52,278 nucleotides of DNA from Acidobacteriota bacterium (GTDB lineage: Bacteria; Acidobacteriota; Terriglobia; Acidiferrales; UBA7541): contig QHYH01000118.1 in assembly GCA_003223215.1 (NCBI GenBank), positions 44,673 to 96,950 on the forward strand, in the 5' to 3' direction. The notes under the pieces were generated by a model. That model had not been told where the DNA came from and searched no databases. It was given only the letters and a program-made list of their open reading frames with translations. A program made the translations under genes and the position numbers. Shown here in pieces: positions 1 to 52,278 of this stretch. The stretch's first letter is position 1. Each line of letters opens with the position of its first letter.

Positions 1-2
1 TT

Positions 3-1088
3 CGACGGGCCGCCACGCTAAATCCGCGCTTCGCTCCAGCACACAGACTGTTGGGAGTAACCCTGCGCCGCCAGGGCAATCATGCTGCCGCGCTTGCACA
101 ATTCCGCAGAGCCGTGGAGATCGATCCTAAGGACCCTGAGGCTCAATATGATCTAGGAAAGGAGTTAAAGACCGGCGGAGACACGGCCGGCGCGATCACT
201 GCTTTTCGGCGGGCGCTCGAGCTGAAGCCGGATTTCGAGCTGGCACACTACAACTTGGGTATCACCCTGCGTATGCAAGGGGATGTTGCTGCCGCTCACA
301 AGGAACTCGATGAGTTGAATGCGTTGCACGAGTTTCGCGCGCGCCTGGCGCAGGCCAAGCTTCTCATTCTCCAGGGAGTGGAAGCGCTCAAGAAGCAGGA
401 GCTGGATGCTGCGCAGACACTTTTTCAAAAGTCCATCGAGCAAAGTCCTGACTTGCCAACTGGCTATTACTACCTGGGCGTTACCTGGGAGCGTAAGGGA
501 GAACCTTCACGTGCTATTGCGGACTACCAGAAGGCGCTTGAGCTCAAGCCCGACTATGCGCAGGTCCACTCGAGCCTGGGGTTGCTCTATTGGCGGCAGG
601 GCGATCACGCTCGTGGGCTCGAGGAGTTCCGCCAAGCGGTCATGTCCGATCCGGACTTGGCGGAGGGGCATTACAACTTCGGCCTCGCGCTGGCGCAATC
701 AGCGCGACTAGAGGAAGCCGCTCGGGAGCTGAAGGAAGCGATCAGTCTCGATCCCAAATATACGGATGCACGCATCCAATTGGGCTTGGTACTCAGCCAG
801 AGCAACGATACGACTGGCGCAACCAATGTTTTCAGAGAGCTCGTGCGCCGCGACCCGAATTTTGCGGAGGGTCATAACAATCTTGGGTTGGTGCGTCTGC
901 AGGCGGGCGACATCAGCACGGCGGAGGCGGAATTTGCCGAGGCGGTGCGCTTGAAGCCGCTCTATGCGGAAGCCCACTACAATCTCGCCCTGGCCCTTCA
1001 TCGGCAAGGAAAGGAGGCAGAGTCGCGCGCCGAGTTCGAGCGAGCTTTCGAGATTTCGCCGGAACTAAGAAACGCGTCTCGCCCTTAG
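3..1088 (+). CDS. TPR-repeat protein, 5' end cut by window edge
   Basis: The reading frame is open to the left edge, so the true start lies upstream; the TTG at 51 is only the first start-like codon, and the residues before it (LNPRFAPAHRLLG) already fit a TPR helix. The visible part is an almost continuous run of about ten tetratricopeptide repeats of 34 residues with the usual pattern A-x-x-x-Y/F-x-x-A-L-E-L-x-P (for example YQKALELKPDYAQVHSSLGL, FRRALELKPDFELAHYNLGI). One irregular stretch near residues 80-115 lacks the consensus and probably forms a longer helix. TPR solenoids are protein-binding scaffolds; no catalytic domain is visible. The next gene begins 2 bp after its stop, so the two are probably co-transcribed. 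Signal peptide and partner are unknown because the N-terminus is missing. Confidence 0.9.
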   Translation, partial: RRAATLNPRFAPAHRLLGVTLRRQGNHAAALAQFRRAVEIDPKDPEAQYDLGKELKTGGDTAGAITAFRRALELKPDFELAHYNLGITLRMQGDVAAAHKELDELNALHEFRARLAQAKLLILQGVEALKKQELDAAQTLFQKSIEQSPDLPTGYYYLGVTWERKGEPSRAIADYQKALELKPDYAQVHSSLGLLYWRQGDHARGLEEFRQAVMSDPDLAEGHYNFGLALAQSARLEEAARELKEAISLDPKYTDARIQLGLVLSQSNDTTGATNVFRELVRRDPNFAEGHNNLGLVRLQAGDISTAEAEFAEAVRLKPLYAEAHYNLALALHRQGKEAESRAEFERAFEISPELRNASRP

Positions 1089-1090
1089 CG

Positions 1091-1903
1091 GTGTACTCCC
1101 CGAGAGTCTTGATATCTCTGATGGTGGCGCTGGGAACCGCTCTTGCTTGGAGCCCATCCGGATTGCGCTTATCCGCACCAGGCAGCTTCTTGCAGCAGGG
1201 CACGCCGTCGGAGCCCTCGACTACTGCCGCTCCGATTTGCGAATTTTCGCCGCCGGGAGCTTCCTTTTCCATTCCATACGTCCCGCAATCTCCAGTGCTG
1301 ACGACGGATCCGCAGTCTCCGGCCTGGTCGCGCGCATCTTCCACGTGGGTGGAAAACGACTGCACCCACCAGATCGAGTATCCCAAGCTCCGAACCGAGG
1401 TACGCGCATTTTGGACCGACTCCGACTTGTATCTGTTGTTCATTTCACCTTATTACGAACTGAACCTTTGGTTGCCACCTGATAACAGCAAGGACCGCCT
1501 CAAGCTTTGGGACCGCGACGTGGTTGAGTTTTTCTTGGGCGACAATTGGACGAATATCAATGTTTATCGCGAGTTCGAGATCGCACCAACGGGAGATTGG
1601 GTCGATCTGGCGATCGACCGTAACCGCGACATTTATGACGCCGACTGGAATTCCGGCTGGCAGCGGCAAGGCCGAATCGACGAAAAGAATCATACCTGGT
1701 ATGCCGGCGCTCGTGTGCCGCTGCATTCGGTGAGCGAGAAAAAGGTGGCAGCAGGGACCAAGTGGCGCGTTAACCTCTACCGCATCGATGGGCTCGGCGC
1801 GGATCCGCAACGCCGCTTCCTGTGCTGGCAGCCCACGTGTGTCGCGAACCGCGATCCCAACCACGTTCCGGAACATTTCGGCACCTTGGTTTTCATGCGG
1901 TGA
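1091..1903 (+). CDS. Secreted CBM9-like carbohydrate-binding protein
   Basis: 270 residues from a GTG start 2 bp after the TPR gene; an in-frame ATG at 1121 is an alternative. The N-terminus (VLISLMVALGTALAW) is a Sec-type signal or anchor. Residues about 75-270 look like the family-9 carbohydrate-binding / DOMON-like beta-sandwich: an early strand with VRAFWTDSDLYLLF, then RDVVEFFLGDN, YREFEIAPTGDWVDLAIDR, a WYAGARVPL strand and a closing WRVNLYRIDG segment, which is the order seen in CBM9-like proteins attached to exported enzymes. The TPR neighbour and the downstream sugar-acid enzymes suggest a role in binding sugar polymers or oligomers outside the inner membrane. No catalytic motif is seen. 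Family assignment is by pattern, ligand unknown. Confidence 0.7.
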   Translation: MYSPRVLISLMVALGTALAWSPSGLRLSAPGSFLQQGTPSEPSTTAAPICEFSPPGASFSIPYVPQSPVLTTDPQSPAWSRASSTWVENDCTHQIEYPKLRTEVRAFWTDSDLYLLFISPYYELNLWLPPDNSKDRLKLWDRDVVEFFLGDNWTNINVYREFEIAPTGDWVDLAIDRNRDIYDADWNSGWQRQGRIDEKNHTWYAGARVPLHSVSEKKVAAGTKWRVNLYRIDGLGADPQRRFLCWQPTCVANRDPNHVPEHFGTLVFMR

Positions 1904-1928
1904 CTGGAATTCTCGAGGGAGAAAACAC

Positions 1929-3221
1929 ATGCCTTTTGCGCTCGAATCAAATCGCCGCGGGTTCATGAAAATGCTGGCGGCCTCGCCGCTGCTGGCCCAG
2001 ATTGCTGCTCATCGGTTTTATGAAAAATCCGCCGCAGCAATCGGACTTGACCCGCGGGGGAACGTCTACAGCCGCCTGGGCGTCAAGACGGTGATCAATT
2101 GCCGTGGAACATGGACCTATCTGAGCGGTTCGCTGCAGTTTCCGGAAGTCCTCGACGCCGAAGCCCAAGCCGGCCGGTACTTTGTCAACATCGTTGAACT
2201 ACAGCGTGCGGTGGGGCGGAGGCTCGCGGAGTTGACGGGTGCGGAATCAGGGATTATCACCTCTGGCGCAGCCGGTGCGATGGCTGCTGCCACCGCTGCC
2301 TGCATCGCCGGCAATGACCCCAAACTCATTTGGCAACTTCCTGACACCACCGGCCTCAAGCACGAAGTCATCATGGTCGGCGGCCGCAGCGCATTCGACA
2401 GCGCCATCCGTCTCGCTGGTGCGAAGCTCGTCCTCGTCGAAAAGCCTGACGACATCGCGAACGCCATCAACTCCAACACCGCCATGATTTACACCACAGA
2501 CCTGAAGGAAAAGCTCGAACGCGAAGCAGTCATCGCAAGGCAGCACAACGTGCCGCTGTTACTGGACGACGCCGCTGGAATCCCCCCGATCGACAACATC
2601 AAGCTATACGCCAAGATGAAGCTCGACCTGTACACCTTTTCCGGCGGCAAGGGCCTGCGCGGTCCCCAGTGCAGCGGCGTGCTCCTCGGCCGCCGGGATT
2701 TAATTGAAGGGGCCCTGCGTAATTCCTGCCCCTTCGAGGGCGCCGTGTGCCGTCCCATGAAAGTCGGTAAAGAGGAGGTTATTGGGTGTCTTACCGCCAT
2801 TGAAACCTGGCTGAAAACGGACCCCAAGAAACTTGACAGCGAGTGGAACGCCCGCGTCGAGCGCATCGCAAAACTGGTCGAGACCGTTCCCGGCGTGAGC
2901 ACTGAAATCTACATTCCCGACGATGGGAATCGCTATCCCACCTTGCGGGTGTCCTGGGACCAAAAAGCCTGGGGTTTCACCATCACGGATTGCGTAGAAA
3001 AGCTCCGCGAGGGCGATCCGGTGATTGAAGTACTTGGGGTAGACAATCCGAGCATGGTAAGTGCCGTGCGCGAGGGCGTGGAAAAACCAAACCCAAAGGA
3101 GCTTAAGGAACAGAATCACATTGAGTTGGTTTCGATGACCATTCAACCAGGCGAAGAATTGATCGTGGGACAGCGACTGCGAACCATCCTAAGCTCGGCA
3201 CTCAAAGGAAAGCCGGCATGA
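1929..3221 (+). CDS. Tat-exported SelA-like PLP-dependent enzyme (D-glucosaminate ammonia-lyase type)
   Basis: 430 residues from ATG 1929, preceded by GAGGGAG; the frame is open further upstream, but that stretch overlaps the CBM9-like gene and lacks a ribosome site. Residues 8-30 contain a twin-arginine signal (NRRGFMKML then a hydrophobic stretch). The rest is a fold-type I PLP enzyme of the SelA / D-glucosaminate-6-phosphate ammonia-lyase group: an INCRGTWTYLSGS segment near the N-terminus, a glycine/alanine-rich ITSGAAGAMAAATAAC region, DDAAGIPP, and the Schiff-base lysine K241 in TFSGGKGLRGPQ. Family members remove ammonia from 2-amino-2-deoxy sugar acids by beta-elimination, giving an enamine that becomes a 2-keto-3-deoxy acid. 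The start codon of the RidA gene overlaps its stop (ATGA), so the two are translationally coupled, and RidA proteins hydrolyse exactly such enamine/imine products. Exact substrate is inferred. Confidence 0.82.
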   Translation: MPFALESNRRGFMKMLAASPLLAQIAAHRFYEKSAAAIGLDPRGNVYSRLGVKTVINCRGTWTYLSGSLQFPEVLDAEAQAGRYFVNIVELQRAVGRRLAELTGAESGIITSGAAGAMAAATAACIAGNDPKLIWQLPDTTGLKHEVIMVGGRSAFDSAIRLAGAKLVLVEKPDDIANAINSNTAMIYTTDLKEKLEREAVIARQHNVPLLLDDAAGIPPIDNIKLYAKMKLDLYTFSGGKGLRGPQCSGVLLGRRDLIEGALRNSCPFEGAVCRPMKVGKEEVIGCLTAIETWLKTDPKKLDSEWNARVERIAKLVETVPGVSTEIYIPDDGNRYPTLRVSWDQKAWGFTITDCVEKLREGDPVIEVLGVDNPSMVSAVREGVEKPNPKELKEQNHIELVSMTIQPGEELIVGQRLRTILSSALKGKPA

Positions 3222-4477
3222 AATTCCGGTTTTTCCTGGCCGCCTCGGTGCTCTCCTTTTCCTCCGGCGCACAAGGTCAGATTCGAGCGGTCAGGCCGCC
3301 TCACACGGCCGCGGCAAACGAGGAGCTAGGGTCGTCAGGAATCGACGCGGGGGATTACGTGTATGTCTCCGGCCAAGGACCTTTACTCGTGGACGGTGGC
3401 ACTCCGGCAAATTTTGCGGACCAAGTCCGCCAGTCTCTCGATAACATAAAAAGCGTGGTCCAGGCAGCAGGCCTCACCATGGCTCACGTCGTTTACGTTC
3501 AGGTCTATCTTCGGAACATAAATCGGTACGTGGAGTTGAACAACGTCTTCGCTGACTATTTTCCCAGCGATCCTCCCGCACGCGCAGTCCTGGGTGTTGC
3601 CCGCCTGCCCCAAGAGGAAGAAATACAAATCAACGCTGTCGCCGTTCGCGATCTCAAGGGAAAGCAGCCGGTGTCAGAGCCCAACTCCCCTCTGGCAAAG
3701 GGCTACTCTCCAGGAATGCTGACTTACGATCGCTTGTTTGTTTCCACCATGCCGGGCAACGATGTCTCTACGGGGACCGTTCCTCAAGACCCTGCCACCC
3801 AGGTGAATCTTGCGCTCGACCACATGAGTTCCGTGCTTCAGGCTGCGGGTCTCACGATGGCTCACATGGTTTTCGTGAACCCTTATCTCACTTCCGAAGT
3901 ACCCATGCGCATCATGAATCAGCAATATGCCCGGCGCTTTGAATTTGGGAATACCCCCGCACGGGCTACGATTGAGGTTTCCAGTTTGCCGCAAAGCGCG
4001 CACATCGCTTACACCGGCGTGGCCGTTCGCGATCTAAAGAGCCGGCGCTCCATCCGGCCGAAGAACATGCCGCCGAGCCCGACCGCCAGCCCCTGTGTCT
4101 TTGCTGGCGACACGCTGTATTGTTCAGCCAAGAGCGGATTTATTCCCGGGCCCAATGGCGGCGTTTATGCGGCGACGACGACCGACCAGACCCGTCAGAC
4201 GATGCGCAACCTCCTTGACAACCTGGAAGAGGCCGATCTGAGCTTCGATCAGGTTGTCGCGACAACCATTTACTTGGACGATTTGTCAGATAGTCCGCTC
4301 TTCGCAAAGGTCTACAAGAAGTATTTCAGCAGGATCCTGCCGGCCGAGGCGACCCTTCAGCAAATCCCCTCCGTTGAACGAAAACCGGACGCAGAAGGGC
4401 ACTATCCCGACTTGGAACAGATGTCTCTCATCGCCGTGCGTCTACGAGGGACCGCGAACCCACATCCTGTGCCGTAA
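3218..4477 (+). CDS. Exported protein with three tandem RidA domains
   Basis: 419 residues; the ATG overlaps the TGA of the PLP-enzyme gene. Residues 1-21 form a Sec signal peptide (FFLAASVLSFSSGAQG). Three RidA/YjgF domains follow, at roughly 28-148, 155-275 and 285-410. Domains 1 and 2 are close internal repeats (LDNIKSVVQAAGLTMAH versus LDHMSSVLQAAGLTMAH). RidA proteins are about 130 residues and act as trimers that hydrolyse reactive enamines or imines to ketoacids, so a triple fusion could make a one-chain trimer. The substrate-binding arginine of the PAR motif is kept in domains 1 and 2 (R122, R249) but replaced in domain 3 (PAE, E377). The glutamate usual later in canonical RidA is absent in domains 1 and 2 (IQINAVAV, IAYTGVAV). 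Activity in domain 3 is therefore doubtful. A signal peptide is unusual for this family. Confidence 0.88.
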   Translation: MKFRFFLAASVLSFSSGAQGQIRAVRPPHTAAANEELGSSGIDAGDYVYVSGQGPLLVDGGTPANFADQVRQSLDNIKSVVQAAGLTMAHVVYVQVYLRNINRYVELNNVFADYFPSDPPARAVLGVARLPQEEEIQINAVAVRDLKGKQPVSEPNSPLAKGYSPGMLTYDRLFVSTMPGNDVSTGTVPQDPATQVNLALDHMSSVLQAAGLTMAHMVFVNPYLTSEVPMRIMNQQYARRFEFGNTPARATIEVSSLPQSAHIAYTGVAVRDLKSRRSIRPKNMPPSPTASPCVFAGDTLYCSAKSGFIPGPNGGVYAATTTDQTRQTMRNLLDNLEEADLSFDQVVATTIYLDDLSDSPLFAKVYKKYFSRILPAEATLQQIPSVERKPDAEGHYPDLEQMSLIAVRLRGTANPHPVP

Positions 4478-4536
4478 CGGGTCACAACGAGCGAAAAGTT
4501 TGAACTGCGAGAGCCTTCCGAAGAATTCGCGGCAAG

Positions 4537-4554
4537 ACGAGCGTGGTTGCTCGT
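4537..4554. terminator. Hairpin between convergent genes
   Basis: A perfect 6-bp stem (ACGAGC / GCTCGT) with a six-base loop lies in the 138-bp gap between the convergent RidA and RraA-like genes. There is no T-tract on either side, so it is at best a weak or Rho-assisted bidirectional terminator. Confidence 0.25.
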
Positions 4555-4615
4555 GGCTCAAGAGCAATGGCGGCGTGTAACCTCATTTCCACAGTAAGTC
4601 ATAAGTCTTGCTCGG

Positions 4616-5557
4616 CTATTTTGCGCTTCGTTGCTTTCGAATCTCTTCCAAACGCCTCTTCAAATACTCCTGATATTCCTGCAGCAACTTTTGATCGCTT
4701 GGCGTGGAGTAAATGTCGCTCGACTTGTACTTCCCTTCGTCAAACTTCTTTTTTGTCCACTCATCATGAATGTGGATCTCATCCGCGCGGTCGAGGACCT
4801 CTCTCACCAGTTTCGGTGGAATGAAATACACGCCTTCGCGATCGCCAACAACTAGGTCACCCGGCATCACGGTTACGCCACCGATACGCACCGGAAGATT
4901 GATGCCTGTCAGCATGACGTTGCCGATGGGAGTCGGGTCGGCGGACCGGAAATAGGCGGGCATGTCGATCTCCGAAATGCCGTTGAGGTCGCGGATGCTT
5001 CCATCGACAACCAGACCGCCGCCGTTGGTTGCTCTCATCACATAGTAAAAGAGGTTGTCGCCCACGATAGTTCCATTTACCTTTTTGCCGAAAAGGTCCA
5101 CCACCAGCACATCGCCGGGTTGCAACATGTCGATCGCCGCCTGATTCGTAAGCCGTGGGATGCCGTGTTCTTTGGCTTTATCTTTGGCAATTTCGTCAAC
5201 GTCAGGGCGGAGGGGCATGAATTGCACCGTAAAAGCTCGTCCGACCATGGGCTTGCCCGGACGCAGAATCTGGAATCCGTCGGCGTACTGATTGTGGAAG
5301 CCCCGCTGCTCGAGCACGGCCCAAATCTCCTCGGAGGAAAGTTCCCGCGCCCGTTCGAGGAGGTCGTTAGGCACCTTGGGTCTGCCGTCGGGAAGACGAT
5401 CAAATGGCTCCTGCGCCGTGTAATCCACCAGATCCTGTTTAGAGAAGCTCAACAGTTGCGCCTGTGTCGACCCAGATGCAATGAACGTAATGACACTTAC
5501 CGAAAGAGCTGCCTTGACGCTCAGGCTGCCGAGAAGGCTAACGACAGTGCTTTTCAT
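4616..5557 (-). CDS. Exported RraA-like aldolase/decarboxylase-family protein
   Basis: 313 residues from the ATG at 5557, chosen over an ATG 48 bp further upstream because GGAGG sits just before it and the protein then begins directly with a Sec signal peptide (residues about 8-33, ending STQAQ). The mature part matches the RraA / HMG-CHA aldolase family: a GTIVGDNLF segment (G166-D167), the family's R-D metal/substrate motif in VDGSIRDLNG (R189, D190), and a closing VVGDREGVYFIPP motif. Enzymatic members are class II aldolases splitting 4-hydroxy-2-oxo acids to pyruvate plus a second product; others inhibit RNase E, which an exported protein could not do. A charged C-terminal extension (about 265-313) probably forms helices. 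It faces the enolase-superfamily gene across a 0.3-kb shared promoter region. Confidence 0.82.
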   Translation of the reverse strand: MKSTVVSLLGSLSVKAALSVSVITFIASGSTQAQLLSFSKQDLVDYTAQEPFDRLPDGRPKVPNDLLERARELSSEEIWAVLEQRGFHNQYADGFQILRPGKPMVGRAFTVQFMPLRPDVDEIAKDKAKEHGIPRLTNQAAIDMLQPGDVLVVDLFGKKVNGTIVGDNLFYYVMRATNGGGLVVDGSIRDLNGISEIDMPAYFRSADPTPIGNVMLTGINLPVRIGGVTVMPGDLVVGDREGVYFIPPKLVREVLDRADEIHIHDEWTKKKFDEGKYKSSDIYSTPSDQKLLQEYQEYLKRRLEEIRKQRSAK

Positions 5558-5722
5558 GGGACCTCCAACGTGGCGAGTATCTTGATTTGCGGGCGACACG
5601 TGCACTCATAACCTCCACCCTTCCCTGTCGCGCCAGGAAAACTCTCAGATGAGCCAGGATTTGTCAAACGCGAACCTTGTGTCGACGCGGCAATCTCGGT
5701 ATTGTCTTGCCTTCGCGCTGGA

Positions 5723-5753
5723 AATGGACTGCACCCGGCAATCGAAGTCCATT
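5723..5753. promoter_or_regulatory. Inverted repeat in divergent promoter region
   Basis: The 304 bp between the divergent RraA-like and dehydratase genes (5558-5861) contain a perfect 8-bp inverted repeat, AATGGACT (5723-5730) and AGTCCATT (5746-5753), separated by 15 bp. Centre spacing of about two DNA turns fits a dimeric repressor or activator operator controlling both genes. The regulator is not in the window, and no clear -35/-10 pair was identified nearby. Confidence 0.35.
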
Positions 5754-5861
5754 GGGGAGGCGGTGAAAAAGTTTGGGCGGCTCTGACAACCATCGCGAGA
5801 TGCCAGCAACGGTTTGGGTTCAGGACGCAGGCAAAAACTGCTCCGGGAATGGGGGAAGATT

Positions 5862-7229
5862 ATGCGCAATGACCATCGCCAGCTACTCGATCGCCGTGAA
5901 GTTTTGAAATCCTCCGCCGCCGCTCTGGGCGGCTCCCTGCTCATGGGGGAGACGATCGACGCTTATCCCAAAGGCGTCAATACGAACTCACGACCTTCGG
6001 ATCTGAAGATTACCGACCTTCGTGTGGCCACCATTGTGAAGCCGGGGCCGAGTCCTTGTCCTCTGATTCGAATCGATACCAACCAGGGCGTGAGCGGACT
6101 CGGCGAAGTACGCGACGGCGCTAGCCCGACTTACGCTCTTTTTCTGAAAAGCCGCATCCTCGGTGAGAACCCGCTACAAATCGACAAAATCTTCCGCAAG
6201 ATCAAGCAGTTCGGCGGACACGCGCGCCAGGGCGGCGGAGTCTGTGCTATCGAAATGGCCTTGTGGGACATCGCCGGCAAAGTTTACAACGCTCCGGTCT
6301 ACGCCATGGTGGGCGGCAAGTTCCGCGACAAGATTCGCATCTACGCGGATACGGAGGAATCCAAGGATCCCAAGATTTACGCGCAGCGGATGAAGGAGCG
6401 CAAGGAAAGGATGGGACTAACCTGGTTGAAGATGGACCTGGGCGTCGAGATGGTCGCCGACACACCCGGCACGGTTACCAATCCCTCGGACTTGAACCAA
6501 TGGCAAATGAACCAGCTTCCTCACCCTTTCTTGGCAATGGAAGTCACCAACAAAGGCATTGCCATGCTCGAGCAATACGTTGCAGCCGTGCGCGATGCCG
6601 TAGGCATGGAAGTTCCACTTTCCATGGACCATCTCGGACATCTCGGCGTGAAGTCCATTATTCGCCTCGGCAAGGCTTATGAAAAATATAACTTGTCTTG
6701 GATGGAGGATGTGATTCCCTGGACCTATACGGACTTGCTCAAGCAGATTTCGGAGGAAAGCCCCACCCCCATCCTCACCGGCGAAGACATTTACCTGAAG
6801 GAACCATTTCATGTTCTGTGCGAAAAGCATGCAGTCAGCAAGATTCACCCCGATCTTGCGACCTCGGGCGGCATCCTCGAAACGCACAAGATCGGAGACA
6901 TGGCCGAGGAATATGGCGTACCGATGGCCATGCACTTTGCGGGAACACCGGTTTGTTGTATGGCGAACGTGCATTGCGCCGCCGCCACCCAGAATTTTCT
7001 GGCTCTGGAGAATCACTCGCTCGACGTGCCTTGGTGGTCGTCGATGATCCAGGAGGGGCTCAACAATCCCATTGTGGAGCACGGCTGGATTGACGTCCCG
7101 GATCGTCCTGGTCTTGGCGTGACCCTCAACGAAGATGTAGTGCGACAGCACTTGGCCCCGGGTACGGGCTATTTCGAGCCCACACCGCAATGGGACAATG
7201 AACGATCCTGGGACCGCCTATGGAGTTAG
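5862..7229 (+). CDS. Tat-exported enolase-superfamily (mandelate racemase group) acid-sugar dehydratase
   Basis: 455 residues from ATG 5862, which follows GGGGGAAG; an in-frame upstream ATG (5814) lacks such a site. The N-terminus (LDRREVLKSSAAALGGSLL) is a twin-arginine-type signal. The mature protein is a mandelate racemase / muconate lactonising fold. Visible active-site residues are K190 and D192 in WLKMDLG, metal ligands D256 (SMDHLGH), E282 (WMEDVIP) and E308 (TGEDIY), and the D331-H358 dyad. The D-E-E-H spacing of 26, 26 and 50 residues, and the 27-residue D-H gap, equal those of mandelate racemase. Compared with it, about 35 extra residues separate K190 from D256. Most family members with this His dehydrate sugar acids to 2-keto-3-deoxy acids, which would feed the neighbouring aldolase-like protein. 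Substrate is not readable from sequence. Confidence 0.86.
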   Translation: MRNDHRQLLDRREVLKSSAAALGGSLLMGETIDAYPKGVNTNSRPSDLKITDLRVATIVKPGPSPCPLIRIDTNQGVSGLGEVRDGASPTYALFLKSRILGENPLQIDKIFRKIKQFGGHARQGGGVCAIEMALWDIAGKVYNAPVYAMVGGKFRDKIRIYADTEESKDPKIYAQRMKERKERMGLTWLKMDLGVEMVADTPGTVTNPSDLNQWQMNQLPHPFLAMEVTNKGIAMLEQYVAAVRDAVGMEVPLSMDHLGHLGVKSIIRLGKAYEKYNLSWMEDVIPWTYTDLLKQISEESPTPILTGEDIYLKEPFHVLCEKHAVSKIHPDLATSGGILETHKIGDMAEEYGVPMAMHFAGTPVCCMANVHCAAATQNFLALENHSLDVPWWSSMIQEGLNNPIVEHGWIDVPDRPGLGVTLNEDVVRQHLAPGTGYFEPTPQWDNERSWDRLWS

Positions 7230-7463
7230 GAAGGATTGTTGGTCAGCGGGGGTGTCTCCGTGTTTTTAATACGCCATCTGATTATTCCGACTCCCCCGCC
7301 TCCACCTATCTCAGGCAAATTCACAAACCCATGGCAAACGTTGCCAATGGGAAGGAATGCGAGTGAGCACTCTAATGTGAGTATGATAGTCGGAGGACGG
7401 CAACGACGGAGCCAGGCAAGCCCGGGAGAATTGGCATTGAGGTCGATTGGATCGGAGGGATGA

Positions 7464-7973
7464 GTGTCGAAATCCGAGCGAGAAGGGTCGAGTGGATCGG
7501 CGGTAGCTGTGGTCTTCCTTTTAACGGCGGTGATGTTTGTGTCGGCCACCTGGGCACAGGTGAAACCTTTGCCAACTCCGCAGGCTCGCAAAAGGATGGT
7601 TCAGGCCGTGGACAAAACCTTGCAAGAAGGCCCGCATGCAAAGTTGCCGCCGCATCTTTCCACTTTGCTAGGCCTATCGCAGGAACAAGAGTGCCCCGTT
7701 AGGCAAGGTGTGGTGCGGACCGGGAAGGTGGTCCAGGGATTTGATGTCTCGACCTCAAACAAAAACGACGTTGTTCTTTTTATTGTGAACGAGACAACAA
7801 ACAGCCAAACCCTCTATTTGACCTCGCAGCAAGGCGTGCTGCGGAAAGTAGTCTCGGTTGAGGAGGGGGTGGGCCGGGTTCAAAAGGTTACCGGCGAAGC
7901 TCGGAAAGCGTTCGAGAAAGAAAAGCAGTTTTGGTTGGATCGGCTAGCCCCGGTAGGTGCGCCGAAGCATTGA
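7464..7973 (+). CDS. Small secreted protein of unknown function
   Basis: 169 residues from a GTG start just after GGAGGGA. Residues 13-32 form a signal peptide (AVAVVFLLTAVMFVSATWA), followed by a hydrophilic proline-containing stretch, one cysteine (ECPVRQG) and a small beta-rich core (VVLFIVNETTNSQTLYLTSQQG), ending in a charged helix (KAFEKEKQFWLDRL). I do not recognise a family. It stands alone, with 234 bp upstream and nearly 400 bp downstream free of genes. Confidence 0.7.
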   Translation: MSKSEREGSSGSAVAVVFLLTAVMFVSATWAQVKPLPTPQARKRMVQAVDKTLQEGPHAKLPPHLSTLLGLSQEQECPVRQGVVRTGKVVQGFDVSTSNKNDVVLFIVNETTNSQTLYLTSQQGVLRKVVSVEEGVGRVQKVTGEARKAFEKEKQFWLDRLAPVGAPKH

Positions 7974-8369
7974 TGGATGTCTGACCATATTAAGGACTTA
8001 CCGCGCGCTCTTCGTGACTTCGAAGAACCGACAATTTACTCCAGGCAACAAACATCGTCAGACGATCGCCCCACGCACCAACTTTTTTCTCCCTTCCCCC
8101 CCAAACCTTCGCCTAGGCAGGCGATTTCCTAAGTGTCACTAATGAGGTGGGCACAGATGCCCTATGTGCCAATTGCCCACCAAAATAGCCCCCCTCTATT
8201 CTGCAATGGCAGAAAGGCATCCTCGAAGCCCTGACGGATCAGGTCTATTCGCAGCCACACCATTGTCACGCCACTTGAGAGGCGTGAAGCCTGACGCGGG
8301 CGGGATGAGCCGAACGGTAAAGGCTCCACCGGGAATTGAAAGGCCGAAGGGGATCCAAGGAGAAATCAA
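7974..8369 (+). promoter_or_regulatory. Structured 0.4-kb leader region before the Kelch lipoprotein gene
   Basis: No convincing gene lies here. Two overlapping inverted repeats share bases 8150-8153: GGTGGGCA (8146-8153) with TGCCCACC (8174-8181), and GGCACA (8150-8155) with TGTGCC (8165-8170). They cannot form together, so the RNA could switch between two states. Further down a 6-bp hairpin CACGCC/GGCGTG occurs at about 8267-8286, and a G-rich stretch leads into the ribosome site AAGGAG before the GTG start at 8370. Together these look like a 5' untranslated leader with secondary structure. I could not match it to a known riboswitch class. Confidence 0.35.
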
Positions 8370-10718
8370 GTGAGCAAAGTCGCCTCTAAAACATTTTTTG
8401 TGGCGTATCTACTCATCGTTAGCCTAGTCGCCACAGCATGCAGCGGCGTGAAGGGTGGTACCACGGGTGGAAGTGGGGGCAGCGGAGGAAGCGGAGGAAG
8501 TGGTGGAAGCGGAGGTAGCGGCGGAACCTCATCCGGGCCGTTCACGATTGGGGGAACGGTAGTTGGGCTGAGCGGATCTGGGCTCGTGCTCGAAGACAAT
8601 GGCGGCGACGACCTGACGATCACGAAGACCGGCGTCTTCATCTTTAAGACCGCGATTGCCGGGGGAGGAGCTTATAAGGTTACCGTGAAAACGCAGCCCA
8701 CCACACCATCCCAAAATTGCAGCGTGACGAACGGCAACGGCACAGCCACGGCGAATGTAACGAACGTGCAGGTCACTTGCGGGAATATCTTCACGGTTGG
8801 CGGGTCCATTTCCGGCTTGATTGGAACGGGAATGGTATTGCAAGACAATGGCACGGACAACCTCGCAATCAACGGCACCGGCAATGTGAATTTCACCTTT
8901 GCGACGCCCCTGCCGGCCGGGGCTACCTATGCCGTGACGGTTCTTACGCAGCCTTCTAACCCGGCACAAACTTGCACTGTGCTGAACGGCACTGGGACGC
9001 TCAACACTAGCATTACCAACGTGCAAGTCATTTGTAATCAGCCGGCCTTCACCATCGGCGGTTCGGTTGTTGGCCTCGTTCCCGGTACAGGGAATACCGT
9101 CGAATTGCAAGACAACGCCGGTGACGATCTCTTCGTGACAGGAAACACAAGCTTTACATTCCCCACAACGGTTACGAACGGCGGCATTTACAACGTCTCG
9201 GTATTTTTGCAACCGACCAGCCAGCCCCAGCCATGCAACGTGTTTAATTACACGGGCATAGCAACGGCCAACGTGTCAGACGTCCTGGTCGATTGCCAGC
9301 ACAACGACTGGAATTGGACATCCTGGTATATCGGCGGCACAAACAAATCCAACAACTATTCCACAGCCGTGACCCCTCTTCCGACCCCGGATCTCAATAC
9401 TCCGGGCGGCAGAGACTTCGCCATGACCTGGAGCGACAGCTCCGGAAGGAAGTGGCTCTTCGGCGGCTTCGGGTTTCCCTTGATCTCGCCTTCAGGCGCC
9501 CAAATTCCCGGGTTCTTGAACGACCTTTGGTTTTGGGATGGCGTTTGGACACCGGTCAATGCCGGCCCTGCTATAAAAGGGACCTGGCCCGAACTGGAAG
9601 CCGAGGATGTGAACGGCTTTTACGGCACCCTGGGTACGGCCAGTCCCTCAAATACTCCCGGTTCGCGATGGGGCGGCGTGAGTTGGACCGATGCAACTGG
9701 GAACCTGTGGATGTTCGGTGGTCATGGATTTGCCGCCACCGGTTTAGACGCAGAACTGCTGAACGACGTCTGGGAGTTTGTTCCCGGTGCCACCTTCAAC
9801 GCTGATGGCAGCTTCCCCGGCACATGGATATGGCGCGGAGGATCGAACAGTTTCAATCAGAGCGGAGTCTATGGGACGCAAGGAACCGCCGCAGCAACGA
9901 ACCTACCGGGAGGACGCTGGGCTGCGGCAAACTTTGTGGACAACGCCGGAAATGTCTGGCTATTTGGCGGCCAGGGCGTAGACTCTGGCGGCACCATTGG
10001 GTTGCTCAACGACCTTTGGGAGTACAACAGTGCCAGCGGCCAGTGGACTTGGGTCTCAGGCGCGAACACTGCTAATCAAAATGGCGTTTACGGAACGCAG
10101 GGCACAGGAGCCGCAGCAACTGTTCCGGGCGGCCGCCAAGCTGGCGTCCTTTGGGTTGATTCTTCCGGAAATGTTTGGCTCTTTGGCGGATTCGGCCTTG
10201 ACTCGGCCGCCACCGGAACTCCCCAGGGTGCTATTCTCAACGATCTGTGGGAATTCAAGGGCGGCCAGTGGATTTGGATCTCTGGCGGAAATACGGCAAA
10301 TCAGAATGGCGTCTATGGCACCCAGACGGCAGCGGCGGCAGGGAATGTTCCGGGGTCGCGGTGGGGACCAGTGGGTTGGACGGATGCTTCCAATAACCTG
10401 TGGTTCTTCGGCGGCTGGGGATACGGCTCCAAAATCACGCAACCGACCGGATTCCTTAACGATATTTGGGAATACCAGCAGAGCAGCGGACAGTGGATTT
10501 GGTGGAAGGGCACCAGCAACGTCAACGAAAACGGCGCGTATCTTACCAACGGCATACCGTTTGTGAACAACCTGGCCGGCGGGCGCCGCGGGACAGCCAT
10601 ATGGCAACCAGACGCTTATCATTATGTCTGGATGTTTGGCGGAGAGGGCTATGACTCTAGTTCCGGAGCCCCTCCGGGCTACATGAACGACCTGTGGACC
10701 TATCTGCCCTTCCCGTGA
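8370..10718 (+). CDS. Large lipoprotein with GGS linker, three Ig-like repeats and Kelch propeller
   Basis: 782 residues, GTG start after AAGGAGAAATCA. The signal peptide ends in a lipobox-like VATAC with C24 as the lipidated cysteine. A (GGS)6 linker follows, encoded by six 9-bp DNA repeats. Residues about 55-310 hold three copies of a roughly 80-residue domain that begins FTIGGTVVGL or FTVGGSISGL, has LVLEDNGGDDL, and ends in a cysteine-bearing VQVTC strand, each copy with two cysteines. The C-terminal 460 residues carry Kelch-like blades with repeated WLFGG, LNDLWEY, and WTWVSGANTANQNGVYG motifs, as in galactose-oxidase-type propellers. No copper-radical active site is evident. It is probably displayed on the outer membrane as an adhesion or carbohydrate-binding protein. 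Function is inferred from fold only. Confidence 0.85.
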   Translation: MSKVASKTFFVAYLLIVSLVATACSGVKGGTTGGSGGSGGSGGSGGSGGSGGTSSGPFTIGGTVVGLSGSGLVLEDNGGDDLTITKTGVFIFKTAIAGGGAYKVTVKTQPTTPSQNCSVTNGNGTATANVTNVQVTCGNIFTVGGSISGLIGTGMVLQDNGTDNLAINGTGNVNFTFATPLPAGATYAVTVLTQPSNPAQTCTVLNGTGTLNTSITNVQVICNQPAFTIGGSVVGLVPGTGNTVELQDNAGDDLFVTGNTSFTFPTTVTNGGIYNVSVFLQPTSQPQPCNVFNYTGIATANVSDVLVDCQHNDWNWTSWYIGGTNKSNNYSTAVTPLPTPDLNTPGGRDFAMTWSDSSGRKWLFGGFGFPLISPSGAQIPGFLNDLWFWDGVWTPVNAGPAIKGTWPELEAEDVNGFYGTLGTASPSNTPGSRWGGVSWTDATGNLWMFGGHGFAATGLDAELLNDVWEFVPGATFNADGSFPGTWIWRGGSNSFNQSGVYGTQGTAAATNLPGGRWAAANFVDNAGNVWLFGGQGVDSGGTIGLLNDLWEYNSASGQWTWVSGANTANQNGVYGTQGTGAAATVPGGRQAGVLWVDSSGNVWLFGGFGLDSAATGTPQGAILNDLWEFKGGQWIWISGGNTANQNGVYGTQTAAAAGNVPGSRWGPVGWTDASNNLWFFGGWGYGSKITQPTGFLNDIWEYQQSSGQWIWWKGTSNVNENGAYLTNGIPFVNNLAGGRRGTAIWQPDAYHYVWMFGGEGYDSSSGAPPGYMNDLWTYLPFP
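8471..8524 (+). repeat. Six tandem 9-bp repeats encoding a GGS linker
   Basis: Six in-phase 9-bp units related to AAGCGGAGG lie inside the lipoprotein gene just after the lipobox. They encode a flexible Gly-Gly-Ser tether between the membrane anchor and the first Ig-like domain. Such short repeats can change copy number by slippage; a change of one unit keeps the frame. Confidence 0.85.
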
Positions 10719-10752
10719 GACGGTCGCTAGGAGCTTGAGGAACATTGGGACG

Positions 10753-10799
10753 GGAGCTTTCGCGGAAGTAAGGGGAAGGGATGAATCCGCGGAAGCTCC
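10753..10799 (+). terminator. Long hairpin downstream of Kelch lipoprotein gene
   Basis: A 14-bp stem pairs 10753-10766 with 10786-10799 with a single G-U wobble and a 19-base loop, 34 bp after the stop at 10718. Only three T residues follow, so it may be a Rho-independent terminator with a weak tail or an mRNA 3'-end stabiliser. A second, 6-bp stem (TTGGGG/CCCCAA, 10844-10868) follows. Confidence 0.5.
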
Positions 10800-11230
10800 T
10801 TTCCGCTCAGTTGGTGGTTCAGTCCGGGTTCCGTCCTCGGAATTTGGGGTCCCCCTGCGGTGCCCCAAGGTTTCACCGATATTTTCCCGCCTTTTGACGA
10901 AGTAAGCCATTCTCGCCTGCTCGCACCTCAAATCTGAGCCGCTCTTTGCTCTTAGGCAAGAATATGAGAATGTGGATATGCGCGTTGGCAACGTTAACTC
11001 GATGAAAAAAAGTTGGTTAGTGGTGCCAAGTCAGCTCCCTTGATCATGCTTCAGGAGCATGGTAGGAGATTCACCTAGATGGGCTTTCGTGTACTCACCG
11101 GATTGTGATGGAGGCCCGGCCTTCCTAGTCTGGATAGGTCCGTAATCCCGGAATCCACGGTTGTCGCTTGGGTGTGGGAACTGTGAAGGGCTTCGGGATC
11201 AAGTAAGCCTTCAGCAATCGAGGTGGTAAG
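10800..11230. promoter_or_regulatory. 0.4-kb upstream region of the EPS locus
   Basis: No supported gene is present before the first EPS gene at 11231. A small perfect hairpin CATGCT-TCAGG-AGCATG spans 11045-11061, and the ribosome site GAGGTGG precedes the ATG. The promoter of the EPS operon is expected here by position, but no convincing sigma70 or sigma54 element could be picked by eye. Confidence 0.3.
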
Positions 11231-11902
11231 ATGAAAGATGCACCTTATGCTGCCCATCCCGCAAACGTCCTGATTCTCACTCTGATTTTAAGCCCCGTGC
11301 CTGCCACGTGCGCGCGGGGCCAGGGAAACTCTCTTCACACCACAAAGCAGCAACATGTGGAAAACGTGAATTCGAGACTAAGTGGCCAACCCTCCTCGGA
11401 CCCGGTTAAGGCAAACTCTTCCTACATCATCGGGCCCGGCGACCTGCTAGCCATCAACGTACTTCACGAACCAGAGGTATCCCAGAGGATTCCAGTACGG
11501 ATGGACGGCAAAATCTCGATGCCACTCATCGGGGAAGTTCAAGCCAGTGGACTTGTGCCAGACGCTGTTCAGGCCAGCATTGCTCAAAAACTCCGTGATT
11601 ACATCAAAGACGCCGAGGTCACGGTGGTTGTTGAGGAAATAAAAAGCCGCCAATTCAGCGTCATGGGAGAAGTGGAACATCCGGGGTCATTCCCGCTGGT
11701 TAAACCAACGCGGGTGATGGATGGATTGGCCCAAGCAGGCGGTTTTCGCGACTTTGCCAAGGTCACCAAAATCCGTGTCCTAAGGCGTACTCGCGAGGGA
11801 ACCACGATTACCCTCCCGTTTAACTACAAGAACGTGTCCAAAGGCAAGGATGGCTCGCAGAACGTCGAGTTACAGCCAGGGGACACCATCATCGTGCCCT
11901 AA
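11231..11902 (+). CDS. Polysaccharide export protein (Wza/KpsD type, Poly_export plus SLBB)
   Basis: 223 residues, ATG preceded by GAGGTGG. A signal sequence covers about residues 10-32. Residues about 64-140 form the Poly_export domain (YIIGPGDLLAINVLHEPEVS, then VRMDGKISMPLIGEVQASG), followed by one SLBB domain (FSVMGEVEHPGSFPL ... DGLAQAGGFRDFA) and the usual ending LQPGDTIIVP. Classical Wza has about 380 residues and extra domains that form the outer-membrane helix barrel; this short type lacks them, so the adjacent beta-barrel protein may provide the pore. It is the first gene of the EPS operon; the next starts within 12 bp. No lipobox cysteine is visible in the signal. Confidence 0.9.
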   Translation: MKDAPYAAHPANVLILTLILSPVPATCARGQGNSLHTTKQQHVENVNSRLSGQPSSDPVKANSSYIIGPGDLLAINVLHEPEVSQRIPVRMDGKISMPLIGEVQASGLVPDAVQASIAQKLRDYIKDAEVTVVVEEIKSRQFSVMGEVEHPGSFPLVKPTRVMDGLAQAGGFRDFAKVTKIRVLRRTREGTTITLPFNYKNVSKGKDGSQNVELQPGDTIIVP

Positions 11903-11913
11903 CGGTGGCCCTT

Positions 11914-13257
11914 ATGAACTTCCGGAAGAAATCTTTTCTTCGGATTGCGGCCTCTTTTACGCTGATGGGAGTCCCGCTTGCGGTTCAAGGACAAGAACGG
12001 CCTGCCCCTAAAGAACCCGAAACCAATTCGCGATACGTAAGCGAGGAACCCGAAAACAGCGGATTAATTGTCGAGTTTCACAGCGCATCCAGCTGGGACA
12101 ACAACATTCTCGGGAACAACGCGCGCCGCCTGGAGGATTATGTGTTTGAAGAAGGCGCGCAGTTCAGTATTTGGGCCAACAAGCCCGAGTGGAGGGTCGG
12201 GCTGGACTACCGCCCCAACGCCTTGTTGTACCGGACAAACAGCGCCCTCAATCAAATCGACCAGCGCTTGGACTTTAACAACGAATTTTACGCGGCAAGA
12301 CACCTGATCTTCCGGTTAAGAGATTCCGTTGACTACGCGACCGGCGTGCTCGAGCCGCAGACGAATGGAGAGATATCTCTTCCTACTGGCGGTTCCCCCA
12401 ATCTCAACAGCACCATCATCACACCGTATGCTCGTCAGTTTGCCAACGACGCTTCGGGGGAAGCTGAATACCACATGAGCAACCGCAGTTCATTTCATTT
12501 CTCAGGAGGTTATGGATTCCGGCGCTTCACAGGCGCTGGAAATACAAACCCGGGCGTGGTTCCAAGCCTCTTCAACACACAAAGGGGCGGTGGCGGAGGC
12601 AGCTACGCCTATCGCGTGACCAGGCATTTCACGGCAGGTTTGGAATATCGATTCCAGGATTATAGATTCAGCCAGTCTTCTCGCGACGAAACGCACGGGG
12701 TGTTTTTGAGCGTGCTGTGGGATACCAGTCCGCATGTCACGCTCGCCCTTTTCGCCGGAGCGGAACATTCCGACTCCGAAGGACAATTCCTGATCCCCTC
12801 GACAAACCCTCTTCAACCGGGAAACGTTGTGACCACGCTGAGAACCACGCAATGGGGCCCGGGAGTGGGTGCGTCACTGACGTTTCGCTCCAATCAAACG
12901 GTGTTTCGCTTGACTGGCCAGCAACTGGTAGCAGATGGCGGGGGATTATTACCTGCAGTCACGAATTCCTTCGGGGGAGCAGAGGTCCGGCGCCGCATGG
13001 CCGGAACCTGGGATGCGGTGCTGACCGTGTCGAGTGGCAGATCCGTAGCCCTTCAAGGCCCCACGGGAAAGGGGAAGGTGGACACGCAGGCCGCAGGAAT
13101 GGCTATCGAGCACCCGCTTATTCAAAATCTGAGCCTCCATCTCGGGTACAACTACCTGCGCCAGCGCACGAATCAGTTTGTGCCCTTTGCATTCAATACA
13201 GACAGAGACCGGTTTACCGTAGGGCTTTTTTACCGCTCACATGAATACAGGTTTTAG
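11914..13257 (+). CDS. Outer-membrane beta-barrel protein of the EPS system
   Basis: 447 residues from ATG 11914 (a GTG at 11905 is the other option). A signal peptide ends near VQGQ. The mature chain alternates short amphipathic strands and turns (for example FHFSGGYGFRRF, AGLEYRFQDYRF, LHLGYNYLRQRTN) and ends HEYRF, the terminal aromatic residue recognised by the BAM machinery. This resembles the outer-membrane barrel proteins found beside Wza-like and GumC-like genes in XrtA-type EPS loci. Likely role is passage of the polymer through the outer membrane together with the short Wza-like neighbour. Exact barrel size cannot be stated. Confidence 0.8.
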   Translation: MNFRKKSFLRIAASFTLMGVPLAVQGQERPAPKEPETNSRYVSEEPENSGLIVEFHSASSWDNNILGNNARRLEDYVFEEGAQFSIWANKPEWRVGLDYRPNALLYRTNSALNQIDQRLDFNNEFYAARHLIFRLRDSVDYATGVLEPQTNGEISLPTGGSPNLNSTIITPYARQFANDASGEAEYHMSNRSSFHFSGGYGFRRFTGAGNTNPGVVPSLFNTQRGGGGGSYAYRVTRHFTAGLEYRFQDYRFSQSSRDETHGVFLSVLWDTSPHVTLALFAGAEHSDSEGQFLIPSTNPLQPGNVVTTLRTTQWGPGVGASLTFRSNQTVFRLTGQQLVADGGGLLPAVTNSFGGAEVRRRMAGTWDAVLTVSSGRSVALQGPTGKGKVDTQAAGMAIEHPLIQNLSLHLGYNYLRQRTNQFVPFAFNTDRDRFTVGLFYRSHEYRF

Positions 13258-13613
13258 ACAAGCGACGCAAGCGGCACTGGATGGCCTTGACGGCCGTCAG
13301 CGATTAGGGGGAATCCCTTTAGGCCGGCTTCAGGTATTTGCACCTATCCGGATGGGGAACGTCCCGGATTGTCCGTCAAGGCAGGGTCCATTAGGCTGCG
13401 TTCAAAGAGAGAGCCCACTTGAAGAGGGCTCGGGCAAGATCCGGGGAACAGTTCGACCGGAAACAGTTTCAGCGTTGCGATATCCGCCCTGTAGACCGCA
13501 GCAGCCCGCCGGGATTGCTAACTCCGGGCCCTACTCCGTTCGATGGCGGCGGAGGGCCACGGTACAGGAATCTGCAAGCGAAAGAGCCAGCGGCTAGGAG
13601 AGCGAGGTAAGAA
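13258..13613 (+). promoter_or_regulatory. Gene-free 0.36-kb spacer inside the EPS locus
   Basis: No credible gene; a 118-codon open frame here has no family features and mostly Arg/Gly/Pro content. A hairpin GAGCCC-9 bases-GGGCTC occurs at about 13409-13430, and a ribosome site GAGGTAAGA precedes the GTG at 13614. It may hold a processing site or a second promoter separating the outer-membrane pair from the inner-membrane assembly genes. Confidence 0.3.
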
Positions 13614-15161
13614 GTGGAAGTTCATCGCCAGTTGAACGTCGAAGAATATGTGGCGCTTTTGCTTCGCAGACGCTGGCTAATCCTCATCGCGGCCGTGCTG
13701 GGAACAGCTGCCGGCTTGGTTTTGTCGGTCGTTCTACCACCGCAATACACGTCGCACACCATGGTGCTGATAGAAGAGCCGGTGGTCTCAGACAGCTATG
13801 TCAAACCGGTCGTGAATGAAGATGTGAACCAGCGCTTAGCCAGCATGCAAGGGCAAATCCTGAGCCGGACAAGGCTCGAGGACCTGGTCGAGAAGTTCCA
13901 TCCGTATCCAAAGGAAGCGGGGCGGATGCCGATCGAGGCCATGATCGAACAGTTAAGGAAATCGATCAAAGTGGCGCCGCTAAATCCCATGCCCGGCACC
14001 TCGTCTCACGGACTGCCGGGCTTTACTGTGGACGTGACACTTGGCGAAGCAAAGCTTGCTCAGCAAATATGCACCGAAATCACCTCCATGTTCATGAACC
14101 AAAACATCCATCAACGCCAGAAGCAAGCAGAGGATACGACCGAGTTCTTAGCCAAACAGCTGGAGGAAGCCAAGACAAAACTGGATGAGCAGGACGCGCG
14201 GCTGGCTGCATTTCAAAGCCGGCACATGGGAGCGCTGCCGGACGATGAAAAGACCAATGTGACGCTGCTGGCGGGCACCACCACGCAACTGGAAGCCGTC
14301 ACCCAAAGCCTCAATCAGGCACGGCAGCAGAAGGCTTTCGTGGAATCTCTTCTAAACCAACAATTAGCGGATTTGAAGAAGACTCGAGACGGGCAGACCT
14401 CCAAGTCGCTCGAGCAACAGCTTAGCGACATGCACAATGAGCTTGCGGTGCTCGAGAGAAGGTATACGGACAAGCATCCGAAGGTGATCCAACTGAAGCG
14501 CGCGATAGCGCAACTGGAAAGTCAAATTGTGGCGATGCCTTCGAACCATCAGAACGCTGCGGGTGGACAGACTCCGGCGATCCCGGTGGCCGACACGCCG
14601 CAAATCCAGCAAGATCGCGCTCAGCTCCGCGAACTCGAACTGAGCATCGCGCAAAAAACGAAAGAGCAGGAAGACCTGCAGCACCAAATCCGCGTGCTAC
14701 AGGGACGAATCGAGTTGAGCCCAACAATCCAGCAGGAATTCAAGGCATTAACTCGCGACTATCAGACGGCGCTTAATTTTTACAACGATCTCCTCAAGGA
14801 ACGGAATGAGTCGCAGATGGCCACGACGCTCGAGAATCAGCAGCAAGCGGAGAGGTTTCGCATGCTCGATCCGCCGAGCTTGCCCGAGCAGCCTTCCTTC
14901 CCGAATCGCGAACTTTTCCTTCTAGGCGGCTTTTGCGCGGGACTGGCGCTGGGAGTCGGCATCGTCCACTTGTCCGAAGCTCGCGACAAGTCCATCCGAA
15001 GCCGGCGCGACGTCGAGATTTACCTCGGGGTCCCGACACTGGGGCTCATCTCCCACACAGGGAGCGCTGGCAAGATTCGTTATCTGAGCAATGCAGGAAT
15101 TCGCACGAGGCAGTCTGAATTAAGTCTGACACCTTCGTCTTGGAAAGAGCGAAATGTATAA
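13614..15161 (+). CDS. GumC/Wzz-type chain-length and export protein
   Basis: 515 residues, GTG start after GAGGTAAGA. Topology is that of polysaccharide co-polymerases: cytoplasmic N-terminus, membrane helix about 21-42 (WLILIAAVLGTAAGLVLSVV), a Wzz domain with QYTSHTMVLIEEP, a long periplasmic coiled coil (about 170-400, rich in Gln/Glu/Lys, including a KLDEQDARLAAFQSRHMGAL segment typical of XrtA-type proteins), the PxxP-like LPEQPSFPNRE before the second helix (about 434-453), and a short cytoplasmic tail. It has no fused kinase; that function is two genes downstream. It would control chain length and connect inner-membrane synthesis to the outer-membrane exporter. The next gene overlaps it by 8 bp. 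Confidence 0.92.
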   Translation: MEVHRQLNVEEYVALLLRRRWLILIAAVLGTAAGLVLSVVLPPQYTSHTMVLIEEPVVSDSYVKPVVNEDVNQRLASMQGQILSRTRLEDLVEKFHPYPKEAGRMPIEAMIEQLRKSIKVAPLNPMPGTSSHGLPGFTVDVTLGEAKLAQQICTEITSMFMNQNIHQRQKQAEDTTEFLAKQLEEAKTKLDEQDARLAAFQSRHMGALPDDEKTNVTLLAGTTTQLEAVTQSLNQARQQKAFVESLLNQQLADLKKTRDGQTSKSLEQQLSDMHNELAVLERRYTDKHPKVIQLKRAIAQLESQIVAMPSNHQNAAGGQTPAIPVADTPQIQQDRAQLRELELSIAQKTKEQEDLQHQIRVLQGRIELSPTIQQEFKALTRDYQTALNFYNDLLKERNESQMATTLENQQQAERFRMLDPPSLPEQPSFPNRELFLLGGFCAGLALGVGIVHLSEARDKSIRSRRDVEIYLGVPTLGLISHTGSAGKIRYLSNAGIRTRQSELSLTPSSWKERNV

Positions 15162-16110
15162 GAAGTTCTTTGGCTTGCGAGAAAGCCCGTTCAAAGTCAA
15201 CCCGGATCCGCGGTATTTGTTTTTGACGCCCGGGATTCAGGAAGCCTTGGCCAGTCTAGCCTACGGGATCCGGGGCAGGAGAGGCATTATCCTGCTGACC
15301 GGGGAAGTGGGCACGGGAAAGACGACCCTGATCCAGATGGTGTTGGACTGGCTCCGCCAGAACCGGGCGGCCACCGCTTTCATTTTCAACACGCACCTGA
15401 CGGTCTCCGAGCTGTTTGAGTGCATGATGGCAGACCTGGGGATTTCCTGCGAATCGCACTCCAAGAGCGAGATTCTGATACGTCTCAATCGCTGGCTGCT
15501 CGATCGGTACAGCCATGGGCAAACGGCGGTGCTGATTGTTGATGAGGCGCAGAGCCTCTCCGACCAAGTATTGGAGGAGATCCGGTTTCTCACGAACCTT
15601 GAAACCTCCACTGAAAAACTGTTGCAGGTGGTGCTGTCGGGACAGCCTGAACTCGAAGAGAGACTCAGGCAGCCCCACTTGCGTCAGTTACGCCAGCGAA
15701 TCACGGTGCGCTGCCGCACGAGCCCATTGTCGCTCGAAGAAACCCAAGGCTACATTGCGGAACGCTTGCGCATTGCCGGAGCCGGCAACGGACCACTGTT
15801 TTCCCGTGAGGCCATCGAGAGCATCTATCGCCACGCGATAGGGATCCCGCGTGTAATCAACGTGCTCTGCGAACATGCCCTGATCAATGCTTTCGCGGAT
15901 CAGGAAAAGACGGTTAGCGCTGCTCACGTCGAAGGCGTTGCTCATGAGTTTGAACTGGATCGGCCCATAGCCCCCCGGAGCACGAGTTCGGAAAACCCAA
16001 CGTCGGTTGAGAAAGTTTTGCGCGATCTGTCAACAGTCCTCGAGCGCATGCGCCAGCCTGTCCCTGTAGGCGTTGGATCCGGGAAGGAAAGCTATGAGCC
16101 GTATTCATGA
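15154..16110 (+). CDS. XrtA-type AAA ATPase (ExeA/general secretion pathway A-like)
   Basis: 318 residues, ATG overlapping the GumC-like gene. It opens with YKKFFGLRESPFKVNPDPRY, typical of ExeA-like ATPases and of the ATPase regularly found in exosortase-A EPS loci. Walker A is GEVGTGKTT (50-58), Walker B LIVDEAQ (D130, E131), with a sensor region LSGQPELEERL and arginine-rich LRQRITVRC after it. A C-terminal lid (VINVLCEHALINAFA) completes the AAA fold; the tail is short and lacks the peptidoglycan-binding domain of true ExeA. It probably acts at the inner-membrane face in assembly of the export complex. The kinase gene starts 17 bp before this one ends. Confidence 0.9.
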   Translation: MYKKFFGLRESPFKVNPDPRYLFLTPGIQEALASLAYGIRGRRGIILLTGEVGTGKTTLIQMVLDWLRQNRAATAFIFNTHLTVSELFECMMADLGISCESHSKSEILIRLNRWLLDRYSHGQTAVLIVDEAQSLSDQVLEEIRFLTNLETSTEKLLQVVLSGQPELEERLRQPHLRQLRQRITVRCRTSPLSLEETQGYIAERLRIAGAGNGPLFSREAIESIYRHAIGIPRVINVLCEHALINAFADQEKTVSAAHVEGVAHEFELDRPIAPRSTSSENPTSVEKVLRDLSTVLERMRQPVPVGVGSGKESYEPYS

Positions 16111-17002
16111 AGCCCTGAAGAGGGCGGAGGAGCAGAAACCGCCAGCCTGGAAGCCCTCCGAGCCGACTCCGCTCGGTTTTGGCGGCAATGTCAACACCGC
16201 GGTGGCTCGGGAAGCGTTGCATTCGCCCACACCCACGCCAAAAGGAATACCAACGGTAGGACGGGGCCTGCGACTTGAAGAATTGCGTCAGCGGTGCATC
16301 AAGCCGGGCTGGGAGTTGAATCCGGACTGCGACGTTTTCTCGACCAAACAGTCTTCGTCGCTTTGTGCCGAGCAGTTTAGAACTCTGCGCTCGCATCTCT
16401 ACCGGCTGCGAGAGAAAAATCCCATCCGAACGTTGCTGGTAACGAGCGCCCTGCCGGGAGAAGGAAAAACTTTTGTGGCCCTCAATCTGGCGCTGGCGAT
16501 CGCGCGTCAGCACGAGAGGAAGGCGTTGCTGATTGATGCGGACCTACGCGCTTCGAGTCTTCACGCGCGCCTGGGCGCGCCGGCGGCGCCGGGTTTGAGC
16601 GACTTCCTAGGCGCCAAAGTGGACGAATTCTCCATCTTGCAAGCCGATCCAAAATTCGAACTCTTCTTCGTTCCTGCCGGCCGGCCGGTACCCAACCCTT
16701 CCGAGCTGCTCGCAAACGGAATGCTGAAAGCGTTCATCCACGGGATAAGTCCGGTCTTTGACTGGGTGATCGTAGATGCGCCACCGGTTTTAGCGGTGGC
16801 CGACGCCGGAATCATTGCTGACTTCTGCGATGGAGTAATCGTGGTAGTCCGCGCCGGTGAGACAGCCCACAACCTCGTTAAGACGACGTTGCAAGAATTT
16901 CGTGGGAGCAATCTTCTGGGCGTTGTGTTGAACGGCGGCAGCGAAGCGGCGAATTACGGCGGTTACGCTTGTTCCGCCGGATTCGGACTGGCCAAGCGGT
17001 AA
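16094..17002 (+). CDS. CpsD/CapB-like tyrosine autokinase (BY-kinase)
   Basis: 302 residues from ATG 16094, after GGGAAGGAAAG; the protein then starts MSRIHEALKRAEEQ, the standard N-terminus of these kinases in XrtA-type loci. An upstream start would add only seven unrelated residues. Kinase motifs: Walker A in SALPGEGKTF (K125, T126), Walker A' ALLIDADLR (144-152), Walker B VIVDAPP (225-231). The C-terminus has only two tyrosines (NYGGYACSAG), so a multi-Tyr autophosphorylation cluster is absent or reduced. It would act with the GumC-like membrane protein as the split activator/kinase pair controlling polymer length and export. Confidence 0.92.
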   Translation: MSRIHEALKRAEEQKPPAWKPSEPTPLGFGGNVNTAVAREALHSPTPTPKGIPTVGRGLRLEELRQRCIKPGWELNPDCDVFSTKQSSSLCAEQFRTLRSHLYRLREKNPIRTLLVTSALPGEGKTFVALNLALAIARQHERKALLIDADLRASSLHARLGAPAAPGLSDFLGAKVDEFSILQADPKFELFFVPAGRPVPNPSELLANGMLKAFIHGISPVFDWVIVDAPPVLAVADAGIIADFCDGVIVVVRAGETAHNLVKTTLQEFRGSNLLGVVLNGGSEAANYGGYACSAGFGLAKR

Positions 17003-17088
17003 CGTCCAGACCGATGGGCCGTACGGACGGCAGCTTGCGTCCAGGCCCACACAACCTTCTTCCAGGGTCAGCCACTTGGGACTCTCAT

Positions 17089-17099
17089 GGCGGTAGCTT
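17089..17099 (+). promoter_or_regulatory. ops-like element before NusG paralogue
   Basis: GGCGGTAGCTT matches the core of the enterobacterial operon polarity suppressor (GGCGGTAGCGT) in ten of eleven bases. It lies 53 bp upstream of the start of a NusG-family specialised paralogue, inside the 150-bp gap after the kinase gene. In RfaH systems this sequence pauses RNA polymerase and recruits the NusG-like protein. Upstream, a GG-N10-GC pair (17025-17038) weakly recalls a sigma54 promoter and overlaps a GGACG/CGTCC inverted repeat. One further nine-base match occurs elsewhere (7499-7507, inside a gene), so chance cannot be excluded. Confidence 0.4.
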
Positions 17100-17152
17100 A
17101 GTCAATTCGTTGGACGTACCGGATGACAGGTAAGAGGTAGGCCTTCCTGCTT

Positions 17153-17713
17153 ATGAAGCCGACGTACACGCCGCAAATCTATCCCTGGTTTGCCGTGCAA
17201 ACCAGGGCGCGCTACGAAAACTTCGCCGCAAAACAGCTTGGCGGCAGGGGCTACGAGGTTTTTTTGCCCTTATACCCGTGCAAACGGCGTTGGTCTGATC
17301 GCATGCACGAATTCGAAATGCCGCTTTTCCCGGGCTACCTGTTCTGCCGGTTTAATTTGCTGGATCGTCTGCCCATTCTTACGGCGCCCGGGGTTATCCA
17401 GATCGTCGGGATCGGCAAGACACCCCTTCCCGTGGACGAGGAAGAAGTGAGCGCACTCCAGGCCGCGGTCAAGGCCGGACTGCCCACGCATCCATGGCCG
17501 TTCCTCAAGGTTGGAGAAAGAGTCCGGGTCGAAGAGGGACCACTCAGGGGCCTGGAAGGGGTCCTGCTCAATTTCAAGGGGCGTTATCGACTGGTGCTGT
17601 CCGTTACGCTGCTGCAAAGGTCAGTCGCTGTGGAGGTTGAAAGTGCTTGGGTAACTCGTTTACCGCAACAACCGGTAAGAACTGCCCCGATAGGCTCCAT
17701 CATACCGACTTAG
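17153..17713 (+). CDS. NusG-family transcription antiterminator (RfaH/LoaP/UpxY-like)
   Basis: 186 residues, ATG after AAGAGG. The N-terminal NGN domain begins YPWFAVQTRARYENFAAKQL and contains GYEVFLPLYP and the characteristic LFPGYLFCRF; a KOW domain follows (VGERVRVEEGPLRGLEGVLL, about 122-142). Length and the basic CKRRWSDR segment fit specialised NusG paralogues rather than housekeeping NusG, and it is embedded in an EPS locus rather than next to ribosomal genes. Such proteins ride with RNA polymerase and suppress Rho-dependent and other termination over long polysaccharide operons. Here about 27 kb of plus-strand genes lie downstream. An ops-like sequence precedes the gene, so autoregulation is possible. 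Confidence 0.9.
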   Translation: MKPTYTPQIYPWFAVQTRARYENFAAKQLGGRGYEVFLPLYPCKRRWSDRMHEFEMPLFPGYLFCRFNLLDRLPILTAPGVIQIVGIGKTPLPVDEEEVSALQAAVKAGLPTHPWPFLKVGERVRVEEGPLRGLEGVLLNFKGRYRLVLSVTLLQRSVAVEVESAWVTRLPQQPVRTAPIGSIIPT

Positions 17714-17812
17714 CTTCACGGGCAGGGGCGCAAACGAGCTGTCTGGTCCTCTCCCAAGTCCGCACTTTTGTGATTGAGAATTGGTCGATTTGATTTTCAA
17801 GTGGCAGAAATT

Positions 17813-19780
17813 ATGTGTGGCATAGCCGGCATGGTGGGCGTTGCGCCCGGGTACCTTGCTGAAGAAGCAGAGGTTCGCGCAATGTGCCAGACCATTGTGC
17901 ACCGCGGCCCGGATGATGAAGGAATCTACGTGCACGGCCGCGCGGGGCTCGGAATGAGGCGGTTAAGCATCATTGATTTATCTACGGGGCACCAGCCCAT
18001 TCATAACGAGGATGGTAATCTTTGGGTTGTCTTCAACGGCGAAATCTATAACTTCCCTGAACTGCGCCCGGAGCTCGAAGCACGGGGGCACCGCTTTTAC
18101 ACGAATTCGGACACGGAAGTCATCGTGCACTTGTACGAGGAACACGGCATCGCGTGCGTGAAGAAACTGCGGGGAATGTTTGCGCTCGCGGTCTGGGACC
18201 AGCGAAGAGAGACGCTGCTGCTGGCGCGCGATCGCTTCGGGGAAAAGCCGCTGTACTACGCGGTGGACGGCGCGCGGCTGCTGTTCGGTTCGGAAATCAA
18301 GACCATCCTAGCCGCTGCACCTGCCCTTGCCGAAATTGCTCCGCGGGGGTTGCTGAGCTTTTTCCATTTTGGTTACGTCCCAGATCCGCATACCTCCTTC
18401 AAGAACATCAAAAAGCTGCCGCCCGGGCACCTTCTCGAATTCTCTGACGGACACGTGCGGGTTCGAAAATATTGGGATTTGCCTGCTTATGGAACTTATG
18501 AGCCTCCATCTGAACAGGAATGCCTTGAAGAGCTCGAGCATCGCATGGCCGAAGCCGTTCGTATTCGCCTGCTCAGCGACGTTCCCCTCGGAGCACTCCT
18601 GAGCGGAGGTGTCGATTCCTCCATCGTGGTGGCGCTGATGGCGCGGTTTAGTTCGCGGCCCGTCAAGACGTTTTCCATCGGCTTCCCCAGTCGAGACTTC
18701 AATGAGAGTGAACACGCGCGCGCGGTCGCCGAGAAATTCGGGACAGAGCACCACGAACTTTACGTGGAGCCGAAGATCGAGGAAACGGTACAGCATCTAA
18801 CAAGTTCTCTCGAAGAACCCTTTGGCGACTCCTCGGCGGTCCCGACGTATCACGTGTGCCGCATGGCTCGGCAACATGTCACGGTGGCGCTAGCCGGTGA
18901 TGGAGGCGATGAACTCTTTGCCGGTTACGACCGGTATTTTTCCTATCTGAGGCGCAGAAAAATTCGCTTGTTTCCGTTCGGATCAGGGCGCTGGTATCGA
19001 GAACGCGTACACCCGATCCTTCCAATGCATTGGCGGGGTCGCCGGTTTGTTTACAACCTTTCCCTGCCCTGTCGGCAACGCTATTTGGATGGAATATCCA
19101 TGTTGCCTTGTCGGCGGGAAAAGAACATCTATTCCAAAGATTTCCTGGCATGGGCAAACCGACAACCTTCGCCGTACGACTCGTTTCTGCCCTTTCTGGA
19201 ACACGGTCCCGCCACGGACCCCCTGAGCGAAGTGCAGTATCTCGACGCAAAAACCTACCTTGCGGGAGACATATTGACCAAGGTAGACCGGATGAGCATG
19301 GCGAATTCGCTCGAGGTGAGAGCGCCGTTTCTGGACCATCCCCTGGCTGAGTGGGCGGCGATGTTATCGCCGCGATGGAAGTTGCGATTCGGAGAACTGA
19401 AGTACGTTCTGAAGAAATTAGCGGAGCGACTGCGCATTCCCAAGAAGGTGCTGTACCGCCCAAAACGGGGTTTCACGATGCCTTTGTTCCATTGGTTCCG
19501 CGAGAATCCGGGACCGGCGTTACTCGATATCCTGCTGGAGCCCAGAACCTTGCGGCGAGGATACTTTGCAGAGAGCGGAGTTCGACAACTGCTAAAGGAG
19601 CACCGTCAGGGAGTTCGCGATCGCTCCTCGGAGCTCTGGCAGCTGCTGATTCTCGAACTCTGGCACCGCAATTTTCTGGAAACGAAAACCAAGCAGAAAC
19701 CGGCCGCAGCATTCCAGCCGAACGCCTTTGTCCTGGAGGCCGGTGGCGGCGGAAAAGCGTCAGAATTGGTCAGGGCGTAG
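17813..19780 (+). CDS. AsnB-like glutamine amidotransferase of XrtA type (first copy)
   Basis: 655 residues, starting at ATG 17813 so that the catalytic cysteine follows Met directly (MCGIAGMVG); a start 13 codons upstream would bury it. The glutaminase domain (1-200) contains IVHRGPDDEG, RRLSIIDLSTGHQP and NGEIYN. The synthetase domain has the PP-loop SGGVDSS (264-270), GDGGDELFAGYDRYF and VRAPFLDHPLAEW. Proteins of this pattern occur in nearly all XrtA EPS loci. Chemically they activate a carboxylate with ATP and transfer ammonia from glutamine, so amidation of a uronic acid or an acyl group is the likely role in this setting. A second paralogue lies at 27470. Confidence 0.92.
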   Translation: MCGIAGMVGVAPGYLAEEAEVRAMCQTIVHRGPDDEGIYVHGRAGLGMRRLSIIDLSTGHQPIHNEDGNLWVVFNGEIYNFPELRPELEARGHRFYTNSDTEVIVHLYEEHGIACVKKLRGMFALAVWDQRRETLLLARDRFGEKPLYYAVDGARLLFGSEIKTILAAAPALAEIAPRGLLSFFHFGYVPDPHTSFKNIKKLPPGHLLEFSDGHVRVRKYWDLPAYGTYEPPSEQECLEELEHRMAEAVRIRLLSDVPLGALLSGGVDSSIVVALMARFSSRPVKTFSIGFPSRDFNESEHARAVAEKFGTEHHELYVEPKIEETVQHLTSSLEEPFGDSSAVPTYHVCRMARQHVTVALAGDGGDELFAGYDRYFSYLRRRKIRLFPFGSGRWYRERVHPILPMHWRGRRFVYNLSLPCRQRYLDGISMLPCRREKNIYSKDFLAWANRQPSPYDSFLPFLEHGPATDPLSEVQYLDAKTYLAGDILTKVDRMSMANSLEVRAPFLDHPLAEWAAMLSPRWKLRFGELKYVLKKLAERLRIPKKVLYRPKRGFTMPLFHWFRENPGPALLDILLEPRTLRRGYFAESGVRQLLKEHRQGVRDRSSELWQLLILELWHRNFLETKTKQKPAAAFQPNAFVLEAGGGGKASELVRA

Positions 19781-19798
19781 CTCCAGACAAAAAAAACT

Positions 19799-21079
19799 GT
19801 GGAAAGGGCTGATACCGTGCCTTTTACGAATGCATTTCGAAAAATGAACGAAGAAAAAAATACGGCACTTTCGTCGAGTGAAGGCACTCGTGTGCTTCTG
19901 TTTATACAGTTGTTGGAACTGGGCGGGTCGGAAACGCAGTGCGTGGAACTCGCCCGGCGGCTGGCGGCAGAAGGATACTCGGTGACGGTGGGCTGCCTCC
20001 GGGCGGGAGGCCCGCTTCGGAAAAAGTTGCTTGAGTCCGGTGTGAGATGCGTGGTCTTTCCCGTTCCAGGAACGCTATTGCGGCCCTACGCCATTCTGCA
20101 GATGTTGAAGTTAGTCGCTTTTATCCGCAGAGAGCGTTTCAGCGTTGTTCACACCAATGACCTTTATTCCAATTTGTTCGCCATACCTGCCGCGTGGCTG
20201 GCAAGAGTACCGGTTATTGTCTCGAGCCGAAGAGACCTGGGACGCTGGTGGTGGTATACGCCTGCAAGACGGAAACTCCTGCGAAGGATTCAGCGTTTTT
20301 CGACGCGCGTTCTGGTGAACTCCGAAGCAGTGCGCCAGGAACTGATTACGCGAGACGGCTTTGCTCCCGAAAGAATCGTCGTGGTCCACAACGGGATCGA
20401 CACGGAAAGATTTGCCGCGGCGAGAGCCGACCGTGAAAAGCTGATTCCGGGAACGTCGGCAAACGACAAGCTGATCATCATGACCGCCAACATGCACACT
20501 GGCGCGAAAGGCCACGGCGATTTGATCGAAGCAGCACGAACCGTACGAGAAACATGCCCAGAAGCACGATTTCTGCTCGCAGGAGACGGCGAGATGCGAG
20601 CGTTCTTTGAAGAACAAGTCCGCACGGCTGGCTTAGCTCGGATGTTTATCTTCCTCGGGCACCGCACGGACATTCCACAGTTGCTGTCCTGCTGCGACAT
20701 CGGCGTGCTTACGTCGCGCTCCGAGGGGCTTCCAAATGCGGTCCTTGAATACCTGGCGGCCGGCCTGCCCGTTGTCGCCACCGCGGTGGGCGGCGTGCCG
20801 GAGATCATAGAAAACGAGGTTCATGGACTATTGATTCCGCCTGACAATCCTGGAGCTCTCTCGACGGCTATCCTCCGGCTGATGAAAGATGAGCAATTAC
20901 GAGAGCGCCTGGGAAAAGCGGGACGCGAACGCGTCGAGACACGCTTTAATTTTTCAAGGCTTTTGGCCAGCGTAAAGAGAATCTACGAGAAGCGGCTCTC
21001 ATCTTCCGGCCGCCGCCAGGTCATTCCTGCAAGGTCCTTCCATCGGGCGAACAGCAGCCACGGAAATCTACACTTGTAG
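19799..21079 (+). CDS. GT4-family glycosyltransferase
   Basis: 426 residues from a GTG at 19799; GTG 19817 and ATG 19844 are in-frame alternatives, and the conserved region only begins at VLLFIQLLELGGSETQ, so the start is uncertain. GT-B fold with the N-terminal glycine-rich loop (LELGGSETQCVELA), a linker, and a C-terminal domain with IVVVHNGIDTERF, ARFLLAGDGEMR and the nucleotide-sugar binding E-x7-E motif (SEGLPNAVLEYLAAGLP). It would add a sugar to the lipid-linked repeat unit on the cytoplasmic face. The last 40 residues are basic and unrelated to the fold. Confidence 0.9.
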   Translation: MERADTVPFTNAFRKMNEEKNTALSSSEGTRVLLFIQLLELGGSETQCVELARRLAAEGYSVTVGCLRAGGPLRKKLLESGVRCVVFPVPGTLLRPYAILQMLKLVAFIRRERFSVVHTNDLYSNLFAIPAAWLARVPVIVSSRRDLGRWWWYTPARRKLLRRIQRFSTRVLVNSEAVRQELITRDGFAPERIVVVHNGIDTERFAAARADREKLIPGTSANDKLIIMTANMHTGAKGHGDLIEAARTVRETCPEARFLLAGDGEMRAFFEEQVRTAGLARMFIFLGHRTDIPQLLSCCDIGVLTSRSEGLPNAVLEYLAAGLPVVATAVGGVPEIIENEVHGLLIPPDNPGALSTAILRLMKDEQLRERLGKAGRERVETRFNFSRLLASVKRIYEKRLSSSGRRQVIPARSFHRANSSHGNLHL

Positions 21080-21139
21080 CGCACGCACAAAAGGGTCTTC
21101 AAGCAAGGCAGCATCCATCGCGGGTTGGAGCAATCGAAC

Positions 21140-22522
21140 ATGGCTCGTGTAAGCGTGTTGGGGCTGGGTTACGTAGGCGCGGTAACGGGCGCCTGCCTGG
21201 CTCATAAAGGTCACGAAGTCGTCGGCGTAGACAGCAATCCCGTCAAGGTCGACATGATCGGATCAGGTCAGGCCCCGGTGCTGGAGGCGCGACTCGAGGA
21301 GCTGATCGCGGATGCCCAAAGGTCAGCCCGACTGCACGCCACAACGGATGCGCATTCCGCGGTGCACCAATCCGATATCTCTTTTATTTGCGTGGGCACG
21401 CCAAGCCTGCCCAACGGCAGCTTGGACTTACGCAGTGTAAAACGCAGTTGCCAGGACATTGGCGAAGCGCTTCGCTCCAAAGAAGGCTTTCACCTGATTG
21501 TAATTCGCAGCACAGTTTTGCCCGGGACATGCAAATCTTTGGTCATTTCGACGATCGAAGCGGCAAGCAAAAAACGCCACGGGGTCGACTTCGCGGTGTG
21601 CTCTAACCCAGAATTTACGCGCGAAGGTTGCGCGGTCGCCGACTTCCTGAATCCCGCGATTACGGTTCTAGGAGCTGATGATCCTTCTCATCTTGACGCG
21701 CTGCGTGACCTCTATCGGGACACACCGGGACCGATCTTCGAGACCTCTCTTGGTGAAGCGGAGATGGTCAAGTATGTGTGCAATGCCTTTCATGCCCTGA
21801 AGGTGACTTTCGCAAATGAAATCGGTTCACTGTGCGAGCAGTTCGATTTGGATGCGCGCAAGGTAACAGAGATTTTTGCGTCGGACAAAAAACTTAACGT
21901 CTCAAAGGCTTATCTGGACCCCGGTTTTGCTTTTGGCGGATCCTGCCTGCCGAAAGACATTCGCGCGCTCACTTATCGTGCAAAACAGCTTGACCTGGAC
22001 CTGCCGTTATTGCGCGCGATCCTTCCGAGCAACCAAGCGCACCTTGACCGTGCGGTGGAAGCCGTCCTGGCAACAAAGCGCAAGAAAATCGCAGTACTTG
22101 GTTTGAGCTTCAAGCCTGGCACCGATGACCTTCGCGAAAGTCCCTCGGTCGAGCTAATCAAAAGACTGCTTGGCGAAGGTTGTGAAGTTCAAGTGTGGGA
22201 CAAGGACGTTTCCATGGGCCGCCTCACAGGATCCAACCGGCAATTTATTCAGGATGAGATCCCCCACATCGGCGCTCGTCTCTCCCCCCAGCTCGAGAGC
22301 GTAGTCGCACAAGCAGAGGTCATCGTGGTCGGAACGGACGCACTCGACGATAAAAGGCTCGAGGCGGCCATCCGGCCAGATCAGCTGATCATCGATCTGC
22401 GTCGTTCACGCCACCGTTCGAATTTCCCCGGAATATCGACAATCCTCCAATCAAGCAACGTTGGCGGCACGCCAATAAGGCCCTTCGGGGAAGCCGCGAA
22501 TGTCCCCTTTATCGCAGAGTGA
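21140..22522 (+). CDS. GDP-mannose/UDP-glucose 6-dehydrogenase, closest to AlgD
   Basis: 460 residues from ATG 21140, giving MARVSVLGLGYVGAV; a TTG five codons upstream is less likely. The NAD-binding motif GLGYVG, the VIRSTVLPGT and SNPEFTREG segments, TFANEIGSL and the catalytic loop FGGSCLPKD are present, with nucleophile C269, next to C268 of Pseudomonas AlgD as I remember it. The stretches SFICVGTPS, HALKVTFANEIG, DLRESPSVEL and the order of all motifs follow AlgD more closely than UDP-glucose dehydrogenases. The enzyme oxidises the sugar nucleotide twice, giving GDP-mannuronate (or UDP-glucuronate), so the polymer should contain uronic acid. The GTG of the next gene overlaps its TGA. 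Confidence 0.88.
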   Translation: MARVSVLGLGYVGAVTGACLAHKGHEVVGVDSNPVKVDMIGSGQAPVLEARLEELIADAQRSARLHATTDAHSAVHQSDISFICVGTPSLPNGSLDLRSVKRSCQDIGEALRSKEGFHLIVIRSTVLPGTCKSLVISTIEAASKKRHGVDFAVCSNPEFTREGCAVADFLNPAITVLGADDPSHLDALRDLYRDTPGPIFETSLGEAEMVKYVCNAFHALKVTFANEIGSLCEQFDLDARKVTEIFASDKKLNVSKAYLDPGFAFGGSCLPKDIRALTYRAKQLDLDLPLLRAILPSNQAHLDRAVEAVLATKRKKIAVLGLSFKPGTDDLRESPSVELIKRLLGEGCEVQVWDKDVSMGRLTGSNRQFIQDEIPHIGARLSPQLESVVAQAEVIVVGTDALDDKRLEAAIRPDQLIIDLRRSRHRSNFPGISTILQSSNVGGTPIRPFGEAANVPFIAE

Positions 22523-23841
22523 ATTCATGCGTCTCGCTTGAAATCAACAAAATGGCAGCTTCACTAACCCGTTCGCATTCCAAAGCTACGGCCGAAATTC
22601 CGAGTTTTTTGGCCTTGGCCGACTCTCCGTCTTGGCAGACGGCACGGACGGAAAATCAGATTTTACGCGCCGTGCCATACGATCGATGGGAGCAACTTGA
22701 GGCCGAGATCCCGGCCTGGGAAGCTATTCTCGACCATAATCCGTCCTTATCTATCTTCTCGACACCGGAATGGCTGGGTTCTTGGTGGAAAGCGTTTGGC
22801 TCAAATAAACGGACCAGCATCCTGACTTTTGCAGGCGCGGACAACTCGATGATGGGCTTGCTTCCTGCCTATCTCGAAGAATTCCAGAGTCCGTTTTTCA
22901 CAAGATTGACGGGTTTGCGCTTGGTCGGCGATGGCACAGGCGATTCCGACAATCTTGACCTAATCGTTCGACCAGGTTTCGAGAAGGCCTGCGCACAAGG
23001 CCTGGTGTCTTGGCTCAAGCATCATAAGCACTGGGACGTTTGCTTTCTGAATACCATGCCTCGAAACTCTCGGGCGGCCGCAGCCCTGGTGCGCGAGCTC
23101 GACAGAGTTCATTGGCCTTACGTCTTAGAAAGTTTTCCGAATTCGGCAATCGAGCTACCGGATTCATGGCTGCTTTATGTAGAAAGCCTTTCGCCCAGTT
23201 TCCGGCCTTTGCTGACGCGCTACCCTCGCAGGCTGGCGCAGCGCTACCAAGTCCGAATTCGTCGCTGCGAGAACCCGGATGAGCTTTCAAGGAAGCTAAA
23301 AATTCTTTTCTCTCTCCACAAGAAACGGTGGAATTTGGTCAACCAGCCGGGGAGTTTTGGCTGCCGCGAGCGGAGAGAGTTTTACTTTGCGATGGGGCCA
23401 TCCTTCCTCAGCAAGGGATGGCTGGAATTCTGGCTCATGGAACTGAATGGTGTGCCTGCGGCTGCGCAATACTGTTTTCGATATCGCAACACTGTTTCTA
23501 TTTTGCAGGAAGGATTCGATCCGAAATTTGCCGTCGATAAGCCGGGCTACGCCCTGCGTGCGGCAATGCTAAAGCACTTCATTGAGACCGGAGTAAGACG
23601 TTACGACTTTCTTGGCGGGCTCGCGGCGCACAAGCACAACTGGGGGGCCAAGCCCGGCGCTTACCTGAATTTGCGGTTCGCGCGGCCGGGGAGCGCGGGA
23701 AGCCTCTATCTTTCCTGTACAAATTCCATGGCCAAGAGCAAGGAATGGCTTCGCGTTCATCTGCCCGCATCAGCCTGGAACGTGCTGCATCGGATAAAGA
23801 TCAATTTCAGCAAACGGCAAGCCGCTTCTCCTTCGGTCTAG
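22519..23841 (+). CDS. FemAB/BcsL-like GNAT acyltransferase of the EPS locus
   Basis: 440 residues from a GTG overlapping the previous stop; ATG 22552 is an alternative. The first 50 residues look disordered. Features of the Acetyltransf_6 (CelD/BcsL) group are visible: IFSTPEWLGSWWKAFG near residue 80, the LRLVGDGTGDSDNLDL region, a second GNAT half with KILFSLHKKRWN, GVPAAAQYCFRYRNT and the C-terminal YDFLGGLAAHKHNWGA. Such proteins are standard in XrtA and cellulose loci and are thought to acylate sugars of the growing polymer; FemAB relatives transfer aminoacyl groups. Donor and acceptor are not readable from sequence. Confidence 0.82.
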   Translation: MNSCVSLEINKMAASLTRSHSKATAEIPSFLALADSPSWQTARTENQILRAVPYDRWEQLEAEIPAWEAILDHNPSLSIFSTPEWLGSWWKAFGSNKRTSILTFAGADNSMMGLLPAYLEEFQSPFFTRLTGLRLVGDGTGDSDNLDLIVRPGFEKACAQGLVSWLKHHKHWDVCFLNTMPRNSRAAAALVRELDRVHWPYVLESFPNSAIELPDSWLLYVESLSPSFRPLLTRYPRRLAQRYQVRIRRCENPDELSRKLKILFSLHKKRWNLVNQPGSFGCRERREFYFAMGPSFLSKGWLEFWLMELNGVPAAAQYCFRYRNTVSILQEGFDPKFAVDKPGYALRAAMLKHFIETGVRRYDFLGGLAAHKHNWGAKPGAYLNLRFARPGSAGSLYLSCTNSMAKSKEWLRVHLPASAWNVLHRIKINFSKRQAASPSV

Positions 23842-23889
23842 GTGCGTGAAGCAATGCAAAGAGTTTAAGCCGGAACCAAGCGCCCAACA

Positions 23890-25005
23890 ATGAGAATCCT
23901 TCAAATTGGGAATTACCCGCCACCCGCCTGCGGCTGGGCCATGCAGACGAAGCTTTTGGTGGAAGAACTTCGCCGGCGTGGGCATGTTTGTCAGGTCTTG
24001 AATATCAATGAGAGTCGCAAAAAGAAATCCAGCGAGTATGTCGACGTACAAAATGGCTTCGATTACGTTTACAAGCTGGTTCGGTTTGCCGGAAAAGGTT
24101 ACCAGTTTCAGGTACATGTCAATGGGCAGTCCAAAACGGGCTACGTCCTGGCTCTGTTGGCGGCCTTGGTTGGCAGGTCGAGCGGCCGCGCGGTAGCGCT
24201 GAGCTGGCAAGGTGGCCTCGAGCAAAAGTATTTTCCGAGATCGCAGGGCCACTTCCTGCGTGAGTTCTACAGACTACTTTTTCGGCTGTGCGGAAAGATC
24301 GCTTGCAACGACCTGCGAATTAAACAGGCGATTGAAGGTTATGGCATGGAACCCGACCGCGTTGCCGCGATTCCGGCGTTTTCAAAGCAAAACCTGGATT
24401 TTCGGCGCGTACCGCTGGATCCGGAGATTGCGGCCTTTCTCGGTTCCCACCGTCCGGTTTTCTTTTGCTACGTCTCGTTTCGCCCTGAATACCGGCTCGC
24501 GATGCTTCGTGTAGCGATGAAGAAATTTCGTCAACGGTACGAGCAAGCAGGCTACATTTGGCTGGGATTTCCTTCCAAAGAATTACCTGCGGCCCGGCAA
24601 TTTGTGGCGTCATGGCCACCGAGCGAACGAGCAAGCCTGCTGTTGCTGGGAAATTTGAGCCACGACACATTTATGACGCTGCTCGAAACATGTTCTGCAT
24701 GCATACGAACACCCGCGTGCGATGGCGTTGCCGCCTCGGTCCTGGAATCGTTGTCGCTTGGTGTCCCGGTCGTTGCCAGCGAAAATCGCTATCGGCCGCC
24801 CGGGGTGACGACCTACCGCGAAAACGATGCCGACGACCTGTGTAAGAAACTTGCGTTTGTTACCGGGCATTACGCGCAAGTGAAGGAACAAACACAACTC
24901 GCGTGTGGCGCGGAAGACAATATCACGCGGACTGCGGATTGGTTGTTGGAAGAGTCTCCGCAGCGCGCAAAGGAACCAGCGCGGGACTTTGCCAGTGCCG
25001 ACTAA
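23890..25005 (+). CDS. GT4-like glycosyltransferase
   Basis: 371 residues, ATG start. The N-terminus MRILQIGNYPPPACGWAMQ and the first domain (VEELRRRGHVCQVLNI) are typical of GT-B enzymes. The C-terminal domain carries LLLGNLSHDTFMTLLETC and ACDGVAASVLESLSLGVPVVAS, matching the donor-binding region; the first glutamate of the usual E-x7-E is replaced by aspartate (CDGVAASVLE). It probably adds one sugar to the repeat unit. The following lyase gene begins 11 bp inside its 3' end. Confidence 0.85.
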   Translation: MRILQIGNYPPPACGWAMQTKLLVEELRRRGHVCQVLNINESRKKKSSEYVDVQNGFDYVYKLVRFAGKGYQFQVHVNGQSKTGYVLALLAALVGRSSGRAVALSWQGGLEQKYFPRSQGHFLREFYRLLFRLCGKIACNDLRIKQAIEGYGMEPDRVAAIPAFSKQNLDFRRVPLDPEIAAFLGSHRPVFFCYVSFRPEYRLAMLRVAMKKFRQRYEQAGYIWLGFPSKELPAARQFVASWPPSERASLLLLGNLSHDTFMTLLETCSACIRTPACDGVAASVLESLSLGVPVVASENRYRPPGVTTYRENDADDLCKKLAFVTGHYAQVKEQTQLACGAEDNITRTADWLLEESPQRAKEPARDFASAD

Positions 25006-27460
25006 TCGCCAGTGGATCAGACGTTCGAAACGCCTCGCCGAAATGGGCCGGGAGGAGATAGCTGTCCGCTTACAGCAGGCATTCGCAAAGCGTTGGGATG
25101 TCACCTTGTACAAAATGGGGCTCCCTGCCGTCAAGGATGACCGGTCGAATGCGCTCGGGCGTGGTGGCCGCTTTTTCTTTCAAAGAGAAGAGCTGCCGGG
25201 AATCCTCTCGGCGCTAAGCAAGCAATTTCCGGAGACAGCGCAGCAGATTGTCGAGCGGTCCGAGCAAATCTGCCAGCATTGCTTTGACTTGCTCGGGTAC
25301 AAGGGAGTGAACTACGGCGCTGAAATCGATTGGCACTTGGACGCGGTGCACGGCAAACACGCGCGGCGGCGTCCCTGGTTTCGGGTTCCCTACCTGGACT
25401 TTCACCAAGTCGGGGATTCCAAAGTCACCTGGGAGCTAAACCGGCACCAGCACCTGGTCACACTAGCCAAAGCCTATCGTTTGACCGGGAAAGAGCACTA
25501 CGCGCAGGAACTGTTCAAGCAGTGGTATCACTGGCGTGAGCAGAACCCCTATCCATTGGGGATCAACTGGGCAAGCAGCCTAGAGGTGGCTTTTAGAAGT
25601 GTATCCTGGCTCTGGGTTTGGCATTTGCTTGACGGTTGTCCGGTGACGCCAAAGCAATTCCCTGCTGACCTCTCGCACGCCCTGGCCCTGAACGGACGCC
25701 ACATCGAGAGATTTCTATCTACGTATTTCTCTCCAAACACGCACTTACTCGGCGAGGGGGTGGCTCTGTTCTTCATCGGTTTGTTGTGCGCGGGGATCCC
25801 CTCAGCCCGGCGCTGGCAGGAGGGCGGTTGGAAGATCATCTTGCGCGAAGCACAGCGTCAAGTCCGGCAGGATGGGATGCACTTCGAGCAATCGACTTAT
25901 TACCACACGTATGCTTTGGATTTTTTTCTGCATTCCCTGATTCTCGCAAAGCTGAATGATATCGCCGTTCCGCAAGACCTGGACCACACGGTTGAAAAAA
26001 TGCTTGAGGTTACCTCGGCGCTTGCCGCCAGCGAACACCTACCGCGATTCGGGGATGACGACGGAGGCCGGCTCTTTGACCCGAGTCGCAACCGGTCAAA
26101 GCACCTGCTGGATCCCTTAATCCTGGGCGCAGTGCTGTATGACCGGCCGGATTTCAAAGCCGGGAGGAGTCATGCCAGTGAAGAACTGCTTTGGCTGCTT
26201 GGAGGGGAAGGCTTGCGGCGGTTCGACGAGCTGCCGGCTGGGAACCCAGAAAGCGGTTCGTTAGCTCTGACGGCGAGTGGCACCTACGTAATGCGCGGTT
26301 CAGGTACCTCCTCTTACCAGCTGGTCGTGGACGCCGGGCCACAGGGGGCAGGCCGCGCTGGGCACGGTCATGCAGACGCGCTCGGCGTGCAAGTATCGGT
26401 AAACGGCAAGCCCCTGCTGATTGACCCAGGTACCTTTACGTATGCGGACGCCCGCGGTGAACGGGATTGCTTCCGTGGAACGGCAGCACACAATACGGTC
26501 CAGGTGGACGGCTGCAGCCAGGCCGAGCCTGCTGGGACCTTCGAATGGACCGGAAGGGCCAATGGTAGGGCGGAGTTCTGGGTAGCCGGCAAAACGTTTG
26601 ATTTCTTCGTGGGCTCACACACCGGCTATTCCCGGTTGTCCTGCCCAGTGCGACATCGCCGGTACGTCTTTCACCTGAAATCGCGCTTCTGGGTCATACG
26701 AGATGTCCTTGAGGGGACAGGATTGCACAAAGCGGAAGTCTCCTGGCATTTTGCGCCGGGATCTCTGCACGCGATTCCAGGTGGCGTGATGTTCACGAGC
26801 GATGAACTCGCTCCTTTTGTTCTGTTGTTCACAGGAGACAGCAGCCGCAGAAAGGAACTATCCGAAGACTGGTATTCGCCTGTGTACGGAAGAAAGGAGC
26901 CATCCCCTACCTTTCGGGTGACGACCAGCGCGAGCTTGCCTTTCGAATTCACAACCATGTTGATTCCCGATTTAGAAGCTGCCGCCGACCGGGGCGTCCT
27001 CCGTCCTATGCAGGCAGTTCACCGGGGTGTCCCGGTCAAGGCCGTTCGGTATTCCGCCGCCAATACAGAACACCATCTGTTTTTCGCGGGCAAGCCGGGG
27101 AATTGGCAATTGGGAAAGTTTGCGAGCGACGCCAGATTTTTGTACTGCTCGACCGATTTCAAGCAGACCGTGAGCCAGTTCGTTATCTGTGAGGGCAGCT
27201 GCTTCGCATTCGAGGGTCGTCTTCTATTTGGCGCGAATTTACCGGTGAAACACGGCGAATGGAGCCGTGAGGAAAGCGATGGCGCGACCTCGCAACCTTT
27301 CGCGGCTGCCACCCGGCATGAGCCTGTTCCCAAAAGGGACGACCACGCGGAACCGGCGAGCCAGGTCAGCCAATACTTAACCCAAATATTGCCGGCCACG
27401 GCGGACTCCGTAGGAAACAGCGAAACTCTAGATACAAAGAAAGCCACAACTCCAGCCTAG
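24995..27460 (+). CDS. Heparinase II/III-like polysaccharide lyase
   Basis: 821 residues from GTG 24995; the frame is open further upstream, but that part overlaps the glycosyltransferase gene. ATG 25043 is also possible. No signal peptide is visible. Residues about 100-400 form the alpha-toroid domain; the C-terminal half is the Heparinase_II_III beta-sandwich (GHGHADALGVQVSVNGKP, LLIDPGTFTYADARGERDCFRG). Lyase-type residues are N248 and H250 (PNTHLLGEG), Y302/Y303/Y306 (STYYHTYALDFF) and H457/H459, a pattern like PL12, PL15, PL17 and PL21 enzymes that cleave uronate linkages by beta-elimination. In EPS loci these proteins may trim or edit the polymer. An AlgD-like gene nearby makes alginate-like chains a possible substrate. 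The last 80 residues look disordered. Confidence 0.85.
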   Translation: MPTNRQWIRRSKRLAEMGREEIAVRLQQAFAKRWDVTLYKMGLPAVKDDRSNALGRGGRFFFQREELPGILSALSKQFPETAQQIVERSEQICQHCFDLLGYKGVNYGAEIDWHLDAVHGKHARRRPWFRVPYLDFHQVGDSKVTWELNRHQHLVTLAKAYRLTGKEHYAQELFKQWYHWREQNPYPLGINWASSLEVAFRSVSWLWVWHLLDGCPVTPKQFPADLSHALALNGRHIERFLSTYFSPNTHLLGEGVALFFIGLLCAGIPSARRWQEGGWKIILREAQRQVRQDGMHFEQSTYYHTYALDFFLHSLILAKLNDIAVPQDLDHTVEKMLEVTSALAASEHLPRFGDDDGGRLFDPSRNRSKHLLDPLILGAVLYDRPDFKAGRSHASEELLWLLGGEGLRRFDELPAGNPESGSLALTASGTYVMRGSGTSSYQLVVDAGPQGAGRAGHGHADALGVQVSVNGKPLLIDPGTFTYADARGERDCFRGTAAHNTVQVDGCSQAEPAGTFEWTGRANGRAEFWVAGKTFDFFVGSHTGYSRLSCPVRHRRYVFHLKSRFWVIRDVLEGTGLHKAEVSWHFAPGSLHAIPGGVMFTSDELAPFVLLFTGDSSRRKELSEDWYSPVYGRKEPSPTFRVTTSASLPFEFTTMLIPDLEAAADRGVLRPMQAVHRGVPVKAVRYSAANTEHHLFFAGKPGNWQLGKFASDARFLYCSTDFKQTVSQFVICEGSCFAFEGRLLFGANLPVKHGEWSREESDGATSQPFAAATRHEPVPKRDDHAEPASQVSQYLTQILPATADSVGNSETLDTKKATTPA

Positions 27461-27469
27461 AAACAGACC

Positions 27470-29470
27470 ATGTGCGGAATCTGCGGCATTCTCAACCTGA
27501 GCAGGGACAGGCTTCCAGCCGAGGACTTGCAAGCCATGTCCAGCGTTCTCGGTCATCGCGGGCCTGACGATCAAGGAAAGCTTGTCTCCGGTCCGGTCGC
27601 GCTTGGTTTCCGAAGACTAAGCATTCTGGACTTGTCTCGCGGCCATCAGCCGATGTGCAACGAGGAGCGGAACGTTTGGATCGCGTTTAACGGCGAAATC
27701 TATAATCATGCAGAACTTCGTCCCGGCTTGCAGAAACGCGGCCACCGGTTCACTAGCAACAGTGACACCGAGACGATCGTCCACCTGTACGAAGAATATG
27801 GCGATGACTGCGTTCGGCACCTTCGCGGCATGTTCGCGTTTGCCATCTGGGACGCACGATACAACCGCCTCTTCTGCGCGCGAGACCGGTTGGGTATCAA
27901 GCCCTTCTATTTCGCGATGGTTGGCAACCGGTTCGCCTTTGCGTCGGAAATCAAGGCGCTCTTCGAATTGCGAGATTTCAACGCGCGTCTCAATCGAAGC
28001 GCGCTTCCCGAGTTCTTCACGTTTGGCTATCTCTCGGCCGAGGAGACCCTCTATAAGAATGTATACAAACTTCTGCCGGGGCACTGCCTTTGTCTCGAGC
28101 TCGACTCCGACAATGCCCGACCGCAAATCACCCAGTATTGGGACTTGAATAGCTCCGCGCCAGAACGCTCGCCGAGCGAGGCCGACTGCATCTCGCGGTT
28201 CCGCGACCTGTTTGCGGAGACGGTCCGCTCTCATCTGATGAGCGATGTACCGCTGGGAGTGTTCTTGAGCGGAGGGCTCGATTCGAGTTCCATCGCCGCG
28301 GTGATGGCTTCGTTGAAGAAAGAACCCATTCAAACCTTTTCGGTGGGCTACGAGGAAAGCCAGTACAGCGAATTGCCTTATGCACGTGCCGTCGCCAAAC
28401 ACATCGGAGCCGAAGCCCACGAGGTTATACTTGGCCCCGATGATTTCTTTGCGAGCCTGCCGCGGCTGATTTGGCACGAAGATGAGCCTCTCGTGTGGCC
28501 GTCGAGTGTCGCTCTGTTTTTTGTATCGCGGCTGGCAAGCGAAAAAGTGAAAGTCGTCCTGACGGGCGAAGGCGGGGATGAGCTCTTCGCCGGCTACTTG
28601 AAGTACCGTGTGGCGCTCTGGAACCTGCGCGGCGGGCCGCTATACCGAAAGTTTGTCCCGCGATTTCTCCAGCAGGTGGTGCGCAAGGCGTTGTCATCGG
28701 GGCTTGGCCCGGATTGGGCCCTGCGCAAGCTTCGCCATTCTTTCCTCTATCACCCGGACAGTTTTGAACAGATCTATTTCGACAACTTCTATGCGGCGTT
28801 TCCACAGCACCAGCAACCGCTGCTCTTCACACCCGCGCTTAACGATGAAGTCCGCGACGTCAATGCTTATGCGAACGCTATGCGCTACTTCCCGAGGAAT
28901 GGATGGAATGGCAATTCCCTAAACCGTCTGTTGTACATGGACATCAAGACTTATCTCGTCGAACTCCTCATGAAACAAGATCAGATGAGCATGGCTGCGT
29001 CGATCGAAAGCCGTGTCCCTTTCCTGGATCACAAGGTGGTTGAGTTCGCAGCCAGCCTTCCCGCACGCTACAAGTTGCGCTTCTCTTCCGGCAAATACCT
29101 CCTTCGCAAAGCCATGGCGCGCGACCTGCCACCGGAGGTTCTGCGACGCAACAAAAAGGGCTTCCCTACTCCCATCCGCCCGTGGTTAAGGAATCAGCTC
29201 TTTGAAAGGCTGAGTGCGGTTCTCACCGATGGTCGCATGGCAGAACGAAGGCTTATCGAGCCAGGCTACATCCAACATCTCCTGACCGCCCATCGTCAGG
29301 GAGATTCGGCCGCAACTGAGGGCTGTTGGCGACTTCTGAATTTTGAGCTGTGGTGCCGGATTTTTCTCGACCGAGACGCCAAGGTCGCAAATTCCGTTGC
29401 GGCTCACAAGCAACCGGCGCTTTCCAAATCGGATGTGGTCAGGCAATCGGAAACGCTGTTGCCTTCCTGA
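27470..29470 (+). CDS. asnB: AsnB-like glutamine-hydrolysing amidotransferase (second copy)
   Basis: 666 residues, start ATG 9 bp after the lyase gene, N-terminus MCGICGILN with the catalytic cysteine at position 2. Glutaminase motifs are LGHRGPDDQG, FRRLSILDLSRGHQP and FNGEIYNHAEL; the synthetase domain has SGGLDSS (267-273), TGEGGDELFAGYLKY and SRVPFLDHKVVEFA. Compared with the copy at 17813 it is closer to ordinary AsnB, for example KKGFPTPIRPWL in the C-terminus. Two such proteins in one EPS operon suggest different carboxylate acceptors. A purely metabolic asparagine synthetase is the alternative reading. Residues after 640 are variable. Confidence 0.9.
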   Translation: MCGICGILNLSRDRLPAEDLQAMSSVLGHRGPDDQGKLVSGPVALGFRRLSILDLSRGHQPMCNEERNVWIAFNGEIYNHAELRPGLQKRGHRFTSNSDTETIVHLYEEYGDDCVRHLRGMFAFAIWDARYNRLFCARDRLGIKPFYFAMVGNRFAFASEIKALFELRDFNARLNRSALPEFFTFGYLSAEETLYKNVYKLLPGHCLCLELDSDNARPQITQYWDLNSSAPERSPSEADCISRFRDLFAETVRSHLMSDVPLGVFLSGGLDSSSIAAVMASLKKEPIQTFSVGYEESQYSELPYARAVAKHIGAEAHEVILGPDDFFASLPRLIWHEDEPLVWPSSVALFFVSRLASEKVKVVLTGEGGDELFAGYLKYRVALWNLRGGPLYRKFVPRFLQQVVRKALSSGLGPDWALRKLRHSFLYHPDSFEQIYFDNFYAAFPQHQQPLLFTPALNDEVRDVNAYANAMRYFPRNGWNGNSLNRLLYMDIKTYLVELLMKQDQMSMAASIESRVPFLDHKVVEFAASLPARYKLRFSSGKYLLRKAMARDLPPEVLRRNKKGFPTPIRPWLRNQLFERLSAVLTDGRMAERRLIEPGYIQHLLTAHRQGDSAATEGCWRLLNFELWCRIFLDRDAKVANSVAAHKQPALSKSDVVRQSETLLPS

Positions 29471-29484
29471 GAACGAACCAAAAC

Positions 29485-30744
29485 ATGAAGATCCTGCTGA
29501 CATTGCGGCAACCTCTCTTCCCGGCTGACACCGGGGGAAAAGTGCGCTCGTTGAATATCTTTTCGCGGCTTGCGAAACGCGCGTCAATTCATGCGGTCTC
29601 TTTTGCTGACCCCCTTAGCGATGCCGCGTCGATTCAAGAAATGCAGAGATTGTTCGAAGGTTACACGCCGGTACCCTGGCGGGAAACGAAGAAGTACTCT
29701 TTCCAATTCTACGAGGAGCTTGTCACCAACCAATTCAGCGCCTGGCCGTACTTTCTCGCAAAGTGCCGGCGGCCTCATTTCCGATCCACCGTCGAAGCTC
29801 TGCTCCAAAGAGAACGTTTTGACGTGCTTTTTTGTGATTTCTTGCAAACCGCTGTTCCCCTGCTTCACTGCACCTTTAGGCCCAAGGTCGTTTTTGAGCA
29901 CAACGTGGAATTCCAACTGAGAAAACGGAAATGGCAAGTGGAGAAACATCCCATTCGCAAGATGGTGTTTGGCACAGAATGGAGAAAAACACGACCACTT
30001 GAAGCTCGCGTAAGCCGCTGTTTTGACCATGTTCTCACCGTGTCCGAGGAAGACCAGCGGACGATTCAGCATGAATTTGGAATTGATCACGTCTCCACAC
30101 TCCCCACCGGTGTGGATACCGATTACTTTCGTCCCCTCGGGAACCACTCAGAACCGGGAAGGCTTGCTTTCGTTGGATCTATGGATTGGGATCCCAACGA
30201 GGATGGAGTGGTCTGGTTCTTAGAGAGTATTTACCCTTTCATCCGCCAGGCCGTAGCAAACGCAAGCCTGGTTGTTGTTGGGCGAAATCCCTCCTCGCGA
30301 CTGCTGGCGCTTGCCGGCAAATCACCGTCGGTAGAAATGACCGGATGGGTTCCCGATGTGCGCCCTTATCTTTCGCAAGCGGAGGTTGTCGTAGTTCCTT
30401 TGCGCAGTGGCGGTGGGACGCGCATCAAGATTCCGGAGGCAATGGCCATGGCAAAGGCGGTGGTCTCCACGCCGATCGGCGCGGAGGGATTGCCGTTTCA
30501 AGACAACAAACAGATTCGCATCGCCGAATACGCGAGGGATTTTGCCGATGCTGTCGTCGAGCTTCTGGAAAACGCGCGGCTCCGCAACGAAATGGCAAGA
30601 GCCGCACGCAGGGAAGTCACCGAGAACTACAGTTGGGAAGCAGTAGTGGCCAAAGTGGAAGATGTACTCAGGCTCGTGACATCGCCCGGCAAACCGGGGC
30701 GCGTCGGGGAGATGACTCGTGACGCTGCGCTGGTGATCCCATGA
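29485..30744 (+). CDS. GT4 glycosyltransferase of XrtA/PEP-CTERM type
   Basis: 419 residues from ATG 29485, the first start that gives a normal GT-B N-terminus (MKILLTLRQPLFPADTGGKV). The TGGKVRS loop, the ERFDVLFCDF strand, VVFEHNVEFQLRKRKWQ, the VSEEDQRTIQHEF linker and STLPTGVDTDYFRP follow the sugar transferases found with EpsH/XrtA systems. The donor site is SQAEVVVVPLRSGGGTRIKI with PEAMAMAKAVVSTPIGAEGL. It should extend the lipid-linked oligosaccharide. The ATG of the polymerase gene overlaps its stop (ATGA). Confidence 0.9.
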   Translation: MKILLTLRQPLFPADTGGKVRSLNIFSRLAKRASIHAVSFADPLSDAASIQEMQRLFEGYTPVPWRETKKYSFQFYEELVTNQFSAWPYFLAKCRRPHFRSTVEALLQRERFDVLFCDFLQTAVPLLHCTFRPKVVFEHNVEFQLRKRKWQVEKHPIRKMVFGTEWRKTRPLEARVSRCFDHVLTVSEEDQRTIQHEFGIDHVSTLPTGVDTDYFRPLGNHSEPGRLAFVGSMDWDPNEDGVVWFLESIYPFIRQAVANASLVVVGRNPSSRLLALAGKSPSVEMTGWVPDVRPYLSQAEVVVVPLRSGGGTRIKIPEAMAMAKAVVSTPIGAEGLPFQDNKQIRIAEYARDFADAVVELLENARLRNEMARAARREVTENYSWEAVVAKVEDVLRLVTSPGKPGRVGEMTRDAALVIP

Positions 30745-32126
30745 CCGAGGCAGCGCTCTATCCTGCCGCCAACAGCGATTCCCTCCTGGAGTCACGGCCG
30801 GGTCTATCGGAAGCAGGAAGTCGCCGTACGAGTCTAAGTTTCTTCTTTGTCATGCTGTTTACTGTCGCTATTTATGCCCGGCCAGAAGACATTGTTCCGG
30901 CGCTCGGGCGATTTCACCTGACTTTTGTTTTGGGTCTATGCGCGGGATTTGCCTATCTCGGACCCTTTCTCTTAGACAACGCCTCGTTCGTGTGGACGAA
31001 GGAACTGCAAATCGTACTGCTGCTCACCGGCTGTTTTGTCGCAGGTATTCCGTTCGCCTATTGGAGAGGGGGAAGCTTTCAAGTCCTGACACAAGTGTGG
31101 CTCAAGACGCTCATTATTTTCTTTCTGCTCACGCAGACCCTCGTGACGCTCGAGCGAATCCACAAGATTCTTTGGGCCATTATCTTCAGCGAGCTTGTTG
31201 TTTGCGCCTACTCGGTCGTCCAATCGTCTCACGTCGTCTGGGTGGACCAACGTTTGTCGGGGGTTAGTCTGGGAATCTTGGGGTGGAATTTCCTCGGTAT
31301 CGCGGCTGCCCTGACCATTCCTTATATCGCCGCGCTCTACATTAGCCAACCGGGGTTTCTCAAAACGGGCTTGCTCGTTTCTGCCGTTCTATTCCTGCTG
31401 TGGATGCTGGTGCTGACCGCATCGCGCAGTGGCGTGCTGAACGTGCTCTTCTCGATCGCCTTGACCTGGCTGGTCGTCCTGCGCGGTACCTTTCGCGGAA
31501 AATTCATCGGCATAGGCATTGTGCTCATTGCCATAGCGGCTATCAGCATGGCGCCTGGAGTTTTTTGGGAGAGGATGTCCACCGTGTGGTCCGGCTCCGG
31601 CAGCTCACAGAACCTGGCGGCCGCTTCTGCCATAGAGTCCGAGGAAGAGCGCTTGGGCGCCTTGCACCGGGCGATTCATTACACGCTCCAGCATCCTGTT
31701 TTTGGCCTGGGCCTCGGAAACTTTGAGATCGCCAGCGGCACCGAGCTGGGCCGGCCTGAGGATTGGCTCGGCGCTCACAACACATTTGCGCAGATCTCTT
31801 CGGAGGCTGGAGTTCCGGCTTTAATGCTATTCATCTCCCTTCTCTGGACGGCCATCCGCCGGATGAAAACGTTGAGTAAAACAATCGCTGACGGCCCCGA
31901 AGGTTTCGACCTCAAGCTCATGGCGCGCGCGACCTGGGTCAGTTTATTGTCGTTCGTTTTTGGCGCCTTTTTCGCCCATATCGGCTACGAATACTTCCTC
32001 TACTACCCCGTCGCAATTGCCGTCGGCCTGCAATACCTCAGCCGGACAACGCCGGCGCCTTCCGGCTCGATGGCCCATTCCTTGATTCCGGAACTGCAAG
32101 CCTCAGCGACGGATGGGAGCTCATGA
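30741..32126 (+). CDS. O-antigen ligase / EPS polymerase (Wzy_C family membrane protein)
   Basis: 461 residues with roughly ten membrane helices (for example SLSFFFVMLFTVAIYA, ELQIVLLLTGCFVAGIPFAYW, LLVSAVLFLLWMLVL, FIGIGIVLIAIAAISMA). The large periplasmic loop near residues 290-360 holds the Wzy_C signature: HPVFGLGLGNFE and GAHNTFAQISSEAGVPAL. Such proteins polymerise undecaprenyl-linked repeat units at the outer face of the inner membrane or ligate chains to an acceptor. With the Wzx-type flippase at 43216 and the GumC-like regulator it makes a Wzx/Wzy pathway. Both ends overlap neighbours by 4 bp (ATGA), implying coupled translation. Confidence 0.9.
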   Translation: MTEAALYPAANSDSLLESRPGLSEAGSRRTSLSFFFVMLFTVAIYARPEDIVPALGRFHLTFVLGLCAGFAYLGPFLLDNASFVWTKELQIVLLLTGCFVAGIPFAYWRGGSFQVLTQVWLKTLIIFFLLTQTLVTLERIHKILWAIIFSELVVCAYSVVQSSHVVWVDQRLSGVSLGILGWNFLGIAAALTIPYIAALYISQPGFLKTGLLVSAVLFLLWMLVLTASRSGVLNVLFSIALTWLVVLRGTFRGKFIGIGIVLIAIAAISMAPGVFWERMSTVWSGSGSSQNLAAASAIESEEERLGALHRAIHYTLQHPVFGLGLGNFEIASGTELGRPEDWLGAHNTFAQISSEAGVPALMLFISLLWTAIRRMKTLSKTIADGPEGFDLKLMARATWVSLLSFVFGAFFAHIGYEYFLYYPVAIAVGLQYLSRTTPAPSGSMAHSLIPELQASATDGSS

Positions 32127-33436
32127 ACATGGGTATGCTCAACTTAGCGGTGACCTTTTGGATTTGCCTGGTTTTGGTTGCTTACAACTACGTGGGCTAC
32201 CCGCTGGTTATTTTTCTTCTTTCGGTGCTATCCCAGGCCAAGTCCGATCTGCTGTTTCTGTTTCATCGAGGCGGACGACGCTGCACCCCGCCAGCCCAAT
32301 ACTTCCCGAAAGTCGCTGTTCTGATGTCCGTTCATAATGAGGAAGCCGTAATTCAAGCGAAGGTGAAGAATACTTTCGAAGCGGCCTATCCGCCGGATCG
32401 TCTGGCGTTTCTTATCGGACTTGATGCGCCTTCAGATTCTACCGCGGATCTCGTGGGTCAAATGGATTTTGACCGCCTTCGCGTGACGCACTTCAAGGAC
32501 CGTCGAGGGAAGTTGGCGGTGTTGACCTCTCTCGCAGAGCAAACCTCGGCTGAGATCTTGGTGATTACAGACGCGAACACAAGACTCGAGCCCAACTGCA
32601 TCGGCAATCTGGTTCGTCACTTTGCGGACCCGAAAGTCGGCGCCGTCAGTGGAGAGGAGAGTCGCATGCCCTCTCCGGGGTCCGACCCGGCCGCCGAGGC
32701 CCTCTATTGGCGTTACGAATCCGCGCTGAAATTGCTGGAAAATCGGCTGGACTGCACGCTTGCAGGCAACGGCAGTGTGTTGGCGGTCCGCCGCTCCCTT
32801 TTCCGGCCGCAAAAGCAATCCATTGTTGAAGACCTGCAGATTCCACTCGAGATTCGCCTGAGCGGCTACCGCGTCATTTATGACCCTGAAGCGGTCGCTT
32901 TTGAAGAAATTGCTCCGACGCTCTCCGCTCAGTTTGCTCGAAGAGTCCGGATAGGTGCCGGGGACTACCAGACGCTTTTTGCAAATCTACCGTGTCTGAA
33001 CCCGCTAAGGGGGATGCTGGCGTTTTGTTTTTTTTCGCATAAGGTCCTTCGCTGGCTCGCACCGTTGCTGCTTCTTGTTGCATTTGGTTCGAGCGCGCTG
33101 CTTGCAGGACACCGCAATTTTGCGATCTTGCTTGCCGCCCAAGGCGCATTTTACTTGAGTGCCTGCCTCGGGTATTTGCTCAAGAAACGAGGAAAGCCTG
33201 CGCGTCTTTTCTCCTTGCCCTTGCACTTCTGTTCCATGAATCTAGCCATGTTGTTGGGATTGCTCCGCTATGTGACGGGACAACAGAGGCTCACCTGGAG
33301 TTCCACACCGCGTCAGGCATGGCACGAGGCGCCTAGCAGAGGCAAAGAGAGCGGGACCACGAGTTCTGTGACGGGCGTTCCCCGGCAAGCTGATAAGACT
33401 GATCCCCCAAGCGAGCAGGCTTTTCAAAGTACTTGA
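32123..33436 (+). CDS. Membrane-bound GT2 glycosyltransferase (poly-GlcNAc/hyaluronan synthase-like)
   Basis: 437 residues, ATG overlapping the polymerase stop. One membrane helix at the N-terminus (about 6-36), a GT-A domain, then three or four C-terminal helices. Motifs: KVAVLMSVHNEE, GLDAPSDST, the metal-binding VITDANTRL (D-x-N variant of D-x-D), GAVSGEE, AGNGSVLAVRR, VEDLQIPLEIRLSGYRV and RRVRIGAGDYQ in the place where processive synthases have QxxRW. The W is absent, so it may add single sugars rather than polymerise. The C-terminal 40 residues look disordered. Confidence 0.87.
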   Translation: MNMGMLNLAVTFWICLVLVAYNYVGYPLVIFLLSVLSQAKSDLLFLFHRGGRRCTPPAQYFPKVAVLMSVHNEEAVIQAKVKNTFEAAYPPDRLAFLIGLDAPSDSTADLVGQMDFDRLRVTHFKDRRGKLAVLTSLAEQTSAEILVITDANTRLEPNCIGNLVRHFADPKVGAVSGEESRMPSPGSDPAAEALYWRYESALKLLENRLDCTLAGNGSVLAVRRSLFRPQKQSIVEDLQIPLEIRLSGYRVIYDPEAVAFEEIAPTLSAQFARRVRIGAGDYQTLFANLPCLNPLRGMLAFCFFSHKVLRWLAPLLLLVAFGSSALLAGHRNFAILLAAQGAFYLSACLGYLLKKRGKPARLFSLPLHFCSMNLAMLLGLLRYVTGQQRLTWSSTPRQAWHEAPSRGKESGTTSSVTGVPRQADKTDPPSEQAFQST

Positions 33437-33558
33437 ATAAAAGAATTTGACGCTCCTGGTAAGGCCGGGCCATGCCACGTAGCCCGACCCTCAAGTTGCC
33501 GCCGTTTGAAAAACAAGCGTTCGATGTGCGTTAACGGAAGACGAAGTAAACGTCAGCA

Positions 33559-34944
33559 ATGAGACGTTTTGTAAATTATTACCATTTTTATCTAAGAGTT
33601 GTGACTTACGGTCTCCCTTTCCTATCCTTTGGGGCTGCCAGGTACCTCCTGCGCTCAGTGGGACACCCGGACACTGGGCTCGACCGGTACAGTTATTTCA
33701 ATCTCTTGCTGTTCATGACCGTGATCTGGGCAATCGTTAGCGAATACTACCGGGTCACAAGCGTGCAGGAACTCTTTCGCGAACGCACCGGGATTCGCGC
33801 GGCCTTCTCCACCTGTGCCGCTGCTTATGCCGTGCTCCTTGGCGTGCTGTTTTTCTTCCATCTCCATCGGAACCTTTCCCGCATTTTCCTGGGCCTCAGC
33901 GGGATGGCCTTGCTTTTTGCAACTCTAACGATGCGCGCAGGATTCCGGATTCTCGTTCACAATCATTCCGGGCTCCGGAATCCCAGCCGCGTTTTTGTTG
34001 TTGGAGCAGACCAGTTCGCCCGCCGGGCGACACACCGATTAATTCGCGGCCCGCTGGCCTTTTGCCGGGTGATGGGTTACGTGAGCCTTTCCGGCCAGAT
34101 CATTGCCGTCGATGATGCGCCGGTATATTCGCTTCAACAAATCACCGAAAGGATGAGCCGCAACGACGTCGATGAAATCATCATCGCGCTTCCGCCCAAC
34201 CGATTCTCCGAAATACCGCAAATCATGAAAACCATGGAACGTTTTTGCCTGCCGGTGCGCGCGGTCCTTGACTTCGGCGACCATATGTTGATCCGCGAGA
34301 GACTCTTTCAGTTTGGACGTCTACAGATACTGGATTTAACGGCCACCCCGACAGAATCAGTTCGATATTCCCTGCTGAAGCGTGCCTTTGATCTTACTTT
34401 CTCGGCTCTCGCCCTCCTGCTTGCTTCGCCATTGATGGCGGTTATCGCAGTTCTCATCCGCCTTACTTCTCCCGGGCCAATCCTGTTCGTTCAGGATCGT
34501 GTCGGTCTGAACGGGAAGCTGTTTCGCATGTATAAGTTCCGGACCATGAGGGTGAGTGACTCTTCTGAGAGTGACTCGCGCTGGACGAGCCCAGGCGACC
34601 CTCGACGCACTCCGCTCGGAGTCTTCCTGCGCAGGACCAGCCTGGACGAATTGCCCCAGTTTTTCAATGTTTTGAAGGGTGATATGAGTGTTGTCGGGCC
34701 GAGGCCCGAGCGCCCGCGCTTTGTCGCAAAATTCCTCAACGAAGTGGCGAGGTACAACAGTCGTCATCGCCTGAAGGTGGGCATCACCGGTTGGGCCCAG
34801 GTCAACGGTTGGCGCGGCGACACCTCCATCCGGAAGCGCGTGGAGCACGATTTGTTCTACCTTCAAAACTGGAGCTTTGCTTTTGATGTGAGGATCATTT
34901 TCCTTACCATTTTTCCGAAATATCGCAACCGAAACGCCTACTAG
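33559..34944 (+). CDS. Initiating undecaprenyl-phosphate sugar phosphotransferase (WcaJ/WbaP-like)
   Basis: 461 residues, ATG 122 bp after the GT2 gene. About four N-terminal membrane helices, then a Rossmann-like CoA-binding-type domain (SRVFVVGADQFARRA) and the C-terminal catalytic domain with its re-entrant helix (LKRAFDLTFSALALLLASPLM). Diagnostic motifs: SPGPILFVQDRVGLNGKLF, MYKFRTMR, RTSLDELPQFFNVLKGDMSVVGPRPE and VGITGWAQVNGWRGDT. The enzyme transfers sugar-1-phosphate to undecaprenyl phosphate, the first committed step of repeat-unit synthesis. Which sugar cannot be told from sequence. Confidence 0.94.
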   Translation: MRRFVNYYHFYLRVVTYGLPFLSFGAARYLLRSVGHPDTGLDRYSYFNLLLFMTVIWAIVSEYYRVTSVQELFRERTGIRAAFSTCAAAYAVLLGVLFFFHLHRNLSRIFLGLSGMALLFATLTMRAGFRILVHNHSGLRNPSRVFVVGADQFARRATHRLIRGPLAFCRVMGYVSLSGQIIAVDDAPVYSLQQITERMSRNDVDEIIIALPPNRFSEIPQIMKTMERFCLPVRAVLDFGDHMLIRERLFQFGRLQILDLTATPTESVRYSLLKRAFDLTFSALALLLASPLMAVIAVLIRLTSPGPILFVQDRVGLNGKLFRMYKFRTMRVSDSSESDSRWTSPGDPRRTPLGVFLRRTSLDELPQFFNVLKGDMSVVGPRPERPRFVAKFLNEVARYNSRHRLKVGITGWAQVNGWRGDTSIRKRVEHDLFYLQNWSFAFDVRIIFLTIFPKYRNRNAY

Positions 34945-35017
34945 GATTTGCGATCCTCCATTTACTTTCATTTCCTCGTTTATCGATTCTTGTTCTGGCC
35001 GAGAGTGCACGGTCTAT

Positions 35018-36793
35018 ATGAGGACAGCTAGCGTTTTGATTCTCTCTAATGTGCGACCCTTGCGTGCGTGGACGTTCGCTAACCGACTCCTGCGCGAAGT
35101 TCCTGGTGCTGAAATTTGCGGCATCGTGCAGCGGCCTATGCGCTCCATTCCTCGGCTCCAGCGAATGCTCGCGATGGCTCACCTACGAGGAGCCTACGCC
35201 ACTCACGGCTGGTGGTCGCAAGCTCAGCTCCTGCTTCTGTCCATGATGGACAAAATAGTGGACTGGTTTTGCTGGTTCGTGCACGGGTGTCCCAGGCTTC
35301 TAAGCAGTTCCGGCTTCACCGCCGACAGGCTGACCCAGGAATGCGCAAAGGCAGGATGGCCATTTGCCGTCGTCGCAGAAGACTCGGAGTCGAGCGTCGC
35401 AACTTTGGCGTGTCCCGCAAAGGTCGATCTGGTTATTCTGCTCGGACAGTTTTCGTCAATCCCTGAATTTTCTGCCCGTGCATCGATCGGGTGCATTTGG
35501 GCCTCGGATCACAAGCCAAGCGCGGGTCAGGTAGAACCGGGCCGAGATGCCCTGATTTCTATCGAGCATCTGGCACAAGGCACACAAACCCCATTCAAGA
35601 TTGCTTCTTTGATTCTTCCCTGGCAGCCGTTCGACGGTCCCTTGGGGTTTAGGTTGAAAGCTGATCTGATCGCAGATGATTTGCTGCTCGAGACAGCCGA
35701 AAACCTGTTGCGCGGCGATGCCGCAACCGCGTCAACGCTCGTATCGCAATGGGTGAATCGAGTTCTAACACCGTTGCTTTCACAGCTGGATGGCATGGGC
35801 CAGCGCGCTTGCCGGGACGGCCGCGGAGGAAACCGTTGTCGCCCTGCCTGGAAGCTCTGCCTCGACACGCTGCTGCTTCTCTCTCCGAGGATCCTGGTGA
35901 AGAATTGGCATCGCCGGATGTCCGCGCAATACCCACTGCTCGTCCTTGCCCATCACCTGGTAGCCGATCGCCCCCACAGAATGGGCGTATCGACGGAGAC
36001 GCTTTGGCGGCAGGTTCTCTTTTTGAGGAAACATTACCGCATTGTCGGCCTTTCGGAAGGTGTCGGGCTCTTGCGCTCTGGTCAAATTTCAGCTCCAACG
36101 GTCGTGCTCACCTTTGACGACGGTTATGCGGACAATTTCCTGAATCTTCGGGCGGTGACGAATGAAATAGGAATTTCGCCTACCTTATTTGTTACGACGG
36201 ATCCGGTTGAAGCTCACCGCGAATTTGCCCACGACCTAGCAACCGGCACCACTGGATTCTTTCCTTTGACCTGGGACCAAATCCAGTACTGGAACACGCG
36301 TGGAGCTGAGTTCGGCAGTCATACTCGTACGCATTTCGATTGCGGCTCCGTTCATTTGGAGAATTTGCAGTCGGAAATTCTTGGTTCCCGAAACGACCTG
36401 GAGGCTCGCCTAAAGAGAACGGTGGAGTTTTTCGCGTTCCCGTATGGAAAGCACAAGAATATGTCTTCTGAAGCGAAGCGCTTGGCGGCTTCCGCCTACA
36501 CTCATTATGTCTCTTTCCTGGGAGGGGAGTCACTCGCCAAAGCAGGCCAATCGCAAACCCATTTGTTTCGAAAGAAATTCTATAGAAGTCAATGGGAACT
36601 CGAATTGGAATTGCAGTCGGTCTTCGACCTTGTCGACGACATAAAAGCGTGGTTCCACCGTCGGGCTTCCCATTCTTCAAAACCCCCAGACCGTCCCCTT
36701 GTCGCCTCACCGCGGCCCTCGTCCATTCATACGGTCGGGCCCCCTCCCGCGTCGACTGCAATCTATTCTCGCGCCAAAAATCCCTGTAATTGA
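35018..36793 (+). CDS. Formyltransferase-like domain fused to CE4 polysaccharide deacetylase
   Basis: 591 residues. The C-terminal part (about 300-540) is a complete NodB-type deacetylase: TFDDGYADN (D367, D368), GSHTRTHFD (zinc ligands H435 and H439), FFAFPYGKH, and an N-terminal LVLAHHLVADRP strand. It would deacetylate N-acetyl or O-acetyl sugars. The N-terminal 230 residues resemble the formyl-transferase fold (SVLILSNVRPL, VDLVILLGQFSSIPEF, then IGCIWASDHKPSAG), but the catalytic N-x-H of that family is replaced by a sequence without it, so this half is probably inactive or repurposed. No signal peptide, so action is cytoplasmic or at the membrane face. The last 45 residues are Pro/Ser-rich. 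Confidence 0.8.
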   Translation: MRTASVLILSNVRPLRAWTFANRLLREVPGAEICGIVQRPMRSIPRLQRMLAMAHLRGAYATHGWWSQAQLLLLSMMDKIVDWFCWFVHGCPRLLSSSGFTADRLTQECAKAGWPFAVVAEDSESSVATLACPAKVDLVILLGQFSSIPEFSARASIGCIWASDHKPSAGQVEPGRDALISIEHLAQGTQTPFKIASLILPWQPFDGPLGFRLKADLIADDLLLETAENLLRGDAATASTLVSQWVNRVLTPLLSQLDGMGQRACRDGRGGNRCRPAWKLCLDTLLLLSPRILVKNWHRRMSAQYPLLVLAHHLVADRPHRMGVSTETLWRQVLFLRKHYRIVGLSEGVGLLRSGQISAPTVVLTFDDGYADNFLNLRAVTNEIGISPTLFVTTDPVEAHREFAHDLATGTTGFFPLTWDQIQYWNTRGAEFGSHTRTHFDCGSVHLENLQSEILGSRNDLEARLKRTVEFFAFPYGKHKNMSSEAKRLAASAYTHYVSFLGGESLAKAGQSQTHLFRKKFYRSQWELELELQSVFDLVDDIKAWFHRRASHSSKPPDRPLVASPRPSSIHTVGPPPASTAIYSRAKNPCN

Positions 36794-36844
36794 AAGGTTC
36801 CGAAACGCATATTCGACGAAAAGCGGACAATGGGAGGCGAGCAT

Positions 36845-37951
36845 ATGCTTTCGACCAAGACAAGTGTGAAATCCGAGCTTCCGTTTGACACGCGTAAACC
36901 TGTAGCGCGCGCGAACGGCGCCTTACGCGGCCATGCTGGGGAGCCACTTCAGCTCTTCTCCACCTGCCCGCAATCTTTTGGCTTCGATAAGGAGTCGTAT
37001 GCGCGCCAGGTCAGGAAGGTGGCCCGTTGGAGCGAGCGGTGCGGCTGCCAGGGAATTCTGGTTTACACCGACAACTCGCTCGTGGACCCTTGGCTGGTTT
37101 CGGAGATTATTGTCGAGAGCACAAAAGGGTTAAGTCCCTTGGTAGCGATCCAGCCGGTTTACATGCACCCTTACTCGGTGGCAAAGATGGTGGCTTCCTT
37201 TGGATTCCTCTACCATCGTCGGCTCTATTTGAACATGGTTGCCGGAGGCTTCAAAAATGATCTGGCAGCCTTGCACGACGCAACTCCTCACGACAAGCGT
37301 TATGCGCGCCTGATCGAATACACAACAATCATCAATCAACTCCTGTCTAGCTCAGCTCCCGTCACCTTTCATGGCGAGTTCTACGGCATCGACCAACTGC
37401 GGATGATGCCTTCCCTTCCCGGGGAGCTTCTTCCCGAGATCTTTGTTTCTGGATCGTCTGATGCTGGGATGGATGCGGCGAAAAAGCTCGGCGCGACCGC
37501 AGTGAAGTATCCGCGCCCGACAACCGAATGCGCCGCCGAACTCGCAAATGATGGACTCAAGTCAGGTATTCGCGTGGGAATCATCGCGCGAGAGACCGAA
37601 GAGGAAGCCTGGGAGATCGCCGAGCAGCGATTCCCGGAAGATCGCAAAGGTGAGCTGACTCACCAACTCGCAATGAGGGTATCCGATTCCCTATGGCACA
37701 AACAGCTCTGCGATACCGCCAATAAGACTCGCGCCATGCGCACCACGTACTGGCTCAGGCCCTTTGAGCAATACAAGACCTTTTGCCCTTACTTGGTGGG
37801 AGGCTACGAACCGGTTTCGAACGAACTCTCCCGGTACATCTCTTTGGGTTACCGGACCTTTATCTTAGACATTCCACCCGACGAAGAAGAACTGAAGCAT
37901 GCGGCCGCAGTATTCGATCGAGCGGCTGAAAAAATCGGCCTTGCAGTTTGA
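36845..37951 (+). CDS. Luciferase-like (LLM) flavin-dependent monooxygenase
   Basis: 368 residues from ATG 36845, seven bases after GGGAGG; ATG 36830 lies before that site and is less likely. The TIM-barrel pattern of the bacterial luciferase / alkanesulfonate monooxygenase family is clear: RKVARWSERCGCQGILVYTDNS, HPYSVAKMVASFGFLYHRRLYLNMVAGG, TFHGEFYGI, PEIFVSGSSDAGMDAAKKLGA and RVGIIARETEEEAWEIAEQR. Such enzymes use reduced FMN and oxygen to oxidise a substrate, in some cases one bound to a carrier protein. The ligase and carrier genes directly downstream make a carrier-bound or sugar-bound acyl substrate plausible. It is not a usual member of EPS loci. Confidence 0.85.
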   Translation: MLSTKTSVKSELPFDTRKPVARANGALRGHAGEPLQLFSTCPQSFGFDKESYARQVRKVARWSERCGCQGILVYTDNSLVDPWLVSEIIVESTKGLSPLVAIQPVYMHPYSVAKMVASFGFLYHRRLYLNMVAGGFKNDLAALHDATPHDKRYARLIEYTTIINQLLSSSAPVTFHGEFYGIDQLRMMPSLPGELLPEIFVSGSSDAGMDAAKKLGATAVKYPRPTTECAAELANDGLKSGIRVGIIARETEEEAWEIAEQRFPEDRKGELTHQLAMRVSDSLWHKQLCDTANKTRAMRTTYWLRPFEQYKTFCPYLVGGYEPVSNELSRYISLGYRTFILDIPPDEEELKHAAAVFDRAAEKIGLAV

Positions 37952-38029
37952 ACCTGTGACGGGCAGCGCAAGCCGTGATTTGCCCCACCGTGCTTCCAAT
38001 GCATCTCCGCTTTGAGCCGAACGGCACTG

Positions 38030-39637
38030 ATGACCAAACAAAACTCTTCTCGAAGCCTGATCAGAGGATTTCTCGAATCCGCTGAACGCTTTCCTGACCG
38101 AACCGCTCTCGTCGTTGACGGCGAGTCCCTGACTTATTCAAGCCTGCGCCGGCTCGCCGGCAGGATTGCATCCGCAATCGCAGAAAATGGGCACACCCGG
38201 TCTCCGCTTGTCGCCGTTTGGGCGCACCGGAGTCAAACAGCTTACGCGGGTATCCTTGGGTCCCTTGGAGCGGGCAAAGGCTACGTGCCTCTGAACCCGA
38301 AGTTCCCCCTGGAACGCACCTGCCGCATGCTTGCTCTTGCCGGGTGCACCGTGCTTATCGTTGGCAGGGAGTGCCTTGGCCAGTTATCGGGCTTGCTTGG
38401 GAGTGCGGACTTTCCGCTCACGCTCATCTTGCCGGAAGTATTCGATCTGGGAGAGTTCTTGCCGAGCCGTCCCAATCATCGCTTCATAACTGCCGGGCAA
38501 TTACCAAGCGGCGAGAGTTTTTCTTCTGGTGAGGACTCCGCCTCTGCTTCGGCGTATCTTCTTTTTACCTCGGGAAGCACGGGGGTGCCCAAAGGCGTTC
38601 CGATCAATCAGGGGAATGTGCGGTCGTATGTGGACTACATCTGCCGCCGCTATGACGTGAATGAACATGACCGCTTCTCTCAGCAATTTGATCTCACCTT
38701 TGATCTAAGCGCCCATGACCTTTTTGTGTGTTGGGAACGCGGGGCCTGTCTGTACTGTGTCCCGGAGCATTCTCTGATGGCCCCCGCGAAGTTCATCCGC
38801 GATCACCAGGTGACGATGTGGTTTTCTGTGCCTTCGGTCGCCGGTTTGCTCGAGAAAATGCGGCTGCTCCCGCCCGGCTGTTTTCCTTCGCTGCGCTGCA
38901 GCCTGTTTTGTGGCGAACCTCTGCCGGCTGCTTACGCCGCGTCTTGGCAGGAGGCCGCTCCAAACTCGATTGTCGACAACCTCTACGGACCGACCGAAGC
39001 AACGATCGCCATCACACACTACCGGTGGAATTCGCAAAAATCGCCTGGCGAATGCTTGAACGGCATTGTTCCCATCGGCCAAATGTTTGAAGGGCAGCAA
39101 TTTCGCATAACCGATTCGCGGGGAGAGAGCGTTCCAATCGGAGAAGTTGGCGAGCTTTGCCTTTCCGGATCACAAGTCGCCGCTGGCTACTGGAACGATC
39201 CTGCGAAAACCCGGCAGCAGTTTGTGCGTCTCCCTGGCGCTCGGGAACGAATATGGTATCGCACCGGCGATTTGGTACAGCGGGATGAGGCCGGCAACCT
39301 TTGCTACCTGGGGCGAGTCGATCACCAAATTAAGATCCGGGGCTACCGCGTGGAGTTACAGGAGATTGAGGCGGTGCTGCGGCATGCTTGCGGCACGGAG
39401 CAAGTCGTTTCGGTTCCCTGGCCGGTCAACAGCGGGACGGCCGAAGGAGTGGTTGCGTTTGTCTCCGGTGTTAAGGGATTCGACCAAGCGCGCATTTTAG
39501 CAAACTGCGGTGATGTCTTGCCCGATTACATGGTTCCAAAGAAGATTTACCTGCTCGACGAATTGCCGTTGAATTCGAACCAGAAGATTGATCGCGGGGA
39601 GCTTCGAAAGCTGTTGCTTGAAGGAGCCCTCGCGTGA
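38030..39637 (+). CDS. DltA-like aminoacyl (D-alanine type) carrier-protein ligase
   Basis: 535 residues from ATG 38030. All adenylation core motifs are visible: A3 LLFTSGSTGVPKG (178-189), A4 FDLTFDLSAHDLF with D225 in the place that binds the amino group in amino-acid-activating enzymes, A5 NLYGPTEATIA, A7 YRTGDLV, A8 GRVDHQIKIRGYRVEL, and A10 NSNQKIDR with K519. FDLS..DLF, LFCGEPLP and YGPTEATIAIT follow DltA of Gram-positive bacteria. The enzyme should make an aminoacyl-AMP and load it on the carrier protein whose GTG overlaps this gene's stop. An acyl-CoA-ligase role, as in XrtA loci, is the alternative. The amino acid is not determined. Confidence 0.85.
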   Translation: MTKQNSSRSLIRGFLESAERFPDRTALVVDGESLTYSSLRRLAGRIASAIAENGHTRSPLVAVWAHRSQTAYAGILGSLGAGKGYVPLNPKFPLERTCRMLALAGCTVLIVGRECLGQLSGLLGSADFPLTLILPEVFDLGEFLPSRPNHRFITAGQLPSGESFSSGEDSASASAYLLFTSGSTGVPKGVPINQGNVRSYVDYICRRYDVNEHDRFSQQFDLTFDLSAHDLFVCWERGACLYCVPEHSLMAPAKFIRDHQVTMWFSVPSVAGLLEKMRLLPPGCFPSLRCSLFCGEPLPAAYAASWQEAAPNSIVDNLYGPTEATIAITHYRWNSQKSPGECLNGIVPIGQMFEGQQFRITDSRGESVPIGEVGELCLSGSQVAAGYWNDPAKTRQQFVRLPGARERIWYRTGDLVQRDEAGNLCYLGRVDHQIKIRGYRVELQEIEAVLRHACGTEQVVSVPWPVNSGTAEGVVAFVSGVKGFDQARILANCGDVLPDYMVPKKIYLLDELPLNSNQKIDRGELRKLLLEGALA

Positions 39638-39897
39638 ACGCCGTCGCGGAAAAAGAGCTCATCGACCTGGTGGTCGACTGGGTCAAACAGAACGGTCGCA
39701 ACGGCTCAAACCACACGGAAATCTCCGAGAGTACGAACTTGTTGGAGAGCGGGCTCCTGGACTCGTTTGCTTTTGTCGACCTCGTTTTGTTCATCGAGAA
39801 TTGCACTCGACAAAAGATCGATTTGACCGACGTGGCCCCGGAAGAGTTCACCGTGGTGAAGAGCCTGTGCCATCTGGCCTTCCAGAATGGCCACTAG
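39634..39897 (+). CDS. DltC-like acyl/aminoacyl carrier protein
   Basis: 87 residues, GTG overlapping the ligase stop (GTGA). An acidic four-helix carrier with the phosphopantetheine site S44 in ESGLLDSFAFVDLVLFIE; the GLLDSF motif and the following FIEN match DltC better than fatty-acid ACP (GADSLD). It is the presumed partner of the ligase. A phosphopantetheinyl transferase is not in the window, so the housekeeping one must activate it. Confidence 0.88.
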   Translation: MNAVAEKELIDLVVDWVKQNGRNGSNHTEISESTNLLESGLLDSFAFVDLVLFIENCTRQKIDLTDVAPEEFTVVKSLCHLAFQNGH

Positions 39898-39968
39898 GAT
39901 CAACCGTGGCAGCTCTTTGAGGCAGTCGAGAAACCATACCGGCGTCTAACCTAACCTTGCGAAAATTT

Positions 39969-41183
39969 ATGAACGACATGAGCGGTAGCGCGGCCGGCAC
40001 TTTGGCATCGGGTGGATCCGTTTCATCGGCGACAAATACTCACAAGAATGGAACCATGCCTCCCGGGGCCAATGGCCCGCACCCGGCACACCGCTTGACG
40101 AAGAGGATTCGGCCGTTTGTCCCCGAAGACATTTCACAGGTCGCGGAACTGCACAAGAAAGTTTTTCCAAACAGCCCCTTTTCCGATGCGGAGCTCCGAA
40201 GCTACTTCCAACTGCTTTTCTTCGAGAATCCGTGGCACGACGCCGATCTTCCTTCACTGGTTTACCAGGAAAACCGTGGAAAGATCCTTGGGTTCTATGG
40301 CGTGTTGCCTCGGCCGATGCGTATGCAAGGGCGCCCGATCCAGGCGGCCGTCTCCAGCCAGTTCATGGTGGATCCCTCCGTCAGGAATCGTCTGGCAGCC
40401 GTTGAGCTCCAGAACGCTTTCTTCGCTGGCCCGCAGGATTTGTCTCTCACCGACGGAGCGAACGAAGCGAGTCGCAGAGTCTGGGAAGGATTGGGAGGTC
40501 TGACGGCCTTTCCTTATAGCGTCCACTGGACACGCCTCCTGAGGCCCACCCGGTATCTGCTCGAGCGCTGCAAAGAGCATAGGCTTTTCGCTCCGTTGCA
40601 ACTGGCAATGCGACCGATGTCCGCTGCCGTCGACTTTCTGGCTGCTCACGAACGCCGAAGCCCGTTCTTCGAGACAGAGCAGCCTCGCGAGGAGGACTTC
40701 GCTTGGGAAACGCTCTTCGCGCATTTGCCAAGATTCACGGTCTCGAAGTCACTCTGTCCGGAATACGACGAGCGGTCCATGCACTGGCTTTTGGAACGGG
40801 CCGGCGAAAAGAGGTCTCACGGCAAATTGCGGAAGTCTTTAGTACGAAACGGCAACGGACAAATTGTCGGCTGGTATATGTATTACCTCAACCGAAAAGG
40901 CACCAGCCAGGTTTTGCAACTCGTGGCTACGAAAGACTCCCTGCGCCTCGTGCTGCGCCAGCTTTTCTTTCACGCGTGGAGGTTGGGATCGGCAGCGGTT
41001 TCCGGGCGCGTGGATCCCGAATTCGCCACCGATCTATCTCAGGAACACTGTCTGTTCGACTTTAATGGCCCTCGTTTGCTCGTGCACTCCAAGCGGGCGG
41101 ATCTGCGCGAAGCCATCGAGCGGGGCGACGCGTTTCTTACCCGTTTGGAAGGCGAATGGTGGATGCGCTTCGAGGGGGGCTAA
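39969..41183 (+). CDS. GNAT-type acyltransferase
   Basis: 404 residues from ATG 39969 (TTG 39957 also possible). Residues 1-50 are Gly/Ser/Thr-rich and probably disordered. A GNAT-like domain begins at RIRPFVPEDISQVAELHKKVF, with GKILGFYGVLPRPMRMQG and SSQFMVDPSVRN, and a second half contains GQIVGWYMYYLNRKG and LLRQLFFHAWRLG-like segments, so it may be a double GNAT fold. Its place right after the ligase and carrier genes suggests it moves the carrier-bound acyl or aminoacyl group onto a sugar. The family gives no acceptor information. Confidence 0.75.
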   Translation: MNDMSGSAAGTLASGGSVSSATNTHKNGTMPPGANGPHPAHRLTKRIRPFVPEDISQVAELHKKVFPNSPFSDAELRSYFQLLFFENPWHDADLPSLVYQENRGKILGFYGVLPRPMRMQGRPIQAAVSSQFMVDPSVRNRLAAVELQNAFFAGPQDLSLTDGANEASRRVWEGLGGLTAFPYSVHWTRLLRPTRYLLERCKEHRLFAPLQLAMRPMSAAVDFLAAHERRSPFFETEQPREEDFAWETLFAHLPRFTVSKSLCPEYDERSMHWLLERAGEKRSHGKLRKSLVRNGNGQIVGWYMYYLNRKGTSQVLQLVATKDSLRLVLRQLFFHAWRLGSAAVSGRVDPEFATDLSQEHCLFDFNGPRLLVHSKRADLREAIERGDAFLTRLEGEWWMRFEGG

Positions 41184-41302
41184 CCCTCCCGGTTCGCTCG
41201 ACCAAAGACCAGAACTTTGCACAGGTTTCGCGTTTGTGACGGCGGAGGGATTAAAGACAGGGTATTGCAAATCCCAATCCTCCGAATAAGAGCATTGCCC
41301 GA

Positions 41303-43123
41303 ATGATCGTTCTCGGAATCAGCGGCTTCGAAAAATCCATTCCCTTTAAGAAGGCGCATTGGCCGAACCTCGATGACCGCGAATATCGCATCTCGCAGGG
41401 ACACGACTCCGCCGCGGCGTTGTTCATTGACGGTGAATTGATTGCGGCCGCTGCCGAGGAGCGGTTCAGTCGACAAAAACATACCGGCGACTTCCCCGTC
41501 AACACCATCTCTTATTGCCTTGCCGAAGGAGGTGTCACACTTGGCGATGTCGACGAGATCGTGCACTCTTTCGATTTCGCGCCGCATCGCGCTGTCTACA
41601 GTTTCGACCCAGTCACGGCCGCGCTCTACCGGGATGTCTATTCACGTGAAGCTGTTCTCGCCCAGGTCACTCGCTATTTGGACGGCTACCCTAGAGACCG
41701 TGTTGGCTATGTTGACCACCATTTGGCTCACGCAGCAAGCGCCTATTTTTGCTCCGGGTGGGACGACTGCTTGGTTGTGGTCGTCGACGGCATGGGCGAA
41801 GTGCAAAGCGCCTCGGTTTATCATGCCCATGATGGCAAACTCGAAAAACTCCGGGAAGTCTCCGCTCGAGACTCCATCGGCATTCTTTATTCCGTTGTCA
41901 CTTTGCATCTCGGATTCGACTTCAACGCCGATGAGTACAAAATCATGGGCCTTGCGCCTTACGGCAACCCAGCGCGCTTCCGGCCCTTTTTCGAGCAAAC
42001 TGTCGAATTACGCGAGGACGGAACCATCCGTATTCCTCTGCTTCGCTTGAACCGGACGCGCGACGAATGCGAAAACTATCTTGCAACGCGGAGATACCTC
42101 GCCGAACATTTGGTCAAGCCGCGAAATCCGAACGAGCAAATAACCGACGAACATCGCGATGTCGCCGCGGCGCTCCAGGAGCGCCTTGACCGCGCCATGC
42201 AGCACTTTTGCAAACATTTTGGAAAAAGTACCGGACTCGGTCGTCTTGCTGTTGCCGGCGGTGTAGCTCTCAATTGCACAGCAAATGGAAAGCTGTTGCG
42301 GTCGGGAACGTTTGACGAAGTCTTTGTGCAGCCTGCCGCAGGGGACGACGGCTCCGCCCTGGGAGCAGCCGCCTTCCGAGCAGCACAAAGCGGCCGCATC
42401 CGTAACGTTCGCATTCCCGTGCCGTTTTACGGACCGGCCTACTCCCTTTCGCAAATCGAAGAAGCCCTTAAAGAGTTTCACGATCGCATTGAGGTCCGAT
42501 CTTTTCAAAATCTGTTGGAGACGTGCACTCAGGCGGCACAGCTGATTGCGGATGGCCGTGTGGTTGGCTGGTATCGCGGCCGCATGGAATTCGGGCCGCG
42601 AGCCCTGGGCCATCGCAGCATCTTGGCCGATCCGGGACATGCGGAAATGCGCGATCGCATCAATGCGATGGTGAAGATGCGTGAAGCCTTCCGTCCGTTT
42701 GCGCCCGCTGTCACGTTGCGCGAAGTAAGTAAATGGTTTGACGTTTCAGCGGGCGCCGAATTCCCCTACATGATTACAACCGTAGATGTCCGTCGGGAGC
42801 ATCGCAACCGCCTTCCAGCGGTTACTCATGTCGACGGCTCCGCGCGAGTTCAAACCGTCTCTGCTTCCGACAACCGGGAGTTCCATGCACTCTTAGAAGC
42901 CGTTGGAAAAACTACCGGGCGCGAAATGGTCTTGAACACCAGTTTCAACGTCAAAGGCCAGCCCATCGTCAACACCCCGCGGGAAGCCATCGAAACGTTC
43001 CTAAATACGGGCATCGAATTCTTGTTCCTGGAGGACACCCTGGTAGCCCGTCGCGATGGCGGGCACGCCACCGTTTTACGCGGATCTGCCGGGTGCACGG
43101 TAAGTGCTGGAGCCAGTAAATGA
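41303..43123 (+). CDS. O-carbamoyltransferase (NodU/TobZ/CmcH family)
   Basis: 606 residues, ATG start. N-terminal Kae1-like domain: GISGFEKS, QGHDSAAALFIDGELIAAAAEERF, and HHLAHAASAYF with H139 and H143 spaced as the metal-binding histidines of TobZ; VVVVDGMGE and AVAGGVALNC complete it. The C-terminal YrdC-related part contains GRMEFGPRALGHRSILADP, MREAFRPFAPAV and EMVLNTSFNVKGQPIV. The enzyme makes carbamoyl-AMP from carbamoyl phosphate and transfers the carbamoyl group to a hydroxyl, in NodU to a sugar. In this locus the acceptor is most likely an EPS sugar. It follows the GNAT gene after a 119-bp gap. Confidence 0.93.
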   Translation: MIVLGISGFEKSIPFKKAHWPNLDDREYRISQGHDSAAALFIDGELIAAAAEERFSRQKHTGDFPVNTISYCLAEGGVTLGDVDEIVHSFDFAPHRAVYSFDPVTAALYRDVYSREAVLAQVTRYLDGYPRDRVGYVDHHLAHAASAYFCSGWDDCLVVVVDGMGEVQSASVYHAHDGKLEKLREVSARDSIGILYSVVTLHLGFDFNADEYKIMGLAPYGNPARFRPFFEQTVELREDGTIRIPLLRLNRTRDECENYLATRRYLAEHLVKPRNPNEQITDEHRDVAAALQERLDRAMQHFCKHFGKSTGLGRLAVAGGVALNCTANGKLLRSGTFDEVFVQPAAGDDGSALGAAAFRAAQSGRIRNVRIPVPFYGPAYSLSQIEEALKEFHDRIEVRSFQNLLETCTQAAQLIADGRVVGWYRGRMEFGPRALGHRSILADPGHAEMRDRINAMVKMREAFRPFAPAVTLREVSKWFDVSAGAEFPYMITTVDVRREHRNRLPAVTHVDGSARVQTVSASDNREFHALLEAVGKTTGREMVLNTSFNVKGQPIVNTPREAIETFLNTGIEFLFLEDTLVARRDGGHATVLRGSAGCTVSAGASK

Positions 43124-43215
43124 AGCCTCCTCGCAAGGAAGCCTCAAGCCCGCTCCAGCGCGGTTCCATGGACGATCCGAACTATCTCAGGACACACCGA
43201 GTTCTCTGAGCATTC

Positions 43216-44760
43216 ATGCGCGTCTCGCTCATCTTAAGGGCGGTGGCAACGAGTTGGGTGGCCGTCGTCGCCAATGCCTCGGTCGGCATCTTTCTTACCC
43301 CCTATGTCTTGCATCGCTTGGGTGACGAGGCCTTTGGTGTCTGGGTTCTTATCGTCAACCTGGTCGGCTACTACGGCATCTTGGATGCCGGCGTCCGCTC
43401 CGCCATCCTTCGCTATGTCTCCCGCCACAAGGAACTCAACGAGCAGAAAAAGGTCAACGAGGTGCTCGCCTCCGCATTCTATTACTACCTCGGTGCCTGC
43501 ATTTTGGTCATCCTGGCCACGCATCTCTCCGTCGATCCCCTGTCCCGCTTCTTCTCCATTCACAGCCAGGTGCTCGGCGAGTTCAAGTCCCTCTTCCTCC
43601 TCGCAGGCCTCGTTCAGGGCGTCAATCTTCCCTTGATGGTCTTCGCGAGCTCCCTGGAGGCAGCCGGTCGTTTCGACCAGGTCTATCTCACCACCGTCGT
43701 CTGTCTTGCGCTTCGCGTGGTCGGAATCATTTATGTTCTGCATGCGGGCGGAGGCTTGTTCGCCGTGGGCGCCACCACGATTCTTTCCCAATTGCTTGCC
43801 TACTGCGTCCAGGTGCCACTCGCTCTCCGCGCTCATCGTGGCTTCACTCTTCACCCGAAATGGGTTCGCGCCGCGGTTTTGCTGAACATGTTTCGCTACG
43901 GCTCCATCAGTGTGGGCGTGGGAATCGCCGAGAAAATGCGCACCTACGTTTATCCCATCCTGATTGCCTGGATTCTTTCCCCTGTAGCCATAACCGTTTT
44001 TGCGCTACCGATGAAGATTCTCTCCTTCCCGGGAGAGGGGATTGGCACCATGACGGAGATCATGAACCCCCTTTCGAGCGAGCTGGAAGCCCGCAACAAC
44101 TTTGCTAAGCTGCGTGAACTCATTCAGATGAGCGTTCAAAGCGCCTTCCTGCTGCTTGCTCCATTTGCCGCTTTTCTCTTTGTCTTTGGCGGCGAATTAC
44201 TCACGCTTTGGGTAGGCCCTCGGTACGCCATTGCCTACCGCCTCCTGGTTTTTCTCACTTTGGGTGTCGGCGTTGCCGCTACCCAGTGCTGCGTTCAATC
44301 CATGCTCTTTGGTATCGACCGGCATAAGCAGCTCCTGTGGTATCGGCTTGGGGAAGGAATTTCCATTACCGTGTTCGGGGCCGCGGCCTTGGAGGTCATG
44401 GGACTCCAAGGTTTGGCCATCGTCATGGCCGCAACCTTGCTCTTAACCAGCTTGGTTCTTGTTCCTCGCCACTTGTGCAAGATCCTGGACCTGCCGCTGC
44501 GGCGCTATTTGCTCCAGGGGTGTGTGAAGCCTTGCCTCTTGGTTCTTCCGGCAGCCGCCACTTTCGTCGCTTCGCGCTTCATCTTCCAGGTGGACAGTTG
44601 GCCGGACCTCCTCGCCGCTGCCTTGGCTGGGGGTTTCGTTTACGGTCTGACGCTCTTCTTCGTGTGGCGCAATCATTCCAAACCTGTATTTCGCGCCTTG
44701 CGAGTGGATGTCCTGCAAGTCCTTGGGCGAAAAATCTGGCTCGCCTCGGAATCCAATTAG
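43216..44760 (+). CDS. Wzx-type oligosaccharide flippase
   Basis: 514 residues with about 14 predicted membrane helices and the arrangement of the polysaccharide transporter family: the N-terminal SLILRAVATSWVAVVANASVGIFL with LTPYVLHRLGDEAFGVWVLI, GILDAGVRSAILRYVS, and a second half with MTEIMNPLSSELEARNN. It would move the undecaprenyl-linked repeat unit across the inner membrane to the Wzy-type polymerase. It is the last gene of the long plus-strand run; palindromic repeats follow immediately. Confidence 0.92.
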   Translation: MRVSLILRAVATSWVAVVANASVGIFLTPYVLHRLGDEAFGVWVLIVNLVGYYGILDAGVRSAILRYVSRHKELNEQKKVNEVLASAFYYYLGACILVILATHLSVDPLSRFFSIHSQVLGEFKSLFLLAGLVQGVNLPLMVFASSLEAAGRFDQVYLTTVVCLALRVVGIIYVLHAGGGLFAVGATTILSQLLAYCVQVPLALRAHRGFTLHPKWVRAAVLLNMFRYGSISVGVGIAEKMRTYVYPILIAWILSPVAITVFALPMKILSFPGEGIGTMTEIMNPLSSELEARNNFAKLRELIQMSVQSAFLLLAPFAAFLFVFGGELLTLWVGPRYAIAYRLLVFLTLGVGVAATQCCVQSMLFGIDRHKQLLWYRLGEGISITVFGAAALEVMGLQGLAIVMAATLLLTSLVLVPRHLCKILDLPLRRYLLQGCVKPCLLVLPAAATFVASRFIFQVDSWPDLLAAALAGGFVYGLTLFFVWRNHSKPVFRALRVDVLQVLGRKIWLASESN

Positions 44761-44780
44761 AAGAAGCTGTCGAGCTGTCT

Positions 44781-44883
44781 CACAAAACGCTCTTGCGGGG
44801 TCGGAGCTTTAGCTCCGAAGTTTTGTGGCTGACAAAATCGGCTTTAGCCACTGGAAGAGGCGCTTACGGCATGCGCTAACGCC
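44781..44883. repeat. Cluster of palindromic (REP-like) repeats
   Basis: At least three hairpins lie in tandem between two convergent genes: TCGGAGC-TTTA-GCTCCGA (44801-44818), enclosed by CACAAAAC (44781-44788) and GTTTTGTG (44820-44827); GTGGCT (44825-44830) with AGCCAC (44846-44851), containing GGCTTTAGCC; and GGCG/CGCC around a central GCATGC (44859-44883). The shared CTTTAGC core suggests units of one dispersed repeat family. By position the cluster could also serve as a bidirectional terminator. Confidence 0.65.
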
Positions 44884-44897
44884 TTTTGGATGCGCCG

Positions 44898-46979
44898 TTA
44901 CGAAAAAGCCGGTAGGGGCGCCGCCAGCCAAGGCAAGTCTGCGCAGCCCGGTAAGACACACCGACTGGAGTGCATGCGATGACGGGAACCTGTGCCGCCA
45001 CATGCCGCTTTCGGCAACGAAAACGGCGAGCCCACGCCCAGATCGGCCGTCAAATTAACGTCGTTGAATCTGGCCGAGATCGTAACTTGGTTCGGGCAAA
45101 GGACCATGCGAGTTTTCATTCCAAAGGTTGCGCGAGTGGATCCGGCTGGCACCGTTACGCTCGCCGGAATTCCCGCAACTGCGGGATTGCCGCTTTTGAG
45201 CGCAATGACTACTCCCGCGCGGGAAGCCGGTCCCGTCAGCGTGATGGTTCCTGTGGACGAGCCTCCGCCAGTCACGTTGGTTGGATTAAGCTCCAGTGAC
45301 GCAAGCGCCGGGGGCACCACCGTTAGCGTGACCATCTGAGTCACTCCGCTAAAGGAAGCGGCAATCGAAACCGGTGTCGAAGAAGCAACGGCGTTTGTGA
45401 CCAGGTTGAACGTACCTTTCCTTTTTCCTGCCGGAATAGTTACAAAGCCTGGCACGCTCGCAACACTGGGATTGCCGCTCGCGAACGAAACGATTGTTCC
45501 GCCGGCGGGAGCAGCTCCGCTCAGTGTCACCGTGCTCATCGTCGAGTTTCCGCCGGTCACATTCGACGAGCCCAGGCGAAGCGAGGTCAAGTAAACGGTC
45601 GTCAAGGAGGGGACGGTACCACGGCTAAGAAAAATGTCGCCGTTCCCGGTACTGACTAGCTGGGACCAGGCAGTATAAATGTTGCCGCCGGAATCCACGA
45701 CCGCGGTGACGTTCTGGCCCACCGCACCGGCAATTTGCTGGCGAGCGGAAAAGGTTCTGGCCGAATCGGTGGACCTGGTGAACATCAGGCCACGCGGTGC
45801 GCTAGGACCGCCTCCTTGCGACCATAGGACCTCAATGTTCCCACTTGTGTCGGTTACGATTGCTGCAGATCCAGGGTAGGAGTAATCACCCCCTGCAAGG
45901 CGCTGCGTTACAAACGTAGCGCCGCCATCGCTCGACCGCGAGAAATTGAGAGTTGGATTCTGGTCTCCGGAATTCCAGAGGAGGTTGACGCCACCCGATA
46001 AATCCAAGGCCAATTGGGGGGATGGCGTGGCATCGCTAACGCCACTCTGAAAGTTTTCGGCAGCAAACGTTGCGCCGCCGTCATGCGATCGGCTGAGAAA
46101 GGCATCGTTTACTCCGCCTTGGGAGGACATCCATAACACCTGGATATTCCCGGCGCCGTCAACGGCAAGCCCGGCGACGCCAAACGTCGGGCTGAGCGAA
46201 CTGGTTACTTTGCCAGGGGCGGAGAAAGTCGCTCCTCCGTCCGTCGAACGACTAAACATGACGTCATTGGTGCCTTGCGGGGGAGCGCTCTCGGTCCAGA
46301 CCACGTCGATGTTTCCATTCGGACCAAGCGCCAGAGATCCGGGCCCAGTTCCGGCAGGCGATGATGCGTTGACTCCAGCGGAAGAATTCGAGATGGTCAG
46401 GGGGGCGGAGAACGTCGTGCCACCATCGACCGAGCGACTGAAGACAACCTGCGGGACGCCAATAGTATCGTCGGCGGCCCATACGAGGTCGATATCGTTC
46501 GATCCATCGATAGTCATAAGTACCGGCCACTGCACTGCGGGCGCGGTGATCGCAGTAGAGAAAGTCGCTCCTCCATCCGTCGAACGACGAAGGAAGATGC
46601 TTGGATTCCCAGAGTTGCTGTCAAACCAAGCCACATAAATCCTGGCGTTGAAATCCACCGCAATTTGGGGAAAGCGCGCGGCGCCACCGGGACTGCTCGA
46701 AAGGTTCATGGGAGAGGAAAACGTGACGCCGCCGTCGGAAGATTTACTGAAGAACACGGAAAAATTTCCCGGGCTGTCGTCTAACCAAACCATGTTGATG
46801 TTCCCTCTTTCATCCACGGCAATCTGTGGAAGCTGCGAGTTACCTGCACTATTCGACGCATTCACCGGTCGAGAGAAGACCACTTGGCCATCTGCCGCCA
46901 TCGCGGCGACCACCAGAAATGCACCCACTGTTCCCACCCGCCAAGTCATTTGGCGCAACTCCGTCCTTCCCTGCATCAT
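44898..46979 (-). CDS. Secreted Asp-box (BNR/sialidase-like) protein with Ig-like repeats
   Basis: 693 residues; ATG at 46979 follows GAGGGGTG. A signal peptide (VGTVGAFLVVAAMAADG) leads into seven Asp-box-like motifs (SSDGGVTF, STDGGATF, SVDGGTTF, SHDGGATF and so on, the last degenerate STDSARTF), each after an xxVxWxD strand, as in a sialidase-type propeller. The arginine triad and other catalytic residues of true sialidases are not evident. Residues about 465-640 hold two Ig-like repeats (LGSSNVTGGNSTMSTVTLSG and LNPTNVTGGGSSTGTITLTG). The final 45 residues (KAACGGTGSRHRMH onward) are Cys/Pro/Arg-rich and unlike the rest, so the original stop may have been lost. Convergent to the flippase gene. 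Confidence 0.82.
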   Translation of the reverse strand: MMQGRTELRQMTWRVGTVGAFLVVAAMAADGQVVFSRPVNASNSAGNSQLPQIAVDERGNINMVWLDDSPGNFSVFFSKSSDGGVTFSSPMNLSSSPGGAARFPQIAVDFNARIYVAWFDSNSGNPSIFLRRSTDGGATFSTAITAPAVQWPVLMTIDGSNDIDLVWAADDTIGVPQVVFSRSVDGGTTFSAPLTISNSSAGVNASSPAGTGPGSLALGPNGNIDVVWTESAPPQGTNDVMFSRSTDGGATFSAPGKVTSSLSPTFGVAGLAVDGAGNIQVLWMSSQGGVNDAFLSRSHDGGATFAAENFQSGVSDATPSPQLALDLSGGVNLLWNSGDQNPTLNFSRSSDGGATFVTQRLAGGDYSYPGSAAIVTDTSGNIEVLWSQGGGPSAPRGLMFTRSTDSARTFSARQQIAGAVGQNVTAVVDSGGNIYTAWSQLVSTGNGDIFLSRGTVPSLTTVYLTSLRLGSSNVTGGNSTMSTVTLSGAAPAGGTIVSFASGNPSVASVPGFVTIPAGKRKGTFNLVTNAVASSTPVSIAASFSGVTQMVTLTVVPPALASLELNPTNVTGGGSSTGTITLTGPASRAGVVIALKSGNPAVAGIPASVTVPAGSTRATFGMKTRMVLCPNQVTISARFNDVNLTADLGVGSPFSLPKAACGGTGSRHRMHSSRCVLPGCADLPWLAAPLPAFS

Positions 46980-47555
46980 TGGTCACCCCTCAATTGGTCC
47001 TATTTTTTTATCCGCGCCGGGGAACAGTTCGTGTGGTTGGGCTTAATTCAGAGTTTGATGGCCCGGATGCGGGCTTTCCAGCGTCGCGTTCAGCCTTTCT
47101 CGAAAAGAGCTGCGAAGCCTCGAGCAGCTACACCGTGGGTGACAGTAAGGTCAGGGGGCAGGGCACACAATCAGGTGTTTTGCTGAACCTCGACGTGGGG
47201 GACGCCTGACGCACAAATCGCCAAAAAAACCGGGGCTCGGTGCTCTTTCGTAAGGAACTCTTCAATTCCTTATATCAACGGGACAGCGCCTGCGCCGTCC
47301 TAATCCAGGTAGTCTGGCTCGCCGGCGTTGACATACGGACAGGCTAAAGAACTTGCTATCCGGCGTCCGGCCCAAATACACGGCATTCAGATCTGTACTT
47401 CCGTTCTGAAAACGCTTCTGGGCACTGATTAGCGCTGCGAAAACAGAAAACCACACATTGCGTACCGCCCTACCCGCATTCGGGCAATCACCCGATTGAG
47501 AATGATCTGAAATTCCTGCTAAAAGCAGCGATGTTTGGTTCCCGAGGGGTAATTT
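46980..47555. promoter_or_regulatory. 0.58-kb divergent intergenic region
   Basis: No supported gene lies between the divergent Asp-box and glycosyltransferase genes. Seen are a run of seven A residues before CCGGGGCTCGG (47223-47239) and an AAGGAA/TTCCTT inverted repeat (47252-47271). A TTGACA-like -35 near 47319 has no good -10 at the proper distance. Promoters for both genes are expected here by position only. Confidence 0.3.
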
Positions 47556-48557
47556 ATGCAAAGTCTCACAGGCCTCATGGCCGACCATCTGGCGCCGGCT
47601 AAGCGGGCCGCATTGCGAGCTCGACCGCGAATCGCAATTCTAATTCCTTGCCTTGATGAGGAACTCACCATTGGCGGCGTGATCGAGCAGTTTCGAAAAG
47701 AGCTGCCGCAAGCGAAGATCTACGTGTTCGACAACAACTCTACGGACCACACTGTGGAGCGAGCACGTGAGAAGGGGGCGGTGCTCCTTCGCGAGCGCAG
47801 GCAAGGCAAGGGTTGCGTTGTTCAGAGCATGTTTCGCGAAATCAACGCGGATATCTACGTTATGGTGGATGGAGACGGAACTTACCCGGCATCCAGCGTG
47901 CATGTGCTTCTAGAACCAGTGTTGAATCATGAAGCCGATATGGTGGTAGGTTCGCGCCTGAACCCCGATAGCAGGAGTCAGTTTCGCGCTACGAATCGGT
48001 TGGGAAACTACCTGTTTCTGTGGCTCACGAGGACGATTTTTCATACCCATATCGAAGACATGCTTTCCGGATATCGCGTATTCAACCGGAGCATCGTGAA
48101 GCAGCTTCCTCTTCTTTCGCGCGGCTTTGAAATAGAGACGGAGTTGACGATCAAGGCGTTGGAACGAGGCTACCGAGTCATCGAAATTCCCGTTGATCTG
48201 GGAAGTCGGCCAAAAGGCAGCCACTCCAAGATTCGACACGTGCACGACGGTCTGATCATTATGCGCATGATCTTCTCTTTGGCGCGCGACTATAAGCCGC
48301 TCACGGTCTTCGCGAGCGTCGGTCTGATTCTCATCCTCTCAGGGTTCGTCCCTGGGACCATCGTCATTTCAGCATTCCTCCGGACGGGTTTGGTACCGCG
48401 CCTGCCCTCTGCCGTTTTAGCCGTCGGCTTGGTGTTGTCCGGACTCGTTGTCGGAATGGTCGGCCTGCTCTTGCACACGGTAGCAAGACGCTTTCGGGAC
48501 TTGGATTTGCAAGTCCAACAATTGGGTCGCGAGATCTCTGAAACTGCACGGGAATGA
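47556..48557 (+). CDS. GT2 polyprenyl-phosphate sugar synthase (DPM1/GtrB-like)
   Basis: 333 residues, ATG after GAGGGGTAA. GT-A fold with IAILIPCLDEELTI, VFDNNSTDHT, the metal-binding YVMVDGDGTYP, DMVVGSRL, ML SGYRVFNR-type acceptor loop and GFEIETELTIKALERGYRVIEI. Two C-terminal membrane helices (about 255-320) resemble GtrB and related enzymes that make undecaprenyl-phosphate-linked mannose, glucose or similar. It overlaps the next gene by 4 bp (ATGA), a GT-C enzyme that would use the lipid-linked product. Confidence 0.9.
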   Translation: MQSLTGLMADHLAPAKRAALRARPRIAILIPCLDEELTIGGVIEQFRKELPQAKIYVFDNNSTDHTVERAREKGAVLLRERRQGKGCVVQSMFREINADIYVMVDGDGTYPASSVHVLLEPVLNHEADMVVGSRLNPDSRSQFRATNRLGNYLFLWLTRTIFHTHIEDMLSGYRVFNRSIVKQLPLLSRGFEIETELTIKALERGYRVIEIPVDLGSRPKGSHSKIRHVHDGLIIMRMIFSLARDYKPLTVFASVGLILILSGFVPGTIVISAFLRTGLVPRLPSAVLAVGLVLSGLVVGMVGLLLHTVARRFRDLDLQVQQLGREISETARE

Positions 48558-50308
48558 CCTGGGATAACCTGCCGGGAAAACCTCGCGAGAGGAGTTTGAC
48601 GTTTTTCGCTACGATGGCATTTCATTCTTCACGGCTGGCCACCGGAGCCCAAACAAGAATGGCTTTCACTGCCAAAGCGGACCTCGCTAATAAACTGGAC
48701 AGAGTAAATGATCGTTACTCGCCGCCGACTTGCGATGACGCGCGAAGGGCACGATGCCTGGAAAAGTGGGCGCGCACCATGCTGTGGATCGGAGTTTTGA
48801 TCCGGCTGTCCTTTACCTTTTTCGCGACAAACAATGGGGGAGACGCTCTTGCGCGGGCGGCAACCACCGCCGAATGGTTAAAGCATCCAAGTCTTGCTCT
48901 TGAGTTTGCAGGTCTCCACTGGCTGCCCATCCACTTCTGGATGATGGCTTCTCTCTCTCTCTTGGTGCGAAATGTGACGTGGGGATGTCGTCTTCTGAGC
49001 CTTCTCTGCGGCATCTTTTCCCTGTGGGCGTTTTGGCGGATCGCCCGTGATGCGTATGATGTGCCCGCCGCCCTGTTGTCCGTGACGCTGTTCGTGTTCT
49101 ACAGCCTGCACATCGGATACAGCACAACTTCTTCTTCCGAGGTTCCCTACCTGGCATTTATTCTAGCCGGCCTTTTGTCCTTCCTCGCGTATCGGCGAGA
49201 CCAGCGTTTGTTGACTCTCGCCCTAGCAGGCATTTTCTTGACCATCGGCGCCGGCATCCGTTACGAGGCATGGATATTCATTATCCTGATCGTTTCACTC
49301 CTTCTCTGGAATGCGGGGGATACGAAGTGGCTCAGTTGGAATCACTTTCGGAGCGCGCTGGTATTTGGTTTCACGGCTGGAATGTGGCCCGTATTTTGGA
49401 TGGTCCATCAGTGGCGGGCACACGGCGATCTGCTCTTTGCGCTTCGTCACAATAGAGCTTCCATACCTGACCAGTTGGCGGTGAACCCGTCTCATGCGGG
49501 CCTCTACCAAGTGCTGCTACCGCCAGGCGTTATCTTGCTGACCCTCACGCCCCTCGCCGTTCTGGGTGGATTCTACGCCTTGCTGCTAGCTGTTCGAGAA
49601 TCCAAAGCAAGGGAGCTTGCATTGATTGCGTGCGGGTTCATGCTCATGCACTTTCGCAGTTTCGCTACCGGAGGTATCTTGGCGGGAGCCCGCTACACAC
49701 TTACGGACGGGATGCTGTTGGCGCTGTTGGCGGGATACGGTTTGTGGCGCCTGGCAAACAAACTTGGCATCTGCGGTTACAAAAGGCTGTTTTTCTTTAC
49801 CACCGCAATTGCGGTTTTGAACTTGCTCGCGATTCTTTCATTCAGTTGCACAAACAACGAGTATGCAGATAAGTTCAGGTCGATTTCTCCCCTCTTGCAA
49901 TATCCAAGACGCGTCGAGGGAGTCGAAAAATTCCTGTTCCCCCGTCTTCAGCCGACAGATGCCGCACTCATCGATAACTATAGTGAAGAATCGAATATTC
50001 TTGCGGCAGCGATCGGCCTGCCTTTGCTTCCGGGCGATCGGACATTTCCGATAAGCCGTTCCGGTCCAAGCCAAGTATGGCGCTACATTCAGGTTCGGCG
50101 ACCTAAGTATGTCATACTTGCTGACGCTGGAGTCCTGAGGCCTTATCTCCCGTTGCCCGGAACCTGCCGGGGAACGGTAGAACTCCGTGGCCTTCAATTC
50201 AGCTGCCTGTTTCGCAATGAAATGTACTGCGTCTATTCCGTCTCTTATCCTCCGTTTTGGTCCTCTCCGGGTAGCTCTCTCTCCGTAAACCAAGCGAAAG
50301 CACCTTGA
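48554..50308 (+). CDS. GT-C glycosyltransferase (GT39/ArnT-like membrane protein)
   Basis: 584 residues, ATG overlapping the GT2 stop; ATG 48614 is an alternative. About ten membrane helices, with the GT-C type first outer loop containing an acidic residue (TNNGGDALARAATTAEW), YSTTSSSEVPYLAFILAGLL, AGIRYEAWIFIILIVSLLLW and FATGGILAGARYTLTDGMLL. The C-terminal 120 residues are soluble and probably periplasmic (LIDNYSEESNILAAAIGLP). It should take a sugar from a polyprenyl phosphate carrier and attach it to a lipid, glycan or protein outside the membrane. Acceptor unknown. Confidence 0.8.
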   Translation: MTWDNLPGKPRERSLTFFATMAFHSSRLATGAQTRMAFTAKADLANKLDRVNDRYSPPTCDDARRARCLEKWARTMLWIGVLIRLSFTFFATNNGGDALARAATTAEWLKHPSLALEFAGLHWLPIHFWMMASLSLLVRNVTWGCRLLSLLCGIFSLWAFWRIARDAYDVPAALLSVTLFVFYSLHIGYSTTSSSEVPYLAFILAGLLSFLAYRRDQRLLTLALAGIFLTIGAGIRYEAWIFIILIVSLLLWNAGDTKWLSWNHFRSALVFGFTAGMWPVFWMVHQWRAHGDLLFALRHNRASIPDQLAVNPSHAGLYQVLLPPGVILLTLTPLAVLGGFYALLLAVRESKARELALIACGFMLMHFRSFATGGILAGARYTLTDGMLLALLAGYGLWRLANKLGICGYKRLFFFTTAIAVLNLLAILSFSCTNNEYADKFRSISPLLQYPRRVEGVEKFLFPRLQPTDAALIDNYSEESNILAAAIGLPLLPGDRTFPISRSGPSQVWRYIQVRRPKYVILADAGVLRPYLPLPGTCRGTVELRGLQFSCLFRNEMYCVYSVSYPPFWSSPGSSLSVNQAKAP

Positions 50309-50386
50309 GGTATCAACCAGCCTCCCCTCTGACGAACCAGTGCATTCGGCACCCTTGCATGGTGCGCCGACAACCGGCTCACGAAC

Positions 50387-51820
50387 TTAGCGTACCTTGA
50401 TCAGAAAAACGTCGGTACACTCTTCTGGAACGTGCATCTTAGCCGGACATCCGTTGGGATGGGCCATGTTGCTGCTGAAGATCACGTACCTTCCATCCCT
50501 GCTGAGGGCTGCACGTGGCGTCGCCCAGTAGCTCTCCGCGCTCCGCGAGCGAGCGTGTGCCAAGCGATAAATCGCTTTACCGTCCACACGCGCGAGAATG
50601 ATCTCGTCCTCATAGAGCTGCCAATTACTTTGCGAAGGCCCCTGAAAGTTCCTATTGCTATTGAATAACTCAGGACCGGACTTCCGGTCATCGAAGAAAG
50701 ATATTGCAGCCCAGGGCTGTGATGCATCGCCCCGATAGCTCACATGCCAGGCCGGCTGGTTGTCCAACAGACAGACGGCGGACGACATATCATCGAGTCG
50801 CCTCACGTCAAGGCCCCATCCGCTCGGGCAGGGGTTGCTTTCCCCGGGGAGAGTAGATGGTCTTCCCACCTCGATAAAAACGGGTTTCCCATCCAAATCG
50901 TAACCTGTGTCGCAGTGATTCGTGCCATCCTGCAGACGCACGAGCTCGCTCCCGTTCCACAACCGGAGCCCTTGCTCCGAGTCGCTTCCATTCTCCGCGA
51001 ATTGCATGAGAAGTAGATTATCTGCACTGAGTTGCAGCTTGTGTACACAGCCAGGCTGAGGCACGTCTGTCACCTCCCATTTTGTTGTACAGACGGTTGT
51101 ATACGTCGAAGTCTTGGCGTGCTTGTTGAGCGACCATACAAAAACGTCCATCGTGTTGTCGGCGTTTTGCCCGACCAAGGCGATATGGTCTCCATCTTGC
51201 GATAGATCAGCCGCATCCGGCGATACGATCCCGCGATACTCCTTGAATGTGTGCACCGCCGCAGTCTGTACGGAGTTCCTGCGAACGATCCCCGTGTAGA
51301 GGGTCTTTCCATGGGTATAGTAGAAGGCGCTGCCGTCTGCCGCATCCCACAAAGGATGGCCATTGTTCATGGTTGGCATTTTGCCTGAAGGCACGACAAC
51401 CCTCCCCTCGATACTCTTAATGCGCCAGGCGCCGTTATTGGAGCCAATCAACAGCATCGAATCTGAGGAATTCATTGGCGAGAACGTAGAATAGTAGTGG
51501 TTGAGGCTCGGGTGCGTCCCGTCACTGAGCGTTTCCTCGGAACCGCTGTCGGTCAATCGCTGTATCCGACACGCGAAGACCGGGTCTACGTAGCTCTGAC
51601 CTACCGGTGGGGGGTTGAAGGTGGCCCAGTCGGGCGGAATGTGAATCTTTGCGTCGTCCGGCTGGCCGCACAGGGGCACTCGTATCTCGCCGTCCTTCCG
51701 CACGCTCAAGGTTTGGTGGGAGACAGAGCCTTGGATCTGCAGAGAAATGACCACGCATCCGCCGATCAAAAAGAAGGAAAGGACCGCAACGCGTGATCTA
51801 AAAGCGGTTCTGTTTTCCAC
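50387..51820 (-). CDS. Secreted beta-propeller protein (TolB-like fold), first of two tandem paralogues
   Basis: 477 residues, ATG at 51820. N-terminal signal or anchor (VAVLSFFLIGGCVVISL). The mature part has WD/TolB-like blades: FACRIQRLTDSG, HYYSTFSPMNSSDSMLLIGS, SPDAADLSQDGDHIALVGQ, HKLQLSADNLLLMQFAENG and a last blade AALSRDGRYVIFSSNMAH, then CPAKMHVPEECTDVFLIKVR. Several cysteines are spaced for disulfides. No enzyme motif is seen. The next gene upstream on the same strand (52078 onward) has the same C-terminus, so this is a duplicated family of unknown function. Confidence 0.75.
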   Translation of the reverse strand: MENRTAFRSRVAVLSFFLIGGCVVISLQIQGSVSHQTLSVRKDGEIRVPLCGQPDDAKIHIPPDWATFNPPPVGQSYVDPVFACRIQRLTDSGSEETLSDGTHPSLNHYYSTFSPMNSSDSMLLIGSNNGAWRIKSIEGRVVVPSGKMPTMNNGHPLWDAADGSAFYYTHGKTLYTGIVRRNSVQTAAVHTFKEYRGIVSPDAADLSQDGDHIALVGQNADNTMDVFVWSLNKHAKTSTYTTVCTTKWEVTDVPQPGCVHKLQLSADNLLLMQFAENGSDSEQGLRLWNGSELVRLQDGTNHCDTGYDLDGKPVFIEVGRPSTLPGESNPCPSGWGLDVRRLDDMSSAVCLLDNQPAWHVSYRGDASQPWAAISFFDDRKSGPELFNSNRNFQGPSQSNWQLYEDEIILARVDGKAIYRLAHARSRSAESYWATPRAALSRDGRYVIFSSNMAHPNGCPAKMHVPEECTDVFLIKVR

Positions 51821-52077
51821 TAACGTTCCTTGAAGCAGGACTAGCGATAGATCGTTCGGCAGTTTCCATCAAAACTGCTTCAAGAAGTTTCTTCAATCAG
51901 GTAAACACCTAAACTTGTTTGCGCAAAGTTTCCTTCGGCCCACATAACGCGACTCACTCCAATCATCTGTCCTTCCGAGAGGCGATTTCGTTGCAGCCAG
52001 GAAGGGGCACCGGGGGCGAGCAAGGGTGGCGCTCGCCCCTTAGAAACTTGTTTCTGGGATTGATCCTTCTTAGATAT
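51821..52077 (-). promoter_or_regulatory. Spacer between tandem beta-propeller genes
   Basis: 257 bp separate the stop of the upstream paralogue from the start of the downstream one. No gene and no clear promoter or terminator was recognised. The length suggests a separate promoter rather than a tightly coupled operon. Confidence 0.25.
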
Positions 52078-52278
52078 CTATTTCACTTTGATGATGAACA
52101 CGTCGGTGCAGTTGGTAGCCGTCTGGAAGTTCGCCGGGCAGCCACTGTGCGCGTACGCCATGTTGCTCGTAAACGCAATGTAGGTCCCGTCCCGGCTGAT
52201 CGCCGCGTGCGGCTGCGCGTTAAAGTCCTCATTGCTCCGCGAGTACGCCCGCGCCAATCGGTAAATCAGGGTAGGGTT
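52078..52278 (-). CDS. Second secreted beta-propeller paralogue, only C-terminus in window
   Basis: The last 66 codons of a minus-strand gene run off the right edge; stop codon TAG is at 52078-52080. The translation (IYRLARAYSRSNEDFN, HAAISRDGTYIAFTSNMAYA, then NCTDVFIIKVK at the end) aligns along its full length with the C-terminus of the protein encoded at 50387-51820 (IYRLAHARSRSAESYW, RAALSRDGRYVIFSSNMAHP, ECTDVFLIKVR). The two are clearly tandem paralogues, diverged to about half identity in this part by eye. Confidence 0.85.
   Translation of the reverse strand, partial: NPTLIYRLARAYSRSNEDFNAQPHAAISRDGTYIAFTSNMAYAHSGCPANFQTATNCTDVFIIKVK

What the first reader, a model, noticed from the sequence alone, without database searches (positions are those of the whole stretch)
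36845..41183. Dlt-like activation cassette with a luciferase-type oxidase in an EPS locus
Seen: DltA-like ligase and DltC-like carrier overlap by 4 bp, flanked by an LLM flavoprotein and a GNAT protein; DltB and DltD are absent. Known: DltA loads D-alanine on DltC, and LLM monooxygenases act in carrier-protein-based natural-product pathways. Inferred: an aminoacyl group is activated, perhaps oxidised, and transferred to an EPS sugar by the GNAT protein rather than by a membrane O-acyltransferase. This would be a new kind of exopolysaccharide decoration and is the best candidate in the window for an undescribed system.
Basis: partly seen in the sequence, partly recalled or inferred. Interest (0 to 1): 0.74.

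Follow-up and report, generated by a model that had tools for sequence, protein, structure and literature searches.

The report
Conserved aminoacyl activation-and-oxidation gene module
A small set of neighbouring genes, found together in very different soil and water bacteria, probably loads a tiny amino acid (glycine or D-alanine) onto a carrier protein, oxidises it and passes it on, in this genome perhaps to a slime polysaccharide; no description of the set was found.

Summary
At 36830-41183 four co-directional genes encode an SsuD-like flavin (LLM) monooxygenase, a stand-alone amino-acid adenylation enzyme, an 87-residue carrier (4-bp overlap) and a tandem-GNAT protein, followed by a carbamoyltransferase, inside a 33-kb EPS locus. 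It is a recurrent module: in 79 LLM loci (window included) the ligase follows in 72, ligase plus carrier in 67, over about ten phyla. The adenylation code is nearly fixed (66 of 67 complete codes), matches B. cereus DltA at 7 of 10 positions, and has the Leu/Cys pair that brackets glycine in AlmE and D-alanine in DltA (PMC11253843, passages): glycine or D-alanine is expected. Carbamoyl-, formyl- and RimJ-type acetyltransferases alternate beside the core; carbamoyl and formyl share none of the 49 loci that have either (weaker when kin are collapsed). It is not a Dlt system: DltA and DltC cut-offs are missed and the genome has no DltD. EPS decoration is plausible here, not general: Bradyrhizobium and Actinomycetospora loci lack homologs of the window's EPS genes. 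Substrate, LLM reaction and acceptor are inferred. New variant of a known kind.

The parts
36830..37951 (+). LLM: SsuD/MsuD-like flavin monooxygenase (373 aa; residues 1-33 low confidence in the model)
   Evidence: Bac_luciferase 1.2e-26; SsuD equivalog 114.8 bits, cut-off 518.2; alignment A2 of 45 of the 79 LLMs, mean column identity 53%; model pLDDT 87.3, nearest PDB MsuD, TM 0.73
38012..39637 (+). Stand-alone amino-acid adenylation enzyme (aminoacyl:carrier ligase); start 38030 chosen by my gene caller
   Evidence: TIGR01733 343 bits over cut-off; code DLHSLCLIAK; DltA equivalog cut-off not met
39634..39897 (+). Carrier protein, 87 aa, serine of the DS motif in ESGLLDSF; overlaps the ligase by 4 bp
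   Evidence: D43 and S44 invariant in the 33 carriers aligned, of 68 counted; no Pfam hit of its own at 0.001; family member L065 hits PP-binding 1.9e-11; weak AmcB/DltC hits
39957..41183 (+). Tandem-GNAT protein, probable acyltransferase (start uncertain, 40056 possible)
   Evidence: Model pLDDT 91.1; best structural matches N-myristoyltransferases (Z 20.8, rmsd 5.3, 317 aligned) and a B. anthracis acetyltransferase 3n7z (Z 20.0, rmsd 3.5, 284 aligned)
41303..43123 (+). Carbamoyltransferase (NodU/TobZ family); the variable 'capping' gene of the module in this locus
   Evidence: Carbam_trans_N/C 3e-55 and 5e-69; nearest PDB GdmN 2.9e-118, novobiocin carbamoyltransferase, TobZ; a carbamoyltransferase in 28 of 79 loci
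35018..36793 (+). Polysaccharide deacetylase-domain protein just upstream of the LLM (EPS locus; not part of the conserved core)
   Evidence: Polysacc_deac_1 1.2e-17; directly upstream of the LLM also in L023, L024, L072 and L010-L012, not in the other loci
11231..44760 (+). Surrounding EPS locus: export, chain-length, glycosyltransferase, UDP-sugar dehydrogenase, Wzy, WcaJ and Wzx-like genes
   Evidence: Poly_export, Wzz, Glycos_transf, UDPG_MGDP_dh, Wzy_C; WcaJ 423 bits over cut-off; Polysacc_synt_3

Best explanation
This is a carrier-protein module that prepares a modified small aminoacyl group. (1) The ligase adenylates glycine or D-alanine and loads it on the carrier protein (inferred from code and family). 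(2) The LLM, fed with reduced flavin by a reductase encoded elsewhere, oxygenates the carrier-bound aminoacyl group; +16 at the alpha carbon or at the amine is most likely (inferred). (3) A capping enzyme finishes the group: carbamoyltransferase here, formyltransferase or RimJ-type acetyltransferase in other genomes (co-occurrence shown, chemistry inferred). (4) The tandem-GNAT enzyme transfers the acyl group from the thioester to an amine; in this EPS locus the acceptor is probably an amino sugar of the repeat unit, perhaps one freed by the neighbouring deacetylase (inferred). Shown: gene families, predicted folds, co-conservation, near-fixed adenylation code, alternation of capping genes.
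For: LLM with ligase 72 of 79 loci, with ligase and carrier 67 of 79 (loci were picked by LLM similarity); LLM, ligase, carrier and tandem GNAT 38 of 79, all five with the carbamoyltransferase 15 of 79. The ligase family goes with the LLM: of 28 ligase loci from 25 genomes of the phylum, 6 of the 8 scoring over 600 bits to the family profile have the LLM in the short stretch fetched (5 of 7 without the window itself), and 0 of the 20 scoring less. Code D-L-x-S-[LIM]-C-[LIVM]-[IV]-A-K in 66 of 67 complete codes; B. cereus DltA reads DLMSLCTVAK (my reading); Leu and Cys bracket the alpha carbon of glycine in AlmE and of D-alanine in DltA (PMC11253843, passages). Flavin-reductase cluster in 7 of 79 loci, Pfam-tested for one. 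Precedent: MupA, a luciferase-type monooxygenase, hydroxylated only ACP-bound substrate, and no reductase was found in its cluster (PMC10952193, passages); [quoted passage not shown] Four LLM relatives of 39-48% identity sit in adenylation/carrier-type gene clusters. Homologs of two or more EPS genes: 20 of 50 loci of 15 kb or more against 1 of 15 control stretches of 14 kb or more.
Against: No biochemistry exists. MupA did not act on a beta-hydroxy substrate; a beta-keto group activates its alpha carbon, and a plain aminoacyl thioester lacks one. The module has no homologs of the window's EPS genes nearby in 8 of 8 Bradyrhizobium, 6 of 6 analysed Actinomycetospora and several Gemmatimonadota loci. 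A tandem-GNAT relative was recognised in only 41 of 79 loci, so transfer may use other enzymes. The carbamoyltransferase's nearest solved relatives are natural-product carbamoyltransferases such as TobZ, the tested formyltransferase's nearest is ArnA; both could act on sugars and not on the acyl group. Of the 20 EPS-positive loci, L023, L024 and L072 are near relatives of the window. Two strong ligase homologs (L115, L118) had no LLM in the stretch seen.
Confidence: 0.4

Rival explanations
1. The module makes a small diffusible metabolite (a capped, oxidised glycine or alanine derivative joined to an amine by the tandem GNAT); its place in EPS loci is genomic convenience.
For: The five-gene set (carbamoyltransferase, LLM, ligase, carrier, GNAT) occurs in 8 of 8 Bradyrhizobium and 3 of 6 analysed Actinomycetospora loci, none of which has a homolog of the window's EPS genes in the stretch held; four LLM relatives lie in halogenase-, carrier- or PPTase-containing clusters; the LLM tree does not follow phyla, which suggests transfer as a unit.
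Against: Recurrent EPS neighbourhood in several phyla (20 of 50 long loci against 1 of 15 controls). Whether an exporter recurs beside the module was not tested.
Confidence: 0.3
2. Plain Alm/Dlt-type aminoacylation: unmodified glycine or D-alanine is loaded and transferred by the GNAT; the LLM acts on a sugar or another substrate.
For: Code close to DltA and compatible with AlmE; GNAT fold like that of N-myristoyltransferase, an amine acyltransferase.
Against: Of the four proteins aligned the LLM is the best conserved (mean column identity LLM 53%, ligase 47%, GNAT 40%, carrier 28%; partly because loci were picked by LLM), and the ligase follows it in 72 of 79 loci; an oxidation tied to the ligase is more natural.
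Confidence: 0.15
3. An aminoacyl-sugar pathway in which the carbamoyl-, formyl- and acetyl-transferases modify the sugar, not the acyl group.
For: Nearest solved relative of the formyltransferase tested is ArnA, a sugar N-formyltransferase; carbamoyltransferases of this family, such as TobZ, act on hydroxyls.
Against: Weak: none of the seven neighbours of the Bradyrhizobium locus L053 scanned with Pfam looks like an amino-sugar gene; other loci were not scanned for them.
Confidence: 0.1
4. Fatty-acyl or hydroxy-acyl activation (lipid-like decoration).
For: AMP-binding superfamily membership.
Against: TIGR01733 over cut-off; amine-binding Asp in 67 of 67 complete codes.
Confidence: 0.03

Closest known systems
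AlmEFG glycylation of lipid A (Vibrio cholerae)
   Same: Stand-alone adenylation enzyme plus small carrier plus separate transferase decorating an envelope glycan (PMC12930378, passages); Leu/Cys bracket round the substrate alpha carbon (PMC11253843, passages)
   Different: Here an LLM and a capping enzyme are added; the transferase is a tandem GNAT. AlmF and AlmG sequences were not compared
Dlt D-alanylation (DltA/DltC)
   Same: Ligase and carrier as adjacent genes; family pocket code 7 of 10 identical to B. cereus DltA
   Different: Equivalog cut-offs of DltA and DltC missed; single MBOAT on another contig, no DltD in the genome; LLM present
Butirosin AHBA side-chain pathway (gene roles other than BtrO and BtrK recalled)
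   Different: Adenylation enzyme of NRPS type, tandem GNAT, and carbamoyl/formyl/acetyl transferases here. Btr sequences were not compared, and BtrK-type decarboxylases were not searched for
MupA/OocM trans-acting alpha-hydroxylases
   Same: Luciferase-type FMNH2 monooxygenase acting on ACP thioesters with a reductase from elsewhere (PMC10952193, passages)
   Different: Polyketide beta-keto substrates; this LLM is nearest to SsuD/MsuD among solved structures by sequence and fold
IdnL7 and VinM stand-alone small-amino-acid ligases
   Same: 6akd (IdnL7, PMC11253843) and 8k4r (VinM, recalled) are among the best full-length PDB matches of the ligase
   Different: IdnL7 uses Cys217 and Ala285 for L-alanine and refuses D-alanine (PMC11253843, passages); here Leu and Cys stand at what I take for these positions

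Membership tests
Dlt system | DltA over equivalog cut-off | tested here: not met
   272.6 bits against 559.85
Dlt system | DltC over equivalog cut-off | tested here: not met
   19.9 bits against 52.35
Dlt system | DltB and DltD present with DltA/C | tested here: not met
   No DltD match in the genome; single MBOAT match on another contig
Dlt system | D-alanine as substrate | not testable with these tools
   Code compatible but glycine equally so
Amino-acid adenylation (A) domain | TIGR01733 over cut-off and Asp/Lys anchor residues | tested here: met
   343 bits against 317.4; D and K in the window's code
Carrier protein | Conserved serine in DS motif | tested here: met
   D43 S44 invariant in the 33 carriers aligned, of 68 counted
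Carrier protein | PP-binding profile hit of the window protein itself | tested here: not met
   No Pfam family at 0.001; a family member hits it at 1.9e-11
Alkanesulfonate monooxygenase SsuD | Equivalog cut-off | tested here: not met
   114.8 against 518.2 bits
Luciferase-like flavin monooxygenase (LLM) | Bac_luciferase profile over cut-off and matching fold | tested here: met
   94.3 bits against 27.9; MsuD TM 0.73
Tandem-GNAT protein | Whole-chain match to two-GNAT structures | tested here: met
   Z 20.8 over 317 residues, rmsd 5.3, to N-myristoyltransferase 1iyl; Z 20.0, rmsd 3.5 to 3n7z
N-myristoyltransferase | NMT sequence profiles | tested here: not met
   No NMT Pfam hit for the window protein; 1 of 31 members hits NMT_C at 0.0075
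Butirosin-type pathway | BtrO/BtrJ/BtrH homologs | not tested
   Sequences not held

The most novel reading that the evidence does not exclude
The LLM N-hydroxylates carrier-bound glycine (or D-alanine), and the alternating formyl-, acetyl- and carbamoyl-transferases cap that hydroxylamine, giving hydroxamate or N-hydroxyurea groups (hadacidin-like, recalled) that the tandem GNAT mounts on polysaccharides or amines: a metal-binding or signalling decoration found in about ten phyla.
Probability: 0.12. Interest if true: 0.8.

Novelty: new variant of a known kind. Interest (0 to 1): 0.6.

Why it matters
An enzyme set with one nearly fixed substrate code occurs in about ten phyla, among them named Bradyrhizobium, Conexibacter and Actinomycetospora strains, and no description of it turned up in four searches of the held library. 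If it works as proposed, it joins nonribosomal-peptide chemistry (adenylation, carrier-bound oxidation) to glycan decoration, extends the Alm/Dlt idea to oxidised, capped aminoacyl groups, and can be tested directly with a few proteins that look soluble.

Tried and rejected
Membership of Dlt was tested and rejected. Fatty-acid activation was considered and set aside. SsuD function (desulfonation) was considered: equivalog cut-off missed, and the MsuD stretch RGGSGTALVG (an active-site loop, recalled) reads YKTFCPYLVG in the window, with most of that stretch invariant or nearly so in A2. Gene cluster c49 was first taken for another GNAT; profile comparison of 4 of its 5 members gave no support (probability 0.7%), and it is left out of the GNAT counts. 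Cluster c19 (Bradyrhizobium) and cluster c104 are supported as GNAT relatives (94.6% over 337 columns; 86.9% over 121 columns).

The exclusion of carbamoyl- and formyl-transferase is strong per locus (0 of 49 loci with either; Fisher one-sided 1.5e-5) but takes no account of kinship. Collapsed to LLM clusters at 65, 70 and 75% identity it gives p 0.043, 0.19 and 0.037; at 70%, 2 of 9 carbamoyl clusters also hold formyl loci. Formyl and RimJ share no locus (p 0.0025; collapsed 0.22, 0.007, 0.012). Carbamoyl and RimJ share 3 loci. Sixteen of 79 loci show none of the three, many of them on short contigs. On a quick LLM tree the labels need at least 15 changes, but much of the backbone is weak and starred branches force only 2 to 3 changes per type.

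Rows dropped or missing: L089 and L092 (my gene caller gave no LLM gene, although six-frame ORFs show LLM and ligase there). Ligase not within two genes downstream: L034 and L090 (LLM at a contig end), L037, L076 and L085 (ligase elsewhere in the locus), L081 and L094 (none seen). The carrier count accepts either strand and up to five genes downstream. Of 72 ligase codes five were incomplete and one complete code differed (L041, DVFSLALIVK). Alignments used parts of what I had: 31 of 32 GNATs, 45 of 79 LLMs, 40 of 72 ligases, 33 of 68 carriers. The EPS control is small (15 of 20 fetched stretches reached 14 kb; acidobacterial first contigs), used the window's own EPS proteins as queries and six-frame ORFs in place of called genes. 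An attempt to read the AlmE pocket from a PDB alignment failed: the alignments printed were all of gramicidin synthase, and the Vibrio plasmid ligase fetched for it did not look like AlmE.

Paper searches for an LLM-adenylation-carrier-carbamoyltransferase module listed none that I recognised as such; most subscription papers are not held. Of seven papers I saw passages only (PMC4176424, PMC8972799, PMC2922099, PMC11253843, PMC12930378, PMC10952193, PMC8739492); all others in listings only.
Full report
What is in the sequence. One search lists the four genes of the finding on the + strand: LLM 36830-37951, ligase 38012-39637 (38030 is the start my gene caller chose), carrier 39634-39897, GNAT 39957-41183. 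They are followed by a carbamoyltransferase (41303-43123) and a Wzx-like flippase (43216-44760) and preceded by a polysaccharide deacetylase-domain protein (35018-36793). Family searches name the LLM, ligase, carbamoyltransferase, flippase and deacetylase above Pfam cut-off; the carrier and the GNAT protein score only weakly on their own and rest on relatives, motif and fold. The whole lies in an EPS locus from 11231 to 44760 with export, chain-length, glycosyltransferase, UDP-sugar dehydrogenase, Wzy and WcaJ genes. The window lies in an 8.8-Mb assembly; the nearest LLM relatives with named records are from Acidobacteria group 2.

Is it a real module? A scan of a collection of 84,980 species genomes with the LLM found 130 relatives, of which the best 80 loci were kept. 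I called genes on these and the window. An LLM gene was recovered in 79 of 81. The ligase lies within two genes downstream in 72 of 79, a carrier within five genes in 68, and both in 67. In the window's family 13 of 89 genomes, its own included, have the LLM, and in all 13 a ligase homolog lies beside it. In reverse, 28 ligase loci from 25 of 396 genomes of the phylum split sharply: 6 of the 8 that score over 600 bits to the family profile have the LLM within the short stretch fetched (the window is one of the 6), and 0 of the 20 that score less. The records named cover Acidobacteriota, Verrucomicrobiota, Gemmatimonadota, Nitrospirota, Pseudomonadota, Rokuibacteriota, Planctomycetota, Actinomycetota, Balneolota and the Terrabacteria group ANGP1; many are metagenome bins, but named Bradyrhizobium, Conexibacter and Actinomycetospora strains are among them. 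The LLM tree mixes phyla.

What the ligase activates. The ten code positions were read from motif-anchored columns. Of 72 ligases, 67 gave complete codes, and 66 of these read D-L-x-S-[LIM]-C-[LIVM]-[IV]-A-K; the window reads DLHSLCLIAK. B. cereus DltA reads DLMSLCTVAK (my reading): 7 of 10 equal to the commonest family code DLFSLCLIAK. In DltA the Asp binds the amine and the Cys is one major determinant against L-alanine (PMC4176424, passages). [quoted passage not shown] At what I take for these two positions the family has Ala, as DltA, and Leu, as AlmE, so the pocket lies between the two. Glycine or D-alanine is therefore the prediction, and I do not choose firmly between them.

What the LLM does. 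Among solved structures it is nearest to SsuD/MsuD by sequence and by fold, and it is well conserved (45 sequences, 53% mean column identity). In 7 of 79 loci a gene of a flavin-reductase cluster stands nearby (Flavin_Reduct 6.7e-27 for the one member tested); the window's genome has one Flavin_Reduct match, on another contig. Four relatives of 39-48% identity lie on plasmids beside adenylation, carrier, PPTase, P450 or halogenase genes in varying combination. MupA shows that a luciferase-type enzyme can require an ACP-bound substrate and lack a reductase in its cluster, but it also needs a beta-keto substrate (PMC10952193, passages). That the LLM here acts on aminoacyl-carrier is inference; which atom it oxidises is open.

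Transfer and caps. The GNAT protein models with pLDDT 91.1; its best matches are N-myristoyltransferases (Z 20.8 over 317 residues, rmsd 5.3), with a Bacillus anthracis acetyltransferase (3n7z, Z 20.0 over 284 residues, rmsd 3.5) in the same tied group. N-myristoyltransferase acylates an amine (recalled). Relatives were recognised in 41 of 79 loci. Within 9 kb of the LLM stand a carbamoyltransferase (28 of 79), a formyltransferase-cluster protein (21) or a RimJ-type GNAT (17); carbamoyl and formyl never share a locus, formyl and RimJ never, carbamoyl and RimJ in 3, and 16 loci have none. The alternation is not proven independent of kinship, but close relatives can carry different caps. The simplest reading is that they finish the same product in different ways.

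Is EPS the target? Homologs of at least two of the window's EPS genes occur in 20 of 50 loci of 15 kb or more, against 1 of 15 control stretches; three of the 20 are near kin of the window. But none was found in the 8 Bradyrhizobium loci or the 6 analysed Actinomycetospora loci. In the one Bradyrhizobium locus whose neighbours I annotated in part (L053, seven proteins), they are a histidine kinase, a dicarboxylate symporter, a YkuD protein, two dehydrogenases and parts of a peptide-type ABC transporter. EPS decoration is thus likely for this locus and not a definition of the module.

Verdict. The module is a new variant of a known kind (stand-alone adenylation plus carrier plus transferase, as in Alm and Dlt, joined to a probably carrier-acting LLM as in butirosin and mupirocin). 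Substrate, reaction and acceptor need the tests listed.

Noticed in passing
L049, L050, L057, L074 (2-6 kb downstream of the LLM): In four loci the core is followed by members of a KAS III-like and a 3-hydroxyacyl-CoA dehydrogenase cluster (Pfam-tested in L074 only), in some with a further carrier or ligase, as if the aminoacyl group were extended.
   Followed up: partly
L104, L105, L106, L107: LLM relatives of 39-48% identity on Rhizobium, Tritonibacter, Gemmobacter and Streptomyces plasmids lie beside adenylation, carrier, PPTase, P450 or tryptophan-halogenase genes in varying combination.
   Followed up: partly
L109 7935-10790 and L159 4950-7685: Leisingera and Phaeobacter plasmids carry a single NRPS-annotated gene (adenylation part 40-42% identical to the window ligase) among polysaccharide and sulfotransferase genes: perhaps another EPS-linked aminoacylation.
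   Followed up: no
window 25043-27460, 17831-19780, 27470-29470, 22552-23841: The EPS locus holds a heparinase II/III-like protein, an asparagine synthase-like protein and a second one (from sequence similarity, no Pfam run) and an Acetyltransf_6 protein; relatives of the asparagine synthase and Acetyltransf_6 proteins recur in some other module loci.
   Followed up: partly
L060, L068, L069, L076, L099-L102: Proteins of gene cluster c13, which from their sequence I take for hexapeptide acyltransferases (no family search run), stand near the module, in L068, L069 and L099-L102 together with the formyltransferase-cluster protein.
   Followed up: no
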